Source: Atherinomorus stipes (lineage: Eukaryota > Chordata > Actinopteri > Atheriniformes > Atherinidae). From it: a stretch of DNA of 64,000 bases. The DNA lies in the NCBI GenBank assembly GCA_023101725.1, contig JALJCO010007106.1, forward strand, positions 1-64,000. Direction: 5' to 3'. Numbering within the stretch: the stretch's first letter is position 1; every line of letters begins with the position of its first letter. A model generated the notes under the pieces. The model made no database searches. It was not told the DNA's origin and was given only the letters and a program-made list of their open reading frames with translations. This document shows, in pieces, positions 1 to 64,000 of this stretch. A program made the translations under genes and the position numbers.

Positions 1-1150
1 CGATTACTCGAGTAATTCGAGTAACTCGATTCAGTAAAATTGCTCGAGGCAAAATAACTGCCTCGAGGATTCGTTACATTACTCTTTGCATTTTGCGCAT
101 CCGCCCGGATGGTTTTTCTGTTGCACAACGTTAACGCAAGGAACGTTCCGCCCGGACTGGTATTTCTGTTGAACATAATAACGTAATAATAATAACGTAA
201 CTAAAGTGGAGGGAGGAAAAACTGTATGGGACCCTACAAACTGGACCGAAAGGGAGAGGAAACTCAGTACCCTCTCCGCGGTTCGGTACGCGCGTGATCC
301 ATGACATAGAAATGATATAAGTCCTTTATTTATTTGTATAATCCGTGGATTTGGCTGCGCCTGCTCAGTAAAGGCAGTTCAGAGCGGGTCCGTCTGCTCT
401 GCCCTCCGTGTGCTGCGCGGCCTCCGAAACTTAACTAGACCGTTTTAATCAATGGTTTAGTCGCAACCGGGGACCCGCAGCTCGAGCAAGAAGCACGCTG
501 TCACAGCTCTCTAAATATGGGCGTCGAGTCTGTTTTTGACAGAGCAGCTTCCAGAATCAGCTCATTAGTTCAGATAGGAGGAAATCAGACGTAGAAGTAG
601 CAGAAAGCATCCGGTGACTTTCAATATAAAAGCCCCTTCAAGTTTACAGTAGCTGAACTACATCAAACGTTACATTACCAGTGATACCAGGTTAAAAGTT
701 TATCAGAGGGTCTCAGCAGTTTTTTTTTTTTTTTTTAATTTTCATAACAATAAATAAATTATTTTTTTAAAACTGTTGGGAGTCGGTTCAGCAGGTGCTG
801 ATCATCCTTTCATTTATACTGCAGTGTTGTGGACTTGAATATGTATTTAGGTCCCCTAATGAACGGCCAATTGTTTCCATTTCAGTAAAGCAGAATTAAA
901 TGTGCAGATGTGGAAGCAACAATTAAACAATTACGTTTTTGGCAGAGAAGCGGGGGGTCATCAGTGCTGCATTCAGGGAAAACTCAGCACTGTAGAACTC
1001 TGAAAGCTAGAAATTCTAGCTCTTACAATCAATTTAAGTTGTGAAACTTAAAAAACTTGCAAAATGTCCAATTTATCCGATTACTCGATTAATCGTCAGA
1101 AGAATCGCTAGATTACTCGATTACAAAAATAATCGATAGTTGCAGCCCTA
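1..1150 (-). mobile_element. hAT-like element nested in X copy 1 (left end cut)
   Basis: The right end reads GTTGCAGCCCTA (to 1150) and is followed by aagacaag (1151-1158), the complement of the 8-bp target duplication cttgtctt that brackets the same insert in X copy 2. Subterminal runs of CGATTACTCGAG/TAATCGA repeats are characteristic of this common fish non-autonomous family. No transposase frame is present. Sharing the same insertion site in both X copies means that it entered X before X was copied. Confidence 0.8.
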
Positions 1151-1406
1151 AAGACAAGTTCACACTTGGGATAGAGTAAAGTTTAATGGGGGAAAAATTT
1201 GAATTAAAAAAAAAAAAATAATTATAAGCTGTTTTGTCATTTTAAGCCAGGCATTTTTTAATCATTGATGTCAGTCCCAACTGATTTGTCAAAAAGCATT
1301 TTCCCCAAAATACTTAATGTATAATGGCTAAAATCCAAAAACAACTTCAATAGACTTTCAGAAATTCTTGTAAACTATTGGTCATGACCACTTTAAAACA
1401 TTTAAG

Positions 1407-1597
1407 CAGGGGTCTCAAACTGCTTCCAGAAAGGGCCCTGTGACTGCAAGTTTTCATTCATTCAGCACCAGAGTCTATTCATTTCATCAAGTTTTCAATA
1501 TAAGAGTAAACTCAATGAAATGAGTTGTCTTTTTTTCTTGGTTGGAAAGAAAATCTCCAGTTACAGGACCCTCTTTGGAACGAGTTTGCGCCCCTTG
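1407..1597. mobile_element. Small hAT-like MITE inside X copy 1
   Basis: A 191-bp element running from CAGGGGTCTCAAACTGC to GAGTTTGCGCCCCTTG with imperfect terminal inverted repeats. It is flanked by catttaag and cattaaat, an approximate 8-bp duplication. The same insert sits at 49391..49583 in X copy 2, so it is part of the X core. No coding capacity. Confidence 0.6.
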
Positions 1598-2235
1598 CAT
1601 TAAATAAAAAACTTGAGCTGCTTAGATGCTAAATATGACAAAATGAGGAGGGTTAGGGTTGCACAATTATTAAATTTGACAGACTTCAGTTATGGTTTCA
1701 TTGCTTTATTCATTGTTTAAATGTCATTGTTTAAAACAATTAAAACAACTGCCCCAAAACAATTATAGCCTACTAAGTGGATGCTTTTTGGGGAGTTTTC
1801 CCAAACGTGTAAATTATATTTATTTCCAATACGCCCATAAATGCAAACAGACAATCAGGTCATAATGATATGATCAAAGACAGATGTGAGAGGAAAGCGG
1901 GAGGAAGAGCTGCAAATAAAAGGCCAAAAACAGTAAAATAATAGAAATGATGCTCAGGTTTGGCTGTTGGAGGCGGAGGAGGGAGGAGGAGGCTGTCAAA
2001 CGCTGCGCTTGTGCAGGTGCATGCTGGGATTTATACCTGGCCAAGTACGCACGAGCCTCCTCTGATGCATGCTCGGTAAAATGGGCGGAGAAAGTTTTCA
2101 TCCGGGATTTCCTGTGAACTTGCTGAGAAGCGAACTTTTTAATGGAACATGACTTGAACCGCGGGTGATAAAGTTTTACGAGTCCACGAGCCCGCAAGTA
2201 CGCACAAGTACGCAGATTGAGAAACGGCCCTGGTT

Positions 2236-3380
2236 GCAGCCCAAAGCACTGTGGCACCCAGTGGCTACCCGTGGCACCGAGTGGCAGCCAAAGCACTGTG
2301 GCATCCGGTGGCACCCTGTGGCACCTAGTGGCACCCCGTGGCACCTAGTGGCAGCCCAAAGAACTGTGGCACCCCGTGGCACCCTGTGGCACCTAGTGGC
2401 ACCCCGTGGCACCTAGTGGCAGCCCAAAGCACTGTGGCACCCCGTGGCACCCTGTGGCACCTAGTGGCACCCCGTGGCACCCTGTGGCACCTAGTGGCAC
2501 CCCGTGGCACCCTGTGGCACCTAGTGGCACCCTGTGGCACCTAGTGGCAGCCCAAAGCACTGTGGCACCCGGTGGCACCCCGTGGCACCCTGTGGCACCC
2601 TGTGGCACCTAGTGGCAGCCAAAAGCACTGTGGCACCCCGTGGCACCCCGTGGCACCTAGTGGCACCCCGTGGCACCCTGTGGCACCTAGTGGCACCCTG
2701 TGGCACCTAGTGGCACCTAGTGGCAGCCCAAAGCACTGTGGCACCCCGTGGCACCTAGTGGCACCCCGTAGCACCCTGTGGCACCTAGTGGCACCCCGTG
2801 GCACCCTGTGGCACCTAGTGGCACCCCGTGGCACCCTGTGGCACCTAGTGGCACCCCGTGGCACTCTGTGGCATCTAGTGGCAGCCCAAAGCACTGTGGC
2901 ACCCGGTGGCACCCCGTGGCACCCTGTGGCACCCTGTGGCACCTAGTGGCAGCCCAAAGCACTGTGGCACCCCGTGGCACCTAGTGGCACCCCGTGGCAC
3001 CCTGTGGCACCTAGTGGCACCCTGTGGCACCTAGTGGCACCTAGTGGCAGCCCAAAGCACTGTGGCACCCCGTGGCACCTAGTGGCACCCCGTGGCACCC
3101 GGTGGCACCTAGTGGCACCCCGTGGCAGCCCAAAGCACTGTGGCACCCCGTGGCACCCGGTGGCACCCTGTGGCACCTAGTGGCACCTAGTGGCACCCTG
3201 TGGCACCCTGTGGCACCTAGTGGCACCCTGTGGCACCTAGTGGCACCTAGTGGCACCCTGTGGCACCTAGTGGCACCTAGTGGCACCCTGTGGCACCCTG
3301 TGGCACCTAGTGGCACCCTGTGGCACCTAGTGGCAGCTCAAAGCACTGTGGCACCCCGTGGCACCTAGTGGCACCTTGTG
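2236..3380. repeat. 10-bp satellite array of X copy 1 (about 1.15 kb)
   Basis: Tandem decamers GTGGCACCNN, mainly GTGGCACCCC, GTGGCACCCT and GTGGCACCTA, punctuated by an 18-bp variant GTGGCAGCCCAAAGCACT. The variants recur in blocks, giving a loose higher-order unit near 48 bp. Because 30 bases hold three units, all six frames stay open for long stretches and translate to a WHPVAPSGT-like decapeptide. These frames are by-products, not genes. The array is longer than its partner in copy 2 (about 1.15 kb against about 0.73 kb). Confidence 0.95.
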
Positions 3381-3476
3381 GCAGCTGCCAGAAGTGCTGC
3401 CACTGCCACATTTTGAGCCAGGCCCTGCTGCATTTCATAGCATCACAGCTACAAAAAAATTCAAGCGAAAACAAGA

Positions 3477-3491
3477 ATGTGTATGTGTGTG

Positions 3492-3580
<89 letters not shown>
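3477..3580. repeat. Compound microsatellite (TG)n(TA)n(CA)n
   Basis: Runs of TG, then about 30 TA dinucleotides, then about 13 CA dinucleotides. It lies just outside the X terminus and is not coding. Confidence 0.95.
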
Positions 3581-3584
<4 letters not shown>

Positions 3585-3589
3585 TATAT

Positions 3590-6035
3590 TATATACATTA
3601 TTGCAGTAATACTGTCGTTAAATAAGAAATGGAATTGCTGTTTTTTTACAGACATGTCATGATGTTTCTCATTCTTTCAAAATTCCTGTGATTCAGGTTG
3701 CATTTTTAGATAAATTTTTTCCAACATATTTTGTAAGTAAAGAAAGTAGGTCAGTACACAGATTTTTTTATTAGCAAAGCATGTTTAATATGTCTTTAGC
3801 TGCTTTTTAAACGAAATCACTGAGTCCACAGATGTCAGGCTGAGAGTCCCAGAAGGAGGGAGCCACTGCTGCAAAGGCCAGAGTCCAGAGTCCGTTATAA
3901 ACGTGGACGACATGATCAGATATTTTTGCTTTAAAAAAAACAGAAGTAAAAAAAAAAACGTTCAGTTTAGTTTTGAAAGCAGTTCCTGGTCAAGTTTGAA
4001 CGTTCCATGCGACGTGCGCGCTCCCGTGACGAGTTATTTTTCAGCGAAAACACGCTACACTTCTCCTGTACCTGTGCGCGGCCCCGCAGCGGACAAGGAG
4101 AGATCACCTGGCCACGGAGCGTGTGCATGAAGTAGGCCTACATGCACGAGAAATACGGCGATCGTGTTTATGTTCAATCTTCCAGAAAACGCATAAAAAT
4201 ATTTCTTTATTCAAATTTCGAGTTAAAATCAGAGAATGATCAGCTGAAGTTTCACAGTTAAATGGAAGTTGTCTGAGTCAGAGAGCTGAACAGGAAGTCA
4301 CACGACTGACTACAGGTGAATAAAAGCTGATCAGAGTTTACCTCATCTTTCTTTATTCCAAGGACAGAAAAACTACCTGGATCCTCTGAAAGAAAACAAA
4401 CAAAACAGCAGTGTTGTTCATACTCACCTTTATTCAGGACTAAGGTTCCATCTTGTTGCTGTCCACTTTCTCTTTCGTCTCTCCACCCTGCATTTACCTG
4501 AAGTCACGTGAGCTAAAAGGAATTTCGGCACCTCCCAGCTTCTCCGCCTCCTCCTCCTCTACTTCACACTTCTTCTCTTCAGTAAATCTAATCTTATTTC
4601 ACAAGAAAACCTTCTTTAGTCACTTCACTAAAATCAGCTTCAACATTTCATATTTTGTCTTGTTCTTTTTTTGTTATAGCCTACCAGCTGGAAGAAGGGG
4701 GAGGAAAGGAAGCCATTGCCTTTGATTAAAACAATACAAAAGCTTTATTAAAAGTTATAAAATAAACAAAAGTTCCAAAACAATTAGAAAATGTCTCCAA
4801 GAAAAAGTTCGCAGTGGCTGGCGGCGTTTCGACCGTAGAGCCCCCCCTTTGGCTGCCGCTGCGCTCTGCTCCACCTCCCCACAGCTGTTGCCAATTTAGT
4901 CAGGGGAGGTGCCCTTTCTCCAGGTGCTAATCACTTCATTAAAACTCCCACTAGCTTGGAGATAGAAAAACACACAAACACACTAAAATAATCATGCTGT
5001 TGTTCTGTGAGACCGTCAGGAAGAGGAGCAGGAATGGTTAACGATGCAAAAAAACAGCTAGTGGGAAGAAGAAGTCCAGTTTCTGGCAGCACCAGATAAC
5101 ATCACCCCTGTGATGAGGCTACTCTTTTTTGTCTTTTTTTAACTTTACTGAACAGTAAAGTTGCAGCACATCATCACAAAAACCACCTTACAGCTAAGTT
5201 TATTTGGACTTTAAACTTAAAACTTTTACCTTTTGTTCTCTAGACACATTTAATTTTATGTAAGTTCCATTTAAATATATGAACGAGTATGCTGCCTGAA
5301 TATTGTTGTGCTGTAGGCTTTTTCTTGTATTACATTTTACTGTTACTCACGGCATTTCTATAAAGGCTGCACATCACACAAATCAATATATAATTCAATT
5401 TAAACAAATCCGTTCTGCTACCCCCATGTTACTCTTTAATAAAGATAAATATTCGTTCAGTGGCAAAGCTGTTTTTTGTTTTTTTAAACCAAACGTTTCT
5501 TCATATCGCCCTAAGGGTTAATGTGAGGAACGCAGGCCATTATCGGGAAATACTGACCTTCATGGCGAATGCAGACCCCGCTCATGATACGGCTACCTGC
5601 AAATAATAAAATTCAAATTAAAGTCTTCTATTTTTGCGAGGATCACATAACTTTCTGATGTTTTACGCTAACAATAAAATAGTTCCCCACGGTTGGGGCA
5701 CTTGTTGCTTGGCAACGTTTGCTCGTTGCGGCTGGAATTTGGGCTAGCATCGACTTGTTCTGTATGTTGAACTGGACATTTCCTCCTCTGCTGTTAGCTG
5801 TATGCGTCTTACCACTGGTCTTCTTTTTGTCTTTTTCGTTTTGGAGAGGGTGAATCCTTAAACTCGGTCGAGACCCAAAATCTCCTCACTTGCCAAAGAT
5901 GTTAAAATTAATTTGGAAGTCATCCTTTTTTTGGTGACGAGAATATCGCTAAGTGCTCACGCGCTGTTTCCGTTGCCGTTAAGTGACCGGACTACTTGCG
6001 ATGCGGAGGGATATTAGGTTTACCGTAAATTTAAA
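3590..6035. repeat. Block D1: low-copy duplicated segment
   Basis: This segment is homologous, in the same orientation, to 47150..47536 joined to 51786..54195. Landmarks are a gattcaggttg segment near 3690, the junction gacgagttatttttcagcg near 4020-4045, a donor-like tactcaccttt near 4420, and gtgaccggactacttgc near 5985. It is the uninterrupted version of the site occupied by X in the other copy. No protein family was recognised. A possible 15-codon signal-like exon (minus strand, start 4421, donor after 4377) aligns with a 52-bp version at 52144..52195, but the two differ in length and phase. I cannot say whether D is a decayed gene or a transposon. Confidence 0.6.
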
Positions 6036-6157
6036 TTGACTCAGGATGATGGTCCCATAGAAATAAAGCACTTTGTTTCAAACTGTCCTCCTCACGCTTG
6101 ATGTCCAGAAGTCTGTGTTTATTTCTCCTCACATTACATATTTTCTTGACGGTCTTT

Positions 6158-7156
6158 ACCAAAAAGAAGTATTCCTTAAGTACATGTCATTAAGTATATT
6201 CAAGTATGCTAAAGTATATCACCCAAGTGTACTTTTATTTATCAAGTACACTGCTATCAGTGTACTACCAGTATACTAACAAGTGTACTTCTTGGGACAA
6301 AATTGGCCCAATTTAAGTATATAAAAGTATACTTAACGTAATCTTCTGGTATACTGTGAGTGTACTCGTACTACTAAAACTTCAAGCTTACTTTTACTTC
6401 AGAAAATATACTTTAAAGTATACTGAAAGTATACTTCTAGGTATACTGTTTGTTTATTTGTACTAAAACTAAGCTTACTTTTACTCTTACAAAGTAGGCA
6501 AGGCAAGTTTATTTGTATAGCACATTTCATGTACAGAACAGTACACTTTTAAGTATACTAAAAGTATTCTTCTATGTAGGCTATACTGTTAGTTTTCTAA
6601 TAGTAAACTTCTCAGTGCCCTTTTAGTTTAAGAAAGTAGTAGACTTTTAAGTATACAGAAAGTAACCTTTTAGGTTTGCAATGAGTTTACTGATAATACA
6701 CTTATAGTCCACTGTTTAGTGTTGAAAAATACATTTTCAAATATACTGCAAATTGCCTTGTTATACTTCTACTCCACCTTGAATAAAAAATAAATTGCAA
6801 AATTTACATCAAAAATAGATTTAGGTGTTTTATTTGACTCCAACAAATGGTCCAGTCACATTTAAACTCTAGTATCAAAGAAACCAGTATGTTTGAAAAT
6901 GTACTATGAATGTACTATCAACGTGTATTGTTAAAAAGTTTAAATATAAATATATTTAATATATTTAATATATTATATTTAATATATTTAATATATTTAA
7001 ATATGTTAAACTTCTAGTATATTTATTAGTAAATGCCAAGTAAACTTTAAGTGTATTTCTGATAAGTACATAAATGGTAAACTGAAAGTATACTGTCTTA
7101 TTTAAAGTTTGAAATTAGTATATGTAAAGCATACTTGCATATACTACTTCTTGGTA
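6158..7156. repeat. AGTATACT-rich interspersed repeat with inverted ends
   Basis: About 1 kb packed with degenerate copies of the palindrome AGTATACT and of AAGTGTACTT. It is bounded by accaaaaagaagtatt on the left and its approximate complement, atactacttcttggt, on the right. A short segment at about 6490-6545 (aggcaagtttatttgtatag) looks like a common fish retroelement tail inserted inside. An AT-rich ttaatatatttaatata run lies near 6955-7000. It is probably a non-autonomous DNA transposon of uncertain class. No protein. Confidence 0.5.
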
Positions 7157-7230
7157 AGAGGGGTAAGATCCCAGATGTCACAGGTTCTAACAGAAACAAT
7201 CCAGGGCACACCTGTTCATAGGTTTCCTGT

Positions 7231-8175
7231 GTCAGTGTTATTGTGGAATGGTGTAACATTATTGATCATCACTATTTGGCTCAATGGTTGGCTCTACCCT
7301 GTTATACGCTGCTGGGATATGGGGTTTTGAGGAAATAAAACATATCAATGCTCTTCAGAACAGAGCCATTAGATGTTTTCTAGGTGTTCATAAGTTCACT
7401 GCTGAATTAGCTGTAGAGGGTGGTATGGGTTGGGGGCCTTGCCTTATAAAGCAGAGAGTGGAGATGCTGCGTTTATGGAACCGACTCACAACTGCCAGAC
7501 GATAGGCTTACCAAGAAGATCTTTATATGGGATTGCTCAAAAGGTTATCCCTGGGCAAAAGAAACTGCTACATTATTGTCCATGTCAAACTTGAATTATA
7601 TTTATATAAATAAACTGCAATCTAAATAATTTAAAACAAGATCTTTTCAATAACTTGGAAAAAAATGGGAACAGGACATTTGTAGAAAACCCAAACTAAA
7701 AAATTACACACAATTTAAGGAAAAGTACCAAACTGAATCTTATGTAAAATTTAAGTTATCAAGAAAACAGAGGTCTGTGTGTGCCCAGTTCAGAACTGGT
7801 AGCCCCCCTCTGGCAGTGGAAGTGGGCAGGTACAAGGGTCTCCCTGAAGAGGAGAGGGTTTGTTTACTCTGTGACCTCAATGTGGTGGAAGATGAATATC
7901 ATTTTGTCCTTTATTGTCCTCTGTATTCTGATCTAAGACATGTTTTATTTGAGCGTATAAACAGAAATAATGCAGATTTGTTTTAGCTACCACATGAAAA
8001 TATTTTATGTTGGATCCTGTGGAAAGAAATTTGTGCATTTGTTGCTTTTGTCAGCAAAGTCTGGGACAGACGACAGAGAGCTGTTTCATATTTGAGCTTT
8101 GTACATTTCAAGAAGTTTGTAACCTGTTGTCATCTTGTTTGTTGAGTGTCTTCTGGGCACTTTAATAAAAATTAT
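7231..8175 (+). pseudogene. Non-LTR retrotransposon (LINE) C-terminal remnant
   Basis: Two broken frames resemble the C-terminal part of a LINE polymerase. Frame 7284..7505 contains LLYAAGIWGFEEI and CFLGVHKFTAELAVEGG. Frame 7777..7986 contains a Cys/His tail, CLLCDLNVVEDEYHFVLYC, typical of the 3' end of jockey/L2/Rex1-like ORF2 proteins. The frames are separated by stops and indels. The fragment ends in an AT-rich tail with ttatctatctatt at about 8150-8175, consistent with a LINE 3' terminus. It is truncated at its 5' side and dead. The family assignment within the jockey-like group is uncertain. Confidence 0.75.
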
Positions 8176-8179
8176 TTAT

Positions 8180-10640
8180 CTATCTATTAGAACCTCTAGT
8201 GTTATGATCATGAACAGAATTACTAAAACAACAGTTTGTGAATGCATAACAGCTGGAACATTACTGCTCATGACTGACTTAAACAGCACAAGTGTATTAA
8301 AAAGCGGTAGTCTACGTTTTACTTGGAAAACCCTCGGGAAGTTTTTCCAAGCAGAAATGTTGAGTTAATTTTACAAGGGTTATTTTAAAGTAAACTTTAC
8401 TTGCATATATGAGTTTTTCCTACAAGAAAAAGTTAAGTAACCTTTACTCGCATTTATCAACTTTGCTGTTGAGTTTTACTTTGTTGTGTTTAGTCAGTTC
8501 TATTTATCATCAGTTTGCATCAAACAGATGATGATGTCACATTGAAACAAATAATATATAAGAGTATTCTTTAATCACAACTCTGGAACAGACTAACTGT
8601 CTTACTGATGCACATTTCAGAAACCAAACCTAACTGAGCATCAATCAGATCAACCTCTGAGACAGTGATGTACATTTATATGAACGATGGTTTACTTGTC
8701 CGTCTTTCTCACTCATGGTTGCACCATGACACAACAAAACTTTCCAACATTGTCTAAATGTAAACCATAACACAGCAAATAACTCAAATTTATAGGGCAA
8801 AAGGTTAAATTCCTGTTAAATATGAATCTCCCATGAGCCTTTGTGAATAGCCCCGCCCTCTGACATGACTGTGTAGGCAAAGTAAGACTTTACTTTCCAC
8901 AAGTTGATCACATAATGAACACACTGAATAAAAAAGTTGCTTGATCATTGTCATTTATACTAACAATTTAAAATTAAGTAAAAAAAAATATACAGATGTA
9001 AAGTAATATTTCATGAAATCGTGCCTTTTAAAAAAGTAAAAACAGAGTAATACAAACTCTTGTAGAATTCAGTTTTTTGTTTCAAAGTGATTTTTACTGG
9101 AACAATAAATCCTTTTTTCAGCGTTTTAACATGTTGGAGTTGCTGCTCTGTTTCATGTTTTATCTGCTGAGTCATGATGGAGTCGTTATCTGTGTCAGCA
9201 GAACTAATCCGCCCACAGGAACCTGAACTCTGAGCCTCGGTGTTTAGTTGCTCTCTGATGAAGAAGATTTGATGTTTCGGATGAACTTTCTGGACCCGGT
9301 TCTGTCAGAATCAGCTGCTGTCTGACTCGGTTCTGTTTGTTCATGTCGGGGAATTTTTACTGAGCTGGAAAAACGTTTTTTTTCTGTTTTACTTGATAAA
9401 AAGAAGCTAAACTCTGACTTCCTGCTGCTGTTGGTGGAAATGTCCAGAAGATCAGAGAGTTTAGATGCTGATTATTCTTCAGCTTCTCCGTAAAATGGAT
9501 TCTTCATCAAAAACAGAGTCCGTATTTAAGGAGGAAAGATCTCTGCTCTGATGAAAAGCTTCAAGTTCAGTTTCAAAAAAACAAAAAGCTGTTTAACTCT
9601 GATGTTCGGCTTCATCATCAGAACCGTTTCAGGACGATGATCAGTCCAACACTGAACCATGAAGAGCTTCTGATCAGTCAGGAAGAGTCCAGCAAGAATC
9701 CAGGTCTGAGCAGTTTGGAGTCCAAAGAAACCGGTCTTCCTCCAGGACTCTTCCTCCTGGTCTCCATAGCAACAGTCAGCTGTGATACACAAAATCTATT
9801 TATGAACATTTGCATCTAATTGAATGTGAAATTTAACTGATTTTCATGAAAATGCTCCAAAATGTGAAGAAACGTTCCACGTCATGACACCAGATGATTG
9901 AAATGAGGATGATGAGTTATATGAGGAAGACTAGTGGTGGAAAATGAGTGTTGGCTGTGATTTTAGATGCCAGAAAAAAAGGAGTGATGTAATATTAGAA
10001 GAAAAAGATGAGTGGAGTTCAGAGATGGAAGCAGAGAAGAGCTGAAACAGTAAAAGAGGTGTGGAGAGCCGACTTCACTGCTGCTGTTTACAGAAGATGA
10101 AACATTTCCTGACTTCTTATTCTGAGGCAGCAGTTTGAAATCTTTCCAACATGAAGTCCTACAGTCCTGATCTCAGGATAACAGCAGTGAAACACGAAGA
10201 TCCATGAAAATCAGATGAAGATGTGATGTGCAGATAAACTCTGAATCTGTGTCAGTGTTGTGGAGCATTTTATCTTCAGCTGGTGTTCATGTGAAAATCA
10301 AACCTGTCAAGTTTGGGATCTGAAAATAAGGGGAATTTTCCGGCACCCACCACCTCAACCAAACTCCAGTCTCCCTCACATTTTAAGACACAATAAATTT
10401 AAAATAACTACTTACTAACAAACCGATCAGATTCAGATCATCTTTGTTGACATTGATGTGAACATTTCTACATTGTTAGTTTAAATTAAAACACAAAAGG
10501 CTACATGAAGCACATTTATTTATTTGACATGTTTTCAGTTCATTTCTATATTTACTGTTTATTTCACATTAAGCTAAATGTCTGTAAGTTAAACATTTAC
10601 ATTTCATTTTCATGACATTTCTTCTAATTTCTCATTTTCA
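8180..10640. other. Intergenic stretch, no gene recognised
   Basis: AT-rich sequence with short chance ORFs. The segment around 9526-9792 is open on both strands but lacks recognisable motifs and codon structure. It lies downstream of NLR gene A. Confidence 0.6.
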
Positions 10641-10849
10641 CTCATGTGGTTCTCTATTCACCAATAACAGTGTTTCCCTACACTGACTCAGTCATGGGGG
10701 GCCACCATGTCTGTATTATTAGAGTCAAAATGTGGAGAATAATTGTTTCACAAGGACGTCAAAATCCAGAAGCACCAGCAGTTGATACTCTGCTGTCAAA
10801 CATTGGCTCTGCACCTGAACGCAGCATGTAGAGGGCGCTCATACACCTG

Positions 10850-10906
10850 CTGTGAATCAAACGATATCATATTGCAATGACAATAAAAGCTTTTTATTCT
10901 ATTCTA
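10850..10906 (+). repeat. Probable LINE 3' tail
   Basis: The sequence caatgacaataaaagc followed by tttttattctattct matches the general form of fish L2/CR1-type LINE 3' ends (AATAAA-like signal plus a short tandem tail). The upstream limit is not clear. Confidence 0.4.
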
Positions 10907-11792
10907 GTGAGGAGAAAGTGTTTCAGTGGATTTGTTTCACCATTAAATCAAAACACCCACATGTCCAAATCTGCATCTCTAAACCAGAAAATGCCAAATT
11001 GTGATTTTTAATATGGGATGAGTAACTGACAGAAAGTTTGTTTGTTGCTGCTGTCAGCATGAACCACATGAGAACTGCCACCCAGACTCCTGCAGGAGGC
11101 AGTTGTGAAGCTGCTGACAGAGATCAGAGGATTTATTAAACAGGCTATTTTATAAGACGGGAAAATATTAAAACGGGAGACTTGACAGCTGTTTGTGAAA
11201 CCAGCTGTGAAGCTGCAGGTTCAGATCCTCATCTGCTAACAAGGCGCCACTTTGCTGTAAATCCTTTTTTGGACCCGCCACCACCCCCCCTTTGTCGGAG
11301 GACAACTTTATTCTTATTTAATATTTCCATGTGATATCGTACCTGAACAGAAATATGAGTATGAGCCATACTTTCAAAATGATGGAGGTGTGTGTGTGTG
11401 TGTGCTAATAAAACACATAACAGTACAAAGAAAAAGGACTGAGGACAAGACATGGAGACAAGACAGGGGAGACAAAGACAAGTGTTAGCAGATAATTATA
11501 AAACGTATGTAGATGAAGGAGGGAAAGTACAAAAGAGGAAAAGAAATTAAGGGATAAATTAACAGTGGTGTTTAAATAGCATATATTACATACATGTAAC
11601 AATGCTAATTATCATAGTAACAATGGTAGAACATTATCCACAGAGTGAATGAGGTCATATATGATAGTGTTGGTGGTAGCAGCAGTAACAATACAGGCTA
11701 ATAGTAATAGTTGTAATAATAATAGTAATTTTCTGGTATTTTCTGTCTCTGATTCCCCACAAACATCCACTGGACTCATTTTTAAATAAACC

Positions 11793-11798
11793 TTTATT
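11793..11798 (-). promoter_or_regulatory. Candidate polyadenylation signal of NLR gene A
   Basis: AATAAA on the minus strand, about 200 bp downstream of the putative terminal stop codon of gene A. Confidence 0.4.
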
Positions 11799-11910
11799 GA
11801 CTGAAACAAACGAAACAGTGAACATGACGGTGACAGAATGAAGGAAACGTCCACAGTGGAAATATATTTCAGAACAAGTGGAAGAAAAGAGAAATATTCC
11901 CTCAGGTTCC

Positions 11911-11937
11911 CCATCATCATCATCATCATCATCATCA
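11911..11937. repeat. (ATC)n microsatellite
   Basis: About nine tandem ATC trinucleotides, in the probable 3' UTR of gene A. Confidence 0.9.
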
Positions 11938-11999
11938 GTGAAGCTGCAGCTTCATCTTCATCAGGATGAAGCTTCTCCTCTCAGAACAAACAGTCCTGG

Positions 12000-12018
12000 T
12001 CATCGGTCCCACCTCCAT
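12000..12018 (-). CDS. Putative terminal coding exon of NLR gene A
   Basis: The acceptor CTCTACACAG is followed by a one-base phase completion and codons reading W-R-W-D-R-stop. Gene B has a similar site (55164..55173, W-K-stop) at the matching place after its LRR exons, with a similar acceptor and opening bases. This supports a real but very short tail instead of a B30.2 domain. The exon is tiny, so the evidence is modest. Confidence 0.4.
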
Positions 12019-12871
12019 CTGTGTAGAGAAGAAGAAGAATAAAGGAGAGATGAGATAAAGGAGTGTTTGTCCTCCGTCAGGATGAAGAGCAGCAGGACTT
12101 CAGGTCTGTTCAGATCAGCTGTTCAGCATCTCCAGCTTCCTTTCAGCTCTCATGTTAACGTGCTGCAGTGAACACGCTGACATGAAGCTCACACACCTGC
12201 AGAAACTTTCAGCATCAGGTCTGTTTGCTCTGCAGATTTCACTCAGAGTGGAAATAAAGTGCTGAGTCATGAAAGCTTCGTTCCTGCAGCAGCACTGTAG
12301 TGATGGATTTCCTGCTGTTACATGTCAGCTGCTGCTCCGTTTAAACAGAGTCTGAGAGCTGATGAACATCTGATCTGGTACTGAAACATCAGCTGACATG
12401 AACATGGAGGCTGTCCCTGAACACATCTGGATGGAGCTGGTGACAGAAGGACAGATGGACGGATGTGATGACTGGACTTCAGCAGAGGTTCTGGTCTGGA
12501 TAAAGACCACATGCTTCCTAAATGTAAAGCAGCTTGTGTGAAAGCAGAGACTGCAGTCAGACTGATCTCAGAGCAGAGAAGATGAAGCTGATCAGCTGTT
12601 TAGTCGTGAAATGAGACGACAAACAGTCTCATGTTGGATCAACACCATCATCAACTCACACACTGATCACAACAAGCTTCTGGCTCGTCTGATTGGCTGA
12701 CTGACGTCTCTGTTTCTGTCCAATCCTGAAGTCCGACATCATTCTCCTCTCACAGCCTCACTGAGGAAAGAAGCTGCAGCTTTACAGGAAACAGCAGATC
12801 TTTGCTTTCATACCAGCTGAGTTCAGTACAATCCAGCTGAGAGCAGCATGGACCTCCAACCCTCTACTGAC

Positions 12872-13046
12872 CTCAGAGTCTTCAGGTTGTTCTGTGGATC
12901 CTTCACCAGATCCAGCAGCTCCTTCACATCTGATTTCTGCAGGGAGTTAAGGTCTCAGGTCCAGTTCTGTCAGATGGGATGGGCTGGACTTCAGAGCTGC
13001 AGCCAGAGACTCACAGATGCTCTTTGGCAAACTGCAGCTCCGCAAT
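12872..13046 (-). pseudogene. LRR exon 3 of NLR gene A, frameshifted
   Basis: The exon lies between acceptor TTTATTCAG and donor GTCAGTAG and is 175 bp where 174 is standard. It begins [26 protein letters not shown] and then hits a stop. The second half, NSLQKSDVKELLDLVKDP, is in another frame. The break is in GACCTGAGACCTTAACTCC, which has one base too many. Its upstream intron is nearly identical to that of the next LRR exon, so it arose by local exon duplication. Confidence 0.8.
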
Positions 13047-13170
13047 CTGAATAAAGAATAAAAAGTGTGAGCTGAAGCCAACAGGATGCAGGTTAAAACA
13101 GTCAAAGAGAAGCAGAGAAGAAGAGTTCTCATTAATATTAATGACAACATGCTGCTGCTTCAATAAAGAC
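13047..13170. repeat. Duplicated intron segment (partner at 14046..14169)
   Basis: About 124 bp next to the LRR acceptor is essentially identical to 14046..14169, including ataaagaataaaaagtgtg and gaagaagagttctcattaat. It shows a recent tandem duplication or conversion of an exon with its intron flank, with about 1.0 kb spacing. Confidence 0.85.
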
Positions 13171-13871
13171 GTAGTGACTTCATCTCTGAAACTCTGCAGC
13201 TCCACCAGACAAACTGTGTTATATACAAACGTTGTGATTCAGATTCATATTTCTTATCTGCTGTTTATCAACCTTCATCTAATGTTACCTAGCAACAAGT
13301 GAGCTCATAGCTTCACTCGATTTCATTTTCCAATCATGTTATTTTTCTTCAGATCAATTCTTCTTTGTATTTTCTTACATCCACTTAACAGGAAAATCTG
13401 TTTCAGGCTGAACTGACTTTGTGTAACAGAGATCATTTTTAATGAAATGAAAGTCAACTGAGAAAGATTTCTTTGAAATGATCAGTGTGATGATGTTTTT
13501 GGCTGTAATATGTCATTATTAATGCATGTGAGTGAAGATAACTGCTGCTGTGATGAAAACTGTTTTCTAATGAAGTCAAAGATGCTTCATTTCTATCAGT
13601 GTTGGTGGGGAGTTGCTTCATATCAGCTGATTCATTATTATATGATCATTATTTCAGCCATAGATATTCACTAATGCTCAACGTCTAGAAGCATCAGTCA
13701 GTGATTCTATATTTGTTTCTGTCTGACAGAATCAAAGTCTTTTGCTTTTATTTCATAAATCATCATTTCATCAACTAAACCACAGAAGAAGAAAACAGAC
13801 TTTACATTTAAGACCAGAACAACTTTCACATCATATTAATCTCAATAAACAAATAAAACATGGTGTCTGAC

Positions 13872-14045
13872 CTCAGAGTCTTCAGTCTGCAGTTTGGACT
13901 CTCCAGAAACAAACAAAGATCTTTCACAGCAGTTTCCATGTTTTTGTTCTCACTCAGGTCCAGTTCTGTCAGATGGGATGGGTTGGACTTCAGAGCCGAG
14001 AACAGTGAAGTCCAGCTGATCTCTGACAAACTGCAGCTCTGCAAT
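13872..14045 (-). CDS. LRR exon 2 of NLR gene A
   Basis: Intact 174-bp exon, acceptor TTTATTCAG, donor GTCAGACA. It encodes two LRR half-units: [19 protein letters not shown], then [19 protein letters not shown], ending RLKTLR. It begins with one base completing Arg and ends after AG, the standard phase of NLR-C LRR exons. The LRR array is the presumed ligand-sensing part of the protein. Confidence 0.85.
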
Positions 14046-14169
14046 CTGAATAAAGAATAAAAAGTGTGAGCTGAAGCCAACAGGATGCAGGTTAAAACAG
14101 TCAAAGAGAAGCAGAGAAGAAGAGTTCTCATTAATATTAATGACAACATGCTGCTGCTTCAATAAAGAC

Positions 14170-16478
14170 GTAGTGACTTCAATCAGAGTGAGTTCTCTCA
14201 CCGACAGACATGACTCTGATTCTAGCGGCTGAACTGGAGGAAAAAGACTTCAGAGTGTGATAATGGTGACAGGACACACACACTGAAACAAATGTTTCCA
14301 TCACTGCAGATGTGAGCGACAGCAGATTGTCAGCTTGGTGTAAACGGCCTGTTAATGAAAGCAAACACTGGACTAATTAGCATCTCAGTACAGATGTTGC
14401 TTATCAAAGCTGTTTCTGGATGGAGCTGAACTGGCTCACAATGTTTCTTTACATAGAAACTCAAACTCAAAGTCAAGTTTGCATCTGAAATAAACCGAGT
14501 TTAAAATAAAAACAAATGCAGCAAAACTTGAAGTTCAGACAGAAATCTGAGATCATTTCTTAAATACTTGTTTTACTTTCAATCTTAACTTAAATCTTTG
14601 TTTTCATATTTTAGATTTTTTCTTTCAGTTTCAGATTTTCTGTTTTCAGATTCAGATCTTTTATTTTCACTTGAAACTTTAAAGACATGTTGGTTTCTCT
14701 GCTGATCAGCAGCTTCACATCACGTTTCATCATTTTCTCCTTATAATTGGTATCCTGTGCTATAAAAGCAGAATCAGACCATCAGAGGGATGATTTCAGT
14801 GTTCTCAGTCAGTTCTGGCTGCAATCACTGTTCATAATAATTCATATTTATAAAGACACTTTTCTAACCAAATGTTACAAACTGCTTCACACAGCAGCAA
14901 CAGTAGAACTAAAATGATAGAAGTTATTCACTCTGTAAATATGATCAGTATCAGATAAAATCAGGAAAGACTCTGATAAAAGATGTTTTAAGCAGATTTA
15001 ATGTGAGCCTCAAAGCTCAGAGCACTAAGATGTGATGAATCTGACATCACAGCAGATTCATTTCTAAATGAGGACGGCTGAAACTTTCATGAATTATTGC
15101 TGAGAGCAAAATGAAGATGACAGCAGATTGTTGTGTTGTTGTGTTTAACAGGAGGAAGTTTGTCTGACTGTCAGCTGATCTGATTTTACTAGAGAAAATA
15201 GTTCAGATGAAAAAGTGGAATTTCAAGAAAAATCTGAATCTGAAAACATTTGAAAAGATTTGGCATTTGAATGAAAGAGATTTCAGTTGCATTTCTTTTC
15301 CACAACTTGATTCATCCACTTTTCTTCCTGAAGACTGAAATATTTTCAGACACACAAACATTGTGGTTGTGATTCAGCTCCATATTTCTGGAGCAGTATT
15401 CTAATTGTTTGAGGTTTTGAATTTGAGGTTTTCTTAAGCTGCAAGTTCTAATCAACAACATCCAAACAAATAAAAGCTTGAAATTTATTGATTTGCCTAT
15501 TATTTATCTATATAATATGTAAATTGCAACTTTTAAGTTGAATTATAGAAATAAATTAACTTTTTCTGGATATTCTAATATTTTGGGTAGTACCTGTATA
15601 CTGTTACTGCACATATTTCAAAATATAGACAAGTTTTATTGAGGTTTCCGGTTTGCTTCTGCAGTCGATTACTGTAACTTCTGCTAAGCGATTCCGGTCG
15701 AGTAAGATCTTTGTTCATTTACATTGAACATTGATGTCTCTAAAACAGAATAGACTTACATAGTGACACAGTTGGCTGTGATAGCCGACACAAACACAGC
15801 AGTTTAGTGTCCATGAACATGATATTCAACCAAGCCAGTCTGGATGATTCCTGTCAGAAGACTTTGGTTGGAGAGGTGGAGACTGGGTGCTGCACCTGTA
15901 TAGCTGGACCCCGTCCATCCACCGTCCACCTACAGTCCTACGGTAAGTTCGCTCACTTTACAACGTACATATTTATTTGTTTTCACAAGCTGCTGCAACC
16001 ATGTACGGCACAATATGTGCCAGAACCCTCATGGGTTTCAATCATTGAGTTCAGAAGATCTTCGTATGTATGTTGTATATTTCTGCATGTCCTCAGTGTA
16101 AAAGTACCCTGTAACCACGGTAACCGGAAGGTTATGGCGGCTCCTATGGTTCTGCCCGTGAAACTTGTTTATAGATTTGAGGATAAATCACCCAGCCCTA
16201 TATCAAATCCATCTTTATTTATAAAGCACTTTTCATACCATTAAAATGGAAACTTGTGAAGTGCTTGACATAATAAAAACAAATGTATATTAAAATAAAA
16301 ACAAACCTTTACACATCCAAGTATATAACACAAAACACACACCCCCTCCCAATTCTACAAATGACTCCCAACTCCTAATTTCTGTCTCTTGAATGAATAG
16401 GAATAAAAACACTTATAGTAATAAACATCTGGGTTGACGCTGCTGTGAGGAAATTATATCATGGGAATCCATTTACTT
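14170..16478. other. Intron of gene A, nothing clear
   Basis: AT-rich sequence. Short segments near 14845-14890 and 16205-16290 (tatttataaagcacttttc) look like the common fish LINE/SINE tail. The frame at 15807..16244 is open but unrecognised and probably not a gene. Confidence 0.5.
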
Positions 16479-17644
16479 TAGGGGTGGGCGATATTGCCAA
16501 AACATTATATCACGATATATTTTCCAAAATACCTCGATGACGATATCACAGACGATAATGATGTCTTATTGAGAAGTCAGAGCTTCTGTAAAATCCTTTC
16601 ACTCATACCAACTTTTAATAAAGCCTCTACAGTTCCTTGGTTTATAAACATTATTACACGTGTTAATATTACTGCTGCATATGGCATTTTACAGATAAAT
16701 TGCTTCAAGTTTAGCCATTTTAACTACTTTAATCATCATTTCTTTTAATTTTTTACATACCGAGCAACACAAACTGGGTATAGATGTAAAATGCAACTTG
16801 ACATTTACAAACATCAGCCCACGCAAGTAAGCTAGTTCTATTTCTTGATTTATCTTACTAACCATTCATGTATGCGGAATGTTCACCATCATCTCTGTCC
16901 ATCATCTTCACATGTAGCTCCACTCACTTCTTGGACGCTGCTAACGTTAACATGAACTTGTGCTGCAGTGATGCTGCTAGCTGCCTTGTAGCTAAACATT
17001 TAGCGGCATTTAGTAGCTTCATCCGTCAGTTCCCACCCAGCCTGTGTCCAGCGTGGCCTCCGGAGCAAACCACGGCCGTTTTAATCATTTGTTTTCTCGT
17101 GGATCCCCGCACTCACGGACGCTCCGCATCTCACACGTTACGTTAAAGGCTGGTGAGAGTTGACGTGCGGCGAAGGTCGGGACAAACCGATGCTGCTGGA
17201 ACTGAGCGAGACCCGGACGACCACCCTGGAGTACCGGGCGTTCTGTGATTCTTCAGAACACACAGATGTCCGTCCTCCTGGACTCAGATGCTGGAGAAGT
17301 TTACCTGCCTGTGGGCTCTGCCTCTTTCCCCATCGCCGCTGCGTTCAGGGGCAGCGAGGATTTCTGACAGCTTATCCCTCCTGTGAGGCAGCAATGCAGC
17401 TTCAATTAACATTTTTTGATGTCCATGTAAAATGATTTATTTCCCGGGATTGTGTGGCACGAACAATATAGCCGTCGCGACTGAGTCAATGATGGGGAAA
17501 CAGATGCTGCAGGGTTGAGGTGTGATTGAATGACGTCATCAGGCGGAAAATGCGTGAACATGTGTTATCACGGTATTAGATTTTCTGCCGGTGTCAAAAA
17601 AACTACCGGTATTATCACAAACGATACGATATTGCCCACCCCTA
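16479..17644. mobile_element. hAT-like non-autonomous element (1.17 kb)
   Basis: Ends are TAGGGGTGGGCGATATTGCC and the complementary GATATTGCCCACCCCTA. Subterminal cgatatatt/gacgatat motifs are present. No 8-bp flanking duplication is seen, so the insertion is old or rearranged. Internal short ORFs are not transposase-like. Confidence 0.75.
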
Positions 17645-17854
17645 GTGGACACCACGACTAAATGGGCGTAAAATGTTATGACCTTGTAATTAATCAGGTG
17701 TGACCTAAACTACTGGATCTGCATATGTACTACTACATAAGTGGATTTAGGGAAGGGTCTTGCACCATTTTTGCATTTATTGCACCATTTTTTAACTGTT
17801 CTGCTTTGCAGTGTAAGCTCTGAGCAAAATTCTGCTGTTTTTATCATGATAAAA

Positions 17855-18072
17855 CAGGGGTCTCCAACTCCAGTCCTTGAGAGCTATCCTGCACGTTTTG
17901 GTTGCGTCCCTTCTCCAACACACCTGAATCAGACAAATGGCTCGTTACCAGACCTCTGCAGAGCTGAATGACGTGCGTGGGGAATTATCTATTTAATTCA
18001 GGTGTGTTGGAGAGAGTATTCTCCAAGAATTACAGGATAGAAACTCTCGAGGACCAGACTTGGAGACCCTTG
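17855..18072. mobile_element. hAT-like MITE (218 bp)
   Basis: Inverted ends CAGGGGTCTCCAACTCCAGT and TTGGAGACCCTTG. The flanks tgataaaa and taataaag match at 6 of 8 positions. A common fish MITE layout with internal inverted caggtgtgttgga motifs. Confidence 0.7.
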
Positions 18073-18727
18073 TAATAAAGACTATAAAAGATTGACTTAT
18101 TGATATTTGTGAGACCATCTACAATTTTGAACAGGAAACTGAATTTTACAGATGTATCCCTGCGTTGATTGAGAACAGCAATGAGCTAACCAGCTGCCAC
18201 TGCAAGTTCTTCTGGCATGCACTCTTCTCCAATGTACCTCTCTGAATGTAATAACAAACTAATCACATTCTTAACTCATTTTGTGCATTCTCTTATGTAT
18301 TAATTTCTATTTTTGTATTTGTTATTTGCTATTATCATTTATATCTCATCTTATTATTCTTTTCACTTTTTTATGCATTACATGCAACGTAAATCTTACA
18401 TATAAGATAAAATTAATGAAAACCTTCCACTGTGAATTAAAAAACAATTTTTGAACTCACCATCTATATTACTTGTCTCATCTGACTCAATTTCTGAATT
18501 CTAGGAGTTAAGTTTAGACAACTCTCCATTTATAAGACGTTCCAAAAAGTCTTCGACTTTATGCTCTACAACAACATTATGCACAAAAAATATATACACA
18601 TTTAACATTTAATAGATATGAATAAATATACTGTGATAGCAAACTTTACCTTTGAAAAGCTTGCAGGTATATTATTTCTATGCATACTGACACTAAACAT
18701 GTTGGTGTTGGCTAGGATCGCCAAAGT

Positions 18728-18797
18728 CCTGATGTCCATCGCAATGGACATCAGGACATCAAGTTTAATGTCCATTGCAATGGACATCAAACTTTGA
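18728..18797. repeat. Two tandem palindromes TGTCCATYGCAATGGACA
   Basis: Two near-identical 22-bp palindromes (gatgtccatcgcaatggaca and atgtccattgcaatggacat) lie 20-odd bases apart inside a wider inverted context. A third, weaker version (atgtccattccaatggac) lies near 19113. It may be a transposon terminus or a regulatory dyad. Confidence 0.6.
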
Positions 18798-19550
18798 AAA
18801 AATCCTGCTAAATGGTAAAAAGAGTTTTAATCAAAATAACTTAAAAACACTATCACTTGTAACAGTAAAGATTATTATAAGAGCAAACTTGCATGAGCAT
18901 AAACTGATATTTTTTGATTGAAGCAGGGCACTTACTCTTCCCTCTTACCAATTGCTTAGCCATGCTTGTCTTGTCTGAGGTCTGTCACTTGTTCAGAACA
19001 TGATCAAATCCATGAATTGAATGAGACTGGATAATCAAGATCCAATGAGCAACCAGCAATGGTGACATGCCTCAATCACAGTGTTTTCATTGGTTTAAAA
19101 CAACAAATATGTCATGTCCATTCCAATGGACGCAGGGGCTGAAGGGGTAATCTGGGTTAACCGAGCCAGCTAAGCCAGTCAACCTGCTTCTTGGAACACC
19201 CCCTGGCAGTGTTGTTTTCGTTAACGATGACGATGACGAAATCATTTCGTTGACGCCCCTTTTTTTCATGACGATGACGACACGATGACGAGCTACACAT
19301 GTCTCTCTGATGACTAAAATATGACGGGACGTGTGTAAATTTTCGTTGACGAGACGAGACTGGACGAAAATGTGAATCTCTGGTCTGACAGACGTTCATA
19401 ATGCAGGAAATGTCTACCTATTCTGCATTTATCTGTCTGTCAAAAGTTAAAAAGTAGTTGTATCCTTACTCGCATCCGCCCGAACCGAGACCCGCGAACC
19501 GCGGCTCTTCCTGTCAAACCTGACCCGCATGTCGCACATTAATATCTTGA

Positions 19551-20429
19551 AGGAATAGTTCACCCTCAGAATGATTTAAACTTTATTTTCCACTTACCCT
19601 GATGGTGAGCAAGACTCTGGACCACTTTTTTAATATGTCAAATGCAGATGGAGTTCAGGGCGACTTCTCGTTTCCCCCCAATGGAGTTCGCCAGGGTCCG
19701 AGCCAAAAAGGTCCATCAAAGTCCACAAAAAATTGTCAATATTCCTCCATACTGCTCGTCCCACGTAGTCCAAGTGTCCTGAGTGGGTAGCGTCCAGAAT
19801 TTACTTGAAACTACGCCATTTAGTGTATTTTTAGAGTCTAAAAAGGAGTATTGTTTACGTCCATGAAGCGCGCACATGCGCGGTCACGAAACTACGGAAG
19901 CCTCGGCGTTCAGAGCCCACTCTGCCGATAATGCAAGCATAGAAGAAGAAATTCACCGTTTACATTGTGGTAAGAGCGCAAGAGCTCTAAACAAACCGGG
20001 ACAAACACAGGAGGGGTTGGATATTGATCTAAAAGAAAGAAAGAAAGAAAAAGAGAACGCGCGATCTCGTCTGCCGTGGCTTCCGTAGTTTCGTGACCGC
20101 GCATGTGCGCGCTTCCTGGACGTAAACAATACTCCTTTTTAGACTCTCAAAATACACTAAATGGCGTAGTTTCAAGTAAATTCTGGACGCTACCCACTCA
20201 GGACACTTGGATTACATGGGACGAGCAGTATGGAGGAATATTAACAATTTTTTGTGGACTTTTATGGACCTTTTTGGCTCGGACCCTGGCGAACTCCATT
20301 GGGGGGGAACGAGAAGTCGCCCTGAACTCCATCTGCATTTGACATATTAAAAAAAGTGGTCCAGAGTCTTGCTCACCATCAGGGTAAGTGGAAAATAAAG
20401 TTAAATCATTCTGAGGGTGAACTATTCCT
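19551..20429. mobile_element. Palindromic TTAA-target element, copy 1 (879 bp)
   Basis: Long inverted arms start AGGAATAGTTCACCCTCAG and end in the complement. The flanks are TTGA (19547-19550, a mutated TTAA) and TTAA (20430-20433). Copy 2 is at 36479..37346, where an empty paralogous site confirms TTAA. Nearly the whole element is a hairpin. Kolobok-like or piggyBac-like by target site; I cannot decide. Short ORFs in the arms appear on both strands and are structural by-products. Confidence 0.8.
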
Positions 20430-20841
20430 TTAAATTCACAGCAGTCTTTCATTTTGCCACGTAGGGGCTTTATCTATGTGATTCAGAGATTCCAGCATAA
20501 AAGATCATCATTCCTGGTTGTAACAGTGTTCGCTGTTCCCATTACCAGCAGTGCCTCTGTCTCTGCCTGATCTGGAAACGATCCCAATGTTTGATGTTTA
20601 AAAAGCGTCTTGTTCAACGAAAAAGAAACGTATTCTCACCGCCACCCGCCCGAACTACATAAATATCCGCCCACACCTTAACCATGATATGAATCTTTGT
20701 CATTTCTATCTGCTAAACAGAGTTTTTGCGTGTTACCGTCGGGTATCTGAACTGCTGCGGGACTCTGGTGAACACCTGCGGTCAGACGCGCAGCTGCTTG
20801 GCTGCGCTGTTCAAACGGTGGGAAGTTCGTCTCTTTTCAGA

Positions 20842-20952
20842 GAGCCGGTCTTTTTGATTCGGTTCCCAAAGAGTCGGCTCTTTTGAGTCGGTTCCTAAAG
20901 AGTCGGCTCTTTTGAGTCGGTTCCTAAAGAGCCGGTTGTTTTGACTCCCAAA
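20842..20952. repeat. 29-bp tandem repeat, about 4 units
   Basis: Units of the form gagtcggctcttttgagtcg plus gttcctaaa, two of them identical, with degenerate flanking units. It lies inside the hAT element at 19207..21626. Confidence 0.85.
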
Positions 20953-21844
20953 TGGTTTGTAATTTAAGATATTTGCAGCCCTATATTTTACCTTAATTTT
21001 GCAATGAATTGATGGTTTGTGTGTCAAAAATGTTTTTGCATTCAGTATTTTTATAAGAAGCTTTAAAATTTATTCTATCTTCACACTTTTTTATTAGACA
21101 GGGACAGTACATATTAATGAACATATAGCAACATGTTGAATTGTCATTAGTAAGCCAATTAGGATCAGCAGTCCCTTGGCAGGTAAAGAAAAGATACACA
21201 ATATAATAAAACAACAAAATTAAACTTTCATGTTATTGACATGATTATAATACAAGACAATGCAACTCACTCCCCTCACCATTAACTGCTGTCTTTACTT
21301 GCAATGGAACATAGTCTTATTTTCTGTTTTCATATACAAACCTATATGCTCAAATGTAACCGGCAGCATGGTCTCCTTGTGGCCAGTTATTTTTTTTTTT
21401 TTTTTTTTTTTTTTTAAATATAGCCTACCTGACAAAAACTAGACTAAAACGTTTTTAATTTCGGCGACTAAAACTAGACTAAAACCTTTTTGATTTTCGT
21501 CGACTAAAACTAGACTAAAACTATCAGATACAGAAATGACTAAAATATGACTAAAACTAATAAGCATTTTCGTCAGAAAGACTAAGACTAAGACTAAAAC
21601 TCAGATAGCTGCCAAAAACAACACTGCCCCCTGGTCAACATTAGTTGTTTAGCCTGGGTTTTGTTTTCCTGTTCCTTTTTTAAATTATTTTGTTTTAGTT
21701 TTGTTTTACTAAATTGTTTCTATGATTTCAGCACCACCACCTGCCCATCCCTCCTGTTTTGTTTGTTCCTTAATTCTCTTCTGCCTCACAACAACAAACC
21801 CCTTCATAGTCACTTTTACATGTGGGCATCCTTATTTATCTTAA

Positions 21845-22370
21845 AGGTATAGTCCGAAGTTCCCCCCGTAAAAAATAAACATTAGACTTGAGCAAGTGAA
21901 ATACGTCTCAAACCCGCCTTTGGGCCTCTACTCCCGTGCCGTGGTGCGCTTGAATGCAACTCTCTCCCCCCTGCCTATAATTCGCTCTTTTGTATTGTTC
22001 TGGTCTGGTCGGGACGTTTCTGGGTGGAGATTTCTGTTTATATCGGCAGCCAATGACAGAGCTAAGAGCATGACGCTGTGTGGGAATAAGCTCATGATTG
22101 GAGCAGACGCCAGTCACTTGAACTCTAAGGAAAAAAAAATAAAGAAGGAAAACACCGTGGATGCACCGAAGAAAAGGTAAGAGCTTCAGATAATGCACTT
22201 TGGAAAACCAGGTTAATAATGGTTTGGCTTGTACCCACTTCTGAGCTCTGAAGGAGAAGCTTGATGTTGAATAGGCTAGCTAGAACGAGGCGGCCAATAG
22301 CCTGAGAGGGAGGAGCGCTAAGTTTGAATACTGTTGTTTGCAAACGCTGGAGGGACTTCGGACTCTACCT
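21845..22370. mobile_element. TTAA-target non-autonomous element (526 bp)
   Basis: TTAA (21841-21844 and 22371-22374) brackets termini AGGTATAGTCCGAAGT and ACTTCGGACTCTACCT. The ends resemble in style those of the palindromic TTAA element. No transposase. Confidence 0.75.
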
Positions 22371-22554
22371 TTAACTACCCCTTCCCTAGCTGAGCCGGGT
22401 TGTAACTACGGCCAATTTCAGAAAATATATTTTCAGCCTATACCATTATTATTTTTTATTTTTTTTTATGAATGTAACACATTCATAAATCAATTTTAAA
22501 ACTAAATAACTTTAAACAGGGATAGAAAAGCTACAACAGCTCCAGAGAACTGAC

Positions 22555-22728
22555 CTCAGAATCTCCAGTCGACAGTTTGGACTCTCCAGTCCATCACACA
22601 GCATCTTCACCCCAGAATGTTCTAGCCCGAAGTAACTCAGGTCCAACTCTGTCAGATGGGAGGAGTTGGACTTCAAGGCTGAGGCAATAACTTCACAGTC
22701 AGCCTCAGAGAGTGGACAACCATCAAGT
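22555..22728 (-). CDS. LRR exon 1 of NLR gene A
   Basis: Intact 174-bp exon, acceptor CTGATTACAG, donor GTCAGTTC. It encodes [38 protein letters not shown] and [17 protein letters not shown], a standard LRR pair with the usual phase. It resembles the first LRR exon of gene B (57455..57631), which supports its place directly after NACHT. It is separated from NACHT by an 8-kb intron full of transposons. Confidence 0.88.
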
Positions 22729-22789
22729 CTGTAATCAGAGAGAATATAAGGTCATTTATAACAACGGTGGATCTTAGAAACACAGAATG

Positions 22790-22993
22790 AAACTGACAAA
22801 AACTGTATGTCGTGAAAATCTTTTTATAATTTCTGTGGATCTGGTCGGCTGGTCTCTCAACGCACTGGATAAAATTTTTCCACCCAAAGACAAGGCTCGG
22901 GGCAGCCTCTTGCCCAGCAGATACCGGGCGGGTATACGGACATACGGACTGTGTACCGCTGTTTGTCGCCTATGCACACACATTCTTCACGAC
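22790..22993 (+). mobile_element. LINE 3' fragment, left half
   Basis: It joins across the hAT insertion to 25697..26152: the text cacacattcttcacgac continues as ttcacgacacggatgcacac. A probable CR1/L2-type LINE 3' region that was split by a later hAT insertion. The left limit is uncertain. Confidence 0.45.
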
Positions 22994-23205
22994 CAGGGCT
23001 TGACATTACCTTTTTTCCCACCATACCTTGTGGCCAGTGGTTTTCCAAAGTTACTAGCCACTGAACATTTTCACTAGCCACAATTTTGTTGTTGAGAAAA
23101 GATGTTTAATAGGTTTAAAGCCGACTATGGCCTGCTAAAGTTTACTTAAAACTAGATTTACAAACTTTTTAAACGTAAATGACTTGTACATATTCACATG
23201 AAAGC

Positions 23206-24445
23206 TAGAGCTGGACGATATAGAAAAAAAGATTATCGATAAAAAAAAAAATCTGTATCGATCGATAACGATATTTATAAAAAAAAAAAGCCATTATCAA
23301 ATTAAAAGCTATTTTAGGTGCAGCTCTGGCCATTTGAGCTTTTGCTGAATGACCTACTTATAATAAAGATCACACTAAAGCCATTTTCAGACTTGCATTG
23401 CAGAACATGAGCGGTAAAGTCCTTCCGCTCTTTAAACGGACTCGTCTTTTCAAACATGCCGCTTCCTTGCGGACTTATCGCATCCCAGGCGCTTTCATAC
23501 ATCAGGAAATGTTGCGGAAAAGTCAGCACAGCCCCGCTCTCCCTTCAACTCTGTCCAGAACATTTTCTTTTGCGTTCAGCCACGACGACGTGCCGCAACA
23601 TTTCCCCTCTTGTGACAAGGAGACCAGCCAGTAGCTACATGTCTGCTACATCTCCGAGGTAGAAGACCGGTATGCATGTCTAAAGCCCCGTTTCCACCAG
23701 CGGGTCTGGGTCGGGTCGGGCCGGATCGGTCCACGTTTTTTTGCGTCTCCACAGATAAAAACTGGGACGGGTACCCTTATATCCGACCCGACCCGGACTA
23801 CTTTTTTGGTACCATTCGGTAGGGGTACTGACCTAACCGATCCGGACCAAAGAGGTGGAGCTTATACACAGCAATCAGCTGATTCATTGAAAAATCCGCC
23901 ACTTCCCGCGTGACCAAGCGTAAAAACAAAGCCGGGGTGACTCCTTTCTGTTTCTGTCACGTGTGGCACCGGTGTTTTGGTTAAACGGTGTTACACGGCG
24001 ATGATGTCACACAATCACGTAGCAGCGCTGTCCAGCTAATTCTCCGCCTCCAGAATAAGGGTACAGGTTGCTGTGGGGACACAGCGTGAAATCAACACAT
24101 CCGTACCCAAACCCACCCGATCCGGCCTGGCCCGGCCCGACCTGACCCAGACCCGCGGGTGGAAACGAGGCTTAAATGCCGGCGTTATTAAGGACAGAGT
24201 CCGCATATTACCGCTTTCCAGTGCAAGTCTGAAAGAGGCATAACATTGAATTCCAGTTTAGCCTTTGCCTGGGTCTGCGTTTGTGATTGGTTTGGCGGAA
24301 GGAGTGACTGTAGTATCGTGCTACCCGAAAGGCTACAGCGGAAAACTGTGCTTCTATATTGAACTTTTATTGACCCTCTATTTTTTCTATTGAAAAAACC
24401 TCTATCGATCTATATAAATCGATATTGAATTATCGTCCAGCCCTA
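23206..24445. mobile_element. Nested hAT-like element
   Basis: Termini TAGAGCTGGACGATATAG and TTATCGTCCAGCCCTA. The flanks atgaaagc and atgaaggc match at 7 of 8 bases. Subterminal tatcgat motifs. It is inserted in the hAT at 22994..25696. Confidence 0.8.
23684..24172. mobile_element. Nested Harbinger-like MITE (489 bp)
   Basis: Ends AGCCCCGTTTCCACC and GGTGGAAACGAGGCT are bracketed by TAA (23681-23683 and 24173-24175), the TWA target typical of PIF/Harbinger. Inverted homology extends some 45 bp inward (cgggtctgggtc). The third level of a nested stack. Confidence 0.75.
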
Positions 24446-24789
24446 ATGAAGGCTACATAAAATGTTTCACACCCCAGGTCATTATCAATCATTCAGCTCT
24501 GATAGGGTTCTGTGTCAAGCTCCTTTTATATGAAAATATGCAGCATACTGTACAAAGTGATAAAAAATGTGGTTTCTTTTTGCATTTTACATTTAAAAAT
24601 GGTGCAGAGGAGTAAAAGGTTAATTTAAAAGATAAAAACTGAACTGGAAAAAGTCTGAAAAGAATCCCTGTCTGGTTCAGTTTTTATTTACTGCAGTAGA
24701 CTAAATAGGCAACTACAGAGAAGAAAAAATGAAAAAAAACAAAAGAGATCACTAAATCTTTTCAGCCTTCATCCTACAGTCGCTGTCTG

Positions 24790-24790
<1 letters not shown>

Positions 24791-24828
<38 letters not shown>
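24791..24828. repeat. (TAA)n microsatellite
   Basis: About 12 tandem TAA units. Confidence 0.95.
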
Positions 24829-24829
<1 letters not shown>

Positions 24830-25696
24830 GATATGATATATATTGTGCTTTTACTAATCACATTGGATCCATCATGTGCTCACTTCTCAGTAATAGCGGA
24901 TGCTAGAGCTTTGTGAATACATTGCTGCAATGGTTTATAAAACATATTACCATGTACGTTCAGGATGTTTACATCCCAAACTTGCATTGATGTGTGCGGC
25001 TCTATGAGCACACCGGAGCTTGGGCGGATCTCCACCGGCCTGCAGCAATCATTTTGGGCATGGCTCAGCCTTGTCACACAGGTAGACCACGTCTTCCAAA
25101 ACCAGCAGAATATCACTTAATCCTTTTTAGTTATGTCGTCTCCCATAGTGCTCGAGTCCGACACGTTAAATCTTCATCATCACTGCCAACAACCAGCATT
25201 AAAACAGCTGCTGTATGAGGGATCTGGATTTGACACATGCGGGAGAAAACTAAAAACAGAAAAGATTCTGCTTCACGGTCCGACTCTGAGACACATTCAG
25301 ACACCTCGTGCTTTCTCATGTTGAACATGAACTAAGCGCTGCAGAACTGAAGATCGGACATGCAGAAGGAAAGTTAGGAGTCCCCTTTGGAAAGCCGATC
25401 TCAGCTAGTAGCGCTCCGCTTCAACACTGCGCTCTCCACAGGAACCGCCTCTAGTGACGTCGACCATAGATGAGCCAATGAGCAAACACTGTGCGCAGGC
25501 AGTGCTCATGGGAGTTGTAGTCTTTTAGTCTAACATTTAAGTTGATTATTATTTAAGATGCTGCTTCAGAAAACTATAATTAAAATGGAAATAGAATTCA
25601 ACCCGCCAAAGTGGCTAGTTGTAGTGGCTGTGTTACCCGCCACGGCTGAAATTCACCCACACTTGGCGGTTTGGCGGATGTTAATGTCAAGCCCTG

Positions 25697-26152
25697 TTCA
25701 CGACACGGATGCACACACATCCACTGCACTGCTGGTCCTTCAATCTCCTCCCACCAGGAATCGGTGGAGGATGGCGGTGATGCGCCTTATGGCTGCGTCC
25801 CCTCCCTCACCGGGCTCTGGACCCCTCCTCCTACCCACCATATGTTTCATGATGTTGTGACTGTCTACATATGTGCTTAATTGTACTGAGGTGTGTTTTT
25901 TTAACCCTTTTTTATGTCCTCTGCAGAGGGCGGGACTGGTTTCTTTTTTGTTTCCTCTCCCGATGTTATCTATTTCACTATGTATCTGCAAACATGGGAG
26001 CGAGTGCACATGCTGCTTCCTCAAGACCTCCCAGTTCCAGTATGTTATGTTTTGTCTGTTGTCTGTCTGATCTTGGACGGGTTGTACTTGGAAGTAATTT
26101 TGTTGTACTGGGACAGTACAGTGACAATAAATGCATTCTGATTCTGATTCAT
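25697..26152 (+). mobile_element. LINE 3' fragment, right half
   Basis: Continuation of 22790..22993. It ends with gacagtacagtgacaataaa followed by tgcattctgattctgattc, an AATAAA signal plus short tandem tail typical of L2/CR1-type LINEs in fish. Stops in all frames; 3' untranslated or decayed sequence. Confidence 0.65.
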
Positions 26153-26289
26153 CTTATCTGTGTTTGACATGACACAATAAATCCCTTTAGTCACTCTCAG
26201 ACATGCAGATTTTAAATAGAATTTTTGTTGTAAATGTGCAGATGACGGAGGGAACATGGATTCAGCCTCATTAATCTCCACAATCTGCA

Positions 26290-26640
26290 AATAAAACAGG
26301 TTTGCCACGATTAGTCAATCGACTAATTGTCAACTATCAAAACAGTTGGCGACTAATTGTTAATAAGCTTTGTTGTCCTCTTAAAACTATCAACAGGCTG
26401 ACCAAAACTACAGCGTCCATGTTGTCGGCATCTACAGTAAATGCTTGTTTGTCTTTGGTTTTAAGAGACGGACTTGTGTGTAGGTAGTCACCACCTGCTG
26501 AACTGGAGTTTTGCCATCGCCTTCTATTTGCATCACAGTGTGATGACGACGGTTTCTTGCTCAAAACTTTTCTGAACTGGCGCAACTGGAACACGGGGCA
26601 CATGGACCTGTTGTGAATCAAACATAAGGCTTTGAAGATG
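26290..26640. mobile_element. Possible hAT fragment
   Basis: The left part reads cgattagtcaatcgactaat with further gactaattg repeats, like the subterminal region of fish hAT elements. No partner terminus was found. Confidence 0.3.
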
Positions 26641-26746
26641 TCATAAACTTAATAAATAAGGTGGATAAAGTGATTTTTATTGGATCCAATTCACCATTGA
26701 ATCAGAACACCTATCATCCAGAAATCAGCTTTCGTCAATGAGAAAA

Positions 26747-26880
26747 TGCTAGCCTGGTACACCAGCCTGACTAACACCATGTATAAGATACACGGCAAGT
26801 CAATCTGGGTTCCCTCCGTTGGAGACTGATTTCCAATACGACATGAGAGGCGAGACGAATGGGAACGAATTGAACCAGGA
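26747..26880. mobile_element. Partial copy of the 42699..43286 element family
   Basis: Shares the terminus TAGCCTGGTACACCAGCCTG and the following atacacggcaagtcaatctg with the complete element at 42699..43286. The opposite end is missing here. Confidence 0.6.
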
Positions 26881-26948
26881 ACGTTTTTTAAGAGGAAAGC
26901 CTTCAGCAGCAAGTTCTTCCAGGTTGAAGGGCACGTGCAGCTCATTAA

Positions 26949-28325
26949 CCCTCTAGGCGCCAAAGTCGCAATATTGCGACAGGCGACATTACTGAATATA
27001 AAAGACTATATCTTTAAATCTGTAGCCTTGTACTGTTACTGCTTGGTTTCACTACATCGCCAAGACATACAGCGTCAGTTCTGACGTAATTTTTGAGTGT
27101 GTTTATATGAAAAAAAATCAGAGAAATAAAGGTTTGAAACCCGACACCCGCTGTATGCGCGCGAAGCTGCAGAGCGCGGGGGAGAGAGAGAGAAAAGGCG
27201 AAAGCAGCAGCGTGTTGGAAAGAGTGAGAGACAGATCGCGACTTTTAGAATAAAAAACTAAACGCCCAGAGGCCTTTACAGTGCAGATGAGATGCTGCAC
27301 TGGATCTTTGCTGATCATGGGACGATCAGGCCTCGTCAGAGACGAATGACTGACGTTGCAGCGCGCTCTGCCGCACTCGCGCTGCACAAACTGTCAGAAA
27401 GCACCCGCCCTGGGGGATGACAGTGAAAGTTTTCTCTGCCACGGTGATGGGAAAAAGAAAAAGGGACGTGTGGGCAGAAGAGGGTATAATCAAAATAGGG
27501 GAGTAATTGATGACGGCTGGGAATGTTTGAGAGTTGAGGAAGTGAAGATGAATGGATCAAAGGCTCTGACGAGCCTGTGTGGGATATCGCGGGCACGAGG
27601 ATCTCACAGATGCTCGTGCATGTGATTTTCTGTCTCTGTTTTTGGATGAGGATTTCTGGATCCTCATCACAAATGAAAGATATGCTCACCAGAACCAACA
27701 CACACCAACTCCAGCCAAACCCCAGATTTCATGGCTGGTATGATGGTATGAGGGGTCAGCTAGGTTATGACAAATTATAAATCTATAATAGCAAAAAAGG
27801 GGAATAAAAACCCATAAAAATACATTTTTACCTGTTGATATATAAATTATATTAGCAAATGTACTCCTGTCAGATTTCTGTTCATTTATTCTGAGGATGA
27901 GAGGATGAAAAAGGATCGGTGAAAAAATGAAAAAACAATCTACTGTGTAAATATGTTTGGAATTCTGTTTTACTGAGTTTTACCTGCTGATATACAAATT
28001 ATATTAGCAAAGTTACTCCAATCAAACTCCTGTTTCTTTATTTAGAGCATGATATGACAGTATAATTTTTTTTCCTGTGTATGAATATGTTCAAAAGTCT
28101 GTTTTTTTACTGAAAGTTACACAATCCAATATGGCCGCTACCTGATGACATCACAATATGCAAATTACATGAGTAAATTTACTCCCATCACAAACTTTAG
28201 GTCATGATGAATATTTTTCTCATTTACATTATGGATCTATCTCTCACCACCTCCAAGCTACAGCATTTTGAAATCTTAAAGTCCAAATGGAATATTTTCC
28301 TAAATAAACTCTGGCACCTAGAGGG
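26949..28325 (+). mobile_element. piggyBac-like element (1.4 kb), internally decayed
   Basis: Exact TTAA on both sides (26945-26948, 28326-28329) and termini CCCTCTAGGCGCCA and TGGCACCTAGAGGG, the classic CCC...GGG piggyBac layout. A short frame inside (about 27622-27747) resembles the start of the piggyBac transposase domain. The remaining sequence has stops, so the element is non-autonomous. Confidence 0.85.
27622..27747 (+). pseudogene. piggyBac transposase fragment
   Basis: The frame reads DFLSLFLDEDFWILITNERY followed by AHQNQHTPTPAK. It fits the region F-x-LFxDxxxxxLIxxxTNxYAxQ that opens the piggyBac DDE-type transposase domain. No catalytic aspartates are present in the remaining sequence, and a stop follows soon after. 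Remnant only. Confidence 0.55.
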
Positions 28326-28329
28326 TTAA

Positions 28330-29125
28330 GACATCAGAAAGGGTATCAAACCATCACTCCTCTGTGGCTTTATTGGCTTACTAAATACTGGTTAAGCCAC
28401 TAGGTGTCAGCCTAGGTGTCAGCCAAGCTCATTACATACTCCACGAGAAGCGAGAAATTTCTCCTTGATCTCGGGGCCAAAGAACAAAATGACGTCATTT
28501 TGTTCTCACGGACGTGATTGAGGACGGCTTGTGGCTTGTTCTCGACCCCTTGGCTGAGTAGAACTTTCTCCTGTTGTGTGATTGGTCGGACATTTGAGGC
28601 GTGTTAATGGGGAGACACTTGAAGCAGAGAGTTGGCACCTCCGAATCTCTGCAGATGCAGGTTGAACGGATTGTTTTAATAAACAGCTGATCGAGGCTGT
28701 GAGAAAATACGAAAATGTGAACAACACACTGACACTTAAATACACGGACACCACCACCTGTACTAGTCAGTCCTGCCACGGACGAAGTTTAGTGTAAATG
28801 TAATCACTGGGTGAACACCGCTGCCCCCCCGCATGTGCCCGGTCACAGAGCTTCTTGTGGAGTATGTATTAACTTCACAAAATTTACTTTTTTCTTGTTC
28901 TTCCAGCCTTGAGGGCAAGAACAAAGTTCTCACATCTCATGGAGTATGTAACAAGCTTAAGGGCCTAGCGTCCACTATAAACATCCATGACAATGGGCCT
29001 GTCAGTCAGTCTTAGCAGAGCTGAAGGACGATTGATGGATAAGATCGGTTTCACATTTATGGATTGGCCGATCCCCCAAAATGAAGGAAATCAGGGCCAG
29101 CTGATAGATCTGTGCACCCCTACCC
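28330..29125. other. Intron of gene A, nothing clear
   Basis: A short local duplication (aggtgtcagcc twice near 28400). Small ORFs lack recognisable motifs. Confidence 0.4.
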
Positions 29126-29129
29126 TTAA

Positions 29130-30501
29130 AGGCCTCCTTCCACTGAAAACCCGTTTAACTTGCTCCTTCTGAAATACGGAGGGTTTCCCCTTGTTTACTT
29201 ACACATGCTGACTTGCTAGCGTTGCGTTGCCCCCAGTCGGCTGTGCTTTCTCTTTAGAGAAACAATACGAAGAAAAGAGCGAATCGGGAACAGCCTTGCA
29301 CTCCTACGTCACATTGCAAATAGCGTATCCCACGTGGGGTTTCTATCTGTCCATTGGAAGGCAGGTAACCCTCCACTACACACTAGAAGTAAAGACAGCA
29401 CAACTGTAGCTTCGGAGTTGAGACGCTAATTAGCTAACTGTTTGTTAGCATGGCAGAACAAACTTGTTTGTCGGCTCTATTTCCTGTCTGAAACTAAATA
29501 AGAGCGGAGGGCGGAGCTTCCTTCATACACTGATGGCAGGCAGCCAATCAGACGGAAATTCATGAGAAGGACCCGGAAAAGCCTGCCGTTGGACCACAAG
29601 CCTCTCTTCTAGTATACAAATACAGCTGGATACAAAGATACCAGAAGGTTTTTTTTTTAAACAGAAACGATGCAGAATGCATTCAATAATAATGGAGAAC
29701 ACAGAAATGTTAAAGGAGTGATGACATAACAGTTAAAAACTAGTTTATGTTGTTGGCATTACTTTATATGTAAATACTCTAAAGAAAAAAACGGCATTTT
29801 TTACAGCGGAGTATTGTTTTGAAACGCCAGACCTCACTTCCTCAGTAATACAGTTGGGTCCGGTGATGATATGGAGCTTTACCCGGAGACCACGTTGACT
29901 TCATTTTGATTGGCTACACCTTATTTGGCTATGACCTTATTTGGAGAATCTAGGTCAAGCTGCGGTCGGAGTTTGCTAAAGGCTAACTGCTAGCAACATG
30001 GGCAGTTCAGATAGTGAGCTATGTTTATCAGACAAGACAGCATTTAGAAAATAAATAAACTTACAGGTAATGACAAGGTTGTGGCCCCCTCCCTCAGTGT
30101 TCCTGCAGAAGTTTGCTTTTAAATCCATTTGTTTGAAAATCCAGACCTGACTGCACAGAAGTTACTACTAGCTCCATACATGCAGCTGAATCAGACAGGG
30201 AGGGGAGGGGGGAGCGGACGGTGCATAAACCGTTAGGAGAGAGAGGGGAGGGGGGGGGGGGTGCTGTTTACTTGATAGTGTGCTCTTATTGGAGCAATTA
30301 AATTACGTAGAATGATAGAACTACGTAGAATGATAGCCTGCTGTCTGATTCAACTGTTTCTGAGCAGAGAGACAAAGCTGACAGACCATAAACAGGAACT
30401 TTGATTCTCACTCTGGACATTCACATGGCTTCATCAGTGCACAACAGATCATATTATACACCGAAAACCCCAGAAAAGTGAAATTTGATGTCATGGCACC
30501 T
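29130..30501. mobile_element. TTAA-target non-autonomous element (1.37 kb)
   Basis: TTAA at 29126-29129 and 30502-30505. Left end AGGCCTCCTTCCACTGAAAA, right end complementary in part (GTCATGGCACCT). The right terminus matches the form AGGTGCCATGACATC of common fish repeats. Internal sequence is non-coding and includes G-rich runs near 30190-30260. Confidence 0.6.
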
Positions 30502-30505
30502 TTAA

Positions 30506-30918
30506 TGAAATGACCACGGAAGTACAACTTTAATGTTTATTCCACTCACCTCATTCTGTCGAATGGTTTGTGCCCATGGTTCAATATATAGAGTGAAAGG
30601 AAGGAGTAAGAGACAGCACCCTTGGTGGTTGCCTCTCTCAAGTTCCATTTGCTTTGTCAAACTTTAATTTTAATTCAAACTATCAAAAGCCTTTCTGACA
30701 TCTAGGCCAGTTTGGTCTCCTCTAGAAGGGCTGGAAGGGAAAAAGCTACAAAAATATAACCGACTTTCATTTATTTAATTCCCTTTATATTTCCATATTC
30801 ACTAAATTTTCTTTTTTTTTGTTTGTTTTTGTTGCGCTCTGATTGTCAGAATATTTAACAAATGAGAAAAACTCCTGATTTACTCTGACTGAATAAGTTT
30901 ATGAACTCATCAACTCAC
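30506..30918. other. Intron of gene A adjoining the NACHT donor
   Basis: No feature recognised apart from a T-rich stretch near 30810. Confidence 0.5.
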
Positions 30919-32708
30919 CGAAACTTCCTGCAGTTCCTCACAGCTGGGATCAGTCTCCGTCGTCCTTCTACCGTAGTGTTGTACTTCTCCAGGTCCAGCT
31001 CGTCCAGAACCTCCTCTGACATCAGCAGCATGTAGGCCAGAGCTGAACATTGGACATGAGAGAGTCTTTTCCTTGAACCTTTCTTTGACTTCAGGAACTC
31101 TTGGATCTCCTGATAAACTGAGAAGTCGTTCATCTCCATCATACAGTGGAAGATGTTGATGCTTCTGTCTGGACTGATTTTATCAGTGTTCATGATCTTC
31201 AGGTTTTTGATGGCTTTCTGGATGGTTTCTGGACTGGTCTCTGTCTGACCCAACAGGCCTGCTAAGAGTCTCTGATTGGACTGCAGAGAGAGGCCATGAA
31301 GGAAGCGAACAAACAGATCCAGGTGGCCGTTTGTACTTTTAAAAGATTCTTTCATTACACTCTTCAGGAAATCTTCTAGAGAGGAGTTCCTGCATTTTGT
31401 GCTCAGGAAGCTCTCCACCACCTCCATCTTCTCGCTGGTGTAACAGTGCATCATGTAGACTGCAGCCAGAAACCTCCTGAACACTCAGATGAACGAAGCA
31501 GTAAACTGCTTTCTGGAAGATCACACACTCTCTTCTGAAGATCTCCGTACAAACTCCTGAGAACACCGAGGCCTCTGTGACATCAAGACCACACTGGTCC
31601 AGGTCTTCTTGGTAGAACATGATGTTTCCTTTCTCCAGATGTTCAAACGCCAGCCTCCCCAGCTTCAGAAGAACGTCCCTGTCAGCCTCCGTCAGCTCCT
31701 GTGGACTCGTCTCATGTCCCTCATGGTACTTGTTCTTCTTCCTCTTTGTCTGGACCACCAGGAAGTGTGAGAACATGTCTGTGGTGGTCTTGGGCAGCTC
31801 TCCTCTCTGCTCTGTGGTCAACATGTCCTCCAGAACCGTAGCAGCGATCCAGCAGCAGACTGGGACTCCACACATGATGTGGAGGCTCCTGGACGTCTTC
31901 ATGTGGGAGATGATTCTGCTGGACATCTCTTCATCACTGAACCTCCTCCTGAAGTACTCCTCCTTCTGGACATCAGTGAAGCCTCGGACTTCTGTTACCC
32001 TGTCCACACATGTAGGAGGGATCTGATTGGCCGCTGCAGGTCTGGAAGTGATCCAGATGAGAGCCGAGGGCAGCAGATTCCCCTTGATGAGGTTTGTCAG
32101 CAGCACGCTGACTGAAGACTTGTGTGTGACGTCAGAAACCAGCTCAGCGTTGCTGAAGTCCAGTGAAAGTCTGCTTTCATCCAGACCATCAAAGATGAAG
32201 AGAAGTTTGCAGACAGCCAGCTGCTCTGCTGGGATCTTCTGGAGCGTTGGATGGAAAACACGGAGCAGCTGGAGAAGACTGTACTGATCATCTCTGATCA
32301 AGTTCAGCTCCCTGAATGAAAGCAGGACCACCACGCTGACATCCTGGTTCTCCAAGCCCTCTGCCCAGTCCAGAGTGAACTTCTGCACTGAGAAGGTTTT
32401 TCCAACACCAGCAACGCCGTTGGTCAGAACCACTCTGATTGGTCCACGTTGGCCAGGTAAGGCTTTAAAGATGTCGTGGCACCTGATTGGAGCGTCATGG
32501 AGGGTGTTGATCTTGGAGGTTTCCTCCAGCTGCCTCACCTCATGTTGGGTATTAACCTCTTCACTCCATCCCTCTGTGATGAAGAGCTCAGTGTAGATCC
32601 TGTTGAGGAGGGTTCTACTTCCTGCTTCATCAGTTCCTTCAGTCACATGTTCACATCTCCTCCTCAGACTGAGCTGATGTTCATCTAAAACCTCCTGCAG
32701 ACCAACAT
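30919..32708 (-). pseudogene. FISNA-NACHT exon of NLR gene A, with 1-bp frameshift
   Basis: Exon of 1790 bp (gene B: 1789) between acceptor TTTCCAGCAG and donor GTGAGTTG. FISNA region: [18 protein letters not shown] to the ELFITEG segment. NACHT: Walker A GVAGVGKT, Walker [11 protein letters not shown], then winged-helix and HD2-like helices, ending AVRNCRKFR before the first LRR. The reading frame runs to FVHLSVQE, where an extra C (gaaacctcc against gaaactcc in gene B, about 31472-31476) shifts it. The remaining 185 codons are open in the other frame, so the lesion is recent or a sequencing error. If real, the product would lose its HD2 end and all LRRs. The first 1.29 kb is about 99% identical to gene B; the rest is much more divergent. 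Confidence 0.92.
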
Positions 32709-33211
32709 CTGCTGGAAACAAGAACAAGGAGACAAAGAGAAAAGAAGTCAGATCAGAATGTTTTTTTCCTTCAGTCTCACAGTTAAGTCATCAGTAAACA
32801 AGAAAACTGTCTTCTCTGCCTCGTGTTGGATCAGGACGTCAGCTGTTGTGGTTCTGGTTGAAGGAACCAGCAGGAGAAACTGACTGTCTAACACTTAATA
32901 AACAGCCTGCATGGTGGTCTTCTCACAGTGTCAGACTTATAGGACAGGGGGTCGGTTCAGGGGGTCTTTGGATGATGAAGGTTGATTCCAGCTGCTCTGA
33001 TTGGCTCTGAAAGCTGATTGGTTCATGAACACAGAGACAGCTGGAACCATCAGAAACCATCAAATATGAACTTGGATTTTTCTTCCAGAGAGAACACAGG
33101 ACACGTCTCCCAGAAGAAGTCCAACAGATTTCACTGAAATAATCTTTATAATGGTGTTAAACTTCCAACAACACGTCTGAGTTAAAACGAGATGTGACCA
33201 GAATATCTGAC

Positions 33212-33444
33212 CTGCTGCAGTTCTGCTCTGACCGGACGTCTGCAGTCCAGTTCTGCTTCTGGCTCTTTTCCCACACTGGGGACAGGAGGAGCCTCCTGAT
33301 GAAGCAGACTGGTCCCAGTATGAGCTGATACAGCGGCTGCAGAACCAGTGTCCACAGCTGGTAGAGCCGGGATCCTTCAGGACGTCCCGACACAAAGGAC
33401 AGGAGGACAGCTGCTCTTCCTCACAGACACCACTCCTCTTCCTC
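33212..33444 (-). CDS. RING finger exon of NLR gene A
   Basis: The exon starts after acceptor CTTCACAG and ends at donor GTCAGATA. It encodes RRKRSGVCEEEQLSS, then the C3HC4 set CPLC ... CGHWFCSRC ... CPQC, then a linker to TSGQSRTAAG. The RING fold binds two zinc ions and in many proteins recruits E2 ubiquitin-conjugating enzymes; an N-terminal RING-type exon is known in teleost NLR-C genes. Entry with one base and exit with one base fit the exons on either side exactly. The exon is intact. Confidence 0.85.
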
Positions 33445-33449
33445 CTGTG

Positions 33450-34112
33450 AAGACATTTCTTCATCACTGAAATGATTTTCTGACTGTTGCTGAAGACATC
33501 AGGATGTGTGGACACTGTCCAGAAGCTGAGACGTCCCAGAGGACAGTAAAAGACGTTTTAGCGTTCTGTTTGGATCCAGCATTCAGTCTGTGATGATTTC
33601 AGCTGCTTCACAAACAACAAACATCTTTTTTCTCTCTGATTGATTAAACAGCGACTCGTCTGCCTGCAGGTTGATGTTCAAAAAAACTCTGAACTTCCTG
33701 CAGCATCTGACATGTTTCCTCTGACTGTGTTCAGGTGATACGGAGACATCACTGCTGCAAGATTTCATCATGTTTAACATAATAATACATTTTAACTCTG
33801 ATCAACAATCAGTATTTTTAGAAGATAATTTAGATGAAAAAAGAAAAAACTTTGGTCATGATGACAAAAACAAAGTGTCTTGATAAAGAAGCGGATCAGT
33901 AAACCAGAAAAGAGCAGCTGAATAAGATCAGACAAATAAATAATTTCTGGCACATGAAGATTGTTCAGGATGACTGGAGCTGCTGAGCTGTGATCAATCA
34001 GGATGATCAGAACTTTAGAACATGGATGGAAAAAATTAACTTTGTTTAGCTTAGTACTAAAAATAGTAGCTATAATATTCGGTTTGTTTTTTGCACTTAC
34101 ACAACCTACAAT
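33450..34112. other. Intron of gene A upstream of the RING exon
   Basis: The open frame of the RING exon runs a little upstream to a methionine, but the phase-matched acceptor at 33445 makes that read-through. No further exon recognised. Confidence 0.5.
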
Positions 34113-34117
34113 TCCTC

Positions 34118-36028
34118 CAGGGTTTCCCCCAGTGCTTTATAGGCCTGGCGGGCCGCCAGGCTTATCTTGCCCCCCCGCCAGGCTAAGCGTCATTTATTTA
34201 TTTCAAATAGTTTTTTTTTTGTTTTTTTTTTACCAAAACAGTATACCTAAGATTGCATACAAAGTTTATAACCGCATCTGGTAATTAGGCACAATGGCGA
34301 CATCTTATGGTCGATACGTGAACACTTGTTGCCGTGAGAGGTGAAGTGCCCCCCCTCGAGCGTCACATACCTGGCGAGCCGACCGAACCGCTGCATGATA
34401 ATGATGCAGAGACAGTGCAAGTTAGCACAAACATTAGCTTACCGTCGGAGCAACAGCCTACGAGCCGCGATGCTAAACATCAAACTGTAACAAACTGCAA
34501 CATGTAACTAGAACAGATGAGAATCTGACTTTTTTCTGAACAACATAGAGGAAATGTGGAAGGACTGTCACATTCCTTGCTGTTGGAACATCAGAGGAAA
34601 CTTTAATGTGGTAATAAGTAAATAAGAAGATCACGGACATTTATTTCATGAAGATTTCTGCCGTCTGACAAAACTGGACGTTTCTGCTGCTCAGTCCACT
34701 GATGTCAGTGTGTTCATATCGGGGAGGAATATCGGACACGGAGCAGAGGAGGAATAATTTGCTGCCACGGCAGAGAAAAGAAAGGATTTAATTACCAACA
34801 ACAAAAGCACGGTAAATTATGGTGAACACTCATTAATTTTACACTTTATTTCACGTATCTATGCTCCCGAAAATGACGCACAGCATAACGTTATTATGCT
34901 ACAGTAGCTAATGCTAACAGAGACAGCTGTGGTGTTGCTGAGAGTTTTTGCCAGTGTTGACATCAGGTTTACATGGTCGTGCGCGACCGCGTTATTGCTA
35001 ATATTCCGGTTATGAAAGGGTTATGAAAGAGCTACTGGCTGCATGTAAACGCAGCGAATGACTAATCTGGGAAATATAGTGAAATATAAACGTTGTTTGC
35101 TCTGATCAGGGCAACGTTGTGACCAGAAAATAAAAATAACTCAGTTGCGAACACAAACGGATCAGGAAGACGGTGTCTTGCAGCCTTTAGTTTAATCTAC
35201 AGGACATGTGAAGCTACGTGGTCTGTACAGTCCTGAAACAATACCAAAAGCCAAATATGCGATAAAATAGAAAAGTAACGACCTTTGAAAGGGTTTAGTT
35301 TTTTTTTTATTTATTTTTTTTTAACTTTGATACGTAATCTCGAGATGTGCGTGTTATTCCAGTGTGGCTTGTTATTTAAGCCAGTTTCCGGAGATGAATA
35401 ATAGTTTACATTAATGCTCTGATGTAAAAAATGAAAAAAATGTCAGAATACTTTAGAGGTCTCTGGATAGCATACCTATAGGTTATCATGACCTTAGAAC
35501 ACTGTCCAACTTTGTAAATCCAGATATTCACGCTGCTTTCCATGTTGGCAGATACGAGGTAACTGGGATTAGTCCCCACCGTGATGGCGGCACCGCAAGG
35601 GGCAACACACAAAACGCTCATTGGATTAGTCTGTAATGTGCTAAACACACATATCGGGCCTCTACACCTTCACACTAGCATTGAGATGGCAGCAAGCAAA
35701 AGCAAAAGTCAGCCATAAACAGTGTAAATACAATACACTGACAAAAGATAAATATCTATTATGATTTACTGATAGCTTTTAGGTTTTCATTTTGTAGGCT
35801 TGCCTATTACTGAAGCCTTTCAGCCAGAATGCATTTCAAAATTGTGCCCCACGTATTGTTAATAAATTATTAACACATAATAGTCACAATTTCGAAATTC
35901 CTGTCATTTTTCAACCTTTTTGTTTTTTTTTCTTCAAAAGACCGGACGCCGGGGGCCCATCGGTGGCGGTGGACCACTGGTGGGCTTCTCCACCACCGGG
36001 CTTAGCAAGTTTTCTGGGGGAAACCCTG
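34118..36028. mobile_element. hAT-like element with 5-bp target duplication (1.9 kb)
   Basis: Ends CAGGGTTTCCCCCAG and CTGGGGGAAACCCTG are perfect inverted repeats of about 15 bp, flanked by tcctc on both sides (34113-34117, 36029-36033). Subterminal GC-rich inverted segments (ggcgggccgccagg; ccaccaccggg). No transposase, but an internal minus-strand piece resembles a WD40 repeat. Confidence 0.8.
35490..35630 (-). pseudogene. WD40-like coding fragment inside the hAT-like element
   Basis: After the acceptor-like GTGCTTTACAG-type site (actual bases CACATTACAG) the frame reads TNPMSVLCVAPCGAAITVG, then NPSYLVSANMESSVNIW. The second part has the shape of a WD repeat blade ending in a Trp. No stop until about 35406. 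It may be an exon captured from a host gene by the transposon. The similarity is from general WD-repeat pattern only, so it could be chance. Confidence 0.35.
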
Positions 36029-36280
36029 TCCTCTAAATGCTGCTTTCTCTTTACAGCTGAGATCCTGTAAATTTCTTGACATGGAATGAATAAAGGAATA
36101 TCTCATTTCATCAACACACAATTCATACGGAGTTATTCCTCATCCTCAGTAACTGGTTTGTTTTAACTATGTTTACACAAAGGAAAAAAAGAATAAATAA
36201 GAGCAAATTCTTCATGTGATCAGTATGAACAAAACAAGCTTCTTCAATTAAACTAATTTAACTTTCTGACTAAAACTACT

Positions 36281-36396
36281 GTGATGGACTGGTGACCTGT
36301 TCAGGTCTACCAGCCTCTCACCTGTTAATATGCTGGGATAGACTCCAGCTTCCATGTGACATAAAATTCAACAAAGTGAGAATAGAAAATGGATGG
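36281..36396. repeat. Retroelement-tail repeat ending in (ATGG)n, copy 0
   Basis: The text gtgatggactggtgacctgt to gctgggatagactccagctt and atggatgga is the widespread fish retroelement tail. Related copies sit at about 38473-38595 and 41222-41343, directly upstream of L1-like fragments and next to the degraded start exons. Confidence 0.7.
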
Positions 36397-36478
36397 AGGG
36401 AGTCACATTAAAACTACTGTAATAAATCAACTAATCTCAAGATTTAAGATTCTAAAAAGTCTGGTTCACTTCTCTCAA

Positions 36479-37346
36479 CGGAATAGTTCAACCACAAAAT
36501 GATTTAACTTTATTTTCCACTTACCCTCATGGTGAGCAAGACTCTGGAGCACTTTTTTAATATCTCAAATGCAGCCGGAGATCAGGACGACTTCTCGTTT
36601 CCGCCCAACTTTCATATAAAGGAGTTTGATTTTGCCCGAGCCAAAAAGGTCCATAAAAGTCCACAAAAACTTGTCAATATTCCTCCATACTGCTCGTCCA
36701 ATGTAATCCAAGTGTCTTGAGTGGGTAGCGTCCAGAATTTACTGGAAAATACGCCATTTAATATATTTTTAGAGCCTAAATAGAAGTACATCGCATCACG
36801 GAAGGCGCGGCAGATGAGATCGTGCGTTCTCTTTTTCTTTCTTTCTTTGTTTTAAATCAATAACCAACCCCTCTTGTGTTTGTCCCGATTTGTCTGCAGC
36901 TCTGTCACTCTAAGCACAATGTAAACAGAAAATTTCTTCTTCTACACTTGTATTATCGGCAAAGTAGGCTCTGAACGCCGAGGCTTCTGTAGTTTCGTGA
37001 ACGTGCATATGCGCGTCTCACGGAAGTAAGAAGAAGTACTAATTTTTAGGCTCTAAAAATATAGTACATGACGTGGTTTAGAGTAAATTCTGGACGCTAC
37101 CCACTCAGGACACTTGGATTACATTAGAGTTGCAGCATGGAGGAATATTGACAAGTTTTTGTGGACTTTAATGGACCTTTTTGGCTCGGGCACAATCGAA
37201 CTCCATTATATGAAAGTTGGGTGGAAACGAGAAGTCGTCCTGATCGCCGGCTGGATTTGAGATATTAAAAAAGTGCTCCAGAGTCTTGCTCACCATGAGG
37301 GTAAGTGGAAAATAAAGTTAAATCATTCTGTGGGTGAACTATTCCT
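36479..37346. mobile_element. Palindromic TTAA-target element, copy 2 (868 bp)
   Basis: Same family as 19551..20429. The flanks are TCAA (36475-36478, mutated TTAA) and TTAA (37347-37350). The tandem paralogue at about 40085-40100 reads ttctcTTAAtgtgag, the unoccupied site, against ttctcTCAA-element-TTAAtgtgag here. This proves both limits and the 4-bp target. Confidence 0.88.
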
Positions 37347-37557
37347 TTAATGTGAGTCTGAGGGTCCGTCTCCGAAGTCTGGAAGGTTTCTGTTGGACGA
37401 TTAAATCTTCAGATATTTTTCGATGAACAGACAGAAGTACTGACCTTGTCCACAGGACTTTTCACTGGTTTATATATAAATATTCATTAAAGGAACATCA
37501 GTTCCAGAGACTACATGAAGCTCAAACATCCTGAAACCTCTGTTTCACTTCTCTTAC

Positions 37558-37674
37558 CGTAAATCTGAAGGTCCAGCTCCATTACTGAAGTCTGCATAGA
37601 TTGGTAGTGATCGGTCACTTTTCATAGACAGACAGTCGGGTTCTGGAGTCTCTGTTCTTCTGTTGTACAAATGT
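37558..37674 (-). CDS. NLR gene A N-terminal repeat exon, copy 1
   Basis: 117 bp between acceptor TGTGTTTGCAG and donor GTAAGAGA. It encodes HLYNRRTETPEPDCLSMKSD then RSLPIYADFSNGAGPSDLR. The C-x-S-M-K-S-D-R-S core followed by F-S-x-G is the hallmark of the repeated N-terminal exons of teleost NLRC3-like proteins. It enters with one base and leaves with two, so exons of this type can be added or skipped without shifting the frame. Same protein as the copy at 40305..40421. Confidence 0.8.
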
Positions 37675-38369
37675 CTGCAAACACAAACATGTTGTCATTC
37701 ATTTCACATCAATCTGGGAGAAATTCTCTGATGAAAACCTGAAGAAGCTCTGAACACAAACTGCTGCAGAGAATCAGAAGCTTTCATGTTTGGATCAGTC
37801 CTCTTAGATCAGATTACAGCTTTTCTGACCCGTTTCCTCTACAGCAACTTTACACACAGATCAGGAACTCTGGAGGCTTCTGCTTCTGACCTCATGAGTT
37901 CCTCTGATTGGGCCTGATCAGGACGTTCTCTGTGAGATTAAACTGATCACATTTTAACTGATGAAGACGAGACAGAATGAAGAGTGGAACCAGTGATGAT
38001 GAGATGAAACCAGAAATCCCTTTTAGACAGATCAGGAACATTCATGGTTCTGATTTCATGATTTAAAATTCCTCTTTACTGGTCTACCTAAAAAACAGAC
38101 ACCTTCAGCTCAGGAATGAGGAGTTAATTCAACTTTAGGTTCAATCCACGGTGCAGAGATCCTGGTTTTGTCTGAAACTAAATACAGACGTCTCTGACCA
38201 GATCCTCTGCTGTCAGATCCGTCACTTGTACATGAACTAAAACAGATTTTAGAACCTGGATTACTGAGCAGGTTTTTCATTTCCAGCTCCAGTGTTTGAG
38301 TCTAGCATTTAGTTGCTATGGCAACAAGCTCAACTAAGATGCTGACCCCTTCATGAGTACTTCACTTAC

Positions 38370-38428
38370 TTTGTGTCTGAAGGTTCTGGTCCAGTCCTGA
38401 AGTCTGGAGGTCTGGTTGGGTCAGCCAA
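38370..38428 (-). pseudogene. Degenerate copy of the start exon (unit 1)
   Basis: Encodes LADPTRPPDFRTGPEPSDT with donor GTAAGTGA as in the start exon at 46435, but the ATG is now TTG, and the upstream half with its acceptor is replaced by a retroelement-tail repeat. Not usable as a start. Confidence 0.75.
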
Positions 38429-38621
38429 AACAAGCTTCTTCAATTCAATTAATTTAAGTTTCTGACTTAAACTCCTGTGATGGACTGGTGACCTGTCCAG
38501 GTCTACCTGCCTCTCACCTGTTAATATGCTGGGATAGACTCCAGCTTCCATGTGACATGAGTTTCTAATGAGAATAGAAAATGGATGGATGGAAGAACAC
38601 TAAAACTACTGTCACAGTCTC

Positions 38622-38951
38622 CATTTTTCTGGAAACTGCGGATCCAGGGAGGAATTCCCATCCTTGGGGATCCGTATGAGGGTGGGGGTGGGGTTCTCAA
38701 GTCTTTTCATGACCTTAAAGCTCGGTATCAGCTCCCACAGATGCTGGGGCGTAAACTCATTATTTCTCAGTGGAAGACCCCCTCTACACCATCTGCTACT
38801 CTTTGGTATCACCAACTGGGGAGACTGGCTGCATTGGAACGCCTTTCATACAGACTGCTGAATAAAGTGGAGAGCTTTCACCTGAAGTGGGACCTGAATC
38901 TTTCCAAAATACAAGAACCAACTTTAGGGTCAGCATGGGATGACCTAAAGA
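38622..38951 (+). pseudogene. L1-like LINE fragment with internal deletion
   Basis: Encodes SPFFWKLRIQGGIPILGD and KSFHDLKARYQLPQ, then directly MLGRKLIISQWKTPSTPS. The two parts are separated by about 874 bp in the longer copy at 41371..42690. They resemble the C-terminal domain of fish L1/Tx1-type ORF2. The deletion junction follows ctcccacag and has no GT-AG intron signs. Confidence 0.75.
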
Positions 38952-40013
38952 AAGGGATGTAACGATGTTGTCGATATCATGATATCGCAGTGGGTAAACT
39001 GCCACGAAATTGTCGTGGTCTTGTCATGGTATTAAACAGCGTGTCTCTTGAGACAAAACTCATAGTTTTCAGTCCGTTCTATGCATAGTGTAACATACTA
39101 AACTGCATAGACCATGATCCTTTGCTACCAGTGCGCTCTTTTGAGCCAATGGCAGCACACGTAGCCCTTGCGCACAGGAAAAACAAGGTGAAAGGCGGTC
39201 AGGTGAATACAGCATGGACATACATGAGGATGGAAACAGCTGTTATTCTCCACGAGAAGCGAGAACTTTGTTTCTGTTCTGGAGGCCGCAGGGACAAGAA
39301 GAAAGTTTGTTTAGGTCCGGTTATCCCTCCGTGAGAAGCTTCAGCCGTGACGCCGTGGAGATAGCCGTGTTTACTTGGTGAGTTTATGTTTAATGACGAA
39401 CTTGGTCCGGGGGGCGGCGGCAGCGGCTGTGCATGGGGTGATTTCCGTGTATTAAACGCCTCGGGTGTTGTAGGCACATTTTCGTATTTTTTCACCACCT
39501 CCATCAGCTGTTCATTAAAACTCTCCGTTTAACCTGCAGCAACGGGTGCAGAAGAGCATCTGATCAGCTGATTGTCAGCATCAGGGCGCCCCAAACATGT
39601 CCGCAAGGAGCCAGTAAAAGTTTAGGTGTCAGACATCTGACTGACCACTGACAGACAGACGGACTTATTTATTTCAAATTTATTGACTACTAAAGACGAG
39701 GCAGTTTCTTTGTGCCTGGATCTTTTTACTTAGTAAATGGGCTGTTTTAATGCCTGGTACCTAAGCTGTCTTCTCAATAAATATATGTTGGATTGTTACT
39801 TGAATTTCAGATTCAGCAAAGGTTTTTCAAGCAGGTCAAAATGTTACAACCTTGAATTTGACAATAAATATTGTAACAATGACTCATCAATGCATTTTAC
39901 ACCATCATTATTGTTATCGTAAGCCTCCCCACAATATCGAGGTAAACATCGTACCGTGAGGTTCATATCGAGATAATATCGTACCGTGAGATGTGGATAT
40001 CGTTACATCCCTA
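38952..40013. mobile_element. hAT-like element (1.06 kb)
   Basis: Ends AAGGGATGTAACGAT and ATCGTTACATCCCTA. No target duplication: the L1 3' region that follows in the sister copy is missing here, so insertion was joined with a flanking deletion. Subterminal cgatatc/gtaccgtgag repeats. No transposase. Confidence 0.75.
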
Positions 40014-40304
40014 ATGTTAATCATAAAAAAAAAACTGATGTCATAAATCAACTCTCAAAATTAAAGATTCTGAAAAAGTCTGGTTCAGTTCTCTTAATGT
40101 GAGTCTGAGGGTTCGTCTCTGAAGTCTGGAAGGTTTCTGTTGGACGATTAAATCTTCAGATATTTTTTGATGAACAGACAAAAGTACTGACCTTGTCCAC
40201 AGGACTTTTCACTGGTTTATATATAAATATTCATTAAAGGAACATCAGTTCCAGAGACTACATGAAGCTCAAACATCCTGAAACCTCTGTTTCACTTCTC
40301 TTAC

Positions 40305-40421
40305 CGTAAATCTGAAGGTCCAGCTCCATTACTGAAGTCTGCATAGATTGGTAGTGATCGGTCACTTTTCATAGACAGACAGTCGGGTTCTGGAGTCTCT
40401 GTTCTTCTGTTGTACAAATGT
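40305..40421 (-). CDS. NLR gene A N-terminal repeat exon, copy 2
   Basis: 117 bp, same splice sites, phase and encoded protein as 37558..37674 (core CLSMKSDRSLPIY). The identity shows a very recent tandem duplication or conversion. Confidence 0.8.
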
Positions 40422-41116
40422 CTGCAAACACAAACATGTTGTCATTCATTTCACATCAATCTGGGAGAAATTCTCTGATGAAAACCTGAAGAAGCTCTGA
40501 ACACAAACTGCTGCAGAGAATCAGAAGTTTTCATGTTTGGATCAGTCCTCTTAGATCAGATTACAGCTTTTCTGACCCGTTTCCTCTACAGCAACTTTAC
40601 ACACAGATCAGGAACTTTGGAGGTTTCTGAATCTGACCTTCTGAGTTCCTCTGATTGGGCCTGATCAGGACGTTCTCTGTGAGATTAAACTGATCACATT
40701 TTAACTGATGAAGACGAGACAGAATGAAGAGTGGAACCAGTGATGATGAGATGAAACCAGAAATCCCTTTTAGACAGATCAGGAACATTCATGGTTCTGA
40801 TTTCATGATTTAAAATTCCTCTTTACTGGTCTACCTAAAAAACAGACACCTTCAGCTCAGGAATGAGGAGTTAATTCAACTTTAGGTTCAATCCACGGTG
40901 CAGAGATCCTGGTTTTGTCTGAAACTAAATACAGACGTCTCTGACCAGGTCCTCTGCTGTCAGATCCGTCACTTTTACATGAACTAAAACAGATTTTAGA
41001 ACCTGGATAACTGAGCAGGTTTTTCATTTCCAGCTCCAGTGTTTGTGTCCAGCATTTAGTTGCTATGGCAACAAGCTCAACTAAGATGCTGACCCCTTCA
41101 TGAGCATTTCACTTAC

Positions 41117-41177
41117 TTTGTGTCTCTGAAGGTTCTGGTCCAGTTCTGAAGTCTGGAGGTCTGGATGGGTCAGCTAA
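41117..41177 (-). pseudogene. Degenerate copy of the start exon (unit 2)
   Basis: Like 38370..38428 but with two extra bases (gtgtctctgaagg) that shift the frame before the donor, and TTA in place of the start codon. Confidence 0.75.
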
Positions 41178-41370
41178 AACAAGCTTCTTCAATTCAATTA
41201 ATTTAAGTTTCTGACTTAAACTCCTGTGATGGACTGGTGACCTGTCCAGGTCTACCTGCCTCTCACCTGTTAATATGCTGGGATAGACTCCAGCTTCCAT
41301 GTGGCATGAGTTTCTAATGAGAATAGAAAATGGATGGATGGAAGAACACTAAAACTACTGTCACAGTCTC

Positions 41371-42690
41371 CATTTTTCTGGAAACTGCGGATCCAGGGAG
41401 GAATTCCCATCCTTGGGGATCCGTATGAGGGTGGGGGTGGGGTTCTCAAGTCTTTTCATGACCTTAAAGCTCGGTATCAGCTCCCACAGAGCCAGTTTTG
41501 GAAACATCTACAGCTCTGGCTTCCGATGCTCCAGATCTTTGAATACCACAGCACACCACCTCCAACTACAGATCTGGGCATGAAAAAGTTCCTCCTTTTT
41601 CTGTTAGAAGTGGTGCAGTGATAGTGCACTATTACTGCACTATCCCTGGCTTAACGATTTGTCCCGCGAATACGTCATCACGCACGGTGTCCAAACTTGG
41701 CGTGTGGAAACGTCCTTGTTCCGGGCGTTCATCTATGCTCTGCAATCATTTCCCTTGGGCACACAGGTGTTTCTCTGTGCGATTGAATTAGCAGACAAGT
41801 CACTGGTAAGTGGCTGGCAGTCAGCAGGCAGTCGGCAGAAAGGGAAACTTTTTCATGCCTGCATCTGTATAAGCTGTCTTACTTATATGAGGAAGGATTT
41901 TGGTGGAGTCCATAAAGCTTCTAAATACTATTCAATGCTCTTAAAAAGCACACACAAAGGGCTCCCACCCTAAGATCAGCTTGGGAAACTGACCTCAATA
42001 TGTCCTTTACAGATCAGGAATGGTCTATGATCCTACAGAATACTAAGAAAGTATCTAGAGAACTGAGAACAAGACTTGTTCAAATTATACTATTGCACAG
42101 AATTTACTGGTCACCACGTAGAATAGATCGGGCGAACCTCATTCAGGCTCCGGGATGCTGGAGATGCCAGACTGGGGTGGGCACACTGAGCCATATGATC
42201 TGGAACCCTCCTAAAATCCAGGATTTCTGGACTGAGGTCTATGAATTTACAACTCAGTTGTACAGCAGGACATCCTGTTCCTTACAAGGTTATTTATCTT
42301 AGGAGATCCATCCCGCCTTAAACATTTTTCATCAAATACTGCTGAATGGGTGCAGATTCCCTTGATGCTGGGGCGTAAACTCATTATTTCTCAGTGGAAG
42401 ACCCCCTCTACACCATCTGTTACTCTTTGGTATCACCAACTGGGGAGACTGGCTGCATTGGAACGCCTTTCATACAGACTGCTGAATAAAGTGGAGAGCT
42501 TTCACCTGAAGTGGGACCCGAATCTTTCCAAAATACAGGAACCAACCTAAAGGTCAGCATGGGATGAACTAAAGAGAGCCATGCAGTTTTTCGTTTAATT
42601 TATTTATTTTTTACACTGTTCTTGTTCTCTGTTTTTCTCTGTTCTACCACTGCTCTGTTATTGTACTGAAGCAATTTTGATCTGTGTCTG
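41371..42690 (+). pseudogene. L1-like LINE, longer fragment
   Basis: Pieces in order: WKLRIQGGIPILGDPYEGGG and SQFWKHLQLW; then YYSMLLKSTHKGLP; then a frame 42000..42302 with CWRCQTGVGTLSHMIWNPPK, the Cys/His region at the end of L1-type ORF2; then KLIISQWKTPSTPSVTLWYH and ALERLSYRLL, the extreme C-terminus. Broken by stops, frameshifts and an insert at about 41605-41890. An A/T-rich 3' tail follows near 42590-42680. Antisense to NLR gene A. Confidence 0.8.
41608..41804 (+). other. Exon-like open segment inserted in the L1 fragment
   Basis: Bounded by a pyrimidine tract with acceptor tttttctgttag and a strong donor gtaagtgg. The frame is open throughout: KWCSDSALLLHYPWLNDLSR, then YVITHGVQTWRVETSLFRAF and LGTQVFLCAIELADKSL. 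It has high CpG content compared with its surroundings and does not fit the L1 reading on either side. I do not recognise the protein. It could be a captured host exon or part of another transposon. Confidence 0.35.
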
Positions 42691-42698
42691 TAATGGAG

Positions 42699-43286
42699 TA
42701 GCCTGGTACACCAGCCTGACTAACGCCATGTATGAGATACACGGCAAGTCAGTCTGGGCTCCCTCCATTGGAGAATGATTCCACTTCGGTAAAAAATTGA
42801 TCGGACCAATCACAGCGCAGCAGTAGAATTATTAACAGATGAACGTTAAACTCCTCCGACGTCTCCACCGCTGTTTCTGCTCTGTTTTGGTGCGTAACTA
42901 ACAGCTTCCGGGTCATAGTCACATGACGTGCGACACAAACGCTTTCCCATATTAGTAGTTCAGCAATAAACAACACTGACATGTAACAGAGTATTTATGA
43001 TAATAAAACCAAACATTCTATGTTAATATACACAAGAAAACTACATTAAATAGAGAGAGAAAAACAACGTGTAAACGCTGACTTCCGGCATCGCCATAGC
43101 AACGTAGCAACAGAGTGCCGAGCTACGCCAGCTACAGTCACTTCTGATTGGTTCTCTACGGTTCACTTTCCTCCTGTTAGTCCCGCCTCTCGTCTCGCAT
43201 TGGACATCAGTCTCCAACGAAGGGAATCCAGACTGACTTGCCGTGTATCTCATACATGGCGTTAGTCAGGCTGGTGTACCAGGCTA
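42699..43286. mobile_element. Long-TIR element with 9-bp target duplication (588 bp)
   Basis: Ends TAGCCTGGTACACCAGCCTG and its complement; the inverted homology spans about 75 bp at each end. The flanks are gtaatggag on both sides (42690-42698, 43287-43295). Nine-base duplications with long inverted repeats point to MULE-like or Merlin-like elements. Non-autonomous. A partial relative lies at 26747..26880. Confidence 0.8.
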
Positions 43287-43403
43287 GTAATGGAGTGGGG
43301 TTTTGGGAAAACTTAATAAAATGTTAATCATGAAAAAACTACTGTCACAAATCAACTAATCTTAAGATTAAAGATTCTGAAAAGTCTGGTTAGTTCTCTC
43401 AGG

Positions 43404-45830
43404 GCGCATTCAGAAAACATAGTCCGCGAGTCTCGGTCCTTTTGGGGACTCGGTTCGTTTGGGGGCGGGGGGTGGTCTTCCGGACCGAGATCGCGTTCAC
43501 GTTGCACTCTTGGCAAACGAGCCAAGTGGGTCAAGAATGAGAATTTCAGGTGGCGCTGCTTTTGGATTCACCGTAGGCGAGGACAAGACGCACGTACAAG
43601 AAGGTTCTCTTTCATAGCATTCGTGTCGTGTCCTACTATGGGGAACGCCTCCTGCGTGACCTCATCAGAAGCTCAAATGTCATTACGCCAGCCCAGATTG
43701 GCTGGCCCAAGTGACGTCTATGTTAGGCGGGGCTCCACCTTCCCTCCTATATATAGGGCTGACATAGCGGCACAGTGTTGCCAGGTGTACGATAATTATC
43801 GCATTTGTACGATAATATGAACCTCTGTACGATGTACGATCAATAATCCTAAAAAAGGGGTAAATGTACGATAATTTGACCATTTCATATCAATGTGAAC
43901 ACAACTGTCGGCTGGTGATTTTTTTTTGTGAACCCTGAAGGCATCAGTTCCCATGTGACACATTACCAGCCAATCATGCTTTGCTGAGCGTGAGATGCGA
44001 GTGTCATCTATGTGTTGATTGGCTGAATGGTAGCTGCACCCGCCCCAGGAGACGCTCAGACAGGAAGGCGAGCGAGATTCAAAACCAAAACACGAAGCGA
44101 AGGAGGAGGACATATTAGTATAAATAATAAATGAGTAGAAACCGGATTGACTGATGGAGCGCGAGAAACGTGGCCACCATCTTGGATCGATCACAACTAA
44201 TAACTACCTCGGACGGACGATGCCAGAGCTGCACAGCGTTTTCTGCTGTAATCGGCGGAGCATCGAAAGCAGCAAACTGGGAGTTACTTTCCACAAGTAA
44301 GAATGAACGTCAATATGCATTGTATTTAGTGGTTAAAATATTTACCGGCCTGTAGCAATCTGTCTACCCGTGACATCATGCCCAGCTAGTCAGGCTCCCT
44401 CGCGTTTAGTGCTCACTGTTAAAGTTATGTCATGAAATTAAATCTATGAAACTTAATAAACCTACATACATACAGCTGTGTAGATTACAGCAGATATTAT
44501 GATGCTGCTGTAGAAACAAGCCTGGTGTGACTGGTTTTACACTGTTTGAGGGTATTTTACACAGAAAATAATTGCATCCAAGATATTTCTCATATTTCAT
44601 ACCCTCCATATATTTTCAATCACATCAAAATGATGTCCAAGCGATTTGTGTAAAATAAGACAATGTTTGTCCTCTCTACCAGGGTCATAGCTATACATCG
44701 CCTGGTTGACTGACTTCCCTGAAGGCCATAATCCACCAATCAATGGGAAGAGTTTCAAGTCTGGAGCGAGAGAGAGAGAAAAGTAACGAGGCGAGGAAAG
44801 AAAACTTAAATGTAGTGGTTTTTGGAGGATCTAAGGGAGAAAAACCTCATAAATAAAGAATTTAAGACAGGATATTCTGTAGATAGAAGGTAAAGATAGA
44901 ATATTTGTATATTATTACAATTGACAATTTATATTGTGGTTAATGTTGCTGATATTTTAGTGGCAACTTCTAGTCGTTTATTATTCTATGAGACTAACTT
45001 AACACAACTATGGGTCGTCGTTAACCCATTCTGTACGGTACTGACGCAGCGAAGTCACTACTGCCAGTGAGCGCTATTACACACTAGAGTGACAATCTTT
45101 CATGCATCTGTGGGGTTGTTATTTTACTTATGACGGGTGTACGATAATTTCCCTCAAAATACGATAATTTTGAGTCTCTGGTACGATAATTCTATATTTC
45201 CCACCTGGCAACACTGTAGCGGCAGTCGTCATTCAAAAACCTCTTCTCGCTTCTCACAGAATCCTGCAGACAACTGTACACTGGGAGCTAAGCTAAACTG
45301 TCCACCGAACGAGTGCACAACTCGGTCACTGGGCGCTTGTTCCCACCAGTGCAGTTGCTTGCTAGCTCGCGAAGGTTGGAATACTTTTGTCAGCTCACAC
45401 AGGTGCCAAGTAGCAATACTTCCACCATAAGGAATAGCAATATTTCACAGCACGAAGTGGCGACACTTTGCTTGCATCAGGTAGCAATACCAGGAGAATT
45501 AGCACCATCGTGTCCTACTTCTCACCGTACCACTAGTCAGAGAATAGCAATATTCCCTCTCCATCTCTCCCGCTTTCAGCTGTACAAGTTTTAAAGCAGT
45601 CGGAGTTGGCTAGCCCTGATAGCCCCATAGCTAACCATGGCTACAGCTATCAACCCCGGAGTAGGCGAGCAAGGTCCGAAAGCTTTACCCCTGCGGCAAT
45701 AAAATTTCCTCCTGGGACACTAACCCCGTGTATGCGACATGCCTGGGCTTGGCTCATGCCCAGGTTGCCGTAGCACCCACAGACGAGTGCATTCACTGTG
45801 CCGCATTCCCACGTAAGCTACTTTGCTCGA
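43404..45830 (+). mobile_element. Composite retroelement 5' fragment (DIRS- or Gypsy-like), interrupted
   Basis: It replaces the middle of NLR unit 3. A TATA-like tatatatagggc lies at 43748-43760. After a nested hAT the sequence runs through a 5' leader to an ATG at 45637 (MATAINPGVGEQGP). A shifted frame then contains CGNKISSWDTNPVYATCLGL and HAQVAVAPTDECIHCAAF, a CxxC...CLGLxHA...CxHC pattern seen in gag-like ORFs of DIRS/Gypsy elements in fish. The left 200 bp may be a separate repeat. Limits and class are uncertain. Confidence 0.4.
43773..45216. mobile_element. hAT-like element (1.44 kb) with TACGATAAT subterminal repeats
   Basis: Ends CAGTGTTGCCAGGTG and CACCTGGCAACACTG, flanked by the exact 8-bp duplication tagcggca (43765-43772, 45217-45224). 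The motif tacgataat occurs about four times near the left end and three or more times near the right end, as expected for transposase-binding repeats. The frame at 43796..44194 (minus) is open but not clearly transposase. Confidence 0.88.
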
Positions 45831-45834
45831 TTCC

Positions 45835-46537
45835 TGCTGCAGAGAATCAGAAGCTTTCATGTTTGGATCAGCCCTCTTAGATCAGATTACAGCTTTTCTG
45901 ACACGTTTCCTCTGCAGGAACTTTACACACAGACCAGGAACTCTGGAGGTTTCTGCTTCTGACCTTCCGAGTTCCTCTGATTGGGCCTGATCAGGACATT
46001 CTCTGTGAGATTAAACTGATCACATTTTAACTGATGAAGACGAGACAGAATGAAGAGTGGAACCAGTGATGATGAGATGAAACCAGAAATCCCTTTTAGA
46101 CAGATCAGGAACATTCATGATTCTGAATTCATGATTTAAAATTCCTCTTTACTGGTCTAACAAAAAAAACAGTTAGGCCCCTTCAGCTCAGGAATGAAGA
46201 ATTAATTCAACTTTAGGTTCAATCAGCGATGCAGAGATCCTGGTTTTGTCTGAAACTAAATACAGACGTCTCTGACCAGGTCCTCTGCTGTCAGATCCGT
46301 CACAATTACATGAACTAAAACAGATTTTAGAACCTGGATAACTGAGCAGGTTTCTCATTTCCAGCTCCAGTGTTAAGTTGCCATGGCAACAAGCTCAACT
46401 AAGATGCCGACCCCTTTATGAGTATTTCACTTACTTTGTGTCTGATGGTTCTGGTCCAGTCCTGAAGTCTGGAGGTCTGGATGGGTCAGCCATCACAGAC
46501 AGCTGGATCCTGCAGACTCTGCTCTGTCCTCGTCTTC
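45835..46537 (-). repeat. NLR N-terminal exon unit 3 (partial, with intact start exon)
   Basis: Matches units 1 and 2 from ctgctgcagagaatcagaag onward. The segment with the N-terminal repeat exon has been lost at the retroelement insertion (left part of the unit remains at about 43330-43403). It alone keeps the full start exon with its acceptor. Confidence 0.8.
46435..46537 (-). CDS. Start exon of NLR gene A
   Basis: Acceptor TTCATCTCTCAG, donor GTAAGTGA. ATG at 46493 in the context GTGATGG (G at -3 and +4) opens MADPSRPPDFRTGPEPSDT; the last two bases AA pair with the next exon's first A to give Lys. Read with the phase used by the other exons the upstream part hits a stop, so this is likely a 5' UTR/initiation exon rather than an internal one; the acceptor implies another untranslated exon upstream. 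No promoter recognised. Confidence 0.65.
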
Positions 46538-46539
46538 CT

Positions 46540-47150
46540 GAGAGATGAAGCAGAAACACTCAGAACTAAAGAGACAAAACAAACAGGTCTGTTCAGGTCT
46601 AACACCCAAACACAAACCCATTTCTGACCTCCTGCTTCCTTTCTGTTTCTTCAGGCTTTGTCAGAAATCAGATGTAATTTGTTTCCTCAGAGCTTCAGAC
46701 TGAGTTTGTGATGACAGAGAAACATCTGGATCAGCAGTTTGTATCTCAGCTGAGTTTCTGCTGCAGTGACATTGTCCAACATAACAGAAGTCAGGAGGAA
46801 AAAACCTAAACTTGGAGCTGGAACCAAATGATCCTCAGAATCCTTCTGAACATCAGGGGCATATTCCAAATAGGAGGCTTAACAAATGCTGCAACTAAGC
46901 CTGAGCTCTGACTCGCTAAATCCACTGAAAACTTTTGTAGTCAGTCGAGGTGCAGCAGGGTCATTACAAAAAAATAAACCAAAAAAAGTTGCATAACTAA
47001 TACGATATACCGATATGTGTAAATATCATATCCCTCTTATGTAATATCATATTGCGATATCAGTATATCGCACAGCCCCAATATATGGTACATATTTATA
47101 TTATACAATTCATTATCACTATTGCAGTACTTGGATAAATGAAAGAAATG
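46540..47150. other. Region upstream of NLR gene A
   Basis: No gene seen. The segment near 46985-47080 (cgatataccgatatg to tatcgcacagcccc) looks like one end of a hAT-type element. Confidence 0.4.
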
Positions 47151-47536
47151 GAGTTACTTTTTAAAAAGATATCAATGTGTCTTTTATCCCAAACTGCTCT
47201 GATTCAGGTTGAATTTTATACATTTCTTTCCAACACATTTTGTGAGTAAAGCAAGTAAGTCAGTAAACAGATTTTTAAGTAGGCTACAGCAACTTTAAAG
47301 ATAAAAATCATACAGTGATTCAAAATACCCGGGTCGTTATAAACGACCTCTGAAAAATATAATCAGATATTCCTGTATCCAGTCATTTGTAGTCTGAAAA
47401 TTTTGCTAGGAAAATAGAAAGAAAAAGCCGTCTGTTCATCTGCTTTAACGCCCAGTTTCATCTTGAAAGCAGTTCCTGGTCTAGTTCGATGTTTCCATCG
47501 TTTAATGTGCGGCCTGGACGTGATGAGTCATTTTTC
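47150..47536. repeat. Block D2, left part
   Basis: Homologous in the same orientation to about 3655..4040. It ends in gtgatgagtcatttttc, exactly where X is inserted. It continues at 51786. Confidence 0.75.
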
Positions 47537-47585
47537 CAGCAGGGCCTGGCTCAAAATGTGGCAGTGGCAGCACTTCTGGCAGCTG

Positions 47586-48744
47586 CCACAAGGTGCCACT
47601 AGGTGCCACAAGGTGCCACTAGGTGCCACGGGGTGCCACAGTGCTTTGGGCTGCCACTAGGTGCCACTAGGTGCCACTAGGTGCCACAGGGTGCCACTAG
47701 GTGCCACAGGGTGCCATGGGGTGCCACTAGTTGCCACAGGGTGCCACAGGGTGCCACGGGGTGCAACAGTGCTTTGGGCTGCAACTAGGTGCCACAGGGT
47801 GCCACGGGGTGCCACTAGGTGCCACAGGGTGCCACCGGGTGCCACAGGGTGCCACAGGATGCCACCGGGTGCCACAGGGTGCCACACTGCTTTGGGCTGC
47901 CAATAGGTGCCACAAGGTGCCACAGGGTGCCACTAGGTGCCACGGGGTGCCACTAGGTGCCACAGGGTGCCACAGTGCTTTGGGCTGCCACTAGGTGCCA
48001 CGGGGTGCCACGGGGTGCCACTAGGTGCCACAGGGTGCCACGGGGTGCCACAGGGTGCCACAAGGTGCCACGGGGTGCCACAGGGTGCCACAAGGTGCCA
48101 CGGGGTGCCACTAAGTGCCACTAGGTGCCACAGGGTGCCACAGTGCTTTGGGCTGCCACTAGGTGCCACGGGGTGTCACTAGGTGCCACAGGGTGCCACA
48201 GTGCTTTGGGCTGCCACTAAGGATGGGCGATATTTTATCGTGTGCGATATATCGTCAAAGAAATTCCCCACAATAACAATTTGAATTTATCGTTTTTATC
48301 GTGATATGACAATTTATCAGGTTGTGTTTGCAGTTGCACTACTTTGTTTTTTTAATAAGCCAAGTTAGTTTTGCTGATTGCATCGTTTGAATAAATGTGG
48401 AATTTGGTCTCATATTTCAGACTTGTTTGATTGGTGTCACTTCAATTTTGCAATACGGGTGCACTACTTGAAATTAATTGATATAGTTTAGTGGCTTCTA
48501 GTATGTTGTAGGGCTTTCAAGACAGAATTTAGTGACAGATTTATAATACAAAATATTTTGCTGATAGTTTTTATCGTCACTTATCGTTACCGTGATAAAT
48601 AACAGAAATTATCGAGATACATTTTTTAGTCCATATCGCCCATCCCTAGCTGCCACTAGGTGCCACAGGGTGCCACGGGGTGCCACAGGATGCCACCGGG
48701 TGCCACAGGTAGCCACTGGGTGCCACAGTGCTTTGGGCTGCCAC
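47586..48744. repeat. Left satellite array of X copy 2 (interrupted)
   Basis: Decamers AGGTGCCACN (complement of GTGGCACCNN) with the 18-bp variant AGTGCTTTGGGCTGCCAC. It is interrupted at 48218..48648 by a hAT-like insert. Its inner end (gtagccactgggtgccac) aligns unit by unit with the start of the array in copy 1. Confidence 0.93.
48218..48648. mobile_element. hAT-like MITE inserted in the satellite array (431 bp)
   Basis: Ends TAAGGATGGGCGATATT and ATATCGCCCATCCCTA, flanked by gctgccac on both sides (48210-48217, 48649-48656), an exact 8-bp duplication of the satellite variant. Absent from the matching place of copy 1, so it is younger than the X duplication. Confidence 0.92.
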
Positions 48745-49390
48745 CAGGGCCGTTTCTAAATCTGCGTACTTGTGCGTACTTGCGGGCTCGTGGACTCGTA
48801 AAACGTTATCACCCGCGGTCCAAGTCATGTTCCATTAAAAAGTTCGCTTCTCAGCAAGTTCACAGGAAATCCCGGATGAAAACTTTCTCCGCCCATTTTA
48901 CCGAGCATGCATCAGAGGAGGCTCGTGCGTACTTGGCCAGGTATAAATCCCAGCATGCACCTGCACACGCGCAGCGTTTGACAGCCTCCTCCTTCCTCCT
49001 CCTCCCTCCTCCGCCTCCAACAGCCAAACCTGAGCATCATTTCTATTATTTTACTGTTTTTGGCCTTTTATCTGCAGCTCTTCCTCCCGCTTTCCTCTCA
49101 CATCTGTCTTTGATCATATCATTATGACCTGATTGTCTGTTTGCATTTATGGGCGTATTGGAAATAAATATAATTTACACGTTTGGGAAAACTCCCCCAA
49201 AAAGCATCCACTTAGTAGGCTATAATTGTTTTGGGGCAGTTGTTTTAATTGTTTTAAACAATGACATTTAAACAATGAATAAAGCAATGAAACCATAACT
49301 GAAGTCTGTCAAATTTGATAAATGTGCAACCCTAACCCTCCTCATTTTGTCATATTTAGCATCTAAGCAGCTCAAGTTTTTTATTTAATG

Positions 49391-49583
49391 CAAGGGGCGC
49401 AAACTCGTTCCAAAGAGGGTCCTGTAACTGGAGATTTTCTTTCCAACCAAGAGAAAACAGACCACTCATTTCATTGAGTTTACTCTTATATTGAAAACTT
49501 GATGAAATGAATAGACTCTGGTGCTGAATGAATGAAAACTTGCAGTCACAGGGTTCCTTTCTGGAAGCAGTTTGAGACCCCTG
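49391..49583. mobile_element. Small hAT-like MITE inside X copy 2
   Basis: Counterpart of 1407..1597: CAAGGGGCGCAAACTCG to GTTTGAGACCCCTG. Confidence 0.6.
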
Positions 49584-49836
49584 CTTAAATGTTTTAAAGT
49601 GGTCATGACCAATAGTTTACAAGAATTTCTGAAAGTCTATTAAAGTTGTTTTTGGATTTTAGCCATTATACATTAAGTATTTTGGGGAAAATGCTTTTTG
49701 ACAAATCAGTTGGGACTGACATCAATGATTAAAAAATGCCTGGCTTAAAATGACAAAACAGCTTATAATAATTTTTTTTTTAATTCAAATTTTTCCCCCA
49801 TTAAACTTTACTCTATCCCAAGTGTGAACTTGTCTT

Positions 49837-51001
49837 TAGGGCTGCAACTATCGATTATTTTTGTAATCGAGTAATCTAGCGATTCTTCTGACGATTAATC
49901 GAGTAATCGGATAAATTGGACATTTTGCAAGTTTTTTAAGTTTCACAACTTAAATTGATTGTAAGAGCTAGAATTTCTAGCTTTCAGAGTTCTACAGTGC
50001 TGAGTTTTCCCTGAATGCAGCACTGATCCCCCCCCCCCCGCGCTTCTCTGCCAAAAACTTAATTGTTTAATTGTTGCTTCCACATCTGCACATTTAATTC
50101 TGCTTTACTAAAATGGAAACAATTGGCCGTTCATTGGAGGACCTAAATACATATTCAAGTCCACAACACTGCAGTATAAATGAAAGGATGATCAGCACCT
50201 GCTGAACCGACTCCCAACAGTTTTAAAAAATCATTTATTTATTGTTATGAAAATTAAAAAAAAAAAAAAAACTGCTGAGACCCTATGATAGACTTTTAAC
50301 CTGGTATCACTGGTAATGTAACGTTTGATGTAGTTCAGCGACTGTAAACTTGAAGGGGCTTTTATATTGAAAGTCACCGGATGCTTTCTGCTACTTCTAC
50401 GTCTGATTTCCTCCTATCTGAACTAATGAGCTGATTCTGGAAGCTGCTCTGTCAAAAACAGACTCGACGCCCATATTTAGAGAGCTGCGACAGCGTGCTT
50501 CTGGCTCGAGCTGCGTGTCCCCGGTTGCGACTAAACCATTGATTAAAACGGTCTTGTTAAGTTTCGGAGGCCGCGCAGTACACGGAGCTCAGAGCAGACG
50601 GACCCGCTCTGAACTGCCTTTGCTGAGCAGGCGCAGCCAAATCCACGGATTATACAAATAAATAAAGGACTTATATCATTTCTATGTCATGGATCACGCG
50701 CGTACCGAACCGCGGAGAGGGAACTGTGTTTCCTCTCTCTTTCGGTCCAGTTTGTACGGTCCCATACAGTTTTTCCTCCCTCCACTTTAGTTACGTTATC
50801 ACCATAAAGCTGTTATGTTCAACAGAAATACCAGTCCGGGCGGAACGTTCCTTGCGTTAACGTTGTGCAACAGAAAAACCATCCGGGCGGATGCGCAAAA
50901 TGCAAAGAGTGAATTTAACGAATCCTCGAGGCAGTTATTTTGCCTCGAGCAATTTTATGAATCGAGTTACTCGAATTACTCGAGTAATCGTTGCAGCCCT
51001 A
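49837..51001 (+). mobile_element. hAT-like element nested in X copy 2 (1165 bp)
   Basis: Ends TAGGGCTGCAAC and GTTGCAGCCCTA, flanked by exact 8-bp cttgtctt (49829-49836, 51002-51009). Subterminal taatcgagtaatc repeats. Shared with copy 1. No transposase. Confidence 0.93.
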
Positions 51002-51049
51002 CTTGTCTTACAGTACTACACTCTAGAACCACCTTAGCAGGCTCTAAAA

Positions 51050-51736
51050 TGGCACCTAGTGGCACCCCGTGGCACCTAGTGGCAGCCCAAAGCACTGTGG
51101 CACCCCGTGGCACCCTGTGGCACCTAGTGGCACCCTGTGGCACCTAGTGGCACATAGTGGCACCCCTTGGCACCTAGTGGCAGCCCAAAGCACTGTGGCA
51201 CCCCGTGGCACCCTGTGGCACCTTGTGGCACCTAGTGGCAGCCCAAAGCACTGTGGCACCTAGTGGCACCCCGTGGCACCTAGTGGCAGCCTGTGGCACC
51301 TAGTGGCAGCCTGTGGCACCTAGTGGCACCCTGTGGCACCTAGTGGCAGCCCAAAGCACTGTGGCACCCTGTGGCACCTAGTGGCACCCAGTGGCACCTA
51401 GTGGCACCCCGTGGCACCCAGTGGCACCTAGTGGCACCTAGTGGCACCCCGTGGCACCTAGTGGCAGCCCAAAGCACTGTGGCACCCCGTGGCACCCCGT
51501 GGCACCTAGTGGCAGCCCAAAGCACTGTGGCACCCCGTGGCACCCTGTGGCACCTTGTGGCACCTAGTGGCACCTAGTGGCACCCCGTGGCACCTAGTGG
51601 CACCCTGTGGCACCTAGTGGCACCTAGTGGCAGCCCAAAGCACTGTGGCACCTAGTGGCACCCCGTGGCACCCTGTGGCACCTAGTGGCAGCCCAAAGCA
51701 CTGTGGCACCCCGTGGCACCCTGTGGCACCTTGTGG
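51050..51736. repeat. Right satellite array of X copy 2
   Basis: GTGGCACCNN decamers with the GTGGCAGCCCAAAGCACT variant, opposite in orientation to the left array. It starts about 40 bp after the nested hAT target duplication. Confidence 0.95.
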
Positions 51737-52143
51737 CAGCTGCCGGAAGTGCTGCCACTGCCACGTTTTGAGCCTGCTGTCTCTCCATTTTTCAGCGGAG
51801 GCACGAAAACTCACAACAAACTGTTGAAGCCGTGCGCGGCCCCGCGACGGACAGGAAGAGATCACATGGCCACGGAGCGTGTGCACGAAGTACATGCACG
51901 AGGACATAAGGAGAAAGTGGGTTTATGTTCAATCTGCCAGAAAACGCATAAAAACGGTTTCTTGAGTCAAATTTCGAGTGAAAATCAAACAATGATCAGC
52001 TGAAGTTTGAGTTAAATGGAAGCTGTCCGAGTCAGAGCTGAACAGGAAGTAAGACTGACCGCAAAAGTGAATAAAAGCTGTTTGTGCTGTCGGAGAATCA
52101 AAGTTTATCTCTTCTTTCTCTACTAAGCAGACAGAAAACCTAC

Positions 52144-52195
52144 CTGGACCCTCTGATAGCACACAGCCAAAAATAAACAGAAGAATGTTGTTCAT
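52144..52195 (-). other. Possible signal-peptide-like first exon in block D2
   Basis: ATG at 52195 opens MNNILLFIFGCVLSEGP and stops at a donor-like CCAG/GTAGG. The block D1 counterpart (4421..4377) gives MNNTAVLFVFFQRIQ and a different phase. No downstream exon recognised. Confidence 0.2.
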
Positions 52196-52647
52196 ACTCA
52201 CCTTTATTCAGGACTTAAGTTCCATCTGGTTGCTGTCGACTCGAGATGGAGTTGAACTGTCTGATATTTTCACTTTCGTCTCTCCTCCCCTGCGTTTACA
52301 TGAAGTCACATGACCTTAAACTCCCCTGAAGTCACCTCCCAGCTGCTCGGTCTCCTCTACTTCACATTATTTCTCTTCAGTAAAGCTGGCCTAATCTTGT
52401 TCCACAACTAAACTTTATTCAGTAACTTCACTAAAATCAGGTTCATGGGAATTAAATTATTTCTCTCTCTCTTTTCCTCTTTGTCAACAACCTTACTGAC
52501 AAGTTTTATTTGGACTTATATCAGATTTTCCTGTTTAGTTCTCTAGACATTTAATTTTATGCCCATTTAAACATGAGCTCAATGAACGAGTAAGAACACG
52601 TTCAAGCTGTTGCTTTTCCAATGTGATTTTTCGTTTGTTCTTACCAA

Positions 52648-53787
52648 TAGGGGATTATCACGCTTACCGGAAGTTGCCGGCTTTTGACACTTCCTCTTCC
52701 GGGCCATGTTAACGACAGCCGTTCCTGCTCTGTTATACTGTTTAAATCGGATGAACTCCAAACATATTGAAGTTTTCATTCTAGACTGAAGTGATACTGG
52801 ATCAAAAGCTGGATCAAAGCGATCGATTCGCCGCGGTGAAGGGCCGAACTTTATAATAAAACACACGTTTGTTTGTCCCCGGTGGGGCACGACACCGGCA
52901 CTTCACAGCATGCTAGCATTAGCCAGCTAGCGTTTACTGACGTGCTTAACATTGTGCGTCTTAAAACACACAAACATCTGAAAATCGGGTCTGTACCTCC
53001 CCGTTTCCAGTGGAACAACTGGGGACTGCCAAGAAAGGAGACGCTTTCAGATGATTGTGTGTTTTCAGCCGCACAAAGTTAGGCACGTTATCAAGCTGGC
53101 TAATGCTTACAGGCTAACACGACTGTGCAGTCTGCCGGCCACAAACAAACGTGTCGTTTTATTATAAAGTTCGGTCCTTCACCGCGGTGAATCGGTCGTT
53201 TTGATCCACTTCTTCCTCAGCATCACTTCAGTCTGGAATGAAAACTTGGCATTGGCGTTTATCCGATTTACAAAGTTTAACAGAGTAGTAGCTGGCGGAC
53301 TTTTGTTAGCAGGTTAGCATTCGCCAGCTTGATGACGTGCCTAACTTTGTGCGGCTGAAAACACACAAGCATCTGAAAGCGTCTCCTTTCTTGGCAGTCC
53401 CCAGTTGTTCCACTGGAAACGGGGGGGTACAGACCCGATTTTCAGATGTTTGTGTGTTTTAAGACGCACAATGTTAAGCAAGTCAGTAAACGCTAGCTGG
53501 CTAATGCTAGCATGCTGTGAAGTGCCGGTGTTGTGCCCCACCGGGGACAAACAAACGTGTGTTTTATTATAAAGTTCGGCCCTTCACCGCGGCAAATCGA
53601 TCGCTTTGATCCAGCTTTTGATCCAGTATCACTTCAGTCTAGAATGAAAACTTATATATGTTTGGAGTTTATCCGATTTAAACAGTATAACAGACCAGGA
53701 ACGGCTGATGTTAACATGGCCCGGAAGAGGAAGTGCCAAATGTTTCAACTTCCGGAAACCGGAACGCGGAAATGTGATAATCCCCTA
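52648..53787. mobile_element. Long palindromic (foldback-type) element, 1.14 kb
   Basis: Termini TAGGGGATTATCAC and GTGATAATCCCCTA; the arms (about 52648-53095 and 53333-53787) are inverted copies, and the middle holds a third partial copy (about 53155-53290). Both arms contain the same frames on opposite strands (GQTNVCFIIKFGPSPR and NNWGLPRKETLSD), and GGAAGT/ACTTCC motifs near each end. It is absent from block D1. No matching target duplication was found. Confidence 0.75.
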
Positions 53788-54199
53788 TCGCAGTTTAGCA
53801 TAATTTATTTCACAATAGTTTCATACACTGTGCAAATCATTTCTAATTTAAACAAATCCATTATTCCCGCATGCTACTCTTTGATTAAGTTAAATATCTG
53901 GTCAGTGACCAAGTTTCTTTCTTTAAACAGATAATGTATCAAACGCATCGGGAAATACGGACCTTCAAGGCGAATGCAGACCCCTTGAGTTGGAGAGGGT
54001 GAATAAACTCGGACTGGACTCAGTGTTCAAAATCCCCACAGTCGCCGAAGATGTTGAAATTAAGTTGGAAGTAACCATTTTTCTACCGCTTTCTACCATT
54101 TTTCCGTCGCTAAGTGCTCGCTCACTATTTTTATTGCCGTTTTTTTCCGTTAAGATAAGTGACCGGACTACTTGCAATGCGGAGTAATATTAGGTGAAC

Positions 54200-55160
54200 A
54201 GACCACAGGTTGATTCGTTGCACTACACTGCGGCCGTTATATTGTTTCAGCGGTCATATACGAAATTAATGACCGCTTAAATGTTGAGAAAACCTATTCA
54301 AGTCAACGGAGCATTCTAATACATTATAAAGAGCCGTATAATAAGCTTAAATAAAAACTCGGCGCTCCAGTCGGATAACTATTTTTTGTCAGCAGTTGCT
54401 ATGGTGAATCTCAACTCTGGGCCCTGATAGGCTACTCTGAGTTTAACCAACCACCTCGAAGCGTCTGATCAGGGTGTTCATTTATGAAGCTTGCTTACGT
54501 GCAAAACCTAAAAGTGGCGTAAGTGATTTTCCACACATATTTCTGATTTATAAAAACAAACTTGGCGGAGAATGTACGAACTCTGATCGTTGCGCACAAA
54601 CATTTTGGAGATGGAGAAAGTGGCAGCCGGTGAGAGGATGAACTGAAGCCACTTTTGTTGCATTTTGGTTTTATTACCTGTTACATCAGAATTACAAACA
54701 TCTGCCTCTAGAGCTGAACTGATAGTATGTATGTGAACACATGTTTCCATTAGTGATGTGTACAGATACCTGCACACATCTCTGTATCTCTAAAAATTAT
54801 GTGCCCAATATTTGACCAGGATGTGGTGGTGGTGGATTCCAGTAAATTCTTGAGTAAATGTTAGTTATTTATGTTTTAACATCACTGCTCCAGACCATCA
54901 CTAACTCACTTCAAATTTCCAGTGCTTGTGTGAAAGTGATAATGACTGATCGGATCAGGAACATGTTTTCACCTACTTCCAAATCAAAACATAATAATGA
55001 CCATTAACAGACATGAAATATAAAAATCTAGAATGAAACATCTGCACAGAAACTCATAAACAAAGTAAACCATCATATTGTTGCTGCTTCGTTCTCTGTG
55101 GGTCGTCAGGACACAGCTCATCATCTCTCTGCACTCTGATGTGTTCACTGTCCACAAACA
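54200..55160. other. Intergenic, downstream of NLR gene B
   Basis: No gene. A minus-strand AATAAA at 54670-54675 is a possible polyadenylation signal for gene B but lies about 490 bp past the stop. Confidence 0.4.
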
Positions 55161-55163
55161 TCA

Positions 55164-55173
55164 TCACTTCCAT
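55164..55173 (-). CDS. Putative terminal coding exon of NLR gene B
   Basis: Acceptor ATTTCTCCTACAG, then one completing base and W-K-stop. Parallel to 12000..12018 in gene A. Confidence 0.4.
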
Positions 55174-58100
55174 CTGTAGGAGAAATGAGATCAGGTGAGT
55201 GTTACTGAATATTTGATGTGTCATCTGTAAGTCAGAGATTCAGTCTGAAGAGCTGCAGAGACGTCAGTCAGCTGATGGTGGAGCAGCGTGCCTAGAAAAG
55301 ACTGAAGACTGTCATCAAGATTTATTTCCTGCAGACATGAACAGCATCACTGATCTTCACTTCAACTGCTACACAGGATCAGGAAAACACCGGGCTGGCT
55401 AATGAGTGCAGGAGACGACCGTTGCCAATGACAACAGAAAGATATTTGCTAACATAACGTCTCATCGGTACTGGTTTTTCATGCTGGTTTGGTGCGTCCC
55501 ACAGCCTGCCACCAGTTTCCTTTCACAGCATCGTGGTGAAAGTTGTTGGTTTACAGGAAACTCTGGATATAAGGTTTGATTCTCTGTTTATGGATTAAAT
55601 CCAGCTTTACTGACCTCAGAGTCTTCAGTCTCCAACGTGGACTCTCCACCAGATCCAGCAGCTGCTTCAGGTCTGGATCCTGCAGGTTGTTCTCACTCAG
55701 GTCCAGTTCTGCCAGATGGAACGGGTTGGAGTTCAGAGCTGAGACCAGGAAACCACAGCTGCTCTCTGACAAGCTGCACCAACATAACCTGAAAACAGGA
55801 TGGATGGATGGATGTGTGAAAAAGTGTTGGCCCCCTTCCTGATTTCTTTTTTTTTTTTGCCTGTTTATCACAATTAATGAAGATAACACAAGTAAACACA
55901 AAATGCAGTTTTTAAATGAAGATTTTTATTTCTAAGGGGAAAAAAATCCAAACCCACATGGCCCTGCGTGAAAAAGTTCAACAGACCTCAGAGTCTCCAG
56001 TCTGCAATGTGGACTCTCCAGGAAGCTCCACAGCTGCTTCACTCCTGCGTCCTGCAGGTTGTTGTAACTCAGCTCCAGATGTCTCAGATGGGACGAGTTG
56101 GACTTCAGTGCCGAGACCAGAGAAGCACAGCCGACCTCTGACAAGCTGCAGTCCTTTAATCTGAAGAAAATGCTCAAAAGTGAGAAGAAACTCAGAAACA
56201 CAGTTCAAACAGTCGAACAGACCAAGTAAAATAACGACTGTTAAATGATAAAATGATGCTGATTCAACAAACATGCAGCTGTTAAACTCTGCAGCGTCAG
56301 GAGCAAATGGAAACACGTCGTCATAAAACATATAAAACAATTTGTTGAATGTGAGAAAAAGTTTATTTCATCTAAAGAATCACAATTAAAGTATTTCAAG
56401 AAGTAGATTATGTTAAACAGTGTTTTTAGGAATCATGAATCCATCTTTAATCATTAATGAACCGTTAACAGGATAAAACGGATCTTAAAGATCCTCATTG
56501 TGGATGTTTTAGCCTTTAACCCACAAGCTGGTGTAAAACAGGTCTCATTATCCCGTATTAACATCAATGCACGACTAAAACATGGCGTCTGACCTGAGAG
56601 TCTTCAGTCTGCAGAGTGGACTCTCCATGAAGTGACAGAGATGCTTCAGTCCTGAATCCTGCAGTCTGCAGTTGTCGCTCAGGTCCAGTTCTGTCAGATG
56701 GGAGGGGTTGGACTCCAGAGCTGAGACCAGTAATCCACAGGCGGTCTGGGACAAACTGCAGGTCTCCAGCCTGAAGAAGGATTACAGTTTTATAACATCC
56801 GGAGACGTGTCCTCACACAGGTTCAACAGTCAGATTTTCATCGTGTTGGCTGGAGACGGAACGAAAAACTCCAGTCAGACACAGCTGTGATACGTCCACT
56901 GTTTTCTTATCGGGCTCGTTGTAAAGGGGTATTTCATGCAAAATGACATGAAACAAATACAGACATGTGACACTTTAGCTTTTATGATAGAAATTTATAG
57001 TAAAAAGCAACATTTAGTTCATTAAAAAGGGACAAATGGACAGAAAATTAGCTGATATGTGCACGACTGATCCCTGAATCTGTGCTTCAAGTTTACAGTT
57101 CAAATTTAAAAAAAAACAAACTTATTAGCAAATTCTTCATGCTGATGATTGAATGAAGATATTTTGACATAAGTGAAGAATTTCACATGAAGAAATATTC
57201 CAAGAGTGAATAAATCTCAGCACACCTGAGGCACAGGTGCGTAGCAACAGTGATCGCCCAAAGCGTGTCCACAAAATTAAAAAAAGGGTTCCCGCACACT
57301 ATCGCTCTCATTCATGTGTTTTTTTATTCATTTAACCAAAACATCACATGAATAAAAAAACACTTGAATGAGAGCGATAGTGCGGGAATCCTTTTTTGAA
57401 TTTCACATGAAGAAAAATAGAAATAAATCTGGTAAGTCCAGCTAGCGGACTGACCGGAGAACCTCCAGTTTACAGTTGGGACTCTCCAGTCCAGCAGACA
57501 GTAGCTTCACTCCTGAGTCTTGCAGGTCGTAGTTCTTGCTCAGGTCCAGCACGGTCAGGTGGGAGGGGCTGGACCTCAGCGCCGCGGCCACGACTTCACA
57601 GTGAGTCTCAGAGAGTCGACAATCGCCGAGTCTGCGGTTCCACATGATGCATGATCAGCTTTAGTTTCAGCTGATGATGAAACAGACAGACGTCCTCATC
57701 TGTCGGACATCTGCTCTTCACACAAACACTAGATGTGATTTCAGCACTGCGTCTGGCTGCAGCTCTCATTTAATCCTGTTTATCTCTAAATAATCCAAAC
57801 TATTTAATTCTTTTTATCAGAAACTGAGGAGGTCAGTAATGGTTTGCTTTATTCCTGACTACTGTGGATGTTGCTGTTTATTATCAGTTATTTCCCCGGC
57901 ATGAGGGGAACGATTTGTCATGTTTTAGGTTAATCAACTATCAAATAAACAGTGTTCAAGACATTTTTATGTCAACACCTCTGTTACTCTATATTAATAA
58001 CTCTTATTAAACGTTAAATGCACTGAAATTATGTCTGTTGATCACATTTCACCTACTCATAACTGCAGAGTGATGATGTGTTTATATTACGCTGATGTTT

Positions 58101-61100
58101 AAATGCATTTGCAACTAAAATCGGGTGAAAACGAAGGCTCAGACATTTTATTGTAGTGAGAACTTAAAGGTGATAGCAACAACTTTTTCATCAAAACAAT
58201 TAATTTAAAAAAAAAACATCAACAGAACAGCTAGAGGGTTGCAGAATAAAGGTATTAATTTGACCAAAATTTTTTTTTATCGTATATAAATAACTGTTTT
58301 ATCAATTTTGACTGGTCCAAAATGTGTAGGCATTTACAGTTCTTGAGCAAAAATTTGTTGATCCACACTTTGAGGCAGTCACTGTAATCAGGTGTTTTCT
58401 GTAACGATCAATAAAACTTTTGCACCTGTTGACAGGTATTTTGACCCACTGTTCATGAGCAAGGCGCTTTAATTTGTCTGGGACAGTTTGTATGTTTGTT
58501 TTTTTCAAATTATCCTTTAAATAAAAATTTTAAATTGAAATTTTATTTGACTAAAATACTATTTAGTTATTTTTATAAATTTATTATTACTTTGTTTCAT
58601 GTTATTTGAATTACTAGTGTGAATTTAGCCTTTTCTTTAATGGAGGATTTGTAAACTTTCAAGCACAACTGTACATCTGGTTACCATGCCAACGTCACGC
58701 CACCAAATCCGGACCTCTTGGGCCAGTCTCCAGAAGGTTTTTCGTGTTCTTGTGCCCACACACCTAACTCAAATTAAGGAGTCATTGTGCTGAGCTTGAT
58801 TGGCTGTTGGATTAATTAGCTTTGCAAACGAGGTCATGTTTTCAGTAGCATTGGTTTGTCTGTCTGTCTGTCAGCAATTTTACGGAAAAAGAACTAGACG
58901 GATTGACCTGAAATTTTCACCAGCCGTGTGCTTCAGCTCAAGAACAAACCCATCAAATTTTGGATGTGATCTGGATCCAAGGATTCTTTTTCATTGTGAG
59001 GCCAAATTTAGTCATTTTTCCATAAAACTCTGTACAAATGGGCCGAGTGTTTGGTAAAAAATTACAAGAAAGGATCTCAAAGAGTTCTATAATGTTTTGA
59101 AAGTTCCAGAGAAAATTCTAGATATTATGATCCAGAAAACACAAAAATAAGGGAGTCTGCGTTCTCCGAGTGCTTTTCTAGTTTAATTTGAGTCAGGTGT
59201 GCTGAAGCAGGGAAATGGACCCCACGAGGTCCAGATTTGGTGATCCCTGTTCTACACTAAAGGATTCCACTACTTTTGCAACTCCTGGACATGTAAGTTA
59301 AAATGTTTGCTAACGCTAATTAACGGTTATTCAGTTCTGTAATGTTGCTAATTGAGTAAGCGAGTGTTAGCGCGCCACCTGCTGGCGGGGAGGAATTAAA
59401 CTCGTAGCTATCACCTTTAAAGTTAAACTTAACATAACTGGAACGAGACCTGACTGAGTCTATTTTATGGCACTATTTTGTCCCTGCTGTCTGTTTAACA
59501 TTCCTAACTATGATGCAACTACAGAACCCCAGGAGATCTTGAGTGGATCTCCAGTCAACGTGATATTTACTGACCTCAACGGCAGCTTATGAAACTATTT
59601 GGACTCACAGAGCTTTCCTGCAGTTCCTCACAGCTGGGAGAAGTCTCATCCGTCCCCCTGCTGTTGTGTTGTACTGCTCCAGGTCCAGCTCGTCCAGAAC
59701 CTCCTGGGACATCTGCAGCATGTAGGCCAGAGCTGAGCAGTGGATCTCTGACAGTTTCTTCTTGGATCTGTTCTCTGACTTCATGAACTCTTGGATCTCC
59801 TGATAAACGGAGACGTCGTTCATCTCCATCAGACAGTGGAAGATGTTGATGCTTCTGTCTGGAGAGATTTTATCGTTATTCGTGTACTTCAGGTTGTTGA
59901 TGACTCTCTGGATGATTTCAGGATTGTTCTCGCTCTGATTGGTCAGATCTGCTAAGAGGGTCTGGTTGGGTTCCACAGAGAGGCCATGAAGGAAGCGAAC
60001 AAACAGGTCCAGGTGGCCGTTTTCACTGTAGAGGGATTTTATCACGGCTGTTTTCAAGAAGTTATCGACAGACGAGTTGCTGTATTTGTCTCCGAGGAAG
60101 GCTTTCAGGACTTCTGTCTTCCCGCTGGTGTAACAGTGCATCATGTAGACTGCAGCCAGAAACTCCTGAACACTCAGATGAACGAAGCAGTAAACTGCTT
60201 TCTGGAAGATCACACACTCTCTTCTGAAGATCTCCGTACAAACTCCTGAGAACACCGAGGCCTCTGTGACATCAAGACCACACTGGTCCAGGTCTTCTTG
60301 GTAGAACATGATGTTTCCTTTCTCCAGATGTTCAAACGCCAGCCTCCCCAGCTTTAGAAGAACTTCCCTGTCAGCCTCCGTCAGCTCCTGTGGACTCGTC
60401 TCATGTCCCTCATGGTACTTGTTCTTCTTCCTCTTTGTCTGGACCACCAGGAAGTGCGAGTACATGTCCGTGGTGGTCTTGGGCAGCTCTCCTCTCTGCT
60501 CTGTGGTCAACATGTCCTCCAGAACCGTAGCAGCGATCCAGCAGCAGACTGGGACTCCACACATGATGTGGAGGCTCCTGGACGTCTTTATGTGGGAGAT
60601 GATTCTGCTGGACATCTCTTCATCACTGAACCTCCTCCTGAAGTACTCCTCCTTCTGGACATCAGTGAAGCCTCGGACTTCTGTTAGCCTGTCCACACAT
60701 GTAGGAGGGATCTGATTGGCCGCTGCAGGTCTGGAAGTGATCCAGATGAGAGCCGAGGGCAGCAGATTCCCCTTGATGAGGTTTGTCAGCAGCACGCTGA
60801 CTGAAGACTTGTGTGTGACGTCAGAAACCAGCTCAGCGTTGCTGAAGTCCAGTGAAAGTCTGCTTTCATCCAGACCATCAAAGATGAAGAGAAGTTTGCA
60901 GACAGCCAGCTGCTCTGCTGGGATCTTCTGGAGCGTTGGATGGAAAACACGGAGCAGCTGGAGAAGACTGTACTGATCATCTCTGATCAAGTTCAGCTCC
61001 CTGAATGAAAGCAGGACCACCACGCTGACATCCTGGTTCTCCAAGCCCTCTGCCCAGTCCAGAGTGAACTTCTGCACTGAGAAGGTTTTTCCAACACCAG

Positions 61101-61397
61101 CGACGCCGTTGGTCAGAACCACTCTGATTGGTCCACGTTGGCCAGGTAAGGCTTTAAAGATGTCGTGGCACCTGATTGGAGCGTCATGGAGGGTGTTGAT
61201 CTTGGAGGTTTCCTCCAGCTGCCTCACCTCATGTTGGGTATTAACCTCTTCACTCCATCCCTCTGTGATGAAGAGCTCAGTGTAGATCCTGTTGAGGAGG
61301 GTTCTACTTCCTGCTTCATCAGTTCCTTCAGTCACATGTTCACATCTCCTCCTCAGACTGAGCTGATGTTCATCTAAAACCTCCTGCAGACCAACAT
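55164..61397 (-). CDS. NLR gene B: NLRC3-like FISNA-NACHT-LRR gene (3' part, intact)
   Basis: Exons 5' to 3' on the minus strand: FISNA-NACHT 61397..59609, LRR 57631..57455, 56770..56594, 56160..55987, 55788..55615, terminal 55173..55164. All are open and in matching phase, giving about 830 residues for this part. No RING or N-terminal repeat exon is present between 61.4 and 64 kb, so the 5' exons lie beyond the window or are missing. The expected role is a cytosolic innate sensor: NACHT binds and hydrolyses NTP and drives oligomerisation, LRRs sense or restrain. There is no B30.2 domain. It neighbours gene A in the same orientation, as in fish NLR clusters. Confidence 0.8.
55615..55788 (-). 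CDS. LRR exon 4 of NLR gene B
   Basis: 174 bp, acceptor CTGTTTTCAG, donor GTCAGTAA. Encodes [37 protein letters not shown], then LESP-type end RWRLKTLR. Intact, standard phase. Confidence 0.88.
55987..56160 (-). CDS. LRR exon 3 of NLR gene B
   Basis: 174 bp, acceptor ATTTTCTTCAG, donor GTCTGTTG. Encodes [37 protein letters not shown] and [10 protein letters not shown]. Intact. Confidence 0.88.
56594..56770 (-). CDS. LRR exon 2 of NLR gene B
   Basis: 177 bp, acceptor CCTTCTTCAG, donor GTCAGACG. Encodes [38 protein letters not shown] and [10 protein letters not shown]. One codon longer than the 174-bp form, within the normal range of this exon type. Confidence 0.88.
57281..57397. repeat. Near-perfect 117-bp hairpin
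   Basis: Arms of about 50 bp (ccgcacactatcgctctcat and atgagagcgatagtgcggga) around a loop of roughly 16 bases (ttaaccaaaacatcac). A palindromic MITE is the simplest reading; a small-RNA hairpin is possible. Confidence 0.85.
57455..57631 (-). CDS. LRR exon 1 of NLR gene B
   Basis: 177 bp, acceptor TGGAACCGCAG, donor GTCAGTCC. Encodes [38 protein letters not shown] and [10 protein letters not shown]. Intact and GC-richer than its neighbours. Confidence 0.9.
58302..58508 (-). pseudogene. Tc1-like transposase C-terminal remnant
   Basis: The frame includes [20 protein letters not shown] and [18 protein letters not shown], the W-x-x-IP ... C-x-x-L ... Y-x-x-R-L ... V-x-x-x-K tail of fish Tc1-like transposases. 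Only the last 60 or so codons remain. Confidence 0.6.
58510..59600. other. Intron of gene B between NACHT and the first LRR exon
   Basis: Interspersed-repeat-like text near 58840-59100 (gaccgatt-type receptor-less repeat, ctgaaattttcaccag). No gene. Confidence 0.4.
59609..61397 (-). CDS. FISNA-NACHT exon of NLR gene B (intact)
   Basis: 1789 bp, acceptor TTTCCAGCAG, donor GTGAGTCC. In the 613-codon open frame from 61446 the first 16 residues are intron read-through. FISNA begins [12 protein letters not shown] (about residue 17). Walker A GVAGVGKT is at 114-121, Walker [11 protein letters not shown] at 185-194; [13 protein letters not shown] (sensor 1 type) follows. Winged-helix and HD2 regions run to AVRNCRKAL. 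All expected NACHT motifs are present, so the NTPase core should work. Its 5' 1.29 kb is nearly identical to gene A; the HD2 part differs at about one residue in three. Confidence 0.95.
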
Positions 61398-61419
61398 CTG
61401 CTGGAAACAAGAACAAATG

Positions 61420-63290
61420 AGATTCAACCATCCGGCTCAAACACATTTAGAAGGTCATAAATAAATAACACATACATATATGTTCTTATATCTTTCTTTC
61501 CCAGTAGGGAAACTGGAATTTTCAGTTTTCCCTTCAACTTGCAGAAGCTCAGTAACACGTCTGATGTGTGAAAACGGACAGAAACGAGAATCGAACCACA
61601 GAAGTTCAGCTTCAAACATACTGAGAACTAAACACCGGCTTTAAAAACATCCATATTTGTTGCTTGTTTCTTCACTAGGATCACGAACCTCAACCAAGTT
61701 TACACGTACAGGTATCACTATAACTACATTATATTATACTAAACCACTTGTGTCCATGTTTATTTTATTGCTCTGAAAACTACAAACTCTTATGAAAGAG
61801 GAATTTTACAAAACTACACAATTAATTTTGGACTTTATCAAAGATGCAAATGCAACCCAGCATGAAGATGTAGATGATTAAAAATGAACAATTATAGAAG
61901 CAGGTTTCAAATGATAATACTAATAAAAGTAGAGATAGAAGCAGGAAGTCAAACCAAAAGTATTACAAGTAAACCAAATACCAGTACGGAGCATAAAAAG
62001 CCATAAATGAACCAAAGCCTGTATTTTAGGACCAAAACAATGAGAAGTTTTTGCTCAGTTTAGAAATAGAAAATTAGAGTTCATCAAAGCTTTTACATCT
62101 CAATTTCAGTAATTTACAGTCGTCCTCAAAATGATCCATACCCTCCAATAAAAGAAGGAAAAAAAATCCACTGTCACTGATATGAGCTGAAATTGACAAA
62201 AGTAATAATGAATAAAAATTCTATGAAAATCATGACCCTGATTTTAAATTCTGGTTCAACAAAAAATATTAAAAACAAACAAACAAAAATAAAACAATTA
62301 AACAAGCATGATGGGGCTCTGAAGCTAAAATTTTGTTGAGCAACACTTAGAGGCAATCACTGTAATCAGGTGTTTTCTGTAATGTTCAAAAAGACTTTTA
62401 CACCTGTTGACATTTATGTTGGTCCATGTTCATGGAACATGTGCTCTAATGTGTCCGGGGTAGTTTTATTTGTTTTTTAAAAAATTATTATTTTCAACTA
62501 CAATTAAAAAAAAAAAATCTATCTCCCTAAATGATAATTTTGTAATTTTTATTTATTATTAGTTCCTTTAGTTTCTAGTTATTTGAATTACTATTGTTTC
62601 AATGTAGCCTTTTAATGATAGGGTGTGCAATTAAAATAAAATTAATTAAACAGTTTAAAGCAAAGAGTGTACGAGTTTAAATCTCTGTGAAGAGTTTTGT
62701 GTAAATGTGTTCAGTTTAGTTTCGATAGTTTATTTCAAACATGTAACAACCAAAAATAATCATATATTAATGAACTGACAACAGTGAAAAAAGAACAGGC
62801 AAAAACAAACAAATGAAATAAATGTAGACTATAAACACATCATTTCAGTTTGCACATTTGAAAAGAAGTAGGTAGAAGTATAAACTTATTACATCCCACC
62901 CCTTCTTATCCAGTCTGTTAGTTTTTGATCAATAATACTAATAGCAATGCTGCGGCTAACTGTCCAATTAGCCGCAGTGAGCTAAACATGGGAGTCTCAC
63001 GTTTATTCTCCACATCATAATCAACGTCATTCAACTTTGCAAGGAAACGGACGACAAGACAAGGCAAAAACTTGGTCACGTAGCTGTAATTTATGGTTGC
63101 GGTCAACAAAAATTTCCCTCCCGAGCTCACCTCATTCCTACATCCTCCGAGCAGCTAGTGCGCACAGGTGAGTGCGACTAATTGTAATCACTGACTACAC
63201 ACCCAGAGTGACACCCCCCCATCAAAGTGCCAATCAGGCCGCACACAACAGCAAACTGATATCAGAATATCACTCACACATACCCACTGA
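61420..63290. other. Upstream of the gene B NACHT exon
   Basis: No RING or N-terminal NLR exon seen. The minus-strand frame 62918..63130 is open but unrecognised; AT-rich retroelement-like text occurs near 62720-62900. Confidence 0.45.
62290..62470 (-). pseudogene. Second Tc1-like transposase tail remnant
   Basis: A relative of 58302..58508: minus-strand codons give [27 protein letters not shown] text, with stops upstream. The two remnants share caatcactgtaatcaggtgt and nearby sequence, so they come from one family or a duplicated segment. Confidence 0.5.
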
Positions 63291-63299
63291 GCACAAGAC

Positions 63300-63925
63300 G
63301 TCTATTAGACGTCTCGTGTAAAGGTTAGACCGAAATTAGCCCGTCTAAAATCGGTCTATATTTAACCCCGAATCTAGACTACAGCATTTAATCCATTAAT
63401 TGTTAAATATTACTTGGAAAAAAACTGTAAGTTGTATAAATGATGGCCAAATGTTGAATAAAAACATTTTAAACAGTCATTCACCAACCTACAGAGTAGT
63501 TTAGATTTATACTCAATTTAGACGTCTAAATCAAGACCTCATATCAACGTCTTTTTTAGACCAAATTTAGACCATTGAATTAAAAACGTAAAACAACGAC
63601 AACTGAACAAAAAAATTTGCACAACCGCTGTCCAAATATTGGACTTAAATGGTTTGAATGGCCAACGATCAATATAGTAAAGTACATTTTTAGCCTTGAT
63701 TTGGATGTCTAAATCAAGACCTCATATCGACGTCTTTTTTAAATACCAAATCTAGACGATTGAATTGAACACATTAAATAACTACTATTGTTGAAAAAAT
63801 AACTGTAAATTAACTGTAAGTGTCCCAATATCTGACGCAAATCATTTTAATGACCATTATACAGGTTTAAATCTAGTCTTGATTTTGACGTTTAATCAAC
63901 GTCTCGATTTAGACCAGTTTTATAT
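63300..63925. repeat. Degenerate tandem repeat with GACGTC motifs (about 182-bp period)
   Basis: The segment gtctaaatcaagacctcata, then atcnacgtcttttt, recurs at about 63524 and 63706, with a weaker form near 63885. It begins with agacgtctattagacgtctc at 63298. Probably a non-autonomous transposon with internal tandem units; it may run past the window end. Confidence 0.6.
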
Positions 63926-64000
63926 GAGCCTAAGTTATTTTTCATTTTTAAGCACAGACTGCACCAAATATGTTTACAATTAGTTCTCACTATTAACCTA

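What the first reader, a model, noticed from the sequence alone, without database searches (positions are those of the whole stretch)
47537..51785. Foldback-like transposon whose terminal inverted repeats are made of a 10-bp satellite
Seen directly: two inward-facing arrays of GTGGCACCNN units, each capped by a matching unique terminus (CAGCAGG...TGGCAGTGGCAGCACTTC), an 8-bp host duplication catttttc, and an undisturbed paralogous site in block D1 (gagttatttttcagcg). Known: Drosophila FB and Galileo-type foldback elements have long inverted repeats built from short tandem units. I know of no described fish element with this unit, but cannot search. Inference: this is a mobile unit that spreads satellite arrays, non-autonomous and perhaps hAT-driven.
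Basis: partly seen in the sequence, partly recalled or inferred. Interest (0 to 1): 0.85.

Follow-up and report, generated by a model that had tools for sequence, protein, structure and literature searches.

The report
Fish foldback transposon with decamer arms
In this fish genome, tandem arrays of a 10-base repeat are the two arms of a jumping DNA element with fixed ends, and traces of a lost gene inside it hint that it shrank from a kind of transposon not usually linked to this foldback design.

Summary
Window 47537-51785 is a 4249-bp element with inward-facing GTGGCACCNN arrays, two fixed ends and an exact 8-bp duplication, CATTTTTC; a paralogous block has the site unfilled at 4035-4042. 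A second copy, cut by the contig start, fills window 1-3430. The 1.18-Gb genome holds 67 matches to the terminal core, many in convergent pairs. Of 17 copies with both ends, 10 have exact 8-bp duplications, against 0 of 268 mismatched flank pairs. Arms have 6-222 units and vary independently. A 103-bp copy has an exact duplication. The interior occurs in both orientations.

It is a non-autonomous, foldback-type transposon. The hAT idea is not supported: hAT-like pieces are nested insertions. The window's interior keeps the 3' end of a lost gene; its last exon, kept in three other copies, matches C-termini of fish proteins, two of which carry an Ulp1 or a CxC4 (KDZ-transposase-associated) domain. 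I infer a KDZ/Zisupton-type parent, but none was found, and the KDZ domain was detected in no relative.

The parts
47529..47536 (.). left target-site duplication CATTTTTC
   Evidence: identical to 51786-51793 and abutting the element
47537..47583 (+). L-end of copy A: CAGCAGGGCCTGGCTCAAAATGTGGCAGTGGCAGCACTTCTGGCAG and on
   Evidence: same end in the other copies; 67 genome matches to its core, L- and R-ends together
47584..48217 (-). left arm: inverted array of GTGGCACCNN with 18-bp units
48218..48648 (.). nested MITE-like insertion in the left arm, also in L045 and L054 at the same place; possible duplication GCTGCCAC
   Evidence: shared; flanks; bounds by eye; the duplication lies inside the array, so it is weak
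48649..48740 (-). inner remainder of the left arm
48745..49256 (+). shared interior, part away from the relic gene's 3' end
   Evidence: 95% to L060, shared by most copies
49263..49284 (+). relic of the lost gene: last two codons, stop (49269-49271) and AATAAA (49278-49283)
   Evidence: same 22 bases follow the last exon in L060
49262..49836 (+). 3' region of the lost gene
   Evidence: 97% to L060 and C4169, 76% to the older relative L069
49837..51001 (.). nested hAT-like insertion TAGGGCTGCAAC...GTTGCAGCCCTA with duplication CTTGTCTT (49829-49836 and 51002-51009)
   Evidence: L069 has the site unfilled (CTTGTTTT); hAT label recalled
51002..51049 (+). remainder of the shared interior
   Evidence: continuous with 49836 in L060 and L069
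51050..51738 (+). right arm: array of GTGGCACCNN with 18-bp units
51739..51785 (-). R-end of copy A: GAGAGACAGCAGGCTCAAAACGTGGCAGTGGCAGCACTTC (reverse strand)
   Evidence: same end in the other copies; 24 exact genome matches to its outer 20 bases
51786..51793 (.). right target-site duplication CATTTTTC
1..3430 (-). copy B, reverse orientation, cut by the start of the contig; arm 2251-3383, L-end 3411-3430
   Evidence: 96.5% to copy A; L-end; no flank on the other side
4035..4042 (+). unfilled paralogous site TATTTTTC
   Evidence: alignment of joined flanks to the paralogous block

Best explanation
A non-autonomous cut-and-paste DNA transposon with foldback architecture: two fixed, slightly different ends (L and R), each backed by an inward-facing array of GTGGCACCNN decamers, around a non-coding interior. 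Shown: fixed ends, 8-bp target duplications at unrelated sites, an unfilled paralogous site, arms of very different and independent length, an interior found in both orientations, nested insertions that were multiplied with the element. Inferred: it arose by internal deletion from an autonomous transposon whose multi-exon gene is of the KDZ-associated CxC/SAP/Ulp1 type (Zisupton-like); it moves when such a transposase is supplied in trans and binds the ends and perhaps the repeated units; the arms grow and shrink by slippage or unequal exchange; exchange between the inverted arms flips the interior.
For: 67 core matches, reversed control 0. Exact 8-bp duplication in 10 of 17 copies with both ends (9 independent sites), 7 of 8 in 2, exact with one extra base in 1; 0 of 268 mismatched pairs reach 7 or 8. 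Unrelated flanks for most copies. 103-bp copy with exact duplication. Sixteen of 20 interiors in one orientation, 2 in the other, 2 mixed. Seven copies with the L-end T differ by a mean K2P of 0.008 over the shared interior. Relic 3' end in the window; last exon in L060, C4169, C7142; exon matches C-termini of P0002, P0004, P0064 with E 8e-14, 2e-12, 2e-11 in a set of 119; P0002 has Ulp1, E 7e-8; P0064 has CxC4, E 2e-8. Zisupton makes 8-bp duplications (PMC12730594, passages).
Against: No complete copy with a transposase was seen. The KDZ domain PF18758 was in none of the 11 relatives scanned nor among the precomputed labels of the 119 relatives (these are limited to 235-750 residues by the search), and the genome search for it did not complete. 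The relatives were found with a hand-joined C505 gene that is only 34% identical to the element's exon. Four of 17 copies have no clean duplication (L042 partial and shifted; L054, L058, L060 none). Structure prediction of a relative was poor.
Confidence: 0.65

Rival explanations
1. The same foldback transposon, but moved by a hAT transposase; the relic gene is a captured host or foreign fragment.
For: 8-bp duplications also fit hAT (recalled; hAT usually 8 bp also in PMC12730594, passages). A hAT-like gene lies inside the C4169 copy (label by my reading).
Against: The C4169 gene interrupts a stretch that is continuous in L049; the window's hAT-like piece has its own duplication and an unfilled site in L069. 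The relic 3' end is shared by most interiors.
Confidence: 0.12
2. The same foldback transposon, but of the Mutator or the P/THAP type.
For: Most foldbacks have been assigned to Mutator and Galileo to P (PMC4079207 section 17; PMC3688188 abstract). A THAP domain lies next to the older relative on C1344 (E 4e-13).
Against: No Pfam family in the 4 interior ORFs scanned. The ends differ from those of zebrafish Pdre2. The THAP stretch follows the 3' end of the relic and was not seen inside a copy with both ends.
Confidence: 0.12
3. A plain minisatellite whose inverted arrangement and dispersal come from segmental duplication, not transposition.
For: Some copies do share flanks: L049/L053, L046/L058 on one side, L017/L033, L020/L028, L038/L052. 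1468 of 3493 decamer-pair sites were not placed.
Against: Other copies have unrelated flanks, the same two ends and exact duplications; a 103-bp copy has the ends, hardly any array and an exact duplication.
Confidence: 0.03

Closest known systems
Tetris, Drosophila virilis (PMC4079207: abstract, sections 10 and 17)
   Same: Foldback build: outer domain, tandem repeats in the arms, variable middle without coding capacity, 8-9 bp (rearranged copies 9-10 bp) duplications, arm repeat number varies, no autonomous copy known.
   Different: About 220-bp repeat unit and long flanking domain, insect, suggested to be Mutator; here a 10-bp unit with an 18-bp companion, duplications of exactly 8 bp, two different ends, fish.
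Galileo, Drosophila (PMC3573991 abstract; PMC3688188 abstract and section 2.6)
   Same: Long internally repetitive arms, deleted and two-arm-only copies, frequent rearrangement, recent activity; transposase-binding sites within some arm repeats.
   Different: P-type transposase is known there; no THAP transposase was seen inside copies here and the repeat unit is unrelated in length.
Zisupton / KDZ transposons (PMC12730594 and PMC9297572, passages; original paper only seen as a reference)
   Same: 8-bp duplications, multi-exon genes, present in fish; the relic exon's relatives carry a KDZ-associated CxC domain.
   Different: Arrays and foldback arms are not mentioned in the passages seen; PF18758 was not detected in the relatives here.
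Pdre2, the zebrafish P-type element (PMC10983969, passages)
   Same: Fish, 8-bp duplications, many internally deleted copies.
   Different: 13-bp inverted repeat CATACCTGTCAAC and its subterminal repeat are unrelated to the ends here.

Membership tests
Foldback elements (structural group) | long inverted arms built of short tandem repeats, variable in length | tested here: met
   inward arrays in 20 of the 22 copies mapped (L059 with short ones); L039 has almost none and copy B is cut so only one arm is seen
Foldback elements (structural group) | mobile: fixed ends and target duplications at unrelated sites | tested here: met
   10 of 17 exact, 0 of 268 in the control; flanks compared
KDZ / Zisupton | 8-bp target duplications | tested here: met
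   the value for Zisupton from PMC12730594 passages
KDZ / Zisupton | KDZ transposase domain (PF18758) encoded by the element or its parent | tested here: inconclusive
   not found in 11 relatives scanned or in the labels; genome searches for it unanswered; no parent gene read in full
KDZ / Zisupton | CxC cysteine-cluster and Ulp1 domains with the transposase (association recalled; CxC named so by Pfam) | tested here: inconclusive
   found in relatives whose C-terminus the exon matches (P0064 CxC4; P0002 Ulp1), not in the element itself
hAT | hAT transposase as the element's own gene | tested here: not met
   the hAT-like gene on C4169 is a nested insertion
P / THAP (Galileo, Pdre2) | ends like those of a known fish P element | tested here: not met
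   Pdre2 end CATACCTGTCAAC against L- and R-ends
P / THAP (Galileo, Pdre2) | THAP transposase in a copy | tested here: inconclusive
   THAP stretch only beside the C1344 relative
Mutator | MULE transposase; duplications of about 9 bp (recalled) | tested here: inconclusive
   duplications are 8 bp; no Pfam family in the 4 interior ORFs scanned

The most novel reading that the evidence does not exclude
The first foldback element from the KDZ/Zisupton lineage, in a vertebrate: a Zisupton-like transposon lost its gene and instead grew two opposed decamer arrays that serve as a repeated platform for its transposase, so that a minisatellite is spread and reshaped by transposition.
Probability: 0.4. 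Interest if true: 0.75.

Novelty: new variant of a known kind. Interest (0 to 1): 0.6.

Why it matters
It shows within one genome how tandem arrays can be carried about by a transposon: the array is the arm of the element and differs greatly between copies, while a 103-bp copy shows that the ends alone are enough to mark an insertion. If the KDZ link holds, the foldback design has arisen in yet another transposon superfamily, which bears on whether repeated arms are working binding platforms or a by-product of unstable inverted repeats. The many copies with known ends, subfamilies and flipped interiors make that question testable.

Tried and rejected
Plain satellite: rejected for the copies read. 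Of 3493 decamer-pair sites in the genome, 2025 were placed inside elements or in array runs next to a terminus (counts, summed); 1468 were not located. hAT as driver: rejected. THAP/P type: considered because of the THAP stretch beside the C1344 relative. Pdre2 ends compared and rejected. Pfam, NCBIfam and PDB searches with the exon or the C505 fragment gave no significant family; the joined C505 tail gave Peptidase_C48 at E 0.0031, below the curated cut-off. The structure prediction of relative P0004 was poor (mean pLDDT 51.7), so no fold search was made. The outer 20 bases of the R-end are less specific than those of the L-end: 214 matches at up to 3 mismatches against 47 in the control, 202 against 9 for the L-end. 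Paper searches whose listings showed no such fish element: (one search was unselective; one search listed 20 of 952 papers, from titles mostly primers and the like). The library holds open-licence papers only, so this is weak evidence of absence. Arm counts: I had entered 40 instead of 37 for the left arm of L060; one search repeats the statistic with 37.
Full report
What is there. Window 47537-51785 is a 4249-bp element. It has an L-end (CAGCAGGGCCTGGCTCAAAA...) and an R-end (GAGAGACAGCAGGCTCAAAA..., read inward), each followed by an array of GTGGCACCNN units pointing inward and mixed with an 18-bp unit, GTGGCAGCCCAAAGCACT. The two ends agree from CTCAAAA on but differ in the outer 13 bases. 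The 8 bases CATTTTTC abut both ends. In the paralogous block (window 3560-4480 was aligned) the flanks align across one TATTTTTC. A second copy fills window 1-3430 in reverse and is cut by the contig start.

Family in the genome. The window is the first 64,000 bases of contig C3724 (75,606 bases) of a genome of 1.18 Gb. The core CTCAAAANGTGGCAGTGGCAGCACTTC with up to 3 mismatches gives 31 forward and 36 reverse matches, 52 of them exact; the reversed control gives none.

Target duplications. Seventeen copies with an L- and an R-end were compared. Exact 8 of 8: 10 (copy A, L039, L044, L046, L048, L049, L050, L051, L053, L055; L049 and L053 are one site on two contigs, so 9 independent sites). 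7 of 8: L056, L057. Exact with one extra base at the L-end: L043. Partial and shifted: L042. None: L054, L058, L060. Mismatched flank pairs gave 0 of 268 at 7 or 8 matches; pairs known to share flanks (L049/L053, L046/L058) were left out of that control. An eighteenth copy, on C3673, has 7 of 8, read by eye. L047 has two R-ends; L052 has two L-ends and an inverted copy of its own left flank. In 11 of 11 duplications counted, the base next to the L-end is G or C.

Arms. In 17 copies (copy A, L042-L046, L048-L051, L053-L058, L060) left arms have 6-222 units and right arms 12-141, without correlation (Spearman 0.11, p 0.67; unit counts, statistic). Read as a code of unit types, the arms show local repeats that differ between arms and copies. 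L049 and L053, one insertion on two contigs whose flanks are 98.5-99.5% identical, differ in both arms, so the arrays change after insertion unless this is assembly error. The 103-bp copy on C4826 (L039) keeps both ends, a few decamers and an exact duplication.

Interior. Twenty interiors were compared (matches of 100 bases or more). Sixteen have one orientation relative to the ends, L055 and L060 the other, L043 and L059 match only in mixed or small pieces. C4169 and, by the position of its exon, C7142 agree with L060. Exchange between the inverted arms is the simplest cause (inference). Nine copies, the window's two among them, share a T in the L-end; seven of these compared over the shared interior differ by a mean K2P of 0.008, at most 0.013. 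Seven of the nine hold the nested hAT-like piece (window 49837-51001), L057 holds part of it, L054 does not. In copy A it has the duplication CTTGTCTT, and the older relative L069 has the site unfilled. Copies A, L045 and L054 also share a MITE-like insertion in the left arm. Insertions inside one copy were thus multiplied with it.

The lost gene. The window's interior from 49262 on matches the 3' end of a gene: two last codons, stop, AATAAA and beyond. In L060 the same stretch follows a 91-residue last exon behind an acceptor-like site. The exon finds 7 matches in the genome: C1351 (L060 itself), C4169 (98%), C7142 (88%, one stop), two pieces on C1344 (78% and 50%), C505 (34%) and C3673 (40%, two stops, directly inside an L-end). 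On C505 upstream pieces could be read in part: a conserved YDYA...EQLF block and an Ulp1-like tail. A search with these pieces joined by eye gave 119 relatives; those with names are mostly fish proteins such as 'HMG domain-containing protein 3-like', and some carry the Pfam labels CxC4, CxC7, SAP or Ulp1. The L060 exon itself matches the C-termini of P0002, P0004 and P0064 along nearly its full length, and P0006, P0110, P0001 and P0075 weakly (7 of 119 at E of about 0.001 or better). P0002 has Peptidase_C48; P0064 has CxC4, 'cysteine cluster associated with KDZ transposases'.

Against this reading. PF18758, the KDZ domain, was found neither in the 11 relatives scanned nor among the labels of the 119, and genome searches for it did not complete. 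No full gene between these ends was seen. The relic could in principle be a captured fragment. A low-confidence structure prediction of P0004 does not help. In favour: Zisupton, of the KDZ group, makes 8-bp duplications (PMC12730594, passages), has many exons and was first characterised in fish (PMC9297572, passages).

How it most likely works. A transposase made elsewhere acts on the two ends and inserts the element with an 8-bp staggered cut (the duplications are shown, the enzyme is inferred). The arms may act as repeated binding sites, as found for two arm repeats of Galileo (PMC3688188 section 2.6), or may be a by-product; nothing here decides this. Their changes in length fit slippage or unequal exchange. 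L052 and L058 (one flank shared with L046, the other not) fit the rearrangements that inverted repeats invite, but could be assembly errors.

Comparison. In build it matches foldback elements such as Galileo and Tetris (parts of papers named under Closest known systems). [quoted passage not shown] A foldback of KDZ type, or one with this decamer, did not turn up in the listings. I file it as a foldback-type element by structure and leave the superfamily open, with KDZ as the best inference.

Noticed in passing
window 19550-20433 and 36477-37350: Two copies of another element with long inverted arms (about 358 and 313 bp, 97% and 92% within a copy); no target duplication longer than 2 bases found near the bounds.
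   Followed up: partly
window 52667-53755: Inverted repeat with 453-bp arms at 95%; no clear target duplication.
   Followed up: partly
window 30913-32727 and 59603-61416: Two ORFs 94% identical that read like NLR-type (NACHT) immune receptors (label by my reading, no family search). Copy A sits between blocks of such a tandem duplication.
   Followed up: no
window 37347-38741 and 40094-41490: Recent tandem duplication, 98% identical.
   Followed up: no
L052 (C5720:291000-300000): L-end, arm and part of the left flank repeated in inverted orientation (238-994 against 4135-3409, 93%), followed by two R-ends with nearly the same flank: palindrome-like rearrangement or assembly error.
   Followed up: partly
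L058 and L046: Flank at the L-end shared over 400 bases at 97%, other flank not: possible exchange through the element.
   Followed up: partly
L069 (C1344), L063, R flank of L054: A THAP domain stretch (E 4e-13) lies downstream of the relic exon in L069; similar tail pieces recur in L063, and by eye the R flank of L054 resembles the same repeat.
   Followed up: partly
duplications next to the L-end: The base next to the L-end is G or C in 11 of 11 duplications: possible target preference.
   Followed up: no
genome, L-end search with up to 3 mismatches: Recurrent near-matches (CACTAGGGGCTGGCTCAAAA, CATCAAGTCCTGGCTCAAAA and others; 202 matches against 9 in the control) may be ends of related families.
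   Followed up: no
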